Translations under genes and position numbers: made by a program
Notes under the pieces: generated by a model
What the model saw: only the letters and a program-made list of their open reading frames with translations
Told to the model about the DNA's origin: nothing
The model's database searches: none
Origin: Gracilaria domingensis
Lineage: Eukaryota > Rhodophyta > Florideophyceae > Gracilariales > Gracilariaceae
Direction of reading: 5' to 3'
Length of the DNA stretch: 64,000 nt
NCBI GenBank assembly: GCA_022539475.1
Contig: VCMS01000315.1
Location: 30,746 to 94,745 of the forward strand
Shown: piece after piece, positions 1-64,000 of the stretch
Layout of the letters: every line of letters starts with the position of its first letter
Numbering within the stretch: the first letter of the stretch is position 1

Positions 1-154
1 GGTGCTGTTGTGTGCAAAACGGAAGTTACTGAGAGACACAGTGATGTTGTACGAGAATGACTGCATAAGTTGCAAACCTGCAGGTTCCCTGGCTGTCCCC
101 ACAACCCACCTGGATTATTTTTTGCTCCGTCCTTCTTCCATGATTCAAGACGAG
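1..154. other. 3' flank of the AFG2-like gene
   Basis: This short stretch lies downstream of the stop codon of the AAA ATPase gene on the minus strand. Short open frames here are not supported as genes. Confidence 0.4.
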
Positions 155-2632
155 TTAGGGAGCACCAAACAACTTTATCTGCAATTGGCTGTTGTAAGAA
201 TCAAAGTAATCTAAGATACTTGCAGGGGTGCGAGGATAAACCTTTTTCAGAGAAGCACAGAAATCATTCGCAGATACAACGGAAGCATTATCAACGTCGC
301 GCTCCATCGCACACAGGGCGGCTTCACGAACAACGGCAGCGAGCTCTGCGCCAGAATAACCATCTGTGCAACTGGCTACTTCAAGTAGATTTACATCTTC
401 TGCGAGCGGTACTTTTCTTGTATGCACGTTCAATATTGATAACCGCTCGCTATGATCAGGGAGTCCGACATATATCTGTACATCTATCCGACCAGGTCGT
501 AGGAAGGCAGAGTCTAGGCAATCCGGACGATTAGTTGCTGCGATAACCACAACGCGATTGCTCCCCTCAGTATCAATCCCGTCCATCTCGGACAAGAGCT
601 GAGCCACTACTCGAGCCTGTGCCGATGCGCCTGCTACAAAACTTCGCGATGTGGCCAGGGCATCGATCTCATCAAAGAAGATAACACAGGGCGCCGCCTG
701 TCGTGCCCTGCGAAAAATGTTGCGTACAGCTTTCTCACTTTCTCCGACCCACTTGGATAGCAGTTCTGCTCCTTTTACGGAAATGAAGTTTGCTTTCGAT
801 TCAGTTGCGACGGCTCTCGCTAGGAGCGTTTTACTGCAACCTGGTGGACCGTAGAGAAGAATACCACGAGGTGGAGTAACTCCAAAAGACAAAAATGTTT
901 GTGCGCCGTTCTCGCTCAACGGCCATTCCACTGCTTCCTTCAGTCTTTGTTTCGCCTCTTCCTTCCCTCCGACATCATTCCATGTTGTACTTGGAATCTC
1001 AACAGCAATCTCTCGAAGAGCACTTGGGCGAACTTTTCTGAGCGCTTCCTTGAAGTCGACCACTGAAATGGTTGGCTTGGAATCTCGATCGTAAGCCGAA
1101 CTCACTGCTTCGCGCCACAGGGACACGATATCCGCACCGACATAACCGTAACAAAGAACTGCAATCTTTTCAAGCTCATCGTCACTTACATCTAGAATTG
1201 TTTCTGCAGTTGCTTCAGTAACTAAATTCCTTAGGATCTGCACTCGTGCAAGGGTGTTAGGCACAATAGTCTCAATTTCACGGTCGAAGCGTCCGGGTCT
1301 TCGCATCGCAGCATCAATGACGTCAGGTCTGTTTGTGGTCCCTACGACCACAATATTTTGGAGTTCTGAACCACCTTGATTGTCCATAATTGTCAATAAG
1401 GCAGCTGTCAACTTTCTCTGTACGTCGTCAAGAGTGGGCAAATCTCTGCGTGGTGCAAGCGCGTCAACCTCATCCAGCAGGACCAAACTTGGGCTTTTCC
1501 GTCGGGCTCGCTTAAAGCAGTTCTCCAATGTTCGCAAAGCGTCAGATGTTGACTTACCCACGACCTCTGGGCCTGAGATCACTTCCAAGTTCAACCTGTA
1601 GCTGGCTGCTAACGCACATGCCATCATAGTCTTACCAGTCCCGGATGGGCCATGAATGAGAAGCCCATGTGGTTTCTTAGTTAACAGCGAATGTTCCAGT
1701 GCAAAGACGTTGTCGGTCGTTTTGGTAGAAATGACAGCTTCTACTATGGACCGGGCTGCTTGTACCTGACGGTCCAGTCCAGCTATACTTACGAGATCAT
1801 AGGAAGTTCGTTGGCCCTTAGTACAGTGAGTATGTGAACCCAAAACGACCTCCACTATAGTTTGCTTTGAACAAAGGTATACCCCTTTGCCAGTTGGACC
1901 TGGTCCGTCCCTTTCCTGATTATCGAAATCATCATTAATCTTCAGAACGCTGAACAGTATGTTATCGCCAAGTAGACTAACTGGAACTGTCATTCCCGAC
2001 ATCAAGGCCCTGCCAAGCAAATGAGCATGAAGCATAGTTGTGCATTCATCTGATGACAAAAAGTCGAAGTCGGCGTCACAAGTTAGGTGAACGCTTCGGG
2101 CCTCCAAGACTGGACCTCTGCTTATTACCCGATCCAAGCTAAGCATTTGCGGGTGTTCAGAGCTGGATTTAGCTTCAATCTGGTCTTCTCTCTCGGGATC
2201 CATGTGGCGAAACCGGCCTCGATCGTGACCAGCCTTGCGTGCAGGAGTTCCTCGCTTCCCTTTTCTGTTTTTGGGCTTCTTCTTCGAGGCTTGCATGCTT
2301 GGCATACGTATCAGGCCGTCGCTTAAATCAAGTCCGAGAGCTAGCGTGGAACCGTCGTCAAGTGCTATGAAACCCTTGTCGACAACTTCTAAGGGCCATA
2401 AGGAGGCTACTACATAATTTGAGCTCTCGAGATCTTTCAGAACGCCAATATCCATGACTTTGCATCCATTGCGTTGCATCTCGTCCGGATGCAAGCAAGC
2501 TACCCCAAGCCTTCTCAGGGACTCAGGTGGGATACCCTTCGCATTTCGGGCATAGTTGATCAATTTACCAAGACAGACCGGCTGGAAGGCCGAGTGTGGC
2601 TGCGATTCCCCTGGAAAAGCGGCTTTTTTCAT
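155..2632 (-). CDS. AFG2: AFG2/SPATA5-like AAA+ ATPase (Cdc48 family)
   Basis: The 825-residue protein has two AAA+ modules. D1 has a Walker A motif GPSGTGKT at about 328-335, Walker B LVLLDEVD at about 383-390 and a sensor motif GTTNRP at 431-436. D2 has Walker A GPPGCSKT at 595-602, Walker B FFDEID at about 652-657 and the arginine-finger region LRPGR at 711-715. The Cys-Ser in the D2 P-loop is typical of the AFG2/SPATA5 branch rather than Cdc48/p97, where it is GTGKT. In yeast and animals AFG2 releases shuttling factors such as Rlp24 from pre-60S particles in the cytoplasm. A basic, Lys-rich stretch (117-127) precedes D1. The length fits the family. The start is the first ATG of the open frame. 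A strong hairpin lies 37 bp upstream of it. The Nop4-like gene nearby is also a 60S-biogenesis factor, but I see no operon-like link. Confidence 0.93.
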
Positions 2633-2668
2633 CGCTTTAGAGGGATCTGCAGAATGCTGTTCTGATGA

Positions 2669-2725
2669 TAGGCCCCACGGTATGCTCTTAATTTAAGAGT
2701 CTTAAAGAGCATACCGTGGGGCCTA
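2669..2725. repeat. Perfect 21-bp inverted repeat (hairpin) upstream of AFG2
   Basis: The arms 2669-2689 and 2705-2725 are perfect reverse complements (left arm begins TAGGCCCCACGGTATGC) around a 15-nt loop. The hairpin sits 37 bp upstream of the AFG2-like ATG, so it could be in its 5' UTR or promoter, or be a tiny foldback element. Confidence 0.85.
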
Positions 2726-3166
2726 CCATCGAGCTTGGGATGAAGTGAGGGGACGGCATCAGTGAGTAAATTTTCTTTGTCAGGCCAGAAAATTTATTCC
2801 ATCCGTGCAACGCTGGTTGCGGCCCAGTGGCCCAGTGGGCCACTGGCAGTTGGAGGGTAGAAGGCTAGCCCGAAGGATATTCTTGATACCCCTGGATAGA
2901 AGCAACGGAAGACAAAATTCCTGTTGAAAAAATGTAGACTTTTTGATTTATTTCTAGCTGATCCTTGGGATCTATCTACAAGGGTACAAGGGTATCAAGA
3001 GCTACCGACGGTACTGTACTCCGTCGCAACGTCGCCGCCGAGAACTCTTTAACGCAGCTTTCGCCCTACTTCTAACGTTTCATCGTACGCCGCATTGAGC
3101 CGTTATCTCCGACTCTGTTAGGGAGTACAAAGGTTCATTACAACTGCTGCTCTTGAAGCTCTCATC
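2726..3166. promoter_or_regulatory. Divergent intergenic region between AFG2-like and SNU13
   Basis: No gene is visible. This is the shared upstream region of two divergently transcribed genes. A short nested palindrome around 2820-2846 (GGCCCAGTGGGCCACTGG) may be a factor-binding site. No TATA box is obvious. The promoter role is inferred from gene orientation only. Confidence 0.4.
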
Positions 3167-3640
3167 ATGACGAAGGTAAGTGATGCTCATTCATCTGCGT
3201 GCCAAGAATTTCGCAAATGCAAACAGGACGTAACTAACATTCTTTGTAACACTGAACCGCAGCAAGAAGCTAATCCAAAAGCTGTTCCCATGGCTGAAGC
3301 AGAACTGTCTGTGAAAATTCTAGACCTCGTTCAGCAAGCTGCGAACTACAAACAGATGAAAAAGGGGGCCAACGAAGCCACTAAGACACTTAACCGCGGT
3401 CAGTCAGAGTTTATCGTAATGGCCGGAGATGCAGAACCATTGGAAATTTTGCTGCACTTGCCATTGCTTTGCGAAGACAAGAACGTACCGTACGTTTTTG
3501 TGCCTTCCAAAGTGAGTTTGGGACGCGCTTGTGGGGTGCCCAGACCTGTTATCGCTTGCTCGATCCTAACGAATGAAGGATCCCCAATCTCGGCTCAGGT
3601 GAGAAACTTGAGAGACGAGATTGAAAGGTTATTAATCTAA
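3167..3640 (+). CDS. SNU13: Snu13/15.5K (NHP2L1) snRNP and box C/D snoRNP protein, with one intron
   Basis: This L7Ae/L30e-family RNA-binding protein binds kink-turns in U4 snRNA and box C/D snoRNAs. After removal of an 87-nt intron (3176-3262) the product has 128 residues, the usual Snu13 length, and starts M-T-K-Q-E-A-N-P-K. Diagnostic stretches are [24 protein letters not shown]-like [26 protein letters not shown] and [13 protein letters not shown]. The unspliced frame is open and gives 157 residues with a 29-residue insert after codon 3; that insert is intron sequence, because it begins GTAAGT, contains TAACTAAC and ends CCGCAG, and it does not resemble the family. It converges on CSN8 (stop to stop about 137 bp). 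Confidence 0.95.
3176..3262 (+). other. Spliceosomal intron in SNU13 (87 nt, frame-preserving)
   Basis: The 5' splice site is GTAAGT at 3176-3181. A near-consensus branch sequence TAACTAAC lies at 3231-3238, about 24 nt before the CAG acceptor at 3260-3262. The intron length is a multiple of three and it has no in-frame stop, so retention would not truncate the protein. Confidence 0.93.
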
Positions 3641-3777
3641 ATGTTGATGATCTATCATTGTTTACCCGCTTGTTAATTCTGATGTCGTCTATATACGCGC
3701 CCACGCTCCTGGAAACGGAGTTCTCAGCGATGGGTGTGACGGTGCAGTCGAACATCGTTTCCTTCTATAAGTCATGT

Positions 3778-4364
3778 TTAGCTTGTAGTCTGAAGTTTGA
3801 TTAATTGTTCCGTAAGCACTTGCAGTTCTCTTTGCTGTACCGCCGCGTGGTTAGAAATCTTCTGCTTGTTTTTGACCACCTTAATGAGAATGAAATCGTC
3901 TTCCAAAACCCACTCTTCTGCTTGACATAGCTGCAGCAAGGCAGACCGGTCAAGACCCAGTAAAGCACTAGCACGCTCAAGAGAAATGCATGAATAACTT
4001 CGTTCCACTAGTAGTTTTGCCGCCTCCCTCTTCCGCTGCACTAGCTCTTTCACGAGATGAATTGCTTCCTGGCTCCAGTGTGTTCTCTCTGCAGCTTGAA
4101 AAAACTCGCTGTTGTCGCGCTTCCACAGTGTTTGGGCAAGTTTCCAAGCAGCTTTGGTTTCCGCGTTTTCTTGGCACAAAGGAGGAAGACGTTTCCATAA
4201 AAACCGAGCTTCGTTCAGGTCCTCCAGAAGCAAAGACCAAGAAGATGGAACACTGGAAACGGATGAACGTCGTTTTTCTCGGCGGCCGTCAACTCGGCGT
4301 CCTCGCACAATTCAACCACTCGCGCAGCATCTAACGCTTCTACGGCTGCAGCGATTGTCGACAT
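3778..4364 (-). CDS. CSN8: COP9 signalosome subunit 8 (CSN8), with one frame break
   Basis: The main frame (3778 to about 4230) has DLNEARFLWKRLP, matching the CSN8 signature NDARYLWKRIP, followed by an alpha-helical PCI/CSN8-PSMD8-EIF3K-type domain (LWKRDNSEFFQ, SYSCISLERASALLGL). The natural start appears to be the ATG at 4362-4364 in another frame, giving MSTIAAAVEALDAAR and continuing to PVFHLLGLCF, which matches the CSN8 N-terminal helix. The two frames meet at about 4224-4235, where one extra base would join them into roughly 195 codons (human CSN8 has 209). CSN8 is a small PCI subunit of the COP9 signalosome, which deneddylates cullins. The rest of the gene is undamaged, so a sequencing error is at least as likely as a real mutation. 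Confidence 0.8.
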
Positions 4365-4839
4365 GAGGAGGGGAGCTGAACGATTGATCTATCGGTTAAT
4401 GAACAGCTAATGGCAGGAGAACTCGGTCAAATGGTTTGTGGTTTGTGGTAGCGTCATCTCTCGGTGTTTGCTTGGTGGTGATTCGGCAAGTCTATGAGTC
4501 ACAGAGGATCCCAAATCCAACAACTTCAATTTTTTTTTTTCCTTGCAGGGGTACAAAGTATCTTTTACTGCCCTGATCATCGTCGTGGGCAAACGGACGA
4601 TGACAATTCACTGATACCGTTCCCGCGCGTCATTCTCCCTATGCACGCAGTGACAAGGGCGAGTAGACGCAAAGCTTCACGATATCTATTGGTGTCAGGG
4701 TTTGCTGAGTCAAGAGAGCTAAGAACGTGTTATACCTTAGTATTTGCTTAATCGACCAGACTGCCCCAACTAGGTTCTGGCTCTTGCACAAGTTATAACC
4801 ATATTTTCATAAGGGCGCCAATAGAGGCGAGCTGGAAAC
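4365..4839. promoter_or_regulatory. Divergent intergenic region between CSN8 and the Nop4-like gene
   Basis: No gene is visible. The segment includes a T-run at about 4531-4540. It must hold the promoters of both flanking genes by position. No motif is recognised with confidence. Confidence 0.4.
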
Positions 4840-7479
4840 ATGAAGGAGTCTCAGGACAGGAAGACATTGTTTGTAGGAAATCTTCATGAGTCTGTGACGA
4901 AGGAAGACGTAGAATCTCACTTTGGGGGTATTGGTCCCCTAAGACATGCCTTTCTGGTAACCACACCTGGCTCGACTTTATGCAAAGGATACGGATTTGT
5001 TACATTCGCTTTCTCGGAGGATGCCGACCGCGCACGAACCGTTCTTAATCAATCAATTCTGAAAGGGAGAAAGATATCTCTTGATATTGCACGAAAAAGG
5101 CTTCGGGGTAGCAATGACAGACTCGACGGCCGAGCACACCAAGATAGAGAACCGAAAGAATCCTCAGCGCGGTCAAGAAAGGAAAAGAAAAACTCTGCAG
5201 TGGGTTCAGTGCCTATGCGTACAGTTTTGCTCCGTAAAGAGTCTTCAAAAGGTGTCTTCACGGAAGAAGAAGCCAAGGAGGCAGTTGGAGCGCATCTGGA
5301 AGCATCTGGATTTCAAACCTGCGTTTTAACTTCGGATGGCCGACAAGCCAGATGCCTGTACGATTCGTGGTCAAATGCGGGAAAAGCCGCCGGTCGTGCG
5401 CATGGGGGCTCGATAGACGCTGTTATTGAGGCCTTGAAAGCAGGCCAAAGGACAAAACTCATCGTCAGGAACTTGCCGTTCAAAGTTAATGAACAGCAGC
5501 TACGTGCCGCGTTTGAATCTATTGCCCCTATTCGAACATTACGCTTAGCGCCCTCGAGCGAACTTCGAAGGCATGACACAAGCAGAGCAAAGAAGCACAC
5601 TCTTGACTCTCCTCCAGAGAAGGACGTCGAAGATGTTAAGTCTCAATCACAGCTTGTCTCCTGTGCCGGTTACGGATTCATAGAGTTCTTTCTTGTTGCA
5701 CATGCTCAAACGGCTGTAAAGAAACTCAATGGAACGAAGATTGGGGGTAGAGTAATTGCTGTTGATATGGCAGTTAGTAAATCACAGTACGTGGCCCAAA
5801 ACCTTGATCAAGAACCAGAGATCGAAGCAGATGAGGCTCATGAGCCAGCTGAAGAAGAAGACCAGGAAAATAGTGCAGCAGAAACAGGAAGCTCTAAGCT
5901 CGGACTTGAGAACGAAAGAGCGCAACAATTAGGTGTGAAAGAGACAAAGGAAGGGGACTGCCACGATGAGCAAAGCTCAGAATACAAGAAATCGCAACGA
6001 AGAGTAGCGAAGGATGCGGAACGCGAGCTGCCTCGAACGATCTTTGTTAGGAACGTTCTTTTTGAGACCTCAGTCCCAGAGCTTCGAGAGGCATTTGAGA
6101 ACAGGTTTGGGAGGGTGCAAAAGGTGTTACTCGTCAAGCATCCCGCAACTGGGCGACCCCGAGGAACGGCATTCGTAATCTTCAAAGATGAGAAAACTGC
6201 AAGGGAAGCCGCAGGTCAGTCATCTAGGTCAGAACTCGAAGGATCTGAAGACTCGTCCGCCCCGAATCCAACAGATTTTGTGTTGCATGGCCGAAAATTA
6301 CTACTCTCCATGGCTGTTGACCGCACGACAGCAAAAGACCTTAAGTCTACTGCACCACTACACACAAGAAAGAACAAGGATTCTGACCCGCGAAATCTTC
6401 GCTTAGCATGGGTTGGACATATTGCTTCTGATTCTAAAGAAGCTCAAAGACTCTCCCCAAATGATCTATCAAGGCGTTCAAAAGCGGAGAAAGAAAAGCA
6501 GATGAAGCTCGAACGTAATCCGAATGCTTTCATCTCCGAAGTACGTTTATCCGTGCGAAACTTACCACGAGAGTGTGATGAAAAGGCACTGAAACAGATT
6601 TTCATTCTCAGTGCTCAGGAAAAAGGAGGGCAAGATGAAGAGGGATTTAGCGCGGGGTTTCCAAAAGTAACGCATGTTGCGGTTGTAAGAGACTCGGACA
6701 GAAATGACAGATCAAAGGGCTATGGATTTGTGCAGTTCTCAGAGCACGAGCACGCAATGCGAGCTCTACTTCATTTGAACAACAACCCACATATGATCGA
6801 ATGGCTTATTCAGAAAAAGCCCAAACCTTTACATATCGACGAAACACGTGCGGAACTTCTGCGAAAGCAATGGAAGAATCGTCGTTTAATCGTTGAATTC
6901 GCTGTCGAGGATAAGCGCATAGTTCAAGTTCTTGATCGAGTTCGCGGAAAGGGAAAAGAGCATGGGGAAAAGAAGCGAAAGAAGACGGAGGATGATGGTG
7001 AAGAACAACCAAAGAGAAAGAAGTTGAAACAGGCGGCAATGAACCAACCTCTCGTTAGCACCAATGAACCTTTTCCTCAGGTTTCAGGGGAGATAAAAGG
7101 CTCTTTACAGTCAAGGTCTCAAAGGCGCTTTCACCACAAGAGAAAGCACCAGAGCTCCAAAGAATCTGTGAACACTATTCAAGCGAATGGTGTTAAACGT
7201 GGACTGTCAGACGTTAAAGTGCAACATGTGGAGAGTATTGAGCAGAAGTTTTCACAGAAGACACATTTTAGTAACGAGTTGAAGAGGAGAAATGAGGCGA
7301 AGAACAAGGGATCGAAGAACAAGTCAAAGAAGACAACACAGGATGTTAAGTTTGATCGCCTCGTTGATGAATATAAGAGGAAACTCACGAATGCCACTGA
7401 GAATCAAAAAAGTAAGTCTCTGAACAAATCACATGTGAAACATACGGGATCCTCCGTCAGATGGTTTGAAAGCTCGTAA
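4840..7479 (+). CDS. NOP4: Nop4/RBM28-like nucleolar protein with four RRMs
   Basis: The 879-residue protein carries four RNA-recognition motifs. RRM1 is at about 8-86 (RNP2 LFVGNL, RNP1 KGYGFVTF), RRM2 at about 205-305 (LIVRNL, GYGFIEF), RRM3 at about 398-490 (IFVRNV, GTAFVIF) and RRM4 at about 567-690 (LSVRNL, KGYGFVQF). Acidic and basic linkers separate them, and residues from about 700 on form a long Lys/Arg-rich tail (KKRKK, KRKKLK) suited to nucleolar targeting. This order and the long spacing match yeast Nop4 and animal RBM28, which act in early 60S ribosome assembly. The start is an ATG in an open leader with no upstream in-frame alternative that looks better. The gene is a single exon. 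Confidence 0.9.
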   Translation: MKESQDRKTLFVGNLHESVTKEDVESHFGGIGPLRHAFLVTTPGSTLCKGYGFVTFAFSEDADRARTVLNQSILKGRKISLDIARKRLRGSNDRLDGRAHQDREPKESSARSRKEKKNSAVGSVPMRTVLLRKESSKGVFTEEEAKEAVGAHLEASGFQTCVLTSDGRQARCLYDSWSNAGKAAGRAHGGSIDAVIEALKAGQRTKLIVRNLPFKVNEQQLRAAFESIAPIRTLRLAPSSELRRHDTSRAKKHTLDSPPEKDVEDVKSQSQLVSCAGYGFIEFFLVAHAQTAVKKLNGTKIGGRVIAVDMAVSKSQYVAQNLDQEPEIEADEAHEPAEEEDQENSAAETGSSKLGLENERAQQLGVKETKEGDCHDEQSSEYKKSQRRVAKDAERELPRTIFVRNVLFETSVPELREAFENRFGRVQKVLLVKHPATGRPRGTAFVIFKDEKTAREAAGQSSRSELEGSEDSSAPNPTDFVLHGRKLLLSMAVDRTTAKDLKSTAPLHTRKNKDSDPRNLRLAWVGHIASDSKEAQRLSPNDLSRRSKAEKEKQMKLERNPNAFISEVRLSVRNLPRECDEKALKQIFILSAQEKGGQDEEGFSAGFPKVTHVAVVRDSDRNDRSKGYGFVQFSEHEHAMRALLHLNNNPHMIEWLIQKKPKPLHIDETRAELLRKQWKNRRLIVEFAVEDKRIVQVLDRVRGKGKEHGEKKRKKTEDDGEEQPKRKKLKQAAMNQPLVSTNEPFPQVSGEIKGSLQSRSQRRFHHKRKHQSSKESVNTIQANGVKRGLSDVKVQHVESIEQKFSQKTHFSNELKRRNEAKNKGSKNKSKKTTQDVKFDRLVDEYKRKLTNATENQKSKSLNKSHVKHTGSSVRWFESS

Positions 7480-7632
7480 ATCGCTGCAAATTGCTGCACC
7501 TATATTGTACCTTAGCAAGTATTCAGGTTTGGCCTATATGGGTGTCTACAACCAAGCGGAATAGACTATAATGATGCCCAACACTCTCTAGAAGTTGGGT
7601 TCATTTGTGATTGCTCTTTCACTGCAAGATCC
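7480..7632. other. Short convergent spacer
   Basis: This is the 3' flank shared by the convergent Nop4-like and MiaB-like genes. Nothing else is visible. Confidence 0.4.
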
Positions 7633-9663
7633 TCATCTGAGAATTCGGGTGATTTTGCCTCTTAAGCTGAACGGATAGGCCTCTTGCACTTTAACTTCAA
7701 CAAGTTTGCCGATGAGCTCTTGCCGACCCTCGAAGAAAACAACTCGATTCGTTCTTTCTCTGCCGCTCACTTCATTCTTCCTTTTGGGATTCACACTGTC
7801 AACGAGAACTTCAACACATCGTCCTAAGTATCGACGGCTTCGTAATTCAGCCTGATGCTTCATTTTCTTGTTCATTATCGCAAGACGCTCCATCTTAACT
7901 TGTTCATTCACTTGATCGGGCAAAGACGCAGCAACTGTGTTCGGTCGGGCAGAGTACGCTCTCACCATGTTTGAATCGAAGACGACTTCATCGGCAAGAC
8001 GGACGGTATTCTGAAAGGCTTCTTTCGTCTCCCCTGGAAACCCAACAATCATATCAGCGCATATTGATGCGTCTGGCATTTTTTCTCTGATCCTTCGAAC
8101 AATCTGGAGGTAGCGCTCAGGGGTATAACCTCTCTTCATCGCTTTCAGGATGGATGAATCTCCGGACTGAGGCGGTATGTGGAAGTGTTCCATTACCTTT
8201 TCAAGCTCGTAAACGGTATCGATTAGATTTCCAGATATGTACCGTGGATGACCGGTTGTGAAGCGAATTCGTTCAATGCCATCCACATCATGCACGTATC
8301 GCAGTAGCTCAGAAAACGTGACCTTCGGGAATAGGTCTCGGCCGTATGCGTCAACGTTTTGACCGAGAAGAACAACTTCACGATATCCTTCCGCAGCGAG
8401 AGCTTCAATCTCTTCACGAATGCTTGACATTGGACGTGATTGTTCCAAACCTCTTGTGTTCGGAACAACACAATATGTGCATCGTTCAAGACACCCATAT
8501 ATCACGTTAACCCAGGCTGTAAGCTTAGAGGAGCGCTTCGGCTTAGAGATGTCCTCGTGAATATGAATGGGGTCCACAGCGACGACCTGCGTTTTGCTCG
8601 TATGATAAAGACTCATTACATCCAAGAAACGATTCGCGTACTGAGGCCCCATTACGATATCTATCTCTGGAACTCGAGAAAGCAACGCTTCACCTTCCTG
8701 TTGTGCGACACATCCTGCAACAACGAGCGTGACCTCATGTGGCGCGTCCCATTTTCTCTGTGCGTGAGGACCAAGGTAAGAATACACCTTTTGCTGTGCG
8801 TGATCTCTTAAAGCGCACGTATTCAACATGTATATTGCGGATTTGTTCGGATCGTCCACTTGCTGATACCCATCGCCTTCTAACTGTGCGGCTATCTTTT
8901 CACTGTCGCTATCGTTCATCTGACAACCGAAGGTTTGAATAAAATACGACTTTGGAATGATGTTTGGTTTCTTCTTTGACGTCCGTCGCATATTGGGGTT
9001 CACTGAGAAACCTTTTTCACGGGTTGCTCCCAAGACGGTCGCCTTGACGGCATGTCGGACATCAGTAACTGTGAATATCTCCCAACCGTAGGAAAGTTTG
9101 GTTCTTTGAAGACTGCCCGTGCGAGATGCTAGAGCTTTCTCAAGCAGCTCGTCGGTGATGTAAGCAGAATATGTGCGACGACCTTGAGTTGAAGCCTTTT
9201 GTTGCATAGTAATTGGCACAGTGATCCAGCCTGTGTCTCCTTCCGAAGAGCGAGTTTGGTTACATGTAGAAAGGAGAGTCGCAAGATGAGCAAGAGTAGC
9301 TCGCTTTGATCTAACGGAAGTTTCAATGAAGTCTGCCATTTGGTCGGAAACCACTCGACAGTGAGTGAGTCTAATGGCTTCTACGGTGTGGTTCGAAAAG
9401 TCATAGAATCGCTGCGTTGGGGAACGCAATGGAACGATAGGCTTCTCATCAAATTTCTCGTCTTTCGTGGAAGGCAACGGAGGGCTCCATTGGGAAGATG
9501 TCGACGATACTACAATAATTGAAGTCAATCTGCGAACATTGCTTCGAAATACATTGCGGCTTTTGTGACGAGAGCATTTAAAACCCGATGATGGTGAAGT
9601 AAATGACGCACCAAGAAAGGATAGGACGGGCGGATGACGAGCAAAAGCGGGTTTGGGATTCAT
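7633..9663 (-). CDS. MiaB/CDK5RAP1-like tRNA 2-methylthio-N6-dimethylallyladenosine synthase
   Basis: This radical-SAM methylthiotransferase has three parts. An N-terminal UPF0004 domain carries iron-sulfur ligands C247 (TFGCQMN), C283 (NTCAL) and C318 (AGCVAQ). The radical-SAM core has GCLERCTYC at 390-398 (ligands C391, C395, C398). A C-terminal TRAM domain spans about 612-676. The family adds a methylthio group to i6A37 in tRNA. About 240 residues precede the UPF0004 domain; the first 50 are rich in Ser and Arg and nearly free of acids, which suggests an organelle transit peptide (mitochondrion or plastid; I cannot decide). Bacterial MiaB is about 470 residues, so the core here is of normal length. 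The start is the first ATG of the frame. The gene is a single exon. Confidence 0.92.
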   Translation of the reverse strand: MNPKPAFARHPPVLSFLGASFTSPSSGFKCSRHKSRNVFRSNVRRLTSIIVVSSTSSQWSPPLPSTKDEKFDEKPIVPLRSPTQRFYDFSNHTVEAIRLTHCRVVSDQMADFIETSVRSKRATLAHLATLLSTCNQTRSSEGDTGWITVPITMQQKASTQGRRTYSAYITDELLEKALASRTGSLQRTKLSYGWEIFTVTDVRHAVKATVLGATREKGFSVNPNMRRTSKKKPNIIPKSYFIQTFGCQMNDSDSEKIAAQLEGDGYQQVDDPNKSAIYMLNTCALRDHAQQKVYSYLGPHAQRKWDAPHEVTLVVAGCVAQQEGEALLSRVPEIDIVMGPQYANRFLDVMSLYHTSKTQVVAVDPIHIHEDISKPKRSSKLTAWVNVIYGCLERCTYCVVPNTRGLEQSRPMSSIREEIEALAAEGYREVVLLGQNVDAYGRDLFPKVTFSELLRYVHDVDGIERIRFTTGHPRYISGNLIDTVYELEKVMEHFHIPPQSGDSSILKAMKRGYTPERYLQIVRRIREKMPDASICADMIVGFPGETKEAFQNTVRLADEVVFDSNMVRAYSARPNTVAASLPDQVNEQVKMERLAIMNKKMKHQAELRSRRYLGRCVEVLVDSVNPKRKNEVSGRERTNRVVFFEGRQELIGKLVEVKVQEAYPFSLRGKITRILR

Positions 9664-10716
9664 CGTTTTCGGGCGGGAAAGTCAACAAGAGTGACTTTCG
9701 TCAAGCCTTCATGGACGGCAACAAAACTGGAGGGAGAATTGTGATTCAAGGCAGAGCGGTACAAAAGTTTGCCCGGAAACGAAGCCTTTCGTAGAGCAAA
9801 GACGTGTTTTTCTCACGTATATGCGCAACAACCGAATTGTAGAAAGGCAGCAACTACCTTTCAAACTCCCCGGCAGAAATCCCCCATTCTCGAGGGAGAC
9901 AACCGAGATGAAGTGTTGTTTCTTTACACGTGGCATTGGAAAGCATTTAAAGAATGCTCGCAGAAAGAACTATCTTGGACAATATATGGTACCGAACAGA
10001 TCTTTACTCTTTGGAGAGCAGGCTATCGAACACGGCACCCACCCAGAGGGAGAGGAGCAGAGCTGGCGGCGGCAAAGTGCAACTTAGGTCAACGTCGACA
10101 AGAGCAAAGCCTCCAGTCTTTGTGTGACCCCGTGCTTACGTGCACTCTGTGAATCAATTCGGCAGCTCTGCGATAAACCTTCTTCTGCGTCCCTTGAAAA
10201 TTTAAACTTCGAGACTCTTTGTTAACAACACTCGATACGCCTCTTCTCTCTCTCTCTCTCTCTATCTCGCCTCGTGTCACAGAACATCGAAGTCTGGTCA
10301 CCATGAAGCTGGCGAGCACTAAAGATCATATCTTGTATGTACAAATGTATTTTACAGATTATGCACTGTCCAGAGTGTTTGCTAGCATTGTGGTTGCGGT
10401 TAATTGAGCATGCTACACGGGTCGCAGTAAGAAAGGGCGAGGCATGAAGAAAACAAAGCTCATGAGAACATAGATGCACGCGAAGCACTGTTGTGGATGA
10501 AGTATATCAGACCCACAGACAAGCATGAAAGACTTGAGGAACGCGAGGGGACTCCATTCGGGTAAACAACTTCTCGAGGTGCATCAGCTTGCGGCCGAGG
10601 TTTCTGCGCTCCGCATCAGTAAGATGAAAGGGTGGAATTGGGTAACAGATAGGTAAGAAAGAGAAGACCGGGCATCACTGGAGGTGAGGACATTGCAGCT
10701 GAGAGTGCCAGTGACT
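9664..10716. other. Gene-free interval
   Basis: I find no convincing coding region. The open frames here are short, overlapping and of low quality. A TC microsatellite lies inside at 10242-10268. Confidence 0.5.
10242..10268. repeat. (TC)n microsatellite
   Basis: An almost pure run of TC dinucleotides is visible directly in the sequence. Confidence 0.9.
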
Positions 10717-11211
10717 CTAATCTTGGACTATTGTAATAGGAGTGCCAGGGGGAACGCTAATTAAATCTCGGTCTCGATCACGAACACCGATAGCAAGAGC
10801 GACGATGAGCACAACCACGATAGCAACCAAGATTCCGAGTATGAAACCAATTAGGAAAGCACGCTTCTTTCGATCTCTCCACCAACCACGTGCATCGTAG
10901 AAGCAACAGCAAACAATAACGCTGACAACTAGGGCTATGATGAGACCAAGAAGCAAACCAATTAGAAAACCGAGCAAACCAGCGAGAAAGATTATGACAG
11001 GAGAATCTCGTTCATAATCGCGGCCACGTTGTACATCGCCCACTTCAACGTCGCGAACCTTTTCGGAAGATGGAGGCGGACTTGGTGGTACGGTTTGAGG
11101 TGATGCTGTAGTTTTCTTGGTGGGTGATTTAGAATGGTGTGAATGCTTGGCGCGAGTTGGCGAGGTTGGTCGATTCTTATGTTTGGAACTCTTTGGGCCG
11201 TCTCTTGCCAT
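10717..11211 (-). CDS. Small protein with two transmembrane helices, unknown function
   Basis: The 164-residue product starts at an ATG. Residues 1-70 are hydrophilic, rich in Lys, Ser, Pro and His (PPSPPPSS at about 42-49), and likely disordered. Two long hydrophobic helices follow: about 71-104 (GLLGFLIGLLLGL, ending in a Cys-rich CCCFY) and about 118-142 (GFILGILVAIVVVLIVALAIG). They are joined by a short, charged loop (RGWWRDRKKR). Small-residue packing motifs (GxxxG-like) occur in both helices, which suggests a helical hairpin that may oligomerise. No signal peptide is evident. I do not recognise a family. The coherent amphipathic layout argues for a real gene, possibly lineage-specific. 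Confidence 0.65.
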   Translation of the reverse strand: MARDGPKSSKHKNRPTSPTRAKHSHHSKSPTKKTTASPQTVPPSPPPSSEKVRDVEVGDVQRGRDYERDSPVIIFLAGLLGFLIGLLLGLIIALVVSVIVCCCFYDARGWWRDRKKRAFLIGFILGILVAIVVVLIVALAIGVRDRDRDLISVPPGTPITIVQD

Positions 11212-12845
11212 CCTGCACGCCTGCTCAAAGTGGTCGTTGGCGTTTACGAAGAGGACCTATGGTGGTTGACAACAGAATCGAAACGATGTGAACGATGTGC
11301 GACTAACAGAGGCGGTGGGAAGCAAGCGGACTGCGGAAGATGCTTGTTCGGTTGAGCGCTTATGAGCGCGACGTGAGGGCCTGGGGGTGGATGAACGTTG
11401 TTCTGCGATAAGTGAATGAATCATCAGCATCTGCCAGTGCTTTCCCGAGATAAGAGTTTCGGCCACATCACATGGCGCACTTACAGTACGACCTTACAAC
11501 TCATGGTACGTGTAGCTTACAAGCAGCAGTGCATCGTACGGCCGCTGCATCTGCGTGATGCACGGCGCACTGCGCTGTCGCCGGGCGAAGTGATCGCGTT
11601 AGAGGCTCTACAGCGGCACAGCAGGAAGAGCGCAACCAACATTCAAAGCCCTGCTTATTAGCTTATGCGGCAAATAGACGAGAGCTCTCTCACTATTTTT
11701 CCAAACATGTATTTCACATAGGAGTCCAAGTCCAAATCTACCGTGCGGATTCTGAAGGTCGTTGCGACTGTTTTGTGGCTGCATTTGCTCGGAGAACGCT
11801 TGCGCTCTCAGGGTTCGGGCAACGCGCTCGATCCTGCAGCGTTAGCATGTCAGCTTCTTGCATTGCTTTCTCTTTTCAGTCGCTCTCACCATCATGCTTG
11901 TCCTTTCGTTTCTTCTTTTCCGGTACTGTACCTAAAACGTAGCATTCCTTGGTGGAGCACTAGGCGTACACTTGGAGCTGTGCCCAAGAAATGCTACAGT
12001 GAGCAAAAAAAGTCTAGTCTCGGACGAGAGAAAGCGCCCGTACCAGCCTTTCTAGCAGAATACCAGGATAAGACAAAGGAGAGAAAAGAAAAGGAATGGG
12101 CCCTTTCGACAACAAGCGCCGGGCCCTCTCTTCTTGCGATGACGAAATTGTGTCGTAGATTGCGTCAAGCGACTGATAACGAATTTGGGCTACAATCGTG
12201 CGTAGCATAACGTTAAGCATTCACAACGCACTGTAGAACCTCTGTGTCAGTTAAGCCTGAATTTCTCTTCAGGGGCATTCTCCGAAACGTTGATATTGAT
12301 ATACGTGCAGTGAGTGCAATGCGAGGCGTAGAACGAATATATCCCTGTCAATGTGAATCCTCATCAATACCGCTTGGAAGAAATCGATACGTGACATTCT
12401 ACAACGCGGACAATTGCAATCTGCAAGCTTCTGAACGTAACTACCATCAAATACTTTCTGAATCCAGTTTTGAAATTGGGATTTCTTTAGGAGAGAAGGC
12501 TACCTCTAGACATAGAAATAGCCTTACTTCTGCCTCGTAATTGGGGGCAGATGACCATAAGGGAGAGAGAGAGAGAAATTGGGATAACAGAGCTCCATCT
12601 TACCAGGATTACTGAAGGCCTTACCTTCTTTAAGCCTGTTAGCGCTGATGTGCGCAATGTGGTTCGAGTGAACCTGGGAGCTGCCGGACGAACCCTTAGA
12701 AGGTTCTGTCTCAGCGCCTTTTATATGTTTTATTGTTTCCAATTTAGGAAACACTCTGCTAAGCTACTAAATAATTAAACTATTACATAGCACTATTTCT
12801 TGTCCGCTATAATATTAGCCAAGTAAGAGCTTGACACTCTCTCAG
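11212..12845. other. Gene-poor interval
   Basis: Several open frames occur (for example about 11743-12210 on plus, beginning with GTG), but none shows a recognisable domain or convincing start. A stretch of GAGAGA occurs near 12565. No repeat structure was found by eye. Confidence 0.45.
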
Positions 12846-13304
12846 ATTATCTCTGACAAAGCCAATAGGAGGAGTTGCTTTTGGAGATTCAACTGCGGTT
12901 CACACCGCTGTAGGCCTGATACTTCAGGCACACGGCAGTGCTATTACAGAGTTTCAAGCTCTCAACAAGGTTATTGGAGAAATGAAGAGAAAACACTGGG
13001 CAAAGTACAGGCAGCTTTGCAACACTTTCAGCGGATATCACAAAAACAACCACTTTCTGGAATCGTCGCGGAAAAGGACGCGGTTGATGTTGGGATGGCT
13101 ATGGTTATGACCGCTGTAGACAGGGTGTCTGATGCGTTCCGAGGAGTTGTGACCGGAGTTAGAGTTGTCCAAGTTAATGGAAACCAACTGACCATAAAGT
13201 TTGAGGAGAGCAAACTTGGACGCCATGGGTACCAGGAACTTACCTCCCAAGAATTCCATAACTTGAAAGAAGCTACCAAAGCACCGTGGTGGAAGTTTTG
13301 GTAG
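12846..13304 (+). pseudogene. Unknown gene with a frame break
   Basis: Two overlapping frames both look coding. From about 12848 one frame reads PIGGVAFGDSTAVHTAVGL and continues through QALNKVIGE. From about 12990 another reads EKTLGKVQAALQHF, then AVDRVSDAFRGVVTGVRVV, and ends APWWKFW-stop at 13304. A one-base change near 12980-12995 would join them. A possible splice acceptor (pyrimidine-rich, ending CTCTCAG) at 12845 precedes the first frame, so an upstream exon may exist, but I could not identify it. I recognise no family. It could be a lineage-specific gene with a sequencing error or a recent pseudogene. Confidence 0.4.
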
Positions 13305-14157
13305 ACAAAATCCATAGGAGATGGGGGTGCTACATGATACTCACGGGATACAATAAACCCAACATGAGATGGGCGACAGTGCAGTCGCGGGCGGAGAAGC
13401 AAATGCGTGGACGTTTTGGCGACGGAGACATGAGGCGGTGCGATATGTGGGAGAGGTGCTCGACCTCATAGTCCCTGCTTTTGTCTTGATAATCCAAAGA
13501 CAAGGCACATCTCCTCGTCCACGACACAGCGGCCATGACGGTAGAGAAGGCAGTGCCGGAGCTAGCCGCAGATGCGGAAGGGTGGCGACTGGGGGTTTCG
13601 ATTGGAAACTTTCGAGATGTGTGCTCGAGGAGAGAGAGAGAATGTAAAAAGGTTGAGCTATCGATGCTCTGCTCTCTTTGTGACACAGGGCGTACAGTTG
13701 ATATTTCAACCTCTCAACAGAGAAAGTAAGAGAATTTTCTTCTTCTTCTTCTTTAATGCAGTAAACATCCTCCAATTCCTAAGATGCAGTAAAACTATGC
13801 TTACAGAAAGTTTTCTCTCGTCAGAAAGGCCAACGATCTATGTGGGTGTTGTCTAATCAAGTCAGGAAGAGTGAGGTTTTGACGCTCAGCTGCTGGTGGG
13901 AGTGTTTCTCGACTTGTGGCGAAGAGCATGTTCAGCCATGGTTCGAGAATGGGAGGGAGGGGTGGGAGTACTGAGGATGTGATTGATGTGGGTGCTGTTG
14001 AAGAGGAGGAGGGAAAAGAGTTGTTAGCAGAAAGGGTTGTAGATTGAGAGCCTAAGAGTCTACTTTCTGAGCTCGTACCAAGCCATCTAATTGCCAGAAG
14101 CACGTTCTTCCAGCGTGTGAGACACTGCAGGAGTTCGAGGCACGCATTGGATGGTGC
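13305..14157. other. Gene-free interval
   Basis: No supported gene. It contains a short GAGAGA run near 13630 and a TTCTTC run near 13738-13752. The minus-strand frame at 13801-14196 is serine/proline-rich, runs into the adjacent inverted repeat and is not supported. Confidence 0.45.
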
Positions 14158-14685
14158 GCGCGCATGGCATCGAATGGAGAGGCGTCTCATAGTCAATGTC
14201 GATGGAATTGCATACTTATGTTGACTAGATCATCCAGTCGACAACATTTGGTCCATGGCAAGGGACAATACTTGCCAGTCAATATGCAATATGAAGATAA
14301 CTCAAAGAAAACGCGCATAATGCGCACAGCGTTTTTACGGAAGGATCAAATGTGTAGCCCGCAAGCTTCTTACCACATACTTGAGAACGAACGATTAAAA
14401 TGAACACAAAGAAAGAAAGAAACGACATGTGATTGTTAGGGGGTGATGGGAGGGAAAGAAACGGACATACAGAGAGAGAGGGGAGCGGGAAGTAGGGCTG
14501 TGTTGGTTGCCGTGTTATATACGCCAGTGTCGTTCGTCGGCGGCAGGGTTGTCGCGAAGACACGCCATAGCGTATTGTCCCTTGCCATGGACCAAATGTT
14601 ATCGACTGGATGATCTAGTCAACATAAGTATGCAATTCCATCGACGTTGACTATGAGACGCCTCTCCATTTGATGCCATGCGCGC
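14158..14685. mobile_element. Foldback/MITE-like element with 113-bp terminal inverted repeats
   Basis: The segment 14158-14270 is the reverse complement of 14573-14685 with only three mismatches over 113 bp. The outer ends read GCGCGCATGGCATC and the inner ends GGGACAATA. The 302-bp interior has no transposase. This is the structure of a non-autonomous foldback or MITE element. I could not identify a target-site duplication. A short reading frame ending LIVNVDGIAYLC is present in both arms, and one of the differences between arms is silent in it. Confidence 0.85.
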
Positions 14686-15417
14686 AATGCGGCGCGAGAC
14701 AGTGTCTCTTCGCGCGAGACGCGTCTTGCAGTGTAACGCAATAAGTGTCTTTCAATATCGCCGGTGTCTTGCTCTGGCTCGGTCGTGTGTGACGCTCGGC
14801 TACAGCAACGACAGACTGCTCCGCTCGGTATCCTTTCTCCGCGCTTCTTCATGGCGTTGGTAACAGTAGTAATGTAGGATTATTGTCCAAAAAGAACCGT
14901 GCTGCACGGTGCACTACGGTTCTCACAGATAACTGCGTGACCAAAGCTTACACCAATAAACTATAGCGACGTAGCTGCCCATATCTGGTAGCCGCCAAAA
15001 CGACTTTCATACCCTGCAGTAGAAAGTTTCAAATTTAGAGTTCACTTTTTGAAAGGTTTAATTCAAATCCATCTCAAAGCTTACAATGTAAGCCACTTCT
15101 GGAGGAATAACTTAGCAACGTACGACTACGTCATAACAAATTGTCGATCTTACTAAGAAACAAGAACCAAATTGTTACAAAGAAACCAATAAATTCCACG
15201 GATCTCAACAAACCATAGACTCATTCGTTTCGTTATTTCAAACTTTGCAAACCCTGCAGTATACGGCAAATAACTACATTGAAAGTACTCATAACCAAGT
15301 TTCTACTGCTTTTAATTCAATATGAGCGTAACACACTATCAAACAGTGTGACTAAATACAGCCTGATCATGACTCGTAGAGATTGTAACAGAGGCCCACA
15401 AATCCAAACTCTCTCAT
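14686..15417. other. AT-richer gene-free interval
   Basis: No gene or RNA is seen. It borders the left hairpin array; a weak match to the right flank of the right array begins near 15365. Confidence 0.4.
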
Positions 15418-15419
15418 AA

Positions 15420-16400
15420 TTCGTATCAATGCCACTCTGGTCATATCACAAGCTGGCTTCTACAGCTTGTCTTCTGGTTATGTTGTGAGCCATCAACAGA
15501 CTACCTAGCTCTTTTCAAAGTCTGACGATGACTGGCGAGATTAGTGGCAAAAACTAAAAAATGCTAGCTTGCCCGGCACTTTTGCACCTCTGCCACTTTG
15601 GGCAGAGAACAAGATGGCTTTCCCAAGGAATGCTATTGTAGGTGTGTGAGCCATCGCCAGCCTGCCAAGCTCGTCCGGCAGTGTGGCGATGGCTCCCGAG
15701 GTTAGAGGCATAATTGTAAAAGTGGTGGCTTGTCCAGCACTTTTGCACCTCTTCACTTTTGGGCAGAGCACGGGCTGGCTTGCCCAGCTCGTGCTCGGAT
15801 ATATTTGTGAGCCATCGCCAGACTGCCCGGCTCGTCCAGCAGCCTGGCGATGGTTCACGGGGTTAGTGGTAAAGGTGCAAAATTGCTGGCTCGCCCAGCA
15901 CTTTTGCACCTCTGCCTCTTTGGGCAGAGCACGGGCTGGCTTGCCCAGATCGTGCTCTGGTAGGTGTGTGAGCCATCGCCAGACTGCCCGGCTCGTCCGG
16001 CAGTGTGGCGATGGCTCTCGGGGTTAGTGGTAAAGGTGTAGAGTGCTGGCTCGCCCAGCACTTTTGCACCTCTGCCTCTTTAGGCAGAGGTGCAAAAGTG
16101 CTGGGCGAGCCAGTGGGCAAGCCAGCCCAGCTCGTGCTCTGGTAGGTGTGTGAGCCATCGCCAGACTGCCCGGCTTGTCCAGCAGCCTGGCGATGGTTCA
16201 CGGGGTTAGTGGTAAAGGTGCAAAATTGCTGGCTCGCCCAGCACTTTTGCACCTCTGCCTCTTTGGGCAGAGCACGGGCTGGCTTGCCCAGATCGTGCTC
16301 TGGTAGGTGTGTGAGCCATCGCCAGACTGCCCGGCTCGTCCGGCAGTGTGGCGATGGCTCTCGGGGTTATTGGCAAAGGAGCACGAGATGGCTTCCCCAC
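15420..16400 (+). repeat. Left array of ~162-bp hairpin repeats
   Basis: The core GAGCCATCGCCAG recurs near 15648, 15809, 15970, 16151 and 16313, giving spacings of 161, 161, 181 and 162 bp. Each unit carries successive inverted repeats: GCCATCGCCAGACTGCC with its complement, GGTGCAAAAGTGCTGG with CCAGCACTTTTGCACC, and GAGCACGGGCTGG with CCAGCTCGTGCTC. The loops share a GGCTCG/GGCTTG core. An extra inverted piece near 16080-16115 explains the 181-bp spacing. Open frames across the array are by-products of the repeat. Confidence 0.9.
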
Positions 16401-16678
16401 CTCATGCTCTGATTTGTGTGTGAATCTGAGCATTGGGTTTGGCCCAATTAAGAATGTCTTCATGGCGGTTGGCAGTGTGCATTAATGGATTTGAACATTT
16501 CGAACGATTGGGTTTCTCATTTCCATATGTGTGAGTCAATGATTGCTCCTAGAAGTAGATGATGCTGAAGGATGTGGACGAAAATGAACTCTCTGCAAAC
16601 AAACGTGTTACTCAGAGGTCCTAATCTTTTACACCTTAGAATAATGTTCATATGTAATGTCTAAAGAAACTATGAAGA
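16401..16678. other. Spacer between left array and recombinase ORF
   Basis: Unique sequence inside the element, downstream of the recombinase stop codon. No gene is seen. Confidence 0.4.
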
Positions 16679-17967
16679 TTACGACGAAGGTTGAGACTTA
16701 CTATGGTGAGCCTCGTTTTCTACGGTCAATGTTTTTGCATGCTGCAGAAAATCTTCAACAGATGCGAATCTGGGCAGATCAGGCGGGGCACAATCGTTGT
16801 AGGCTGCGCAATAGTTGTGATAAGCGTTCGGACCAGACATTTGTATAAGCTGCATAACCATCTCATCGCGTAAACCCAAGGAGCGATATAATTGAACACA
16901 GCCGCGTTTCATGGAGTGTCCCGAGTACGACGGAATGTCGCAATCTCCAACACCGATTTGACGCAATCTTTGACGAAGAACATTCGTAAAGCTTTTGACA
17001 TGCCAGGGCTTTGCTTGATTCAGCATAAAAAGGTCGGTATTGGCACGAATATCACAGAACAAATACCCCTTAGAGGCCCCACGCAAAGCGAGCCAAGAAA
17101 AAAGAGCAAGAAACGGATCCAAAAGTACGGAGAGCCCAATAGCGCTATGACCATCCCACTCACGTAGTACATAGTCTCTTTCAACTGTTGAGTTTTTGAT
17201 AGATTCACGCATTGCCAATCGAACACCACCCGATCCCACACTTACGTTTTCTACCTTCAATTTGGTAACTTCATCGTACCGCAGTCCGAGATGAATTCCA
17301 AGAACTAACACAGCATGTAATGCCACATCTTGTGGACTGGGAATGCGATCGCTTCCGTACCAGAATTGTTCTGCAATATCACATATATTCTCGACAGTGA
17401 GTGGTCGAGCTCTATGGCTAAAGGTACCGTTTCGTGCTAAGTGCACACGATGAGCTTTACGCAGCCGTTCGATATCTGGATTATTGATTAGCGGGTTTCC
17501 TTGTGCTTCACCGTTCTTATCAACATACCACGACTGATGATGACCATGCTTCGAGTAAACGAGTCTTAACCCTTGAACAAGTGCTCCCATCGTATTGTTC
17601 TTTAGGGCTTCTTTCGTACCAAATCCACAATAGTCGGCCAAAAGATTCAGTACCAGCTCAGAACTGTTGCGTGTCACCTTTTGTGGGTCGGGAGCATTCT
17701 TCATAATTACGTACTTCTCTAGCACCTTTTCAGCTAGAGCAATGTTTGCTTACGTAGCATCGCTATGGGCAGATGTAATCAAGTCGTGTCTGCTTCTCAA
17801 AGCAGACCCAGAGGCTTGCACCATGGGAACGCGTCGCCCTCTACCTTTGCGGATCACAGGTTGGATACCTTCATTTGAATCTTTCCCAGTAGCTTGATCA
17901 TCTTTGTTTTCCTTCCTGCTGCCCATTTGAGACGAATGAAAATGAGTGAGATATTGCTTGACTTCAT
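16679..17967 (-). pseudogene. Tyrosine recombinase (Crypton-like) with an in-frame stop
   Basis: The open segment 16679-17725 encodes 348 residues. The catalytic domain shows the Arg I region LGLRYDEVTKL (R149), the His-Arg box SGHSMKRG (H270, where K273 occupies the usual Arg position with R274 next to it), and the nucleophile region NAYHNYCAAY (Y302, Y305 or Y309). An N-terminal SAM-like region precedes it. The same frame continues upstream past a TAA at 17750-17752 into a basic segment (RKGRGRR), with an ATG at 17967. The gene may therefore have a nonsense mutation, or the true start may be internal (a Met at residue 8). No reverse transcriptase is present, which argues against a DIRS element. 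It diverges from the ORF at 18224. Confidence 0.75.
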
Positions 17968-18223
17968 CCACAATAGGGAGAGAGCCTGCGATTTCCCCAT
18001 ACTAATGCGAAGGAAAGCAACATCAAAACGATATTCAAAAGTCAAAACCTACATATTTGTCTGTTTATTTAGTATCTTTATCGCAACTGTCGTCTTGTTT
18101 CCCTCCAAAACTAAAATCAAGCTCCGGGTCTTTCTCTGACAGGAAGTGCACTGAACGTTTGCCCTTCCAGCAGATCCAGATTCATGGGATTTTGCTTCTA
18201 TTGTCTCGACTTTCAGATCTACA

Positions 18224-19093
18224 ATGGAACGTCATGGCTACGTTCCAGCTATTCAGGGTGGTGGAACTGGAATAGGATTCAAGCCGCCACGCCAGATCTG
18301 GGATTACGAGCATGCTGTGTTTTCCAAACTAAGGTCCCAGATTATGGCGTCGTTTAACAAAGACGCGAACTGCGGTACTGATCAGATCGATAAAGACAGA
18401 TTCTTTGTGTGGAGAAGAGAGACGGAGCATCGCTTCAAGACGTTGGAAAGGCGAAGACAGATCGTGAGTGAGCAGTGTTATCATCCAGAGAGATTGAATC
18501 GTAGCACGCCAAAAAAATGTATTCCAGAATCATACGTGAGGCGTGATTACCATGTAGGTAACCAATACGCAGATCGTCATATGCCGATTCAAACCTCTCA
18601 AACTGTTTTCGATATGGGCCAGGATTTTGTTCGTGAAACACACGTTTCTTCACCAGATACAGAGTGCGTCGGCGCCTCTGTTGCAACTATCAAATTCATT
18701 CCAAATCTACCGCCTACATTGGAAGAAGTGGTAGGATTATGGCGATATGGAGATAAAACGATGAACTTTAAGCCCGTTAGATTGTTTTTAAGGGCTTCTA
18801 CGCGACGAACAATCGTCAGAAACTACACGGATAAACATTGGAATCGAAGCGGTCAGAAATCAGCGTTCTACAGGTTCAAGGATATAGTACAGTTCGTTTC
18901 AGAACATGGACCACTTTTCCTAAAGATTGAGACGGAGGGACGGGATGTAGACTGGGATTATGGAATTTCAAATGTTAAGAAACTCACATTGTTCTCGAAA
19001 CCGAGAGTTTCCATGAGCGCCTTACTACGACTTGTCCGGGAGGAAGACAAGTCGCAAAGTATTCGACAGTTGTGTAACTCTCGCTCCAAGTAA
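18224..19093 (+). CDS. Element-encoded protein, possible GCR1_C-like DNA-binding domain
   Basis: The 289-residue ORF begins at an ATG and lies between the arrays, divergent from the recombinase. Residues about 158-230 read as a helical domain with LEEVVGLWRYGDK, then FLRASTRRTIVRNY, then KHWNRSGQKSAFYRFKDIV. The spacing of Trp173, Trp206 and the aromatic/basic pattern resemble GCR1_C, the DNA-binding domain fused to the recombinase in many fungal Cryptons. This is a pattern judgement, not a verified match. The rest is rich in Arg, Asp and Tyr and unrecognised. By position it is probably needed for recognition of the arrays or the target. In known Cryptons this domain and the recombinase share one ORF; here they would be split and divergent. 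Confidence 0.5.
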   Translation: MERHGYVPAIQGGGTGIGFKPPRQIWDYEHAVFSKLRSQIMASFNKDANCGTDQIDKDRFFVWRRETEHRFKTLERRRQIVSEQCYHPERLNRSTPKKCIPESYVRRDYHVGNQYADRHMPIQTSQTVFDMGQDFVRETHVSSPDTECVGASVATIKFIPNLPPTLEEVVGLWRYGDKTMNFKPVRLFLRASTRRTIVRNYTDKHWNRSGQKSAFYRFKDIVQFVSEHGPLFLKIETEGRDVDWDYGISNVKKLTLFSKPRVSMSALLRLVREEDKSQSIRQLCNSRSK

Positions 19094-19214
19094 AATGTTC
19101 GAACGTAAGGTCCTTTTCAAGAGTCGTTGGCCAATTGCTCTCCCGTTCATATGATAAGATGAACGTAAACCGGCAGCGCCACCCTGATCCTGATGAGGCA
19201 GCGAGAATTACTTC
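19094..19214. other. Spacer before right array
   Basis: A short unique sequence between the ORF stop and the first right-array unit. Confidence 0.4.
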
Positions 19215-19815
19215 TTCTCTGCATTCATTGAAGCAACTGTCAGACTGCCAACCAGTGCAGTCTGGTGATGGCTCACAAGCTAGACAAGCCAGCCCGTGCT
19301 CTGCCCAAAGTGGCAGAGAGGCAAAAGTGCCGGGCGAGCCAGCACTTTTGCACCTTTGCCACTAACCCCGCGCGCCATCGCCAGACTGCTGGACGAGCCG
19401 GGCAGTCTGGCGATGGCTCACACACCTACCAGAGCACGAGCTGGGCAAGCCAGCCCGTGCTCTGCCCAAAGAGGCAGAGGTGCAAAAGTGCTGGGCGAGC
19501 CAGCACTTTTGCACCTTTACCACTAACCCCGTGAACCATCGCCAGGCTGCTGGACGAGCCGGGCAGTCTGGCGATGGCTCACAAATATATCCGAGCACGA
19601 GCTGGGCAAGCCAGCCCGTGCTCTGCCCAAAGAGGCAGAGGTGCAAAAGTGCTGGGCGAGCCAGCACTTTTGCACCTTTACCACTAACTCCGTAAACCAT
19701 CGCCAGGCTGCCGGACGAGCCGGGCAGTCTGACGATGGCTCACACTCATTTCGGAGGACAAGCTGGTCGAGCCAGCTTGTGCTCTGAACCGAGTGGCGAT
19801 GACACTTAAATGCTG
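19215..19815 (-). repeat. Right array of ~162-bp hairpin repeats (inverted)
   Basis: CCATCGCCAG recurs at about 19376, 19537 and 19699, in the reverse orientation to the left array. One hairpin at 19478-19516 has perfect 17-bp arms (AGGTGCAAAAGTGCTGG and its complement) with a 5-nt loop. The paired motif GCCAGACTGC/GCAGTCTGGC at 19379-19414 is also perfect. Units are closely similar to those of the left array. Confidence 0.9.
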
Positions 19816-20071
19816 GGTGACCTTGTAGTTTAGAACCTAGGTCATGACCTAACGTCTCATGCCATTTATGAACTGCTGATATATGGACATGCGGGGCCAT
19901 CATTTTGAACAGTTTGTCAAACACACATCTGTAGCAGATTAAATAAATTGGTGACCCACGCATGGTTCGACATCTGAAAGCTTAAGAGTTCAAGATAGTG
20001 CCCAGATCGGAAGCATATTCTTTCAAGGGGCATTGCGCGCATCCGCGTTCGGTAAGCGACCATTTGCCGCA

Positions 20072-20596
20072 ATGAACGCTAGCGCAGGTTCTAGTACGCC
20101 GCGTTTGAGTCATCCAAGATGTTGTGCGATATGCCTTGAAGATTTGGAAGGCTTCGTGGAGGTAACGAACTGTTCTCACGTGTTTCACAGCTCTTGCATC
20201 TCCAATTGGATCAGCATTAACGAACGAAACGTAACCAGCCTTCCAGATGTTTCTAATCTTTCAGAAGAAGACCAAATTTTTGAAATCGCTGAGCATCAGC
20301 GTTTGAACGCAAAAAAGCAAAGTGATAAATGTCCGAGCTGCAGAAAGGCTTTAAAGAAGAAAGAGTTCACGTTTTACGTTGATTACGAAAACAACTACAA
20401 GAAAATGGATACCGATGGGAAATCGGAGGTGGAGAAAAAGAGAATTGCGAAGAGGTTGAAGAAAAATAAGAAGCGTTTAGAAGCAAGGCAACGACAGAGA
20501 GCCAAACAGATTTGCCTGGGGCAAGCTCCTACAGCTGAAGAATTGGCTAGGGAATTGCGAGGCGACGGTGGCCTACAAAACAACAACACGCTTTAG
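20072..20596 (+). CDS. RING-H2 zinc finger protein, probable E3 ubiquitin ligase
   Basis: The 174-residue protein begins at the first ATG of the frame. Zinc ligands fit a RING-H2 finger: C18 and C21 (CAIC), C34-x-H36, H39-x2-C42 (CSHVFHSSC), then C87 and C90 (CPSC). The interval between the sixth and seventh ligands is 44 residues, near the upper limit for RING fingers, and is filled by a hydrophilic insert. The hydrophobic residues expected around the finger (ICL, W46) are present. The C-terminal 70 residues are strongly basic and helical (KKRIAKRLKKNKKRLEARQR), suggesting a coiled coil or nucleic-acid binding. RING-H2 proteins usually recruit E2 enzymes for ubiquitination. The partner is unknown. 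Confidence 0.8.
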   Translation: MNASAGSSTPRLSHPRCCAICLEDLEGFVEVTNCSHVFHSSCISNWISINERNVTSLPDVSNLSEEDQIFEIAEHQRLNAKKQSDKCPSCRKALKKKEFTFYVDYENNYKKMDTDGKSEVEKKRIAKRLKKNKKRLEARQRQRAKQICLGQAPTAEELARELRGDGGLQNNNTL

Positions 20597-20779
20597 GCAG
20601 CAGCGATGCCATGCACTCCAGGTTTTGTAGGCGGCAACGACGGCCAAAGAGGTTTTGGAGTTGCTAAGCAATAACGAGTTCGGTAGCGTGATCATAACGT
20701 TACTGAGCCATGGCAGATATTTGTTGCTCCACCAGTTAACTCCAGTAAAGAACCAAACGCTTTCCACTTATCTTGGCGG

Positions 20780-21300
20780 CGGCAGAGGCGATCGGCGCGA
20801 CAGCGGGAACGGTGGGGCGCTGAGGGGTGATCGGAGAGTCGGGTGTGAGAGCGGTTGGGCCCGCTTCTTTGCCAATCAACGTAACAGTGTCGACTGTGCC
20901 ACAGCGGTAGTAGCCCTGACCGGACGCGATTCGGTACAGCGGGCGGCGAATGCGAAAGATGACGTTCTGCTCGCCCTCAAACACGGTGGTCTTGAACGGG
21001 CGGCGCGTGCGCAGCACGTCTCTGGTGACGATGCTCTCCTACGAGCCCTCCTGTTTGCGCGCGAACGCACACACACACGGTTAGCACGACGGACAGACAC
21101 TGCTGAGAACAAGCAACTGCAACATACCTTCGCGATGTAGCCCACGACGTGGCCGCGCGGCACGGCGCGGATAGAGTACTTGTCGGCCTGCTCAAAGCCG
21201 AGCAGAATGTTGCCTCACTCGTACTAGCCCGTGACGACGAGCGCCAGCGGCGACAGCACGAGCTGCGCGCCAGGCGGCGCGCAGCGCGCGCGGCTTGGAC
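20780..21300 (-). pseudogene. Phospholipid scramblase pseudogene fragment
   Basis: On the minus strand the frame reads LVLSPLALVVT, two stops, then ILLGFEQADKYSIR and HVVGYIAK. A likely 77-nt intron follows (21051-21127, GTATGT to CAAACAG). The second exon reads EGS-stop-ESIVTRDVLRTRRPFK and VIFRIRRPLYRIAS. This matches the core of the scramblase family (LGFEQANKY, GYIAEE, LLRTRRPF, RRPFYLI). Stops lie at 21224-21226 (TAG), 21215-21217 (TGA, where the family often has Trp) and 21039-21041 (TAG). Downstream of RRPLYRIAS the similarity fades, so the C-terminal part is missing. Three stops plus truncation make this a dead copy. Confidence 0.75.
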
Positions 21301-21301
21301 A

Positions 21302-21770
21302 GCGGCGGCGCGTCAGTGGCGTCGCACAGCGCGCACGCTCGGCACGGCGCGGCGACGCGCGGGGCTGCGCGCGCGGTGAGGCGAGCGGCGGCGCTCAGTC
21401 GGCGCGATGCGGCGCGCGAGAGCGAGGCGATTCAGCGCCATGACGCGTACAGGTGGCGGCTGCGGCGGGAAAGCGCGGCGGACATGCGGGCGGGGCGGAC
21501 GTGGCGCGGTCCGGGCGCTCGGCGGGTGACGATAGCAGCGGTGGCGCGTCAGGGGCGTCGCACAGCGTGCGCGCTTGTCGCGGCGCGGCGACGCGCAAGG
21601 CTGCGCGCGCGGTGGGGCGAGCGGCGGCTCCCAGTCGGCGCGATGCGGCGCGCAAGAGCGAGGTGAGACAGCGCCATGACACGTACAGGTGGCCACTGCG
21701 GCGGGGAAGCCCGGCGGACATGCGGGCGGGGTGAACGTGGCGCGGTCCGGGCGCTCGGCCGGTGAAGATA
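21302..21770. repeat. GC-rich 238-bp tandem duplication
   Basis: The block starting near 21302 (GGCGCGTCAGTGGCGTCGCA) repeats near 21540, and the block near 21369 repeats near 21607, a period of 238 bp. A third partial unit ends near 21770. The region is far richer in G and C than its surroundings. It lies directly upstream of the scramblase relic. Confidence 0.8.
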
Positions 21771-22654
21771 GTGAGCTTGGCGCGTGGCGCCGCTGTTGTT
21801 GAACGGCGATTCGCGATGGTCGCGGGCGCTTGCGTCGAAGCTGCGCTCGTTATCATCGCGAAGATTACAGTCCGTCGTCGTCGGGGGAGCGGCTCAGCAT
21901 TGGAACCGAGCATGCGCTTGAGGGCGCCCTTGATGCCAGAGACTGGTGGGGTAGTGAGCGCGGGCGCCGCAAGGGGCGCAGTAGAAAGGCTTTGACGTGA
22001 TGCAGTCGACGCGCGAACGCGATCGGCAGCGCGCGCTGCGGAGAGGCGTTGGGGTGCTGAATGAAAAAACGGCGGCGCCGTTGCGAATGTGCCGACTGTA
22101 GTAGCGAGAAGCATTTGCTGCGGCACTGAGAGCCCTTTGCTGGCCTTCGAGATTTTCACGAATTCTCGCAAAATCTCGCTGTCCAGGCGTGATTGAAATC
22201 GTTTTTGCACGGACTACGTCTGTGTTCTGCAAAGTGGAATATAGTCTGTTCGCTTTGGAAACTAAGCTAGTTTTGGGGCTATTTGGGGCGCGCGAGGGGG
22301 TAGCAGAGGCTGGCACTCAAAAAATTAAGAAATTTTGGAATATTAAATTCCATTTCGCGCAGTTTAGTGCTTGGGTCCCCTAGTTTTTGTAGAGGTTCTA
22401 CTTCGCCGCACCACCCCATTCACTCTTTTCCGCGACCCTCTCTCAAAACTGCACTCGTGCTAGTTTGCGTTTCCATTTTCTCCCATGTTGCAATGCCAAT
22501 CGCAACTCATCCCACCTCAATCATCCCATCACTTCTTCCCAGTCCACACCACCCCCGCTATTTACCCATTTCTCGCCCATCACGCGTTCATTTTGTAGAA
22601 GTCAGGTGCACAACTCTCCCCCTTCTCGTATACCCGCCTCGCCCCAAAACGGCT
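21771..22654. other. Gene-free interval
   Basis: A minus-strand frame (to 22210) is open through the GC-rich repeats but starts with GTG and shows only low-complexity Ala/Arg/Pro text. It might include the degenerate N-terminus of the scramblase relic. From about 22390 the plus strand becomes very C/T-rich. Confidence 0.4.
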
Positions 22655-23584
22655 TCAAATCCCTCCCATCCTTCTCTCCTCCTGTCCCCTCAGAATCCCC
22701 TTCGCAGTCCGCGCTACCTCCGCCGCACTCCTAAACCCAGTCACCACCGGAGCTCCCACTCCCTCCCGCGGCACCTCCTCCACCACCTTCTTCATCTCCT
22801 TACGCCTCTTCTTCAGACGGCTCTTCCCATCCCCAACCCCACCACCCTTTGTCTTCGGTGTCACAGGAGACCCCTTCTGCACCGCCACCCTTCCCACACT
22901 TCCCTTCTCCGTCTTTCCCTCCACACCTCCTTTCACCCTCTCCTCTTCCACCAATCTTTGCCTCTTGCACAGCTCCTTCACCTCCTTCTCCAGCACGTCC
23001 AACCTCTCGTTCAGAACCCTATTCTCCTCCCGCAACTCTCCAACCTCCCTTCCCGCACACTCCACTATCCCATACACATGATTTCTCATCTCCACTCCCA
23101 ATACCGACAATGAATTCCGCAGGCTCGAAATCGCCTCAACCGAAACACCACTACCACCCCCACTCAGCACCACACCGCCCATTTCCGTTACAATCTCCAC
23201 AATTCCATCGTCCAGTTGCTCCTTCATCACCAACCCCAACATCCCCACCCTCGCCTTCATCTCCCCCACAAACCGCATCTCCCTGTCACCCTCTCCGCTC
23301 CCACTCTCTATCTGGTCTCCAACCTCTAACTGACTCAGATGCACCGCACCCCTTCTCTCCATTGCGACCCCCTCCACCTCCAATTTTACCCCCTTCTCCA
23401 CCTCATCACCATCCCCTCTCCTCGCCTCACACTTCCTTCCTTCATCAGCCACTTCCTTCTTCTGCGACATGCGACCAGACGCCGTAATCACGTCCTCTTC
23501 CCGCTTTGGTGACGGCGTCTGCGGTACCTCCTTCCCCTCCAACAGCACCCACAGCTCCTCATCCTTCACGTATCCGTTCGACAT
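22655..23584 (-). CDS. Coiled-coil protein, unknown function
   Basis: The frame from the first ATG at 23584 encodes 309 residues (MSNGYVKDEELWVLLEGKEV). The middle is Gly/Val/Glu-rich. A clear coiled coil lies at about 160-215 (REVGELREENRVLNERLDVLEKE, residues shown in part). A basic C-terminal segment follows (SRLKKRRKEMKKVVEE). The coding strand is strongly purine-rich, which produces proline-rich mirror frames on the other strand; those are shadows. No catalytic motif or family is recognised. The heptad pattern and the consistent frame support a real gene; it could be cellular or derived from an old element. Confidence 0.5.
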   Translation of the reverse strand: MSNGYVKDEELWVLLEGKEVPQTPSPKREEDVITASGRMSQKKEVADEGRKCEARRGDGDEVEKGVKLEVEGVAMERRGAVHLSQLEVGDQIESGSGEGDREMRFVGEMKARVGMLGLVMKEQLDDGIVEIVTEMGGVVLSGGGSGVSVEAISSLRNSLSVLGVEMRNHVYGIVECAGREVGELREENRVLNERLDVLEKEVKELCKRQRLVEEERVKGGVEGKTEKGSVGRVAVQKGSPVTPKTKGGGVGDGKSRLKKRRKEMKKVVEEVPREGVGAPVVTGFRSAAEVARTAKGILRGQEERRMGGI

Positions 23585-23824
23585 CTTCAGAAAAAGAAGT
23601 AGTAGTTGGATCGAAGTTTCCGCTGCGATACAGTGCAATCGAGCTAAACTGTGCTGTCCACCCCCACTGTCCAACCACACGGGCTATATCCAGCACCATG
23701 ATTGTCCCTGTTTCCCTCATCCCATTTCCCGCCAAAACATCTACTGTACACCTCCGCACCTTCCACTATTTAAGCGCCATCTCTCTGTCCCCTCTTCACA
23801 TAGTCCCCACCCACCTCGCCTCGA
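23585..23824. other. Upstream flank of the coiled-coil gene
   Basis: Nothing recognised besides C/T-rich sequence. Confidence 0.3.
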
Positions 23825-24175
23825 CCGGCGATATTTTTCTCTTCCACCATAACCCCACTCGATGGTTATAGCAAAACAGGAAGATATTGCCAGTGGAGGC
23901 AAGCTAGGGACTAGTGATTGTACTTAGAGTTGCTCACCCTCTGTCGACTGGGGGCATGTTCTTCTTCCGTCACATCCTTTGTGGGTTGTGACAAAAAAAG
24001 AATATGTCACCACTCGACACCGGATGGGTAACAATGATAGCACGTAGAGTAGTTCATCCTCCCTCTCAGCGTCCACTGGGGATATATTTATGTTCTCTCA
24101 CATCCTTTCCCGGTTGTGATACAAGAGAAATACATCTCCAATGGAGACGGAGAATTTAGTTGTGATAACACGTAA
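23825..24175. repeat. Three diverged ~127-bp tandem repeats, each foldable
   Basis: Units start near 23829, 23957 and 24083. Each has a TTCTCTTCC-like block, an internal inverted pair (for example GTCACA with TGTGAC, and TCACA with TGTGA) and a GAAATA/GAATATG block ending in an ACTC/CAGTGGA-like motif. Copies are clearly diverged but collinear. Confidence 0.6.
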
Positions 24176-24215
24176 AGGTAACAATGTAATAAACAATAAA
24201 TTTATGCTACTATCT

Positions 24216-24600
24216 CTAACCAACCTTTCGAAAACCAGCTATGACATGAGCTGGGTTACTCGAGCCAAAGATGGCAGATCCTGCAACTGAAATGTTTGCA
24301 CCGGCCTTCACTACTGCTTTCACAGTACTCAGTCCAATACCTCCATCCACCTGTATCCCTATTCTTGGGTACAACTCCCTTGCATCTCGCACCTTATCAA
24401 GAACACCCTCCATAAACGCCTGTCCTCCAAACCCTGGCTCCACCGTCATCAACAATAACATGTCTACAACTCCTTCGTTCATAAGTGCTTCTACGACCTT
24501 TATAGACGTATTCGGGCGCAATCCAACTCCATCCTTTTAATTATGGCAATCTGATTGAAGCTATAAAACCCGTTCACCTCATTTATGAAGCCAAAATGGC
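24216..24600 (-). pseudogene. Ribulose-phosphate 3-epimerase relic (C-terminal part)
   Basis: The frame reads GVGLRPNTSIKVVEAL, then MLLLMTVEPGFGGQAFM, IGIQVDGGIG and SVAGSAIFGSSNPA. These match strands and loops of the (beta/alpha)8 epimerase, including the catalytic VDGG and phosphate-binding AGSAIF regions. A stop lies immediately upstream (near 24536), and a second frame (FNQIAIIKR, near 24550) resembles the preceding strand. The N-terminal half, with the metal-binding His residues, is absent. The enzyme interconverts ribulose-5-phosphate and xylulose-5-phosphate; this fragment cannot do so. Confidence 0.75.
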
Positions 24601-24933
24601 TCCTTTCATCCTGTATTCAAGCTCCCCGTAACTCGTACTTTACAACTACTTTACAACTCAGGTTCGAAATCAGTTTCATTCATTGCACACTTTCTACTCT
24701 TCCACCTACCTTTCATAAAACATCATCACACTTTGTGGCTTGTCGTCTCATACAAGCCCTATCATTCATTCAGTACAATCACATATCATACATTTCGCTC
24801 ACTTTCACAAAGTGAACCATGTTCCCGTTCTGCGCTTCCCAACCGTTTGTACTTACGTATCACTCTTTACCCCAGCAGTTCTCCGCCCCATCTTCCCTTT
24901 TTATCGTCACACAAAAACAATCGAACACTTGCA
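24601..24933. other. Upstream flank of the KPR-like gene
   Basis: No separate gene. The frame of the next gene is open here, but the text is Ser/Tyr/Pro-rich and does not continue the enzyme fold. Confidence 0.4.
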
Positions 24934-25836
24934 ATGAACTCCGAGTCCGACATGCCTCCGACTCCGCCTCCGAGTCCCAGATACTCTGACGTCCCTCAGG
25001 CTTCATCTCCCGCCCGAAGGACGCGATCCGTTATTGTTGGAAGGGGGCGTATAGGTACCATGCTGGCAAACGAAGAAGATACGGTCATTTCCGCACACGA
25101 ATTCTGCAGCATGGCTGCTACCTCTCATCTTTCTGATGTACCGATACTAGTTTGTGGAAGAACGAACACCCTGGAGACCGTAATTCAGGCTTGCCCTTAT
25201 TCGCTCAGAGAGAATCTCGTTTTCTTCCAGAATGGAGACATCATACCATTGCTTTCGAAGCTCGGTGTGGACAAATGTTCAAAAGTTGTCCTATACGTTG
25301 GTGTCCCCTCAAGAAACGCAGCTCCGCAGGATGGTGTCACTCCTCAAAGTCCGGATGGTCTCACTGTCGCAACAGGAAAGTGGGCCTCCAACGTTGCAGA
25401 CAGGTTTAGGTCTATGGGTCTCACTTGCGGGGTTGTCGACGAAGACACATTTCTCGTAAGCTATTATGAGAAGCTCGTGTGGCTATCAGCGTTCAACATC
25501 GTCGGGGCCTCAAGAGGTTTCATTCCTATGGACGTAGTCGCTACGGAGTGCAGTACGGTTGTGCTCACAATAATGAAAGAGCTGTTGAAGATAGTTTCGC
25601 TTAAGACAGGTACTACTTTCAACCTGGAAGAGACCGTTGGGCGACTTCTTGCATATGGAAAAACTCTCGTTGGCTTCCCTACTTCTTTCTCCGACTTTCA
25701 GTTTAGGAACGCGTACTTCTACGACTTTTCCCGCCAAGAAAGAAACATCGTAGGCGGTGACCCCGCTCCTTTTCATACAAACTACGTCAACGTTGTTAAG
25801 GAAAAGTTATCCCCCTCCCCATTCCCCCAGCTTTGA
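24934..25836 (+). CDS. Ketopantoate reductase (ApbA/PanE)-like protein
   Basis: The 300-residue protein from the ATG at 24934 has a Pro/Ser-rich leader, then a Rossmann-type start SVIVGRGRIGTMLA (dinucleotide motif GxGxxG). LVFFQNGDIIPLL follows, resembling the family's QNG motif after the Rossmann domain. The C-terminal all-helical part has YYEKLVWLSAFNIVGA, matching the ApbA_C helix that holds the conserved substrate-binding region. Family members reduce 2-dehydropantoate with NADPH on the pantothenate pathway, but many eukaryotic paralogs have unknown substrates. The spacing between the Rossmann motif and the next strand looks unusual, so the substrate is uncertain. Confidence 0.6.
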   Translation: MNSESDMPPTPPPSPRYSDVPQASSPARRTRSVIVGRGRIGTMLANEEDTVISAHEFCSMAATSHLSDVPILVCGRTNTLETVIQACPYSLRENLVFFQNGDIIPLLSKLGVDKCSKVVLYVGVPSRNAAPQDGVTPQSPDGLTVATGKWASNVADRFRSMGLTCGVVDEDTFLVSYYEKLVWLSAFNIVGASRGFIPMDVVATECSTVVLTIMKELLKIVSLKTGTTFNLEETVGRLLAYGKTLVGFPTSFSDFQFRNAYFYDFSRQERNIVGGDPAPFHTNYVNVVKEKLSPSPFPQL

Positions 25837-26463
25837 GGTTAGAACACATGACTTTTCGGTGTTGTAAACCTTTTAGAGATAGTTAAACATAAAAGTTACT
25901 TTATCGAAATGACCTGTTCCTATTACATTACTTATATTGTTCGTCCTTCTGTGGTTCAAATATGCCCCTTTAAATCCTACATCCCTTATCACTAATACTT
26001 CGCTAAGATTTTGCTAGATAGAAAATGGTCATTCCATATCATTAAAGTGCACGATACTAGTAACGAAACAAGTACAAGAATTGTGATATTTCTGAAGAAC
26101 TAAGCGTTTGCATTACTTGGGGCACCCGTATAAAGTAAGGTAAACCTTTTATGGGTTTCAACCCGTAATGGAGGTTGTTTTACTCTTCTTGATTTCTAAG
26201 CTCATGTTAAAGATATTTACAGTTTTCTTTACCCACTTGAACCCGTACATATAATTTATGACTAAATCATCCTTTCTTTACTTCAAATCGATGCAAAAGC
26301 TTCTCCTCCTAGTAACGTTTTAAAACAGTACTACAATACCCGTATATGGTCGTTCTTAGACTCTTTGTATACTACGAAACACCTTGTGAACATCAATCAC
26401 ATCCTTCTCATTCGTATACCCATACCCATTTGCAAAACGAACCCTTTCGAAAGCTTTCAAAAC
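25837..26463. other. AT-rich gene-free interval
   Basis: No gene or repeat is seen. It is AT-richer than the flanking coding sequence and presumably holds the promoter of the HAD gene. Confidence 0.4.
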
Positions 26464-27357
26464 ATGTATAACTCAGAAGTTAGAGCCCAAGAAGTAACTC
26501 CTCAGCAGCTGGCTAACGAAATATTCGAAAATGGCTACGCCGTGATTAGTGATGTTGACGGTACTCTGAAAAGAGCTGGGGAGAATATTCCTGCCGAAAC
26601 AGTCAAATGCATGAAGTACATCAACGCACGCGTTGGTTTCGGAATTGCTACTGGGCGAGATATAGAGGATGCCGAGAGTTTCATGGAGCACCTGGGTGGC
26701 TACACTTTTGGCATCTCTGGAAACCAAGGCGCACGGGTGAGATTATCCAATGGTACCGAAATTGATCAGGACCTTGACAGGGAAGGTTACGAAAGATGTG
26801 CAGCCGAACTTGAGAGACTTGCACTCTCCTTAAATGAATCGCACGGACTTCACGAAGAGCGTCAACAAGCAGTGGTGAGCACTAGAAAAGACAGTGGACT
26901 CCCTAACTTCACGTACAATGGACTGTCGAAGTGGAAAACAGAAGTTAACTCCGGTATTTCAAAAGTGTTGACATCCTTTCCGAACCTGGTTGCGTACCCT
27001 CAAGATGAAAACTGTGACATAGGGGACATTCGTTTCACGAAAAATAGTGGGGCGCTAGCCTTGGTTGAAAACGACCCCCAGTTCGACACACATTTAATCG
27101 TTGCTTTCGGGAATGCTTCCAATGATGGCCCTCTATATGAAATGGCAACCCTGGCAGTTCATGTGAAGGGAGAAGACCATCCAGCAGCGGTAACATATCT
27201 TGTTGATGGGTGGAGGACGTGCATGAGACCATCAAAAGGGTGGCAGAACTGTACGGGTACAGAAAATGCAAGTGTCAATGGTTTAGAAATGCTCTTGGAA
27301 TTTGTTTCCAGTGCTACGATGCCTGTAATACTTAGCTATGATATGAGATCTCAGTAA
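26464..27357 (+). CDS. HAD-superfamily phosphatase-like protein
   Basis: The 297-residue protein from the ATG at 26464 carries HAD motif I as VISDVDGTLK (nucleophile Asp and Asp+2), motif II GIATGRD and motif IV GNASNDGPLYEM. This suits a Cof- or sugar-phosphatase-type (C2-cap) hydrolase that removes phosphate from small molecules; the substrate is unknown. Motif IV reads GNASND rather than GDxxND, so the first acid is Asn. A diverged inverted copy lies just downstream on the opposite strand, stop to stop about 90 bp. Confidence 0.7.
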   Translation: MYNSEVRAQEVTPQQLANEIFENGYAVISDVDGTLKRAGENIPAETVKCMKYINARVGFGIATGRDIEDAESFMEHLGGYTFGISGNQGARVRLSNGTEIDQDLDREGYERCAAELERLALSLNESHGLHEERQQAVVSTRKDSGLPNFTYNGLSKWKTEVNSGISKVLTSFPNLVAYPQDENCDIGDIRFTKNSGALALVENDPQFDTHLIVAFGNASNDGPLYEMATLAVHVKGEDHPAAVTYLVDGWRTCMRPSKGWQNCTGTENASVNGLEMLLEFVSSATMPVILSYDMRSQ

Positions 27358-27447
27358 TAAAAGTGTCGTATATATCTCAATACCCTTCTATGATTCATGG
27401 TGGTTTTTATCGTGCTGCTTTTCCTCGTAGCCGTACAACAGAGCCAC

Positions 27448-28248
27448 CTACATAATTGTCGAATGTACATCCTCCACGCTTTCGAACAGGTTGTGTACTC
27501 CACGCGGGATACAATCTTCTTTGACGTGAACGCCGTACACGCCTATCTCATGCAAAGGCCCGTCGCTCAAAGCACTTCCGAACGTCACGACGTCATCCGT
27601 ATCAATAAATCTCGGTTCATTATCCACAAGATTTTCTCCTCCGCTTCCTTTTGTGTATCGCGTGTCCACAATTTCGCAACTTTTATCGCCGGGATAGATA
27701 ACAAACGCATCCATCTTCTGCAACAGGTCCCCAATAGCAGAATCCACTTCTTCTTTCCACTGCTACAGTTTGTTGTACACGAAATTGGGAAGGCCACTAT
27801 CACTTCTGGTCTCCACGAACCCCTTGTCATCATCATTCACAATACCATGCCTCCTATTCAAATCCCTTGCCACGAACAGTAGTCCGTCAACAGTGTGGTC
27901 AAGGGTGTGATCATTGAATGCACCCTTAATTTCCCTCTCGTCAGAGAAACGCAGGAAAGCTCCATGATTCGCCGAGACACCAAACTTATAGTCTCCGAGT
28001 CCTTCCATTTTCCCCTCCACGTCGCCCACATCACCCCCTGTGACAAGTCCGAAACCAACACGTTCGTCAATGAACTTCATACACTTCACAACTTCTTCTG
28101 GAATTGACTCTCCTTCTCTTCTCAACGTTCCATCAACGGAACTTAATATACCGTAACCATTGGCATATATGAACTTAGACAAGGTATTTGGTGAAATTTC
28201 CGCCAAGTCTCTCTGTTCCTCTGCCATTTTTCCTGATACAGTCACCAT
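27448..28248 (-). pseudogene. Inactivated tail-to-tail copy of the HAD gene
   Basis: The frame from the ATG at 28248 is collinear with the upstream HAD gene throughout (KFIYANGYGILSSVDGTLRR, FGLVTGGD, SGLPNFVYNKL, GSALSDGPLHEIG). Motif I has Ser in place of the nucleophilic Asp (SSVDGTL against SDVDGTL). A TAG lies at 27760-27762, where the sister gene has Ser, splitting the frame into 161- and ~100-codon pieces. Motif IV Asn is Ser. These losses remove catalysis. The rest of the frame is intact, so the nonsense change looks recent relative to the amino-acid divergence. Confidence 0.8.
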
Positions 28249-28577
28249 ACTGCCACAAGTACCGCATAGACAGGACCTGCATATACTTCTCTTAAAAGCA
28301 ACCTTAAGTGCAGTTTCAGAAGTGTTAGGACGCTACATGTTCAATTGCGAATTGAATGGTGCCACCAATGATGTTAACGATACCGAGCATTTGGCATGTT
28401 GCAATTAGACGCAACTGGACCAAAGACGTTTGACATGTGTTCAATTACCAGCCTGCCGCACCTTTTCTATGTTCATATGTATAGCCTTGTAATAGTATAC
28501 TACTCTTAATACTCGCAAGACACACATAATTTACTAATCATCTCATTCTCATCCACTTCGAGGCGCTCGCAGCCTCA
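28249..28577. other. Gene-free interval at left edge of the composite region
   Basis: No gene is seen. If the 28.6-43.0 kb region is a single element, its left end should lie here. I could not recognise a terminal repeat. Confidence 0.35.
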
Positions 28578-29831
28578 TTATTGGCAAATCGTCATCACTA
28601 CTACTCTCGAGCACTTCGGTTCACCGGCGTCCGCTTCCACACCAATCTCCACGACCACTTGGTCTTCGTCCATGTCAACCGCCCCACCCTCCTTATCGGA
28701 CAACAGTTCATCCTCCGCCTCCTCCTCCTCGTCACCATTGACAAACGTGGGTCGGAAATCCCGCACCCGATGAACAGCATCAGGTAGTGCGTAGCCCTCT
28801 GGTACCATGTACATGTGGTATCTAACCAACAAATCCATAGACTCGGGCCTATCCACCTTGTCCTTCCCACTTGCTCCAGCATGTGTCACATCACCACGGC
28901 CCACGAATACAGAGTACGGTGGGATGATTATCTTCTTCGCTGGATACACCTCCGACATCACTCGCAACTGTTGGTTGTTCATCCCCACCAGTTGATGGCT
29001 TCCAGCGCTCACCCAGAGAGGAAAGCCCTCTTTCCCAGAGGCCATTACAAAGTATCCGGGGTTGCCAGTATTCATTGTTTCCTTCGTAACCAGACCACTG
29101 AAGTCGGTGTGCAGCGTCTGGCGCTTGCACTTTCTCGTCGTCCCCAGAAATCGACCACCAGTTTTCGGAGTGTACATCTTCACAGCTTCCCTTTCATTGT
29201 CCCATAGTCCCAAAGCCGCAGCAATTGTACCCATTCGAACATCAAGTAAAGCACGCGACCTTACAACCCACCTGAGCTCCTCATTATCCTCCGGCTTCTC
29301 CACCGTACCCCAACGTGTCGACATCACTCTCCCCTCAAATGGTCCATCGCTACCGTCCTTCCATCCTTCATCATCGTTGATTATTTGAACAAACGACTTC
29401 TGTTCCTCTCCTTTCCGTATATCCGGCATCGCTCCATACTCATTCTCGAAGAAGTCCACCAACTTCCCCGACACATCTCCGAACTCCCGAACTTCTTCCA
29501 ACTCCTCCCATTTAGGGACACCATTATCCGTCGCAAAGCCATCAAGCACGCAATATCCATTCTGCCTTAGCTCAGCTTGCATTCGGGCGAAGAACATTTG
29601 CCCAAATTCGTCATGCTCCTTCGCAGCAACCCACAGCACCTCTTCATCATCCATACCTGTCGGTCGAGTACGAGGATACTGCATACCAAATGTCTCCGCC
29701 CGTAGGCGATGTTCAGCCCTTGCAGCGTGCCAAAAGACAAGATGGTGTACATCTCTGAGATTCGAGACACTTAGCAGCTCCGACCTATGTCCCTTCGGCA
29801 AGTGAATGACTCTGAGCCAGGGTCCTTGTGC
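28578..29831 (-). CDS. 2-oxoglutarate/Fe(II) dioxygenase-like domain, probably fused to the ParB-like protein
   Basis: This frame is open from 29831 and overlaps the ParB-like ORF by about 61 bp. Numbering from 29801, it shows LHTDFSG (metal ligands H231 and D233), GRGDVTHAGAS (distal ligand H307) and SMDLLVRYHMY (R327, placed to bind 2-oxoglutarate). This is the HxD...H...R set of the double-stranded beta-helix dioxygenases, a superfamily that includes TET/JBP and AlkB DNA/RNA oxidases. The subfamily is not clear. The first ATG is at codon 40, but conserved-looking text (HLPKGHRSELLSVSNLRDVHH) lies upstream of it. This suggests the natural protein continues from the ParB-like ORF through a one-base frame change. 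The acidic C-terminal tail (GDEEEEAEDE) is probably disordered. Confidence 0.7.
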   Translation of the reverse strand, partial: AQGPWLRVIHLPKGHRSELLSVSNLRDVHHLVFWHAARAEHRLRAETFGMQYPRTRPTGMDDEEVLWVAAKEHDEFGQMFFARMQAELRQNGYCVLDGFATDNGVPKWEELEEVREFGDVSGKLVDFFENEYGAMPDIRKGEEQKSFVQIINDDEGWKDGSDGPFEGRVMSTRWGTVEKPEDNEELRWVVRSRALLDVRMGTIAAALGLWDNEREAVKMYTPKTGGRFLGTTRKCKRQTLHTDFSGLVTKETMNTGNPGYFVMASGKEGFPLWVSAGSHQLVGMNNQQLRVMSEVYPAKKIIIPPYSVFVGRGDVTHAGASGKDKVDRPESMDLLVRYHMYMVPEGYALPDAVHRVRDFRPTFVNGDEEEEAEDELLSDKEGGAVDMDEDQVVVEIGVEADAGEPKCSRVVVMTICQ

Positions 29832-32386
29832 TCAATTACGTTCTTCCCTTGCCATTCCTGCGGTCTCAGCCTGGCATACCCGCACCATGATGGGTTCAGT
29901 GGGCCATCATATGGGTCACCTCGAACAAGTCCGTGCTCCTCAGATTCCGGAAGAGCTGTAGGTAACTCGTCATCAAATGACCCCCCACCTGTCTCTTGCT
30001 GATCGTCTGGCGCAGCATCTTTCTCGACGGTGACAACCCGTGGAACTGTCACAGAAAGAAGCTCTTCGTCATCCACAAATGCAGAACTGCCTGCGTTCTC
30101 TGCATTCGCTCCCTCTCCCAATGCCACGAACTGAACCTTCATCGACCTTCCTCTCAGCACATGTTCATTTAGTTGAGACATCAGGTCATCCGGTGTCATG
30201 CTGTTCAGAGTAGATCTCATCTGTTGTGTGAAAGTCTTTCTCCGTTTCTTCCTCGGCGGAGCCCGCTGTTCTTCTTCAGAGCTATCCAGAACTTCTATGG
30301 CACCTCGATTTCGGCCGTGTTCGATTTCCCTATAACTCACCTGCGCCCGTTCTCGTGCACTTCTTCGCGGCTCCCCTTCTTCACTGTCAGATGTTGCAGC
30401 AGCAGCAGCGGGAGTCCTCCTCTTTGTCACGGACTGCTTCACTGGTGCAGGGGGCGGAATTACCTTGAGCATCGTCCGCAATCGATTCTGAACGGAAGTC
30501 GTGGCAGTTCTAATTGAGTTCGTCCTGCTCCGAACACGCGGCAAAGTGTTGAAGTTCACAACTTGTCCCAAAAGGAACTGATACACAGCTGCGTTGTTGT
30601 CTGGGTCTTCAACGTCATCTTCATTCGATGGAGTAGAAAGACTGACTTCGCGTTTCAGGAACACTTCCATGGACTCTTCCTCGTTCAGTTCATTCCTCAC
30701 TGCTCTAGCCGCGCGGAACAGAGACACTGCTCTATCATAAAAGAAACCTCGAACCTCCTCAAAGCTTTTCCATTGCTTTGTCTTCGTCGACTTGCCCTTC
30801 AATAGAAACATCTGAAGACAATCAAGAATGAAGGAAAACTCCTCGGCATCCAAAACATATAGCGGAGTATGGGACAGATGTGTGAGACCTATGTCACTCA
30901 CAGTCTCACATATATCCTCGAAATGGGCCAGCATTCCCTCACGAGACATGAGTTGCAGGGCGACATTGGCATATCTCAGGTACTGACGCTCTTGCACAGT
31001 CCCAATCAGTTGGCTCTCCTTCAACACTTCTGTCACTTCTGCAGGATCCACGTCTGCCGGCGTCACCCCCTCAACATCTTCAATTAGAATGGCGACCACA
31101 CTAACTATAGAGTGTATCTTGTCTGCAAACATCATCCTTCGCATGGTACTCGTCGACTCATTGAGGTACGAAGCAACACATAACAATTCCTTCATCCCAA
31201 TGGGCCTCCCATCTCTTCGTATCAGCAGATTGCAACGCCAAAACTTGGCTAATCGCTTCCACTTCGGTGCACCAGTCCCTGCCAAATATTGTATAGCTTT
31301 CAGACGATGCAAACCATCTACAATGAAGCACTTCTTCGTTAGGCGTCCCTTGTCAGTATCCCTCTCTCCCGTAGTAGCATCTTGTAAGGCCACCACTGGA
31401 GAACCCATCGACTGCAATATCCCCCGCTCCTCCATACTCTTCACAAGGGCTTCAACGTGGCGTTTACTTACTCCACGGAGTAAATTGGGCGGAGTGTCCA
31501 CCAGAGTGATGTCAACAGTAACAACAACCATCCGATACTGATTGAGGTTCACCTTTGGTACCTTCTGACGAATTCGTCTGTACGTCTTGCTCCGAGTAGG
31601 TGTCCCTTGTGTTCCAGACCGCTCGCCAGAAACACTTGAACGTGCCATTCTTGCGGACAGAAGCACAACGTCATCGTCCTGCTGCTCCGCAGTTTCTGGT
31701 GCAGTTTGGGGTACAGATGGACCAGCTCCTTGCGCGGATTGCGCATCCGCGTCTGGAAGGGGACCTTTCATGATCTCATCTTCCTCCTCTTGCACAGCCG
31801 TCCCCTGCTGAACCGTCTGTTTCGACGCAGAAGTTCCCCTTGTGTCGACGGTCTGATTCATCGCAGGAGAAGCCCTTTTCGACGCAGTGGGCTTCGTAGC
31901 GGAGGTAGACTTTGTTTGACCTGTCCGCTTCGTAGCTGGGGATGCTCTCGTCTCCATAGACCGCTTCGTAATAGACGACGGACCTGCCCGCGGAGGTGCT
32001 ACTGATGCGCTACCTCTCGGTGTTGATGAACTTCGAATTGGCTCCGTGCGGCTTGTCGGCGTCATCACCTCACTCATAGCGCTCACCGTTCCTCGCTTCG
32101 ACGCCGGAATGCTGGCTGCCACCGGTTCCATCATTTTCTCATCCCAAGGAGCGGCCGTCCGGAGATCCTGGATATATTGTGGAAGATCCAGGCCCTCCGC
32201 CCGGTAAGGGTAGAACGTCTGACCGCTTCGACTGATGAGAATATTATGAACCACCACAAGACCTGTGTCCAATTGCTTCCCGTGCAACTCGCGGCGTAGA
32301 ACACTTCCAATTCCATGCAACAACGCTTCCCGACTATCACCTTCCTTCATCCTCAATATCCATCTGCAGAGAATAAACCCGGCCAT
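29771..32386 (-). CDS. ParB-like nuclease/partition-domain protein of a mobile element
   Basis: The frame from the first ATG at 32386 encodes 871 residues. About 280 residues of Ser/Pro/Thr-rich text with repeated KRxxSPATKxT-like blocks (SITKRSMETRASPATKRT) precede a ParB/Sulfiredoxin-type fold at about 285-400. That fold shows VDITLVDTPPNLLRGVSKRH, VEALVKSMEERGILQ and CFIVDGLHRLKAIQYL, the last resembling the ParB box with GxHR. A long helical region follows, then a nuclear-localisation-like cluster (PPRKKRRK) and an acidic tail. Bacterial ParB binds centromere-like palindromes and hydrolyses CTP; in eukaryotes such domains are rare and occur mostly with element-encoded DNA methyltransferases. 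The 3' end overlaps the dioxygenase frame. The 5' end lies 60 bp from an assembly gap. Confidence 0.7.
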   Translation of the reverse strand: MAGFILCRWILRMKEGDSREALLHGIGSVLRRELHGKQLDTGLVVVHNILISRSGQTFYPYRAEGLDLPQYIQDLRTAAPWDEKMMEPVAASIPASKRGTVSAMSEVMTPTSRTEPIRSSSTPRGSASVAPPRAGPSSITKRSMETRASPATKRTGQTKSTSATKPTASKRASPAMNQTVDTRGTSASKQTVQQGTAVQEEEDEIMKGPLPDADAQSAQGAGPSVPQTAPETAEQQDDDVVLLSARMARSSVSGERSGTQGTPTRSKTYRRIRQKVPKVNLNQYRMVVVTVDITLVDTPPNLLRGVSKRHVEALVKSMEERGILQSMGSPVVALQDATTGERDTDKGRLTKKCFIVDGLHRLKAIQYLAGTGAPKWKRLAKFWRCNLLIRRDGRPIGMKELLCVASYLNESTSTMRRMMFADKIHSIVSVVAILIEDVEGVTPADVDPAEVTEVLKESQLIGTVQERQYLRYANVALQLMSREGMLAHFEDICETVSDIGLTHLSHTPLYVLDAEEFSFILDCLQMFLLKGKSTKTKQWKSFEEVRGFFYDRAVSLFRAARAVRNELNEEESMEVFLKREVSLSTPSNEDDVEDPDNNAAVYQFLLGQVVNFNTLPRVRSRTNSIRTATTSVQNRLRTMLKVIPPPAPVKQSVTKRRTPAAAAATSDSEEGEPRRSARERAQVSYREIEHGRNRGAIEVLDSSEEEQRAPPRKKRRKTFTQQMRSTLNSMTPDDLMSQLNEHVLRGRSMKVQFVALGEGANAENAGSSAFVDDEELLSVTVPRVVTVEKDAAPDDQQETGGGSFDDELPTALPESEEHGLVRGDPYDGPLNPSWCGYARLRPQEWQGKNVIEHKDPGSESFTCRRDIGRSC

Positions 32387-32445
32387 TCCACCTTGCAATT
32401 AATCGAGTGCTCCGCCGAGTGCGGGGACAGTCACCGCTTTGCGTA

Positions 32446-33321
32446 NNNNNNNNNNNNNNNNNNNNNNNNNNNNNNNNNNNNNNNNNNNNNNNNNNNNNNN
32501 NNNNNNNNNNNNNNNNNNNNNNNNNNNNNNNNNNNNNNNNNNNNNNNNNNNNNNNNNNNNNNNNNNNNNNNNNNNNNNNNNNNNNNNNNNNNNNNNNNNN
32601 NNNNNNNNNNNNNNNNNNNNNNNNNNNNNNNNNNNNNNNNNNNNNNNNNNNNNNNNNNNNNNNNNNNNNNNNNNNNNNNNNNNNNNNNNNNNNNNNNNNN
32701 NNNNNNNNNNNNNNNNNNNNNNNNNNNNNNNNNNNNNNNNNNNNNNNNNNNNNNNNNNNNNNNNNNNNNNNNNNNNNNNNNNNNNNNNNNNNNNNNNNNN
32801 NNNNNNNNNNNNNNNNNNNNNNNNNNNNNNNNNNNNNNNNNNNNNNNNNNNNNNNNNNNNNNNNNNNNNNNNNNNNNNNNNNNNNNNNNNNNNNNNNNNN
32901 NNNNNNNNNNNNNNNNNNNNNNNNNNNNNNNNNNNNNNNNNNNNNNNNNNNNNNNNNNNNNNNNNNNNNNNNNNNNNNNNNNNNNNNNNNNNNNNNNNNN
33001 NNNNNNNNNNNNNNNNNNNNNNNNNNNNNNNNNNNNNNNNNNNNNNNNNNNNNNNNNNNNNNNNNNNNNNNNNNNNNNNNNNNNNNNNNNNNNNNNNNNN
33101 NNNNNNNNNNNNNNNNNNNNNNNNNNNNNNNNNNNNNNNNNNNNNNNNNNNNNNNNNNNNNNNNNNNNNNNNNNNNNNNNNNNNNNNNNNNNNNNNNNNN
33201 NNNNNNNNNNNNNNNNNNNNNNNNNNNNNNNNNNNNNNNNNNNNNNNNNNNNNNNNNNNNNNNNNNNNNNNNNNNNNNNNNNNNNNNNNNNNNNNNNNNN
33301 NNNNNNNNNNNNNNNNNNNNN
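32446..33321. other. Assembly gap (876 N)
   Basis: A run of N joins the 5' side of the ParB-like gene to a palindromic block. Frames drawn across it are artefacts. The true gap length is unknown. Confidence 1.
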
Positions 33322-33331
33322 ACTGAGACGC

Positions 33332-33652
33332 AGTCGGTACAAGAAGTGCCGGGAGGAGTGTTTTGGGAGGTCTCCGGAGGGTGCCAAAAAATCGTCGAAA
33401 ACGTGCCCGCGGGCGGGGGGGTCCGGTCGTGTTAGGGTAGGTACCCTAACACGACTGGACCCCCCGCCCGCGGGCACATTTTGGACGATTTTTTGAAAAA
33501 TGTGCGATTTTATGCCCGCGGGCGGGGGGTCCGGTCGTGTTAGGGTACCTACCCTAACACGACCGGACCCCCCGCCCGCGGGCACGTTCTGGTCACATTC
33601 CGGCGCCTTCCGGAGACCTCCCAAAACACTCCTCCCGGCACTTCCGGCAGTG
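33332..33652. repeat. Nested inverted repeats with two ~72-75-bp palindromes
   Basis: The outer arms (about 33343-33390 and 33602-33645) share AGTGCCGGGAGGAGTGTTTT and continue into GGGAGGTCTCCGGA. Inside are two palindromes. That at 33403-33477 is near-perfect (one indel, one mismatch). That at 33513-33584 is perfect over 35-bp arms around a 2-nt centre. Both begin TGCCCGCGGGCGGGGGGTCC and centre on TTAGGGTA/TACCCTAA. They lie between the divergent ParB-like and methyltransferase genes. Confidence 0.95.
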
Positions 33653-33931
33653 ATTTCGCTGCACACGCCGTACACATATATCAAACTAGAGAAAACTAGC
33701 GCTTCACACCCACTTGATCCGCGACTTTTAGCACAATACGGGACCGTTGCAATAGCTCCGAATCGCGACGTGGCCGACACGCGACGCTATCGCTCCGACA
33801 CGCGACGCTATCGCTCCGAGCGGACACGGACACGGACGAGACTGGCAGTGCGCTGGGAGGAGCTGCCGAAAGCGGGGTGCCCAGCGTAAGTCGCCATTTA
33901 AAGGCTCGCCTCCGTTGTTTGCGCTGAAGCG
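33653..33931. other. Upstream region of the methyltransferase-SET gene
   Basis: It contains a short direct repeat (GACACGCGACGCTATCGCTCC, partly duplicated near 33777-33818). It would hold the promoter by position. Confidence 0.4.
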
Positions 33932-36900
33932 ATGGATTCCACCGATGTTGGAGAGGAGATACATCCTATCGACATGAGTGCTCCGCCTCCGGCGTTCCAT
34001 GCATATGTCAGACTTTTCTTGGTTCTTCGCGATGCTTTGGCAAACAGCGATGGAGGCCCTGATCGGCCACGGGACGTGGGGTTTAGAGGGTTAATAGAGT
34101 TCTGCGCCGAGAACTATAAGGATATTCCGGAGGCAAGGAAGATGTTTGAGGAGGCCACTAACTCCAAGAACCTGCAGAACTTGACACTGCAACAGCTGCG
34201 AAAGAGTGTTGTGAATAACAACCTGTGGAACAGCGATATCTTGTAACGAAGCTTCTTGACAAGAAGGACGGGGATGAGGACCAGAGACTGCGCGATTTTT
34301 TCCTTCTCTCTATGGATATGGGTATATACCTACCGGTGCGATGCCTGGTTGGTTATTTCATGACCAGGAGAAAGCAGGTTCTGAAGACGACAGTGTTCAT
34401 CCACCAACAGCTGTGAACCCATTTGAGGTCGTTATATACTTATCATACTCGGCACATAATGGGAGAGAACGACAACATCCGAATGATGAAGAAGAAACAA
34501 CCGAAAAAGAAACGAAAAGTGAACCATGCACCAGCTGTGTACATACCCACTTTTACGTCGTTCTCCAAAGACAACTGTGATCGACTGGGATTCGGTATCA
34601 GTGAGGTCGTATGGGCATGGAGTTGTTTTGCGGCTCATCTTGGATACACGAACGTTCAGCACATGGTGAAACCATACATTTACATGAATATGCAGACGTT
34701 GAAGTATACAGCGCTAGAGACACGGGAGTCTGGTTATGCCCCGCCGAGCCAGAGTACTCGATTCAACACAAAGGATGTGCCACAGAGCAGTACTAGTGGA
34801 TCGGTGGAGACCTTGAGTGATGAATGCGATACAAACCTGCGAATACTGGCTAAGGAGTTTTTGACAGACCTCGAAACCATATGCACCCACGATAGCCTCT
34901 ATAGCTTACGGGTTGATCAGATGAGGAACTGGATAGAGTTTTCGGAGATACGGATGGATACCGTATCTAGCTCTGACTCCGGTGAGTTGCCTGCTCGATT
35001 TCAGAAGTTTTCGGAGTTGCTATGGAACCGATACAGGATATGCGTCATGCGGCAGGGTTCCATGTCGGCATTCACGCGAAACCTGATATTGAACTGACGA
35101 AAACCCCTAAAACTTCCGGTAATGCCGAACCTTCTTCGACCAAGTCTGCCCACCCCACCTCGTCGAGAGTATATGAACCTCGTGAGCTCCGATAGCGACG
35201 AGTTCGAGAAGCCGGTGAATCTTGCGGAGCATGAATCTCGGGTTGCTGGTTACAACATCCAAAAGACTGGTATTGAGCCGCCCATGAAGGGGATATCCAG
35301 TCTCTTCGAATGAATATGGACAAGGTGTGGAAGGGGATGAGAAAGTCACACTTTGTAGCGTACAACTGTGACATGAAGGACCTGAGGCACACACACGAAA
35401 CGTTTGTGAATCAGAGTGAGATTTTATGGGGTGAGGCACAGCTTGTCCTAACAGACCCTCCTTTAACACTCGAAGGAAGAGGAACAAACGGAATAGTGGT
35501 CACGATGTCTTCAGTGAGGAAGACATGATCCGTACGGCTGACTTAATAAGTTCCGCGCTTCGGTCAGGTGGGCACTTCATTATATTCTGTGCCATGGCAC
35601 AGTTTCATGTGTGGCACAGGATACTTTCGGAAACGGCGAGTACGAAAGATGAAGCTGGAAGCGAAGGTAAACCAGAACTCATGCCTTCGTTTAAAGTGGA
35701 TGCGAATCCACTGGTGTTCATCCGGGATCGCAGTAATGTTGGAGGGAATCCACGGAAGTTTGGGATACAGCCGTAACGGAGTACGCCGTTCATGGGGTGA
35801 AGCGTGGATTGCGACCATCGGAGGAAGCCAGTCTTACTCCATTTGAGGAGAACAATTTCATTCCTTCCACTTTCCCGGCTAACAGGAATGTAATTGACCG
35901 GGTGCCCAAACCGAGGGCGGGGGAGTGGTTGACATGGAAGGTACATGAGCCAGGTAGCTCAGTACCAGGTGGGCAGTACATAAGACCGGAGCAGAAGTCG
36001 AGGGAGTTGATGAAGGAGTTGATATGTCGCTTCACAAGACCGGGTGATCTTGTCATGGACATGTTCGCGGGAACTTTTTCTACGGGTATGGCGTGCCTAT
36101 CGCTGACAAAGCATAGGAAGTTCTTGGGGTGCGAGAAGAATAGGCCATGTTTCAGCCATGCGAAGCACCATCTAACGACTCTTATGGCCGAAGTTATTCG
36201 GGGGGGAAGAATGACATCCTGGTTGAACAGGAGGTGGTGGATGCGGCTTCAACGACCTATGAACGGGTTCCACATCGGGACCGAGGTCGGCTTGAATGGG
36301 AGGCTCCATTTGGTTACCCCAGTACCAAGTGATGCCTGGACATATTACTCAGTTCCTAGGAAGATACTGGAAGGACTGGGACTTTGTCGACAAGTGTGGA
36401 GAGCGTACTGTAGATCTTTGGGAGGAGAAGTACGAGGAGCTCTGAATCTTATGGATATGCATATGCTGTTGACTGTTGAAGCCAATCGATATCGCTTACA
36501 TATAGCATCTTCTAAGATCCGACATCCCGTGCTGGTATGGGGGTGTTCACGGAACATAAGATATTGGCTGGGGAAACTATCTGTCATTTCTATGGAACTT
36601 TGGTATACACGGATCTGACGAACCGGAAGGAAAGACACTTAACGTATGGAAGTGGCTGTCTCGGAGCAACTCCAGTGCGGTACAAGTTGTTTTCTATGAT
36701 GGTCACTGTGACTGGTACGGAGTTTCTGCACCTGAGGAACAGACCAGGACAGGCTCAGGATAGAAAGGAGAGCGAAGTCTACATTGTCCGGCGCCTTTTT
36801 GTATCGGGGGCTACATTAACGACGCCGGATATCATGCCGGGGATCCCGATTTATCGGAGCCCGGTCAAACAGGACTCGAAGTGCAATGTGCAGGTGGTGG

Positions 36901-37052
36901 AAGCGAAGTCCGTGATACAGTTCAAGTCAGACCTTTCTAACTATGCTCTACTTCGTTGTAGAGCAGTAAGAGATATTGAGAGGGGCGAAGAGTTGTATTT
37001 CGACTACGGAGAGCAGTACGCCTGGGACTGGGCTCTGACATTGGAGCAATAG
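33932..37052 (+). pseudogene. Decayed DNA methyltransferase-SET domain fusion gene
   Basis: Overlapping frames in all three phases form one protein-like path of about 1,000 codons starting at the ATG at 33932. An early part contains a nuclear localisation signal, PKKKRKV, near 34500. A beta-class amino-methyltransferase (N6-adenine or N4-cytosine) follows. Motif IV is at 35454-35465, where AEAQLVLTDPP-like text (GEAQLVLTDPP) precedes a one-base loss; the following codons in the next phase start NTRRKRNK, so the ancestral motif was probably DPPY. The S-adenosylmethionine site DLVMDMFAGTFSTG is at about 36046-36093, preceded by KSRELMKELICRF. A SET domain closes the path at about 36490-37052: GMGVFTEHKILAGETICHFYG and DIERGEELYFDYGEQY. 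Frame changes occur near 34240, 35290, 35465, 35780, 36150-36440 and 36525. The fusion is inferred from continuity. Confidence 0.65.
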
Positions 37053-37299
37053 ATGAGTTCAGTAGCGAATAGAAAGTAAATATGCTTGTGAGTGTTGCAG
37101 CTGCCTGCAATACGCGTTGTTGTACATGTACACTGGAGCTCTTCATCTGTAACGGCGATATTTGCGACCCATTGGGCACCTCAAATTCCTAAAAAGCAGG
37201 AACTGCGGAGTCTCCCGGAATATCTGAACCATGCACCCCCCCCCCCACCCCTCCCCCCTCCCAACAATTTCGTTTCATTACCCTGTTTATCTCCACAGC
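37053..37299. other. Spacer with poly-C tract
   Basis: A C-rich run lies at about 37231-37262. A possible splice acceptor (CTGTTTATCTCCACAG) ends at 37298, just before the next ATG. No intron is proved. Confidence 0.4.
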
Positions 37300-39687
37300 A
37301 TGGGTATAACGCCGAGAAAGCGAAATAGTACGCAGCGGAACAAGAGTGGACAGAAGAAGAGAAGAGCATCGGATGATACGAATCAGGCTACAAGCACCGC
37401 ACTTCCTAAACGGAAGTCGTCCTCGACGAAGGAGAGAGTCAGTGGGCGTCCTTCTACAGGACTCTCTCGCCATCTGCAGCGGAGCGTCTTCCGGGATTGC
37501 GTCAAGAATTCGTGGATCAGCGAACGATGTCGTGCCGTCAACTGCCGATAATGCAAATCGTGCATCTGTCTCTGCTCCTCAAGAAGATGAGGTAACTCGG
37601 CCAGCGGGTCAGGACAGGAGGGCATGACAACTGGAACCGAAGAGGTTCGTATGACACCAAACCTTCATGTCCCGGCCGATATCGAAGACCGGAGCTACTG
37701 GGGCGCGGGTTACGCCGCCAGTGGATCTGGACAACAAGGGACAATGACGAGAAGTCGTGAGAGTCCTAGTATATTAAGATCGTCACGTCCATCCCTCTCT
37801 TCTAGAACTGGGGCCGCTATGAATCGTATCATGCCTCGCAATGGGTCCGGACAAGGGAGAAACACAATAAGAAATCGAGAGACAACTGATAGACGAGTTA
37901 CTTTTCGACCTTCCCTCTTTCCAGAACGGGGGCCGTTGCAGCTCGTACGAGGCCCAATTCATCTGATATACCATGCCATGGAGGAGGACATACACGGGAG
38001 TTGGAGCTCGGAGCCGTGCCAAGGGTGGACACAGAACGCCTGCAGCCTCTCGTGGCTAAGGCTATGGCACATGAGGATAGTTCCGATAACGAAATAACAC
38101 CGAATCCTGCGGCATTACGGGGCCTGTCGCCGAAGAAGCTAGGGAAATAACGGAAGATATCCAAACTGGTGTGAATTCAAGCTCTATGAACAGACCTGAT
38201 CTTTTAAATGAACTGAATTGCTTGAAAGAAAAGGTTAAGACGCTACAAGAGGACTTGATGGTTCGGGGAATTCTAGTGAAGGTCGCCCAAGAGCAGAGTA
38301 CGGCTTTGAAAAAGAGGCTTGAAGAGAAGGATCTAGTCATTGAAGGGCTAAGAGGGGCACTGAAACAGGAGGGAGATAGGAGTACACGTGCTGGTGAACC
38401 TGGGCAGACAGGTCGAAAGAAGCATAAAATTGAGGTGTGCGACGAGTTTCGAGGGGTTGCTCGAGCAGTGTATCACAACATGCTGACGTGGGCAAGGAGA
38501 GAAACAAGTGAGCTATGGCTCGAAGGTGAGTCGCTCACCCGAAATTGGGGTAACCGTGCCGAGAAGGTGGAAGACGCAACTGAGAGTGGGGAAGGGCTTA
38601 TTGAGCCGGAGGAAGGTGGTTCATACATGGTTCCTAAAAACCCCGTGGAGCTCTTGGGCAGTTTTGGCATGTTCACACCGTCGGTAGAGGGGGGGCCAGA
38701 TGCTTTGCTGAAGAAAATGGTTGAAAGCGAGTTGAAGGAGTTGAGCTGGGAAGGTATTAGAAAAGCATCTCTTACCGACAGGTGTATACTGGAACTTTGT
38801 GCAGATATGTGCCTTAGGCAGAGAATGCGGCAGACCATGAGTGACGTCGTGGGCGTTCGTAAGAGAAATACGAGGGATAAACTATTTCTGCTCCTGGGGT
38901 ACGATCTGATTTGGAGAAGAACAAAGCTGGTAGAAGAGAATGCTGACGAACTCACAATGCAGTTGAAGGAAGCGCAAGAGAACATACTGCTCTTGACGAA
39001 AATGGTGTACCGAACACTTCATGGTGGAGAAAAGCCCCATTTGTTCGTCTAAAGTACTCCAATGCGGACAATGTCGAGGATATGCCGACGGAAGATCAAG
39101 ACTTGTTCTTCCGAAACCGTGTCGGGGTACAAGTGCTGAAGGAGTTTATTGGGTATGATGTGGAAGACAAGGATACGGGCACCTTTTTAGATGGCACAAT
39201 ACTGTTGCTCGCACGTTTGGACGCTTGGGTGTTGACGGTTGTGAGCCTTCTAAGTACGGATGTGTCAAGGGGTGGCCAGAGACAGAAACTGTTTACAAAG
39301 AAGTTTGCTGAACTGCTACCTCTGTGTTTAAAGAATGTTCTGGGGGATGTTAGGCAACATGTCTTGAGGACCAATTCCAGCGAGTTTCATAATTTTGGAA
39401 CGACAACGGAAGATTGGACTAAGGTTCTTGGTAATGACATGAGAGAGGCTACATTTGGATATCGAATGCCGTCGAACGGAAGACTTTACCTCACTGTGAA
39501 AGAACAATTTTTTATTGACAGTGTGAGCCGAAGATTGGGGTCTATTAGCGATTGCTTCGTTGGTGAATGCGAGGAAGGGGATATGGAGTTCAAGGAAATG
39601 GACATGAACGATTTCGGAATTAACACAGGATCACAAGAAAAGGCACCACAAGGTGAACATGTAGAAGATGGAGCCCTTAATGTTTAA
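37300..39687 (+). pseudogene. Decayed gene for a basic and coiled-coil protein, unknown function
   Basis: A protein-like path crosses several phases from the ATG at 37300. It begins with a basic segment (MGITPRKRNSTQRNKSGQKK). An Arg/Ser-rich middle follows (37624-37990), then TRELELGAVPRVDTERLQPL at about 37993-38050. A coiled coil comes next (about 38190-38370: LNELNCLKEKVKTLQEDL, KKRLEEKDLVIEGL). A C-terminal helical domain spans 38430-39687. Frame changes are likely near 37500-37620, 37985, 38110 and 39015. I do not recognise a family. The gene ends stop-on-stop with the transposase: the TTAA at 39684-39687 supplies both stops. The packing and direction suggest it belongs to the same element as the methyltransferase-SET gene. 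Confidence 0.5.
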
Positions 39688-42600
39688 GGCTGTACAAGAT
39701 CAACGTGCTCAGTTGGTCCTTCATCTGAATCATGATAGAATCGATTGATGTAGAATCGGTGTTGGAACCATTGAAGTGGAGGACAAAAAGGTGGAGCAGG
39801 GTAGTTTGATCGAACAACATGGACAGTTCCCTGTAGTGCAGAAGCCGGAACCATCCCGTACCAAGGAGTTAACTCTACGATAGTCTCCGCTTTGGAATGA
39901 CGAGGGAACGGAAGAGTGTGGTTCTTTTCATCGTTTGTAGCCCACCGTAAAGATATGCATTTCAATATGTGGTCGATGTTTGTTGCGGGGGGTAAAACCT
40001 CGAAATACCGGACGAATGCCACCTCTGGTGCGGTAAGTGCAGAATCAAGGAGAGATATTCGAATCAGAGCGACTACCTGGGCAACCCAAGTCTCTGAATC
40101 TTCTCCGCTTACCAATACAGTGGAAAACTTTGGCTTTCTACTGGGACCAAATGCTGGAGAAGCGAAGACACGTTGGATGATGGGGTATTTGGGTCGTCCC
40201 AGCTTAAGTGCCTTAGAAGACGAATCGAAGTGTTCAAGAGTCGGAACGAAACCGCCTTTCACGACGGCCGAATTCACCAGAGTTATCCTTGTCTTTTCTG
40301 GGAAGTATGTAATAGAGTGCTCATCCAGTGTTTCTTTCACGAGACTGAGGAAAGGAGGAAGGGCCTGTTCACCAATTTGATCAAGAATCGACCTTGTGTC
40401 CGTACTTGAGAACATTTCTCTAACAGCAGTCCATGTTTTTGAACTGGACATACTTGAAACACAATGTTGAAGAGCTCGTAAAGTGAAAGAACGCCCTCTC
40501 ATTGCAAACCGAGGAAGCTGTGTGGAAGTTCCTGGTAAACCTGGATTACGCTGGTAAGGAGTATTGCCATTCCATTGCTTTCTAACATGTCCGTGCTCAA
40601 TGGAGCGAATAGTCTCCTCCACAGCCGTTGCTGTTCTTCTGGACGTCTTTTTGTAGTGTCTTTTAAATAGCAGGTGTGCATGTTCGTATATGCCTGCGTC
40701 GTAATACTTGATACTTCCCAGACGGCGAATATCGTCCACGAGATGATCGAGAAGATGAAACTTCAGAGTTCCCAGTCTGGAGGGATGAAAATCCGCCAGA
40801 GTCTTTGTTGCGGAACGCTTGAAGGCTTCAATCTCCGAACTAAGACACAGGAGAGAGCTTTCAGTCCAATACGGGTCACGATTGTATCTGAATAAGGTCG
40901 AGAGCAAGTCCGAATACTGAGAGAAAACGGTTGTGATTGGGGCAACGTCCTGTTCTCCACAGCATATGTCAAAGAATGCTCCTATGAAGGGAAAGACCAT
41001 GTCAAGTGCTTTGTAGTTTTTGGCCTCCAGCATTCCACGGAGACCGTCTTTCGTGAAGATACCATTCAAAGATTTGCCTTTCTCCTGCGTGGAGAAATCG
41101 ATATGTAAACCTTTGGCAGGAGAATCGCGTTCTATGGCAGCTAGAATTGCGTTTGCATGGTTGAGGAGTTGGGTGCGTATCGTTCGAAATGAACGCGATG
41201 CAGATGTTCCTAATGTGGTGCACAGGGTGTCTGACTGCAGTCTCTCGATTGTGGCCGTTTTTATCAACTTTGAGATGCCGAGATGCAAGTTGTGTAATGG
41301 TTCGAATGAGAACAGACTGTATGGAGACAATCCCGGGATCATTCCAAGGCTTACGGAAGTTTCGAGGAACGAAGGAATGAGAGATATGGAATTTGAACGC
41401 ATCAGAGTATCCGCTTGAGATCTCCTCTCCCTCGCACGACGTGGACGTCTTTCCGCCTCGTCTTTTTGTGCATGTTGCAAGATAGCTGTGTATGTCTTTC
41501 GGATGCTTTTCGTGTGCTTTTGAGAACGTCCGTTGAATGAGGTGGGAATAGGACTGCATAAAGATGAGCGAGGGGCTTTGCATCTATGACACGGGCTTTC
41601 CGTTTTGGTGCCATGAAGAATAGACAGAATGTCCTTAGCCTCAGGAATATCCGCACAATAACTTGCAAGCAGAGGATGGCACACTCGACTTAGTTTGTCT
41701 TCGCCGATGAACTGAAAACCTTTCTGCGTGAGATTTAGAATGGGCTCCAGGACTTGACGAAGAGATTCTTGAAGGATTTGCATCCTGGACTCGCGTAGAG
41801 ACTTGCTAGAAACAAATGGCATTGCGTCTGCTTCAGATGCGGAAACCTCGATCAGTGTGGTAGGGAAGTATGCCACTACTGTGAGGTCATCACGGATACA
41901 CTTACGGCGAAGCTGGTCGGAGAAGTTGAGAAATATGAGGTGAAGAGGATAGGCGGTAACCGATGTTTGCTTTAGAGTTGTTGAAGACTTATCGGTGTAT
42001 ACCTGCAGAAGACCTACGAAAGATTCACTGTAACTTATTTCTTGGGAGTACCACACTATTCTACTATCCAAAGAGCCCATGACCATTTCCTTAAGTTTTG
42101 AGGTGGCGTCTCTTGCGAGAGAGCCGGACATGGGGTGAGATATTTTCGTGGAGTGGGTCTGAGGTATAGGGTGGAAGAATGTGTTTTCGTTGTTAGCCAA
42201 CTGGAGCTGTTTCACAAGTGTCTGAACGGGGTCTCTCGTGTAGAGGGTGGCGCTGAACTTACATCCTTCTGGCGAGACAGTTCTGCGATTGAAACCGTCC
42301 TTTGAGGCGTATCGTTCGAAAATGGCGTTCTTCAGTTCTGTACAGCGCTTGGAACTTGTTATGGTCTCGTTGAATCGCTTTTGCGAGAATCGCGGGTCCC
42401 GAAGTAGCCCAATTAGCTCGTCCGCCTCACGATGACCAAGGTTGGAAGCTACTGAAGCCAGACAAACCGTGAGATAATCCATATGCAAATCACCGAGGGC
42501 CTCCTCAGAAGGCACTGGGCGGGAACTGCTTCCGTGTTCTCGCTCTAATGACGCGGGAGCCGGGGAAGGAGAAACACAATGCGAAGTGTCCGGAATGGGA

Positions 42601-42959
42601 GGGGCGCACGGAGTGGGGTCGACGATGTCCTCGGACACTGGAGGCTCGGGAAGGCGACAAGGGGCAGTGACCGTTTCGGAAGATGCGGGCGCGGGTGCGG
42701 AAAGCTTGAGACGCTTGCTTCTCCGAATGGGCCGGCTATTGTCGTCTTCCAGCGCTGCTTTCAGACGAAACGGGCAATGGTTGACATGCTGTTGAAGGGA
42801 TAAGACTCCTCGGCGAGTAACGAAGGGGCACCCACGCTTCTTATGTGTACAGTAGTAGACCATGGGAAGAAGAAATGAACGAGAAACGACGACAAAGACT
42901 GCAAGGGAAGGGCGTCCGAAGGGAGAAGGAGGTCGAGCGACAGTCAAGATCGACGTCAT
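39684..42959 (-). CDS. Plavaka/KDZ-like DNA transposase
   Basis: The frame is intact for 1091 residues. A C2H2/C-type zinc-binding start (YYCTHKKRGCPF to LQQHVNHC, about 35-62) is followed by a disordered Pro/Ser region. The RNase-H-like transposase core has YTDKSSTTLKQTSVTAYPLH and FLNFSDQLRRK (acid D323), then LASYCADIPEAKD (D437) with a PCHRCK zinc motif (C457, C460), and FEPLHNLHLGISK further on. These are the landmarks of the Plavaka family, a CACTA/KDZ-related group best known from fungi (DKTxx...AYPVYLxxGNxxxxxRRK; YxADxPEAxD...PCHxC). The third catalytic acid was not assigned with confidence. Another start at Met33 is possible. A neighbouring terminal inverted repeat could not be found by eye. 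Confidence 0.72.
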   Translation of the reverse strand: MTSILTVARPPSPFGRPSLAVFVVVSRSFLLPMVYYCTHKKRGCPFVTRRGVLSLQQHVNHCPFRLKAALEDDNSRPIRRSKRLKLSAPAPASSETVTAPCRLPEPPVSEDIVDPTPCAPPIPDTSHCVSPSPAPASLEREHGSSSRPVPSEEALGDLHMDYLTVCLASVASNLGHREADELIGLLRDPRFSQKRFNETITSSKRCTELKNAIFERYASKDGFNRRTVSPEGCKFSATLYTRDPVQTLVKQLQLANNENTFFHPIPQTHSTKISHPMSGSLARDATSKLKEMVMGSLDSRIVWYSQEISYSESFVGLLQVYTDKSSTTLKQTSVTAYPLHLIFLNFSDQLRRKCIRDDLTVVAYFPTTLIEVSASEADAMPFVSSKSLRESRMQILQESLRQVLEPILNLTQKGFQFIGEDKLSRVCHPLLASYCADIPEAKDILSILHGTKTESPCHRCKAPRSSLCSPIPTSFNGRSQKHTKSIRKTYTAILQHAQKDEAERRPRRARERRSQADTLMRSNSISLIPSFLETSVSLGMIPGLSPYSLFSFEPLHNLHLGISKLIKTATIERLQSDTLCTTLGTSASRSFRTIRTQLLNHANAILAAIERDSPAKGLHIDFSTQEKGKSLNGIFTKDGLRGMLEAKNYKALDMVFPFIGAFFDICCGEQDVAPITTVFSQYSDLLSTLFRYNRDPYWTESSLLCLSSEIEAFKRSATKTLADFHPSRLGTLKFHLLDHLVDDIRRLGSIKYYDAGIYEHAHLLFKRHYKKTSRRTATAVEETIRSIEHGHVRKQWNGNTPYQRNPGLPGTSTQLPRFAMRGRSFTLRALQHCVSSMSSSKTWTAVREMFSSTDTRSILDQIGEQALPPFLSLVKETLDEHSITYFPEKTRITLVNSAVVKGGFVPTLEHFDSSSKALKLGRPKYPIIQRVFASPAFGPSRKPKFSTVLVSGEDSETWVAQVVALIRISLLDSALTAPEVAFVRYFEVLPPATNIDHILKCISLRWATNDEKNHTLPFPRHSKAETIVELTPWYGMVPASALQGTVHVVRSNYPAPPFCPPLQWFQHRFYINRFYHDSDEGPTEHVDLVQP

Positions 42960-43684
42960 GCTGAGAACGGAGAATATATTTTGAGTTCAAATCACGTGCT
43001 TTCGTTCAAAAAGGAACGTAGGTACACGTCGACCTCAACACAAGGGTGTACTTCTCGTATTATCTACCACTGGTTATAAACCTGTGGTTTCGCAACGTTG
43101 TACGCTGTACACCTGTCCAATCTCGCACAGAAAAATAAATCTCTTCCCTCCGCCGCCGCCGCCGCGCCTCCGACGTCCGACCTTCCCTTACCGTCGTGAT
43201 CCGTGCCATCCACATCCTCGCGTTATACTCCCCTCCGTCCTTCTTTTTTCCTCCCTGTACTTTATGGAGGTTCCTTAAAGTAGAGGGCGGAAAAAAGTAG
43301 GACGGAGTCATCCGTATCTCACGGATGTATTCCGTGCAGTCTTTTCGTAGGTTCTCTTCCATATTCTTCTATGTATCTTTGCTCTAAACTAACCCATCCT
43401 CACCACGTTTTTTCGCGCTATTCGACATGTAAACGGCAGAAAATAAGCTTTGGGTTACCGGGTTCCCGTTTTCAGCCTCCAACGCGTTCCATTTGTTCAA
43501 CTAAGTTCTGCTTACGATATGTTCCATCTTGTTCTACGTCTTGCTACTAACATTGACGTGATTGAAGGTAACCACTATTTGACGTGCGTCCTTTGTATTT
43601 CTTCCGACGTCTACAACGACTGTAAGTACGCAACCAGTTTCATTTCGTCTCTCAAGATCGATCTCTGACTGCTCGTGTAACCTA
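42960..43684. other. Flank of the transposase gene
   Basis: No gene is seen. It should contain the right end of the composite element if there is one; a terminal repeat was not recognised. Confidence 0.35.
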
Positions 43685-44120
43685 TCACGCGGTATTGCCG
43701 ATCTTGGTTCACTTTGTTGCGCCATAGGCGTCTCTAGCTTCTCGCATCTTGCGCTACTTTTGGTTTGTTGGCGATCTTGGTTCCGCCATAGACTCTTCTC
43801 TCTTCTCGCGTCTTGCGCTGCTTTTGGTGTATTGGCGATATTGGTTGATATTGGTTGACTGGCTCGAGCGATAGGTTCATCATTGGCAATCTTGGTTGAC
43901 TAGGTTGCGCCATAGGATGGTCTCTCTCTTATCGCGTCTTGCGTTACTTTTGGTGCATTGGCGATATGGTTTGACTTGGTTGCCTCATAGACTCGCCTCT
44001 CTTCTCGCGCCTTACGTTGATCTTCTTGTATTGGCGATCTTGGTTGACTGGCTTGCGGGATAGTCGATTCTGGTACTTGGTTGCGACATAGGCTGCTCTC
44101 TCGTTTATCGCATTTTGCGG
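43685..44120. repeat. Degenerate tandem repeats (TTGGCGATCTTGGTTGACT family)
   Basis: A unit of about 75-120 bp recurs at least five times. Its blocks are TTGGCGATCTTGGTTGACT, GCGCCATAG, CTCTCTTCTCGCGTCTTGCG and CTACTTTTGGTG. Copies vary in length and have mismatches. Confidence 0.65.
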
Positions 44121-44428
44121 TATGTTTGCTGCATGGGTATTCTTGGTGTCGTTGCTTGTGAGTTCTCGCTTCGACACCTTTCGCGGTTTACGATGATATG
44201 GTGGGCTTGTAATCTAACCGATCCCTTTCCTGCTTCTTCTTCCGTTTGCGAGTTACCAGGTCCCTTGACTTTTCTAGCGCAACGTTTCTGTTTTGTTTTA
44301 TCAATGGTACGTTCCATCGCATTTCAAATGTATCTAACGGATCATTGACTAACTTATGGATACTTTCTGCTTGCGTATACAGGTAAATGACTTTTGATGC
44401 GTACGTAGCTCACGAGTTGCAGGTGCAG
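44121..44428. other. Unassigned interval
   Basis: No gene or repeat is seen. Confidence 0.3.
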
Positions 44429-44580
44429 GTTCCTCAAGTAGGGAAACATGCATCTGGGCATGGTTCCCTACATGAGGAACGGAGAGGATGAGGCGCTTCG
44501 CGCCTCATCCTCTCGGAGTGCGTATGTGTTCTACCGATCAGCAATTTGGTGCAGGTGCCCTCTGCGGCATCTGCCGCAGA
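44429..44580. repeat. Cluster of three consecutive hairpins
   Basis: Hairpin 1 has 23-bp arms at 44429-44451 and 44458-44480 with two mismatches. Hairpin 2 at 44482-44514 has perfect 15-bp arms (GAGAGGATGAGGCGC) and a 3-nt loop. Hairpin 3 at 44561-44579 has perfect 9-bp arms (TCTGCGGCA) and a 1-2-nt loop. Confidence 0.85.
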
Positions 44581-45419
44581 TTGGGCCTACATCCGATCCA
44601 TCATGGGGAAATGGTACATGTAATATAGCGAAGTAGTGGTTAGCAAAAGCGGTCGATAGAAGAATAGATACGAATAAAACGGTATGATTTCATAATGGGC
44701 ATCATCTGTACTAGCACTAGTATTCCATGCGTTGCAGGGTATCATTCCGCAGAAGGTATCGTGTAATGTGCACCTTAATGGAAACTGAACCTAGACTTCG
44801 CGAAATACAGTTCAGGTAGCCCTCGACTAAAGAACTAGCACGAGTGGAAAACCCACCAGTATTTACTGCACAGCGATTCTGGACGACCCAAGCAATTATC
44901 TGCAGATTTTGAAATAATTGATCTCGATATTTTTTCAAAAAATTTACTGGACGACCCTTGCCAATTTCTGGACGACTTTCGCCAAAAACTAGCATCTGCA
45001 AGAGACAGAAGAGGCTTCCCCGCGCGCCGCCGCACGACCACCGTGCGTCTTTCGAAAACGTGCGAAATCAGGCGGTTGCGGCCACATTCCAGACATTCCG
45101 AATCTGATATTGGCTTGCCGCTGCGCTGTCTAGAAGCCGAGATACGGCCAAATCTTTGTTTTCGGCCCAGAAACCGAGTGGCAAGCCATTTCAAAAAATT
45201 GTCGCAATAACCAGTGGATGTTTTGGCTCGCCGCGCGCCGTTGCAGGCGGGACGCGCGCAGTAAGCATGCCAATGGTTTAGCGCGTTAGTCTGGTTAGCC
45301 AGTTAAGTCGATGGTTAAGATTGCGGATAGCGAAAACATCCGCTGAAAATGTTAGCCGGTGGCAATCGTTTCCATTCTGGACAGTGTGGCGCAGTGTCCT
45401 ACGGGTCATACGCTCCCTC
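44581..45419. other. Region expected to hold the 3' LTR of the first Ty3 element
   Basis: It lies downstream (leftward) of the polyprotein end on the minus strand. A purine-rich tract on the minus strand (AAGGAGGGAGCG, about 45413-45424) could be the polypurine tract, with the LTR beginning TGACCC just left of it. I could not align this segment to the presumed 5' LTR, so it is not called as an LTR. Confidence 0.35.
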
Positions 45420-45461
45420 CTTAAAGGCGCGCTCCGTGCGCCCCTGTTTCTTCCAAAAACT

Positions 45462-47864
45462 TCAGATAAAGTTCTCAGGGATGTGCTCCCTTGGCTCCCA
45501 CTGATCAAACTTTGGTGGATAACCGTACCCACGGACCTTGTAGATAACACTACCGTCGTCATCGATACCAGCGGAGACAATGTGGTCGACGACATACTCC
45601 TTCGGTAGGACCTCTTCTGGCAAATCCATTGTATCCAATGGACCAAAGCCATACGGATCCAGTTGGACTTCCGGCGCAGAGCGCTCTGTTCCCATGGCGA
45701 GACTGTCATCCAAAGGTGTGAAAACCTCCTCTGGGAGGTCCATCTCATTCAAAGGGGCACGACCACTGGCGTCTTCGCTATCGTTGACAGTTGTCAACGG
45801 CATGGTATGACCCAGGGAGGGGTCCGCGCTTACCACCTCTGGCGTAGATCCTGTAATAGAACCGGCGGTTACTGAGCCACTGGGAGGGACGCTTGGAGCG
45901 TTCTTAGCAGGAGCGTCGGGGGAACCGTTGGAAGTCTCTGTGCCTGATGGGGAGTCACCTATTGGAGAGCACGCCTCGTCAGTCGGAGGCTTGGCCGCTG
46001 GCTGTAGCCGGTTACCGCTGTTGGGGGACGTTTCCACTGTGGGTGTCGTTCCTTCTTCGGGTACCATCGGGGCAGCGGAAACACGGTCAACTGTTACCGT
46101 GTCCTCTAGGCCATCTCGCTCGATCCCAACCGTGTGGGAGGTAGAACGCAAGACCTTGTAAGGTCCTTTAGACTTCGGAAGTAGTTTCCTCGAGGCTTGT
46201 TCTATTTCATCCAATTGCTTCTCCGAGGGAGCCCTGTCCAGGTAGACCATCGTCCCAGCCTTGAAGGAAGGAGTGTAGCGAACGGCTTTATCGAAGTTTG
46301 CCTTGTACCTGAGCTGGGCTCTCGTAAGCGTGGTGCGAGCCGTATGGAGTATATCATCAATCCTTTGGCGTGCATATCGTTTAGCCTGCGTCGGAGTCAT
46401 GCCTTCGGTGATGTCCTGAGGGAACCAAGATGACTTCACATCCAATGCCAATGGTAATGGCTGCCGAGTCAAAGTGAGATCAAATGGAGTGGTACCAGTG
46501 GATTTATGCACCTGATTGTTGTAGGCATAAACCAATGGTTCAACGTAGTCGTCCCAATCTAATTGGTGCTCAGCAGTGTAGTGTACCAAACGGTTAATCA
46601 GCGTTTTGTTGAACCGCTCGGCCTGTCCATTGGTCTGCGGATGATAAGCTGTCGTCGTGACATGCTTGATACCTAAGGTAGCACAGACGTGCGAAAAGAA
46701 CTTCGACACGAACTGACTACCATTATCCGTCATGAGATAGAGAGGCAATCCATAAGGATAAACCCAGTGCGTAAGGAACGCCATTGCGACATCCGTTGCG
46801 GTAGTGTTCTTGAGCGGGATAGCCCTTGTGGTTTTGGTAAACCTGTCGGTGACAACCAGGATGAACTGGTTGCCATGCACCGACTTCGGGAGTGGCCCAA
46901 GGATATCCATTGAGATAAATTCCAGAGGACCAGCAGCTGGGAACAACTTGAGTTTAGCCTGATGACGCGCTCGAGTTCCACGAACCTTTGCGCAAGAAGC
47001 ACAGGTCTTCGCCGTGTTCCAAAGGTCATTAGCCATAAACGGATAGTAGAAATGCTTCCTAAGGGTTTGATACATCCGAGTACCTCCAGGATGACCAGCA
47101 AACCGTGAATAGTGTGCCAAATAGAAGAATCGAGCCTGAAGGGACTTTGGAATAACCCTTTGGATAGAACCATCTAGTGGAGACCTTCGGCAAAGTAGTC
47201 CGAATCGGTCGACGTCAAAGAGGCATCCCTTGGTTCCGACGAGCTCTGCCTTTTCTTTACAAAACTCATCATTCTTCTGAGCCTGTAGGAGGTCTTCCAG
47301 CGTGATGGGAAGTAGCTCTTTTTCCTCAGGCACAATTGCATTAACCTCCAGGTTCAGTTCTTCATTTTCACATTCCGTTGGCCAATCAACTAAGTAAACT
47401 TCCGTTGGGTCTCCCTCTCCATCGGTACACTGTACCGTCGCCAGCAGGAAGTCATCCTCAGGGTCTGTTTCGTATCCTTCGAGATTTGGTGTTGGTATTT
47501 CGTCATCCAAAGGAGTATCATCATCTCCGTCGGTAAGGATGCGACTCAGTGCATCTGCCGATTGGTGCTTCACTCCCGCCCTGTAGGTTACATCATATTC
47601 GAATTCAGAGAGCCGTAGCCTCCACCTTGTTAGCCTGCTGGACGCGTCCGTCATATTCAACAGCCCGCGGAGAGAAGGGTGGTCTGTCCTGATGGTGAAA
47701 CGAACTCCTTCGAGGTAAGGCCTCAAGGTCAGCACTGCCCAAACAATGGCAAGCATTCCTTTTCGGTAGTGCTGTAGTTCCGTTCGGCGCTGTTCAGAGT
47801 CCAAATCCAGTAACCAATAGGTCGATAGTCCTTCGGAAATTCTTGTTCCTGTAAGAGAACACAT
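45462..47864 (-). pseudogene. Retrotransposon 1: RNase H, integrase and chromodomain
   Basis: The frame starts inside RNase H (AIVWAVLTLRPYLEG, FTIRTDHPSLRGLL, HQSADALSR). The integrase follows with its HHCC zinc region (HYSRFAGHPGG, CASCAKVRGT) and the DDE core: MDILGPLPK with VTDRFTK, LMTDNGSQFV and HPQTNGQAERFNK. The C-terminus is a chromodomain (YVVDHIVSAG, VRGYGYPPKFDQWEPREH), which in chromoviruses directs insertion to modified chromatin. The upstream RNase H portion (ERNYSTTEKECL) lies in the previous frame; the break near 47750 separates them. Confidence 0.85.
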
Positions 47865-49531
47865 CCAATCTGTCCATCGGAAGCGTCATTGTCTAAAATG
47901 TATGGTTTATCCGGCTTCGGTAGTGCCAGTACGGGAGGATTTAATAGCTTATCCTTCAAGGTTTGGAATGATTCGTACTGTTTGTCCGTCAGGCAGTCAA
48001 ATTCCGACGGCGTACCCTTCTTCAGCATGTCATTCAGAGGTGCCGCGATCCTTGAGAATCCTTGGACAAACCTACGGTATACATTGCAAAGCCTAAGGAA
48101 TGAGCGCAACTCCGTGTGGGTCCTCGGTGGTTTTGCCAGTCGGATAGCGTCCGCAGTCCTCTGGGCAACCTGAAGCTTTCCAGGACGAACAACGTGGCCA
48201 AGATAATCCACTGAGGCTTGGAAAAAGAAGCACTTCGGCAGCTTCAATGTAATTCCAGCCTCACGGAGAATCCTAAGGACTGACCGCACATGGGTGAAAT
48301 GTTCCCGGACGGTTTTCGAAAAGATAATTACGTCATCCAGATAAACCAAGGCGAACTTCCATTTGACCCTAGAGAGGACTATATCCATTGCCCGTTGGAA
48401 AGTCGCCGGTGCGTTCATCAAACCAAATGGCATCCGTGTGAAACGGAAAAGTCTTTCATGGGTTGTGAACGTCGTGAGGGGCTTCGCTTCGTCGTCCAAA
48501 GGTATCTGCCAATAGCCCCAATTGGCATCTAAAGTGGTGAATACCGCTGCTTCGCCTAAGGAATCCAGGCAGTCGTCCATTCTAGGAATCGGATAACTGT
48601 CCCTTTTGGTCATCGCGTTTAGCCTTCGGTAATCAATGCAAAACCTAACGGACCCGCCCTTCTTCGCCGCGAGAACGAAAGGACCTGTCCATTGGGATTC
48701 GTGCGGTGGCGCTGGCTCGATGACGTTCGCGTTACGCATCTTCGCCAGTTGCTCCGCTACGATCTCGCGTTCCTTAAGGCCTGTACGGTACGGGTGTTGG
48801 TACACCGGCTTAGCTTCATCCTTAAGGTCTATTCGGTGTTTCGTAGCCCGAATCTCTCCCAATTGGCCAAACCACATGCATTTGAATTCTCGGAGAAGCT
48901 CGATAACCTGTGGACGGTACGATTCGAATTCCTCTCCAAGGTTTACCTCCCCCTCCCAAGTCTCGACGTCCTCGTCGTCATTGGGGGTGAGTTCATTCCA
49001 TGAGGTTTCCATGATAGCCATTGGAGCTGGTAGTGCAATACCGATGACAGTACCTTTTGGTAAGCGTACCGGGCGGTCCCGGAAGTTGCTCATATTGACC
49101 AAAAAGGGAACCTTCGGTCTGCAATCCATGATTCCATTGGCCATCAAAGAAAGGTGACGCTGAATCGTCTTCGGGTGATTCTGAATCGTCACCAGACCAG
49201 AGGTTTCGCAGTGAGCCAAAGCGGCAACCTGCGTCATGGGCGGTATCGTTATCGCCCGGGATAACCGAACCTTATTGGAAACTGTATTCTTCGCCAGCGG
49301 AGGGCGACGTGGGTTGGCGTCGGGACCAGATTTGGAACCGATAATCGCCACTGGACGGGTGCGGTAGAAGGAAACCTTCCGGAGACCGGGGTAGATTGCC
49401 TTCACGTATCGGTCGATGAAGGACGTCCCAAGGAGACATTCTGTACCTAAGGTAGGACAAACAAGGAACCAAGTACGGACCCGAAGGTCGCCAATCTGTA
49501 AGCAGAGAGGAATGATTCCTTTAATATCCAT
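47729..49531 (-). pseudogene. Retrotransposon 1: protease end, reverse transcriptase and RNase H start
   Basis: The frame carries the end of the protease fold (LLGTSFIDRYVKAIYP), the RT fingers/palm (RFCIDYRRLNAMTKRDSYPIP, FTRMPFGLMNAPATFQRAM) and the catalytic box YLDD at 48332-48343 (VYLDDVIIFSK). It ends in RNase H at NSAERNYSTTEKECL, where a frame break diverts it to a stop. Confidence 0.88.
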
Positions 49532-49831
49532 TGGTCTTTTAGATGCTCTGTCACCCTTGGGTTCCTTCTAACTTTCACCACACCCTCCCAACCAGCCGGT
49601 AAAACCTTCGGATGAACAAAGTTTGGTCCTGCCCCGGTGTCCAGGACGCTGGTGACGACCCGTGTCCGAGAGGCAGTCATTCCGATGGTGTGCCTTACTT
49701 TATAATTCTCTTTCCTCAGGATACAAACTGGGGTATCCCCTTCGGCTTCCATTTCGTCAAACCATTGATCCAAACTCGCATCTTCATCCTGTGGCTTCGG
49801 CGGTTGAGTATCCAAAGGCTTCTGAAGTTCC
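49447..49831 (-). pseudogene. Retrotransposon 1: aspartic protease start
   Basis: The catalytic motif is LDTGAGPNFV. The frame runs out at 49447; the continuation (MDIKGIIPLCLQIGD) is in the next phase from about 49530. Comparison with the second element shows one continuous protease across this point. Confidence 0.75.
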
Positions 49832-49904
49832 TTTGGATGAACTTCTTCACCTTTGGCGATGAGGCTAGGATCCTCAGAGGGGCGACTCGCCTCAAGCCGC
49901 TCCT

Positions 49905-52085
49905 CTACGCGTTTTCCGACTGTGTTTCTCCACCAATGGCATACGCGTGACCACTGGTTTGTAAACCTTCTGGAATATCCGTCGGTGGTTCCTGGGTAAC
50001 TTCATCCACTGGAGTCGAGACGTTGTTAACCTGTGGAGCCTTGGCCGGCGTTTCCAACGGGGTAGCGTATCTCGAGGTACCTGGGGACGATGTGTAGCGT
50101 GGAGCCTGACGGCTGAACATTCCTTCGGACCTCCGTGCCTGGTAGTTCTCGTTCCTTAAGGCCATGAGTTTGTCCTTCGTTTCCTTCGGCAAGAACTTCA
50201 TGCAATCGCATGGAGTAACCGTTGACAGGCATATGTAGCAGGCCTGACGGGAACGTTGAAAGACATCCCTACGTGGTTGGACCGGAGAATACTTCTGCGT
50301 AGGCTGCCCGGAAGGGGTAGTTGTTCCAGTTGACGGTATGGAAGGTGCACCAGAAGGAGCAGAACCAAAGGAAACTGCGAGGACATTTCCGTCGTCCCCG
50401 TATAAACCTGAGGCACTGTTTTCAGAACTCTCAACCATATGCGCTTGAGAACTCTTCCTTAATGTGGTTGCCCTTCCTCTGGCATCATGATCGGCGGCCC
50501 TACGAGAAGTTCTATAGGTCCTCCCGTAACCTTCGGCGTAATTCACCAACTGCCTGTAGGAGAGGTTGGAATGGTCCATATGGTGATTTCGAACGTGCGT
50601 CCTGATGACAGGCAGCAATCCAGCGATGAAATGCTGCTTCCGCCGGTTCTCGGAGAACACATTCCCACACTTATAGGCCTTTCTCCAAAGCTGGTCGGCG
50701 TAATCTTTCTCGGTTACGTTCGAACCTTGCCTGTAGGATATCACTTCCTGATGGGCGTCCATAATGACGTCATCCGTCGCGTATGTTTCCAAAAGGTAAT
50801 GCACGACCTCCGGATAGGACCTAAGGAGTTCCCGATCGGTTGCATCGACGGGGTCCGTAGTTCCAGAGATCTTAGAAACCACATGGTCGTGCGCTTGCCC
50901 ATGGAGAAAAAACTGAAAAAGATACAGAGCGGCACCCTTATGGACACCGTTCTGATCACAGGCCGTACGGAACAGACTGAGAAACCTAAGGATAGAAATG
51001 GGGTCGGATCCCGAAAACTTTTCCGTTATGGTTAGCTGCATCCGTTTGGCCCATCTGGCGACCTTCTTGGCCACCGAGCTGGAGTACCGCGCCGACTGGT
51101 CAGCCAGGCAATACGTGAGGTAATCCAATACTCTCTTGAAGAGTTCATTGGTTGTTACCAACGGCTTGAGGCGTCTAACAGCCACCTCGTCCGTCTCTGA
51201 GCCACTGGAACTCGACGAATCCGAATCGGATTCGCTACTGCTGGAGTTCCTACGGCTCTTCCTCTGGTTCTTCGACTTCTTCCTTCTTCTACTTCTCTTC
51301 TTCCTTCGGTCGGAGCTTCTAGCGTCCACTGGCGGCTCTTCACCTTCGGCCTCTAAACCATTGGTTGCTCGGGGGTCCTGAGCCCCGGGGTACCTTACGG
51401 GTGGTACGACCATTAGGCCTTCTTGCCGAGGGGCGTCTCTATTGCCCCCTGGACGTAAGTCCGATTGGTCTACCTGTGGTTGAACCCGGCGAGGGGCTGG
51501 CAAAGCAGCTGCTCCCGGTGGTTCGGAACGGGGTTTCCATACAGATACCAATGGATTGCCTTGAATTCCGCCCACGGAGGGCGGTGGGCCTACCTGGCGA
51601 GTCACCTCACGGCGGATACCTAAGGCAAGCGAGTCAACGAAAGCGTCGGACTCAAGAACCTTTGGAAGGACACGTTCAGCCAGTTGGTCGGCGTGCTCTG
51701 CGAGAGCGACAGAGACTCGGAGATCCACAAGGGTTTCGAGTCGAGCGTCGAGCATCTCTCGAACCTTCGGCCATAAGACATCAGCGAGTCCATCGGTAGT
51801 TACTGAACCAATGGTTTCCTGCGGTGGTGCCTGTGGTGTGTTGAGTTGTGAGCGGTACTCGTCGAGTCGGTCTCGGAGTCTTCCAGCCAAAGAAGCGTCA
51901 CGGTTAATCCTCTCGGGATTATCCACGGGTGTGAGGAGGTTAACCTGTGGCTGCGAGCGGGTACTCCGACGGTCACTCACGTTGTCGCCAGAGGGTCCGG
52001 CGACATCAGCGAGCGGTGGAGGAGTTCCGATGGCTTGAGCCACGGGTGTGCGAGGGTCTTCCTGAATGGGTTGATTGTTATCCAT
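49905..52085 (-). CDS. Retrotransposon 1: Gag
   Basis: The 726-residue frame starts with an ATG 108 bp inside the primer-binding site. An N-terminal region leads to a very basic Ser/Arg/Lys stretch (KKRSRRRKKSKNQRKSRR), then a capsid-like helical domain (MQLTITEKFSGSDPISILRF, GAALYLFQFFLHG). A Cys-rich motif, CYICLSTVTPCDC, takes the place of the usual CCHC knuckle. The same Cys pattern appears in the second element. Gag packages element RNA. Confidence 0.85.
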   Translation of the reverse strand: MDNNQPIQEDPRTPVAQAIGTPPPLADVAGPSGDNVSDRRSTRSQPQVNLLTPVDNPERINRDASLAGRLRDRLDEYRSQLNTPQAPPQETIGSVTTDGLADVLWPKVREMLDARLETLVDLRVSVALAEHADQLAERVLPKVLESDAFVDSLALGIRREVTRQVGPPPSVGGIQGNPLVSVWKPRSEPPGAAALPAPRRVQPQVDQSDLRPGGNRDAPRQEGLMVVPPVRYPGAQDPRATNGLEAEGEEPPVDARSSDRRKKRSRRRKKSKNQRKSRRNSSSSESDSDSSSSSGSETDEVAVRRLKPLVTTNELFKRVLDYLTYCLADQSARYSSSVAKKVARWAKRMQLTITEKFSGSDPISILRFLSLFRTACDQNGVHKGAALYLFQFFLHGQAHDHVVSKISGTTDPVDATDRELLRSYPEVVHYLLETYATDDVIMDAHQEVISYRQGSNVTEKDYADQLWRKAYKCGNVFSENRRKQHFIAGLLPVIRTHVRNHHMDHSNLSYRQLVNYAEGYGRTYRTSRRAADHDARGRATTLRKSSQAHMVESSENSASGLYGDDGNVLAVSFGSAPSGAPSIPSTGTTTPSGQPTQKYSPVQPRRDVFQRSRQACYICLSTVTPCDCMKFLPKETKDKLMALRNENYQARRSEGMFSRQAPRYTSSPGTSRYATPLETPAKAPQVNNVSTPVDEVTQEPPTDIPEGLQTSGHAYAIGGETQSENA

Positions 52086-52192
52086 GATGGCGGTTGCTTG
52101 TTATACCAGGCCGTCGGTAGTCCAGATCCAATGGTAGAATTCCGGTAGTTCGTCTTTCCTAGAGGTTGTTCTTCACTTTCTTGCGGAATTCC

Positions 52193-52206
52193 AGGTCGGG
52201 AGACCA
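52193..52206 (-). other. Primer-binding site of retrotransposon 1
   Basis: On the minus strand this reads TGGTCTCCCGACCT, beginning with the TGG complementary to a tRNA CCA end. The same 14 nt occur in the second element at the equivalent place. Confidence 0.7.
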
Positions 52207-52210
52207 GAAA

Positions 52211-53578
52211 TGTAGTATAGTGGCACGGGTCACTAACCATGGGGAGGAATGGTCCAAAGGATGAGGGCCAACGGCGAGACCACTGGTAAGGAGGTGCAAT
52301 GGGCGAGCGCTATCTGTCGTGCCTACAGGAAAGGTCGAGCGACGTAGCGATGGCTTGAAAACCTGAATGGTGTTGGTACTTACTAACCTGAGGGTCAAGT
52401 AGTTGCCAAAAGGGTCTCTAGCTTTACCACAGGAAGGAGGCGCAGCTCGAGCGGCCCAAATATCGGCTGCGAAGCGCCTCAACCTCTGGAGTGGTGCACT
52501 GTAACGCAGTGCAACACGTGTACTAACTATACTACCTATGGTACAAATAATACAAGTTAAAAATAAATAGGCATATGGGGGCCGGCAAGGGCCCACGTGC
52601 ACCACTGATGGGCCACTCCTGCACACACCAGCGATGACTGACCATCCGGAAACCAACTTAAGGCTCATAGTACTACATTTTGTCGCAAATTGAGCCCTGC
52701 TTGGGTCCCCTCCTCTTCTTGGAGTGCGCTTGGGCTCCAAGTGCCAAGATCTCCGGTCTTGATGAGACAGAGAGCCGTTGGCGGCAGGCGCGCGCGTGCG
52801 CGGCACTGCACGCGTGCGCGCGGCACGTGCCAGCAAGGCTGGGGGGGTGCACAGTACACGCGCCGGCCAAGTAGGCATGTCCTCGATAGGTGGATAGGCC
52901 AAAATCGGCGGATTTCCCAGAGGGTTACTTGCAAGGCGAATTAAAATATTCGCGCCGGAAATTACCCTCCCCGATGGGGTCGAAAACGCCGATTCTTTGT
53001 TTTGCCCGTAGCTCGGAAACGCGGGCGTTTCAGCCCCTCGCAATGCCCGATTTGGGGTGCGCGGCATATCAAAATACTTAGAAGTTTTTGATTGTGCCAG
53101 GGCGCGTCCCTACGGGCAGTACTGTATACCCAATCGTCTACCCACAGGAGTGGACCACGTGGCGCTTGGCACGCTTGCAACGACGCATAACGGCGCGCGC
53201 GCATGTGCATGGCGAGCGCGTGTCCCACGTGGGTAATTCGAGCCTGCAACGGGGCGCGCGTGTCCGACTTGGCCGTCTCGTGCGTGCAACGGCGCATTCT
53301 AGCAATGCGATGCGCTGCGCCGGGTGTGCATAGTCTACAAAGGGTCGGCCGCTCGATACTGCGAGTGTTCCAAGTCGTCCTAGATCATCCGGGGGGGTCC
53401 AAACTTCTCCAAAAGCATTGCGAAGCCCTCCGAAGGCCTTCGCGAGACCCATAGGGACTTCAAACGAGCGCTATCCCGAAGGGAAAATTTTGGCCGCCAT
53501 GGCCGGGGGGAGACTATGCCAAAATTTTCCTTACGCAAAACGGGAAAAATACCTTAAAGTCCTCGAAAGAGGTTGTGT
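52211..53578. other. Inter-element region: 5' LTR of element 1 and presumed 3' LTR of element 2
   Basis: The left edge begins TGTAGTATAG next to the primer-binding site, as expected for the LTR of element 1. The rest must contain the 3' LTR of element 2. No clean repeat pair is visible. No gene is supported; GC-rich frames near 52700-53400 are shadows. Confidence 0.4.
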
Positions 53579-54937
53579 TCAGTTGCGGGAGCGTGCGCGG
53601 TCGCGTCGCGCGCGAAAGCGAGCGACAAAGTTAAAGGGAATGTTTTTGAGAGGCTCCCAGGAGTCTCTCGAGGGCGGGTAACCGTACCACCGGACTTTGA
53701 CGACTGTAGACCCATCAGAGGCCACTCCCTCGTCGAGGACCTTTTCTACAACCCATTCGCGGGAATCGCCGCCTTCCTCCTCGAGGAGTTCAGGCGGCAG
53801 TTCCACGTCTGGGAGAGATGTCCCAGAGGGTTCACGCAGAGGCTTAGGATCGACCGAGAACTGTTTAGTGCCGGTAGACTGTGGCTCAGAAGCAGCGTTC
53901 CCAGTGGGATGAGACGCTTCGGAAACCGGCGTTGGCGCTCCCGGTGGGGGTGATGCGGGCTGAGGCGACTCCGGCTGTGTCGTCGGTGACTTGGCCGCGT
54001 CAGGACCCCGTGGGGCTTTCGTGACACGGTCAATTGAGACCGTGTCTTGCAGGCCGCTGTCCAAGATGGTCATGGTTGTGTCTGTGGCTTTGACAACCCG
54101 AAAGGGACCAGTTGTTCTAGGCAGGAGCTTGCGGGAGATACCTTCTTCCTCCGCAGTCTCCGTCGTTTTTCGCGGAGAGCGGTCTAAAAAGACGTAGTCC
54201 CCAGGGGAAAGTGAAAGCTGAGCCCGTACACGGGAATCAAAATCAGCCCTGTAGCGGCGCTGGACACGGTCCATTGTGGCTTTGGCCTTCGAAAGGAGGT
54301 ACCGAATACGGGCGCGGGTTTGTCGCTTAACTGTGACCGAATTCGGATTGTCAGACCCAGCTGGGGAGATAGCGGTAGTCGGAGCGTCGACAACGATCCC
54401 AGGCGGGTGTCGCGTTAGCACCAAGTCAAAAGGTGTTGTCCCGCTGGTCCGATGGACCTGGGAGTTGTACGCGAACACCAAGGGCTGGACAAAATCATCC
54501 CAGTCTCGCTGGTGCTCCGACACGTAATGTTTAAGGCGTCCCACAAGGGTTCGATTAAAACGCTCCGCCTGTCCGTTAGTCTGCGGGTGGTAGGCCCCCG
54601 TCAGCAAATAACGCAAACCTAGATCCCCGCAAAGGGCTTCGAAGAATTTCGCGACGAACTGCGGTCCGTTATCGGTCAGCAAGTACTGGGGTGCCCCGTA
54701 TGGGAATACCCAGTGCTCCAGGAAGGCAAGCATGATATTGTTAGCTTCTGTAGCCCGTAAGGGAATAGCGCGAGCCAGCTTGGAGAAGCGGTCAGTAATG
54801 ACCAGGATGAAACGATTCCCGTGTGTGGTCTTCGTGAGTGGCCCCAGTATGTCCATAGCGACAAATTCGAGGGGACCCGCTGCGGGAAATAGCTTCAGAC
54901 ACTTCTGATGCTTGTGCTGCGTACCTCGCGTCGCAGC
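53579..54937 (-). pseudogene. Retrotransposon 2: integrase core and chromodomain
   Basis: The frame shows MDILGPLTK with VITDRFSK, LLTDNGPQFVAKFF and HPQTNGQAERFNR, the catalytic acids of a DDE integrase. The terminal chromodomain reads EWVVEKVLDEG and VRWYGYPPSRDSWEPLKNI. It follows directly after the in-frame stop at 54938-54940. Confidence 0.85.
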
Positions 54938-55740
54938 TCACGATCGGCAATCCTTGACGGTCTGATCAACGTCATTCGCCATGAATGGCCAATAGAAGTC
55001 CCGTCTGAGGGTCGCGTACATTTTCTTCCCTCCAGGGTGACCAGCCAATCTTGGATAATGCGATAGATAGAGTACGCGGTCCCGCAGGATTGGAGGGACC
55101 AGGCGCTGGATTGCACCGTTCAGGGGTGAGGTCCTTGAAAGGAAACCATGATGGTCGTACCCGAAGCGGGACTGGGGCTGTCCAACAGATTCAGCGATAC
55201 TCTTGCACCACGGGTCTTTCGCTTGCTCCGCCAGAAGCTCACCCGTTGGGATAGGCAGTACTTCCGTTTGCTCCGTGTCCACGGCCAGTACACCATCATA
55301 CCCTGAGGGTTCTTTCGCGGTGTCAGAGTCCTCCCAATCAATGAGGACGTTTTCGTAAAGGGTCTCCCCTTCTTGGACTGTAGCCACGAGGCAATCACAG
55401 TCCCAGTCGGGTTCCATTGCAAAGCAGGGTATGTCGTCCTCAAGAGGCCCTTCATCAAGACCCTCGGTCTCTAAACGGGACAGTGCGTCCGCTGCTTGGT
55501 GTTTGACACCCGCGCGGTGCACCACGTCAAAGTCAAACTCTGACAAGCGTAGGCGCCAGCGTGCGAGTCGTCCGTTACAGTCGGCCAAATTAAGGATCCA
55601 CCTCAGTGAGTGGTGGTCAGTCCTCACGGTGAATCTTTCACCTTCTAGATATGGCCTTAAAAGGAGCATCGACCACACAACCGCGAGGCATTCCTTCTCG
55701 GTGGTCGTGTACTTCCGCTCCGCCCGCGAGAGGGAACGGC
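54938..55740 (-). pseudogene. Retrotransposon 2: RNase H and integrase zinc region
   Basis: RNase H text (LLLRPYLEGERFTVRTDHHS, HQAADALSRLE) is followed by the integrase HHCC segment (HYPRLAGHPGG, VKDCRS-stop). The TGA at 54938-54940 falls where element 1 has the second Cys of the CxxC pair. Confidence 0.82.
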
Positions 55741-55744
55741 TCCA

Positions 55745-56800
55745 CTACCCAACAGGTTTATACTCCTTCCCATCGGGTTGCTGTTGGAGTAAAGTACAGC
55801 CAACCTGGTCATCGCGCGCGTCGGTGCCCAGTACATACGGACGTCCCGGTACAGGTAAAGCCAAAACGGGTGGGGAGATCAACCTATCTTTCAACTTCTG
55901 AAAGGCCTCGTACTCTTCGTCGTTCAGTATCCCGAAATTATCGGGTTGTCCCTTCTCAAGTTTCCTGTTCAAAGGTGCAGCAATGCGAGCGAAGTTAGGG
56001 ACGAATCTTCGAAACACATTGCACAGTCCTACAAAGGAGCGGATTCCCGTCTGGGTCGTGGGCGGTTTAGCCTGCCTGATAGCATCGCACGTCCTCTGGG
56101 AAACCTGTAGTTTTCCGGGCCGGACTACGTGTCCAAGGTAGTCCACAGAGGCCTGGAAGAAGAAGCATTTCTTCAGCTTCAGAGTGACTCCAGCATCCCG
56201 TAAAAGGGTCAGCACGTGGCGAACGTGCCGGAAGTGCTCCTCCACCGAGCGGGAGTAGATGATGACGTCATCCCAGTACACCAGAGCGTACTGCCACTTG
56301 ACCTTATTCAGGATGATATCCAGCGCCCTCTGAAAGGTAGCGGGCGCATTCTTCAACCCGAAGGGCATTCGCGTGAAGCGGTATAAACCCATATAGGATG
56401 TAAATGTCGTCTTGTCGCGATCTTCTTCCGCAATCTCAACCTGCCAATACCCACTATTAGCGTCGAGGGTTGAGAAGATGGTGGCTTCCCCAAGGGAATC
56501 AATACACTCATCCATACGTGGGATGGGGTATGCGTCCCCAGGGGTCACGGCGTTGAGCCGGCGGTAGTCAATACAGAACCACCAGCTACCGTTCTTTTTC
56601 TGGGCAAACACCACAGGGCTTGCCCATTCGGCCTTTGAAGGTTCAATGACGCCCGGGTCCAACATACGTTGAACCTCCAGGCCTTCCATTGCTCTGGCCT
56701 TGTGCCCAGCCCTGTAGGGAACTTGACACACCGGTTTTGAACCCGGTTCGAGTGCAATCCTGTGTAAGGCGGCGTCTATGTGACCGAGGGGCCCGACCAC
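55745..56800 (-). pseudogene. Retrotransposon 2: reverse transcriptase
   Basis: The RT domain has WFCIDYRRLNAVTPGDAYPI, FTRMPFGLKNAPATFQRAL and a catalytic box YWDD at 56267-56278 (Trp instead of the common Leu or Val). The frame ends in a stop in the RNase H hinge at 55745. Confidence 0.87.
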
Positions 56801-57690
56801 ATATCTTCAAAGTCCTGTAGAAGGTCGATAATTTGGCCCTTGTGGGAAGAGAATTCTACACCAATCTGGACCAGTTCGCGCCAGTCTTTCGCTCCCTGCG
56901 GGTCATTCTGCTCAACTGAGTCGTCGCGTTCGAGGCCCTCGTTGGGTGTACCCTCCCCTTCTTTAAGACGAGACCCACTGGGACCGTCTTCAAGTATTGT
57001 TAGCAAGCGAGGGGCTGGTAAAGCGAGTCCAATGACCATATTCTTGGGCATGCGAACTTCCCGATGGGAGAAGTTGCTGACGAGTACCCTAAAGGGACGG
57101 TTTGGAATGATATTCATGACATCGTTGGCCATGAGCGAAAGATCTCGTGAGACCGTTTTCGTGTGGTTCTGCAAGAAAACCAATCCTGGTGTCTCACACG
57201 TGATTAGCACTTCCCGTTGGGTCATAGGGGGTATGGAAAGCGGTTGAGCGAGGCGGACCTTATTGGATACAGTGTTCCGAGGTAGTTGGTCCAAGACCTT
57301 CTTATCCTCAAGGGGTCCTCGAGAAGCACTGACAATTGCCACAGGTGGTGCACCATAAAAAGCAACCTTGCGCTCGCGCGGATATATCGCACGGACGTGG
57401 CGGTCGATGAATGAAGTTCCCAACAGGGCATCGGCTGCCAGATTCGTGGCGACTAGGAATGGTACGCGCTGCTCCAAATTTCCCAGTCGGGTCGGAAGCA
57501 CGATGGTTCCCAGTATATTCATGGGTTCCTTCGACGCGTTGAAAACCCGAGGGGTCCGTTTGCGGTTTAGAAACCGTTCGTACCCAGGTGGGAGATTCTT
57601 CGCATGTATGGTGTTGGGCCAGCGCCAGTGTCTAGAATACCTAGAAGGGTTTTGGTCGTGCGCTTCGTAAGTCCCGCTTCCATATGGACT
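56776..57690 (-). pseudogene. Retrotransposon 2: protease and linker
   Basis: The catalytic LLGILDTGAGP is at about 57610-57640; one base later the reading phase must change to continue NTIHAKNLPPGYERF. The frame 56776-57522 then holds LLGTSFIDRHVRAIYP and the linker up to DFEDMW, where a further break leads into the RT frame (VGPLGHIDAAL). Confidence 0.75.
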
Positions 57691-57856
57691 TTATAGTTCT
57701 CTCGAGTCATAATAAAAACTGCACCCATATCGGGGCCGTCCTCCTCATCAGACCCAAGGGAACTATTGCTGTGGGCGTCCTCAGAATCCCGTAGTGGGTT
57801 GGATTCTGCGTCAGCCCGGGGGGTGAGGCTCGTACCTCGAGAGGAAAGCGTGGCCC

Positions 57857-60075
57857 CTACGCTTCCTCCGTCTCGTTTCCCTTCGGGTGTGCGCTGTCCT
57901 CGCTAGGACTCTCCTCAAAAGAGAGGATTTGATTGACCTGTTGAGGGCTCCGCGAAGGTGCAGGAGCACGTCTCACGGGGTTCGCTCTGGCTTGCGGGTA
58001 ACGGTCCCGCGCTGCAGCCTGAACTGAGGGCAAGTGCCCACTTGGGTTTTGACGTGGCGCTTGTCCCTGGCGGGGCTTATAGAACCCTTCGGCGACACGT
58101 TGGTGATAATTCGCCTCGCGAACTTGCACCAACGTGTTCCGGTATTCGGGCGGGAGCCATTCGCAGCAAGGCCGAGAGGTGGACAGACAGATACGACAGG
58201 GGGTCGTTCTGTTGTCCGAATTCGGTACCGCGCGGTACGGTGGTGGCGCCTGAGGGGGCGTCACCGGATTAACCCTGGGAGGAGTGTAGTTGAAGTCCCG
58301 ACGGGGTTGTATCGCAGACGGAGTCGAAGTACCTGTAGAAGGGAAAGAAGGAGTAGACGGGGGTGCCGCTGGTTGAAAAGCAAGGGCCAGGACGTCCTCG
58401 TCTTCAAAATGCACGCCCCAGTCGGGTTCGTCAATGTCAGTTGAGACATTCAGCGAAGCCTTCGATGAGACCCTTCGGGTTTGTGCGCTCTTCGCCGCGT
58501 CCAGTGTTTTAAAGTACTTCTTGCCTCCCCGATGGGTATCGCCCAGCCCTTCAGCATAGCTGACGAGCTGGCGGAAAACCACTTTAGGATGCGTTGACGA
58601 GTACATCCGTACACCGGCCCTGATTGCGGGGAGCAATCCCTCGACGAAGAGGGCCTTGAGGCGACCCTCTGGGAAGATGTTTCCGCATCGGAGGTTCTTT
58701 GTCCACAATTGGTCAGCGAATTCGCGTTCAGACACCGCTGAGCTCTGGCGGTGTGTGATGACGTCGTGGTAGGCCTCCGATAGGACATCGTCCGTCGCGT
58801 AAACCTCAAGGAGGTAGTTGACCACCTCGGGGTAGGACGAGAGGAGTTCAGAACTCTTCTCGACCACGGCTCCGGATTCGCCAGTGATCTTGGCGGTTAC
58901 TGTGTCCATAGCGGGTTGCTCCAGAAAGAAGCGAAATAGCCAGAAGGCTGCTCCTTCGTGTACACCATTCTGGTCACACGCATTCCGGAACGCGGCTAAG
59001 AACCGCAAGACCAAAATTGGATCTTTGCCCGAGAACTTCAAGGGCATTTGCAGTTGCATGCGTTTCGCATGCTTCGCAACTGCACGAGCGACCGAAGCGT
59101 TGTAACGCCCACTCCGGTCGTTCAAGCGATAGTGCTTGAAGCTCAGCACTTTAGTAAAGTCCCCATTGTTGGGTCGAATGCGGCGCAAATGCGAAACGTT
59201 CACTTCGGGGTCGGAGTCGTCCGAGTCGACTGCGTCGGACCGGTCTGAGCCAGACTGCGAGTCGTCCGAGTCGGAAAAGCCACGACCCTTACGGGATGAC
59301 TTCCTCCTGTTCCGACGTCGGCTTGGGGACTTCCGGGTCCTCCCTTTATAACGACCGACGTGGGAATCCCGACTGGTACTCTTCTGCTTCCGTGGGAGGG
59401 GGCTGCCCAAGTCGGGTCTATCAATATTGGGGTCCCTGCCGGGTCTGGAATCTGCTTCATGTTCGGCAGGGATAGTGGTCGGTTGCCATACCGAAACGGC
59501 CGGTTGACGTTTGACAGGTTGCTCATACCCAATGGGAGCGAGCTGAAGACGGCGCTGTACCTCAGTGTGCACACTGGTGGCATTAGCGCCGTCCAGAATT
59601 CCGGTGACGGTCATCTTAAAAGCGACCCGCTGGACAAGGGTATCCAGCAGGCCCTCCACTTCAGCATTAACCCTGTGGGGAATACGGCGCTCGACCTCGA
59701 GTGTCACCATAGACTCCACGAGTGGCCTCAGGGCTATGAGTAGTTCTCCCGTAACGGGTTGAACCTCACTCCCTGCGGGTCGTTGCGGAGTCCCAACGAG
59801 AGTCTCGGGCGCTGTTGCCCTGGGGCCTGTGGCTGCGGAGTCGCTTCTCGAGAGGCATGCTGGCGCATGGCCTCGAGACGGTTCCGAAAGTCGGTCGGGG
59901 AGGACTGACGGAGTATGCGCTCCGGGTCCTCCACACGTGGTAGAATCCCTCCATGGGTACTTCGGGTGCTCGGAGCCCCTGAACCGGGAGCAGGCGGCAC
60001 TTCGTCAGTGCCGTTATCCCGATGGGGTGGAGCAGGACCGTCGTGTCTATGGGAAGATCCCGGTGGGGTGGCCAT
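57857..60075 (-). pseudogene. Retrotransposon 2: Gag
   Basis: The start is the ATG at 60075 (MATPPGSSHRHDGP). A break near 59745 moves the text to the frame with RPLVESMVTLEVERR. The capsid-like core reads MQLQMPLKFSGKDPILVLRF. The Cys motif is CRICLSTSRPCC. A basic Ser/Arg stretch precedes the core, as in element 1. Confidence 0.8.
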
Positions 60076-60293
60076 AACGGTAGGCGGAAAGGATTTTTCG
60101 TCCGGCTTGCAACAAGTTGAACCCGAATGCGCGCACGTTCGAGAAAACTCTAGAGGAAAAAAGCGATGGAGCGGTGAAACCAAATGATCCGCGACGGGTC
60201 AAAAAGGCCCGAAAGGGAAGAAATGATTCGAAAGCGACGAAGCAAATCCCGTAAGAATCGAATTAACTAGAAAAGACCCGAGAGGGTTATTCT

Positions 60294-60307
60294 AGGTCGG
60301 GAGACCA
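60294..60307 (-). other. Primer-binding site of retrotransposon 2
   Basis: Identical 14 nt to that of element 1 (TGGTCTCCCGACCT on the minus strand), followed by an LTR edge TGCAGTACAA at 60310. Confidence 0.7.
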
Positions 60308-60309
60308 GT

Positions 60310-63300
60310 TGCAGTACAACCACAGGCCGTGACAACGTACTTTGCCCTGATAAAAGAACAAATTGCGCAGCATCCAAGCGGGGACGAAGGAGCACTCAAC
60401 GGACGCTAACAACGGGGCGTGAGATAGGCGCGCAGCACCGGTAGTGACGGTAGGATGACCCTTGTGGGAAACTAGACGATGAAAGAATCGGCTAGGGGGT
60501 GCTTGAGGTTTACCACGGTGAGCTCTGCCTGGTGGGAGATGCTTCAGTGCACCTCCCACGGGCACAAACCACGTGTCGAAAATAATAAACTATCTACCTA
60601 TAAGGGGGGTCCCGAAGGGCGACACGACAACTGTCACAACCCTACACGTGTGGGACCCCGAGGTGCACCCTGTGCACACTAACTAAATAAACTAATGCTT
60701 TGCACCCGTCAGGGCGGTGCCTCTCACTGCACTACATGCTGCGCTACCTTTCACAGAGAGCAAGGCTGAACTCCTTGAGTGCTTCCGCGTATGCGGCAGA
60801 TTTTTGTCCGTTCGTATCACGGTTTTGCACCACAATCATGGTAGATTTATTCATTATAAATTCAAACGAAACGGCTCTGCTGTGACTTAGTGCAGATTAT
60901 GGCCATACATTTTGATATCATTAGCTTTGTCTATTCAAAGAGCAGCTAGATAGCGCAAGAAATAGAAGCAAAGAGAAAGTTCAAGAAAGTTATTGTGGAG
61001 CAAACCCGATTCTGAGGGTGTTTGACGAAGAAGCTCTTCATACATGAGCGATACGCCCGTGCACGTGGCACTAGACATTATGAGGTGCATCCCCTATGGG
61101 CGTCTTCAACCGTTGGTTAATTTAATCTTAATTAGCACCCGTAGAGGGGCGGGGATGTGCCAAGGGCCCTGGTCGGGCGTGGACACGTGGAGGTGGATGG
61201 CTAGTGCACAAGTAGAGCATTTTAGGGAATCTTTTAGTTTGTCTTTATTTTCTGCACCCTGACAGTGGGGTTGCGTACGTGTACCACCCGTACGGGTGTG
61301 CACTATTGTGATCGGTCAACTGGCCCTGCACCTGGGGTACTTAGAGGTGCAGGGGCGGCTGAACACCACCTGATGGTAAAGCAACCAAGCCTCTACTTCG
61401 AGAACTGCCACTCGGATCAGAGGGCACTTGACGCTCACCTTGAGTGTGGGCTCTACGCGCTACTGCCCTTGCCGGTGTACTACTCCGCCCGGAGGGTCAC
61501 CTCAAGAGGTATAAGTACGCGTACTCCCCTTGGGACGCCTAAGGAATCTGTATATACCGTGTGGTATTGACGTTTCCTATTTCTATTAATTCCTGATTGC
61601 AGGACAGATCTCCGCCCCAGTATTAGGTGTTTCTTGCTCTTTCTCCCCGACGTCGGGCCTGTTGCCTGCGTGTGCACGGCCCGCGTCTCCTCTTTGGACG
61701 TACCTCTTTTTCCCTTGTTTCTTGGGCTACGCCTCCTTCCGGAGTGTCTGGCTCACCTCTTTTCGGGTATTCCTCGCTTCTACACCGTCCTTCGCTGGTG
61801 ATCCTCCTGAAATTGGACTTTCTGCATTCACCTCTGTAGGTTATATTCAGTACACTACTGGTCTTAGACCCAGGTCCCCGGTGTCAACAGAGGCTCGTCC
61901 ACCGAGTTACCATCCCCTGGGAAGCAGGACTTCGCGGACATCCTGTGCGTGTTTAACCCGTCCTGGGTTTGCACCACAGTTATGACAAGAACAAGGACGG
62001 TGTCCATAATTAACCCGTTTCCAAAATTGACCTTTTTTGGACGGTACTGTGGCCCGTCAAACGGTACACGTGACAGGTGTACGTGTCTACACTGCTGCGT
62101 TGTGCCCAACGCAGCGAAAATACAGAATATAGTTTAAAAATGCTTTATTGTAATTAATCCTATCTTAGGTGTAGTTAGTTTTCTACGCAGAATCTACCTT
62201 GCGTGTGGCCAGGAGGCGCCGCACTACTGTAGAGCAACGCATTTTGCGTGGTTATCAGGATGATGCGCCTCATATACTCAGGGGAGTGATACGAGGATGC
62301 ACTCGAAGAGTTATGAGTTGGACCCAATTTTGGCGGTTACTTTTGGAATGGCTTTCCCACAGTTACCTGTAATCAGGGTTGCATTGCTGGCCAATACCGC
62401 TAGGTGGACGCGTGTACTACACCACCGTGTGTGTGCATATTACGGGACAATAGGTAGTGCACCTGAGGTGCCTGACACTGGGCTAGCCACGTGTACGGAC
62501 CCCTGCGGGTGTGCACCACGTGTACATAGTTAGTTTAGACCTACTTAGGTGAGCTCGACCTCGTCGTCGCGAGCACCTTTGTAAAGTCAACCCGAGCACT
62601 TCTAAGTGAACTCTTTGTCGAGTAGCGCTCTTCTGAGTGGACTCTACACGAGTGAGGCTCTGACGCCAACCGCCTACGTGGGTTATCACCTCGCGGTATG
62701 CCACGTCTGGTTACGGTGGTCCTACCCCCCCCCGTTTTTCCTCGTAGCCTTGAGGAACTCTGTCCACGTTATGTCGGGGACCGGGTCGTACCCGAGAGGT
62801 ATGGCTAGATTACCGAAGTGATCCGGACTCTGTATAGAGTTTTTCCATGTTTACGGAACCCTGCATTACCGTTGGTGATCTCGCCCCGGCTCCGGCACAG
62901 TGCCGAAGAGGCGCACTACCCGTCGCGTGTGGCTGTTGTTTGGTTGTTTTTCTGTTGCTTTCCCTCTCAGACGTACACCTGTCGTTTTGGTCGTGTTTCA
63001 TCGTTGCCGATACCCACCCCATCTCTGGAGTTTCTCATCGTTCCTCACCACGTGGCTTATCACCTCTGTAGGTTTATAGCCAGTTTGCCACTTCGGCCTT
63101 ACAACGAGCTTACGGTGTGGTTACAAGAGGGTCTGTCTATGGTATCTGCCATCTCTCACGATGTACGCGACCTTCGGACAGTCTTGGTGGGGTGTTCACT
63201 CTTCCGAGTCAGGTCCCTACAACAAGTGGTTCTCCCCGACCCTTAGAACTCCCGTTTTAGGTTTCACTTTCGTGAATTGACTTGATTGTTGACGTGTATC

Positions 63301-64000
63301 ACCGTTTTCTGACCAACGACTGCAGGGGACTCTTTAGGTTTTGTGGAGGGGTGACAGACTTTGAACGCTGATGCCGCTGACGTCGGTTGGTTTACCGAGA
63401 TAGGTTTATTGAGTTGTTCTCTGTCTTTGAGATCGTGTACGAGTTTAGACTGGATCATCTGTCATCAGATTTCGTTAACTGGTTTCCAGTATGCCGCAAC
63501 CGCCTGTGTAGTTCTCGAGCTGGTTCCGCGCGGTCGTCAGCTGCGGTTCCACCCTGTATGCAACCTCGACGTCCCGGTCTCTATCCCATGAGTGCGCCAC
63601 ACCTCTTGAGTCGTACCCGCCCCCGGAGACACGCGTTCAGTTACGGAAAGCACCTAGGAAAATGTGAGTTACTGCTCACCCGTCGTTGAACCACCATCCA
63701 TTGAGTTAAACCTTAACGCTGTACCGTAGCCGAGTTGGCTAGGTTGGAATCCCGCATGATATTAATCACGGCTGCTCCGTGAACTCCTACAGGATGTTAC
63801 CTCGTTGAGGACGCAGGTTGATAATGCCCAGTGAGGAGTCTCAGGAGACTTACGTCTTCTGAGAAGGGACGGAATTCCCATTGATTGGAATCTGGGGTAC
63901 CGCAAGTCTTGCGTCGCGGCTGGTCGTTAATATGTTGTCGGGGAAATGCGCCGATCATCGGTCAGATCATTCGTTCGTCGCGCTTGGAAACGCTTGGAGG
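60310..64000. other. 5' LTR of element 2 and unassigned sequence
   Basis: The first several hundred bases should be the LTR of element 2. GTGCAC-containing short palindromes and related motifs (CACGTGTAC, GGTGCACC) recur near 60553, 60660, 61330, 62455 and 62500. From about 62550 to the end no frame longer than about 140 codons is convincing. I see no rRNA. It may be decayed element sequence. Confidence 0.35.

Follow-up and report, generated by a model that had tools for sequence, protein, structure and literature searches.

A giant, high-copy Plavaka transposon carrying ParB-like/dioxygenase-like and DNA methyltransferase-SET fusion genes in the red alga Gracilaria domingensis

Gene content of the locus

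We analyzed a 64,000-nucleotide stretch of Gracilaria domingensis DNA, referred to here as the window (C315:30746-94745), and searched the 77.9-Mb assembly of 680 contigs to which it belongs for further copies of its parts. The original prediction, which was framed by comparison with fungi, had proposed five tightly packed gene units at 28578..42959. Its ORFs, strands, and coordinates are correct, but the host is a red alga and the stretch contains four genes, encoding a ParB-like/dioxygenase-like protein, a methyltransferase-SET protein, a coiled-coil protein, and a Plavaka transposase, with further ORFs to the left.

The ParB-like/2OG-dioxygenase-like fusion gene is located at 28549..32445 on the minus strand. 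The window copy carries a frameshift at 29771-29831, and its 5' end enters an assembly gap, whereas in the intact copies L020 and L021 the ParB and dioxygenase parts form a single ORF of 1305 codons (1305 aa). An overlap at 29771-29831 had been taken as evidence of two packed genes and is instead this frameshift within one ORF; the second sign of packing, two stops that share TTAA at 39684-39687, is real and recurs in C591. The ParB-like domain contains a DGxHR motif. A structure model of moderate confidence (mean pLDDT, 62.6) supports a ParB fold, with structure comparison recovering the ParB/sulfiredoxin N-terminal fold and a Foldseek search against the PDB giving no match at E 0.001 or better. 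In the second domain, H1119, D1121, H1195, and R1215 are invariant in all three aligned proteins; we take these to be the HxD...H iron triad and downstream arginine of Fe(II)/2-oxoglutarate oxygenases, with HTD as the iron motif. This domain had no Pfam match up to E 5, no NCBIfam match, and no meaningful PDB-profile match, including none relevant to the TET/JBP family that had been raised for it, and its AlphaFold model has a mean pLDDT of 32. We refer to the domain as dioxygenase-like, from its conserved HxD...H residues only.

The DNA N6/N4-methyltransferase-SET fusion gene is located at 33974..37052 on the plus strand, and both domains belong to a single ORF of 1031 codons (1031 aa) in the copy on C171. 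The methyltransferase domain matches PF01555, contains DPP(F/Y) followed by FxGTxS in all three methyltransferase sequences, and has adenine methylases among its nearest solved chains. A DPP(F/Y) motif placed before the SAM motif presumably marks a beta-class DNA adenine methyltransferase. Judged by these features, the enzyme is of the bacterial adenine type, with predicted N6 specificity. The SET domain matches PF00856 above the cut-off (E 1.4e-7). Compared with C171, the window copy of this gene has lost single bases at 17 sites, most of them in short runs of C. Only 1 of the 17 is common to C591, which is otherwise ~99.3-99.6% identical to the window; most of the deletions are therefore copy specific, and some may be errors of the assembly. 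Such errors probably account for part of the apparent breakup of the genes. Several methyltransferase copies do, however, have the same stop pattern, and real decay also exists. We also considered and rejected a viral origin of the accessory genes: at least 46 loci on viral contigs match the methylase region of the methyltransferase-SET alignment at 21-54% identity, and no ParB-dioxygenase loci were found on viral contigs.

A gene for a basic, coiled-coil-like protein follows at 37300..39687 on the plus strand. The window ORFs at 37.6-39.7 kb correspond to a single ORF of 798 codons (798 aa) in C591. This gene is convergent with the transposase gene, and the stop overlap is reproduced in C591, with the end of the coiled-coil ORF at 12140 and the start of the transposase ORF at 12137. 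The Plavaka-family transposase (39684..42959, minus strand; 1091 aa) is intact in the window and matches PF18759 above the curated cut-off (E 1.1e-18; profile positions 41-272 of 325), a domain present in 32 of the 32 relatives found. Residues D323, D437, C457/C460, H735/H739, and E759 are invariant in 12/12 aligned sequences, among which D323, D437, and E759 are predicted by position to be catalytic. Of the 42 copies scored, 38 have a transposase ORF without stops.

The left-hand part of the locus contains four additional ORFs. A coiled-coil-like ORF of 341 aa (22655..23680, minus strand) has no Pfam match above the cut-off and is present in C23. An ORF of 367 aa (24733..25836, plus strand) contains the nucleotide-binding-like motif GRGRIG and has no Pfam or NCBIfam match; by eye only, it resembles ketopantoate reductase. 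A HAD-IIB (Cof-type) phosphatase-like ORF lies at 26365..27357 on the plus strand, and its counterpart in C23 matches PF08282 (E 2.3e-13) and TIGR01484 above its cut-off. A second, inverted HAD-like ORF with a broken frame (27763..28248, minus strand) is similar to the first by eye and by DNA, with inverted self-similarity of ~71% over 108 bp.

Between the two divergent fusion genes lies an array of long palindromes (33322..33645), abutted by an assembly gap of N's at 32446..33321; the array region of C23 also has unresolved bases. In one example, two 35-base arms are 2 bases apart, and the palindromes, which vary in number, are repeated at intervals of ~110 bp. A 34-mer from the array, TACCCTAACACGACCGGACCCCCCGCCCGCGGGC, has 343 genome matches with up to 2 mismatches and none for the control. 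When array sites were compared by eye with gene and terminus positions, the arm was inside an element or beside its genes or termini at 14/14 of the exact-match sites listed (C1-C63). Five of these sites lie inside a paired element, and the remaining 9 are close to an unpaired terminus or have element genes on either side. The array is a candidate binding site of the ParB-like domain.

Termini and extent of the element

The element is considerably larger than first proposed. Aligning copies, as the original prediction had recommended, placed its ends at 22217 on the left and 45008 on the right, rather than at 28578 and 42959. Read on the plus strand, the whole element (22217..45008) is ~22.8 kb and has the left end CGTCTGTGTTCTGCA and the right end TGCAAGAGACAG, the latter followed by ACG in intact copies and by AAG in the window copy. 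In a DNA search with window positions 14000-28300, 15 of the 21 copies scored had their left edge at exactly 22217, with 99% identity. On the right, alignments with C108 and C49 stop at window positions 45008-45009; on the left these two copies are cut off at 22732 and 28340, respectively. Subterminal tandem repeats with periods of 64, 73, and 21 bp occupy 43712..44985, near the right end.

Both termini are repeated throughout the genome in nearly equal numbers. Allowing up to 1 mismatch, a 26-mer from the left terminus (22217..22243, plus strand), starting one base in, has 560 matches (275 on the plus strand and 285 on the minus strand), and the right terminal 19-mer (44990..45008, plus strand) has 558 (262 plus and 296 minus); the reversed-pattern controls gave 0 for each. 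The element ends are CGTCTGT...ACAGACG, with an inverted match of 12/15, although the right 20-mer, taken as a terminal inverted repeat, was not recovered at the left end even when 3 mismatches were allowed. At the base level, 20 pairs hand-picked from the paired elements described below have CGTCTGT on the left in 20/20 and ACAGACG on the right in 19/20, a comparison in which only the outermost left C and the final right ACG fall outside the search words. These ends fit neither PlavakaA (TGT..ACA) nor PlavakaB (CATCA..TGATG), and we therefore classify the element as Plavaka by its transposase without assigning it to either type.

An identical 2-bp target duplication flanks 14 of 23 scored copies (the 20 pairs plus C8, C9, and C23). 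A permutation test gave a mean of 2.2, and 14 or more was reached in 0 of 100,000 permutations. The identical duplication is absent in the other nine (C8a, C16, C18, C22, C34, C41, C51, C9, and C23). A CG target duplication, as expected of insertion into CpG, was considered and rejected because CG belongs to the left terminus in 20/20 pairs and to the right terminus in 19/20, while the neighboring 2 bp differ among copies and are often identical on the two sides. The window copy is separate from the 23 scored copies, and its right end is altered: its left junction is intact, and its right junction adjoins a different repeat. The repeat that flanks it on the left runs on without the element in C70, C29, and C1. 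For C23, C8, C9, and the window copy, the search for an empty site joining both flanks returned one-sided repeats only. The flanks of C23 come from different sequences, indicating that this copy is chimeric or rearranged.

Copy number, gene order, and deletion derivatives

Each of the genes is present in many copies, with at least 52 for the ParB-like domain, 42 for the transposase, 102 for the dioxygenase-like domain, 141 scored for the methyltransferase, and 134 for the coiled-coil gene. We counted gene order among 42 transposase matches, 52 ParB matches, 79 of 134 coiled-coil matches (by rank, plus C97), and 36 of ~150 methyltransferase rows, 35 of which lie on contigs picked for a ParB or transposase match. 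At least 22 of the 42 scored transposase copies have a neighbor in the same order at near-constant spacing (the coiled-coil gene or the methyltransferase), and at least 17 of the 42 have a convergent coiled-coil gene at 638-693 bp. A divergent methyltransferase occurs within 4.2 kb of at least 23 of the 52 scored ParB copies. Wrong-side controls gave 0 in these same rows, and the co-occurrence of these genes in the same order across genome copies, proposed at the outset as a check, is borne out.

Pairing of left and right ends that share a strand, are correctly oriented, and lie up to 30 kb apart recovered 47 elements from 96 left and 100 right ends (exact matches among those listed, on contigs up to C63-C65). 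Wrong-orientation pairing controls, obtained with a simpler counting rule, gave 7 and 13. The paired elements fall into size classes of 10.1-11.3 kb (15/47), 12.4-14.5 kb (14/47), and 19.0-24.3 kb (13/47), with 5/47 elsewhere. For example, C23 (22.8 kb) has the complete gene set, while C8 (10.5 kb) and C9 (14.1 kb) have neither the methyltransferase-SET gene nor the coiled-coil gene and little of the ParB-dioxygenase gene. Both of these shorter copies join at window position 40060, within the transposase C terminus, and both retain the palindromic array, the two termini, and pieces of the accessory genes. In C8, the transposase lacks its C terminus and contains an internal stop. From this structure, C8 and C9 are internal deletion derivatives, which have probably moved in trans.

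These copies bear directly on whether the packing of the genes is accidental, with a smaller Plavaka transposon lying beside or nested in an unrelated repeat that carries the ParB-dioxygenase and methyltransferase-SET genes. Such an arrangement could account for transposase copies without accessory genes, such as C8 and C9, and for copies that are often broken or chimeric, as seen in the C23 flanks and the right flank of the window copy. The discovery of transposase copies lacking these neighbors had been named in advance as grounds for abandoning a single element. C8 and C9 do not have that effect, since both termini are present, the losses are internal, and the C8 transposase is itself truncated with a stop. 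Moreover, the termini flank the whole set in near-equal numbers (560 and 558), and no element end was seen between the transposase gene and the ParB-dioxygenase gene in the aligned copies C591, C108, C49, and C23. The left edge, terminus counts, deletion copies, and end pairing together argue strongly against accidental packing, which we regard as extremely improbable.

The named parts almost certainly constitute one element, as had been proposed from their packing and as the defined ends, target duplications, and hundreds of copies now indicate, and mobility of the Plavaka type is very likely. The window therefore contains one copy of a giant, high-copy Plavaka (CACTA-like) DNA transposon that is present in hundreds of copies in G. 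domingensis. In each of the five multi-gene copies (window, C591, C108, C49, and C23), at least one of the four main genes is not intact. Red algae thereby gain a defined giant element with known termini, a target duplication, deletion derivatives, and hundreds of copies.

Constraint on the accessory genes

Among the best 30 ParB-dioxygenase copies, dN/dS was 0.44 for the ParB-like domain and 0.58 for the dioxygenase-like domain, compared to 0.89 and 0.69 for the linkers; values near 0.5 indicate modest constraint. By the script's projection, one or more in-frame stops occur in 16 of these 30 copies. The accessory genes could be captured passengers without function for the element, a reading that fits the many broken copies as well as the frequency of elements of 10.1-11.3 kb (15/47), the size of C8, which is without most accessory genes. 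However, deletion derivatives can move in trans, dN/dS is lower in the domains than in the linkers, and the same architectures and motif residues recur at ~29-42% identity in P0003-P0006. We consider the passenger explanation to be quite improbable.

Comparison of copies also gave no excess of CpG transitions, with C>T at 0.167 in CpG versus 0.151 elsewhere and G>A at 0.226 versus 0.200. There is therefore no trace of 5-methylcytosine decay and no support for 5mC silencing as the target that the element counters. No 5mC/RIP signature was seen in this comparison.

Proposed role of the accessory proteins

As a whole explanation, we moderately favor a giant Plavaka transposon with accessory proteins that act on the element's own chromatin. 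Full-length copies would supply the DDE transposase, which would cut at the CGTCTGT ends and could cut and paste any DNA with these termini, deletion derivatives included. The ParB-like domain would recognize element DNA, possibly at the array of palindromes that separates the divergent genes, and would bring the Fe(II)/2-oxoglutarate oxygenase to it, such that a base or histone mark is removed or altered. The methyltransferase-SET protein would methylate adenine and add a histone methyl mark. As a result, the element could stay transcribable or be marked as self during transposition. We suggest this self-marking or antisilencing role only tentatively, as something that may well not hold.

Alternatively, the accessory enzymes could regulate transposition itself, with adenine methylation and ParB binding marking replicated or unreplicated ends, by analogy with Dam in bacterial transposons, and with SET acting on proteins of the element itself. 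Bacterial Tn10/IS10 is an established case of transposition controlled by adenine methylation, and this precedent, the bacterial adenine type of the methyltransferase, and the lack of a 5mC mutation signature are all compatible with such control. On general grounds, however, a SET domain suits chromatin more than control of DNA ends, and we view regulation of transposition as somewhat unlikely. More specific than the chromatin-directed reading that we prefer is a scheme in which the element builds its own chromatin domain, like a bacterial partition system. Predicted ParB-like clamps would load at the array, spread, and carry a dioxygenase that erases a host mark, while the methyltransferase-SET protein would write paired adenine and histone marks. 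This version is doubtful and slightly less plausible again than transposition control.

If the proteins work as proposed, this would be a eukaryotic transposon with a DNA-binding eraser and a double writer, of DNA and histone marks, encoded as two fusion proteins, and transposon self-marking could be tested by ordinary methods. If the partition-like scheme is true, a self-recognizing writer-eraser system of bacterial origin would operate inside a eukaryotic transposon.

Relationship to known elements

Giant Plavaka transposons have reportedly been linked to red-algal genome expansion by Petroll et al. (2025, Current Biology), working on Bostrychia. The original prediction presented the composite as an undescribed kind of element, a description that no longer applies: giant accessory-gene transposons in algae, some with ParB-DNA-methyltransferase proteins, are already in print according to the available portion of PMC12477816, and this kind of element is therefore known. 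Red-algal genomes are also described as repeat rich in the part of PMC10388701 consulted. Neither the ParB-dioxygenase nor the methyltransferase-SET fusion was found in the literature searched, a set consulted in part that excluded Petroll 2025, the likeliest place, and Iyer 2014. The accessible text of PMC12695648 has no mention of "red alga" or "rhodophyt."

The giant transposons of Bostrychia, as outlined in the same portion of PMC12477816, resemble the present element in having a red-algal host and in being giant EnSpm (CACTA-like) elements with several accessory genes. Compared by description only, the present element is distinguished by the fusion of ParB to a dioxygenase-like domain and of the DNA methyltransferase to SET. 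The Plavaka giant repeats of Amoebidium have genes that match red algae, but many of their genes encode tyrosine recombinases, and the excerpted text mentions no ParB-dioxygenase or methyltransferase-SET set (PMC11244446). SET-encoding HarbingerS and MuDR transposons of Phytophthora, as cited in the sections seen of PMC12730594, are likewise DNA transposons with a SET methyltransferase; they belong to another superfamily and host, and those sections mention no DNA-methyltransferase fusion.

Sola1-1_Ec32 of the brown alga Ectocarpus is a DNA transposon of 21.5 kb whose gene for a ParB-like and N4C/6mA-type methyltransferase protein lies opposite the transposase strand, again from the available portion of PMC12477816. 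In that element, ParB and the methyltransferase are joined in one 1104-aa protein and accompany a Sola1 transposase, whereas the present element has two divergent genes, with dioxygenase-like and SET domains added, and a transposase of the Plavaka family. This arrangement differs from that of the algal ParB-DNA-methyltransferase proteins, which combine both domains in one polypeptide. TET-positive fungal Plavaka elements (Kojima 2025, PMC12730594), to the extent covered by the sections seen, resemble the present element in their C(2)C and H(3-4)H transposase motifs and in target duplications of 2-3 bp, and they encode an oxygenase proposed to oppose silencing. Those elements occur in fungal hosts, belong to PlavakaB with CATCA..TGATG ends, and encode PE-type oxygenases with HxE; the element described here has CGTCTGT..ACAGACG ends and an HTD motif, and adds ParB-like, methyltransferase, and SET domains.

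Flanking sequences of the element

The altered right end of the Plavaka-type element (window 22217-45008) adjoins genes of a Ty3/gypsy-type retrotransposon, which lie immediately to its right on the minus strand (window 45462-49531) and encode reverse transcriptase, RNase H, and integrase, together with a chromodomain that scored slightly below its cut-off. The left side carries a RING-finger protein ORF (window 20033-20596); a 161-bp tandem repeat also occurs there, external to the element, in a pair of arrays (window 15557-16383 and 19274-19786) separated by approximately 3 kb. Also to the left is a 348-amino-acid ORF (window 16679-17725) that, judged by eye from the motifs HSMKRG...NAYHNY, looks like a tyrosine recombinase; a Pfam search of this ORF returned nothing up to an E value of 0.01.

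The flanks of the full-length copy on contig G000:C23 (loci L039 to L041) differ from one another. Its right flank matches the dioxygenase gene of other copies, whereas its left flank does not, a mismatch that reflects either a nested insertion with rearrangement or an assembly chimera.

Interior features and public annotation

Both of the internally deleted derivatives read (10.5 and 14.1 kb) retain the palindromic array at window 33322-33645. The arm of this array occurs in 343 copies genome-wide. The interior also holds a pair of mutually inverted HAD-like phosphatase ORFs (window 26365-28248).

The public-record names of P0001 and P0002, two proteins matching the ParB-dioxygenase fusion gene, are cell-wall-anchored protein SasA and Mediator subunit 15-like protein; both are probably misnomers for copies of this gene.
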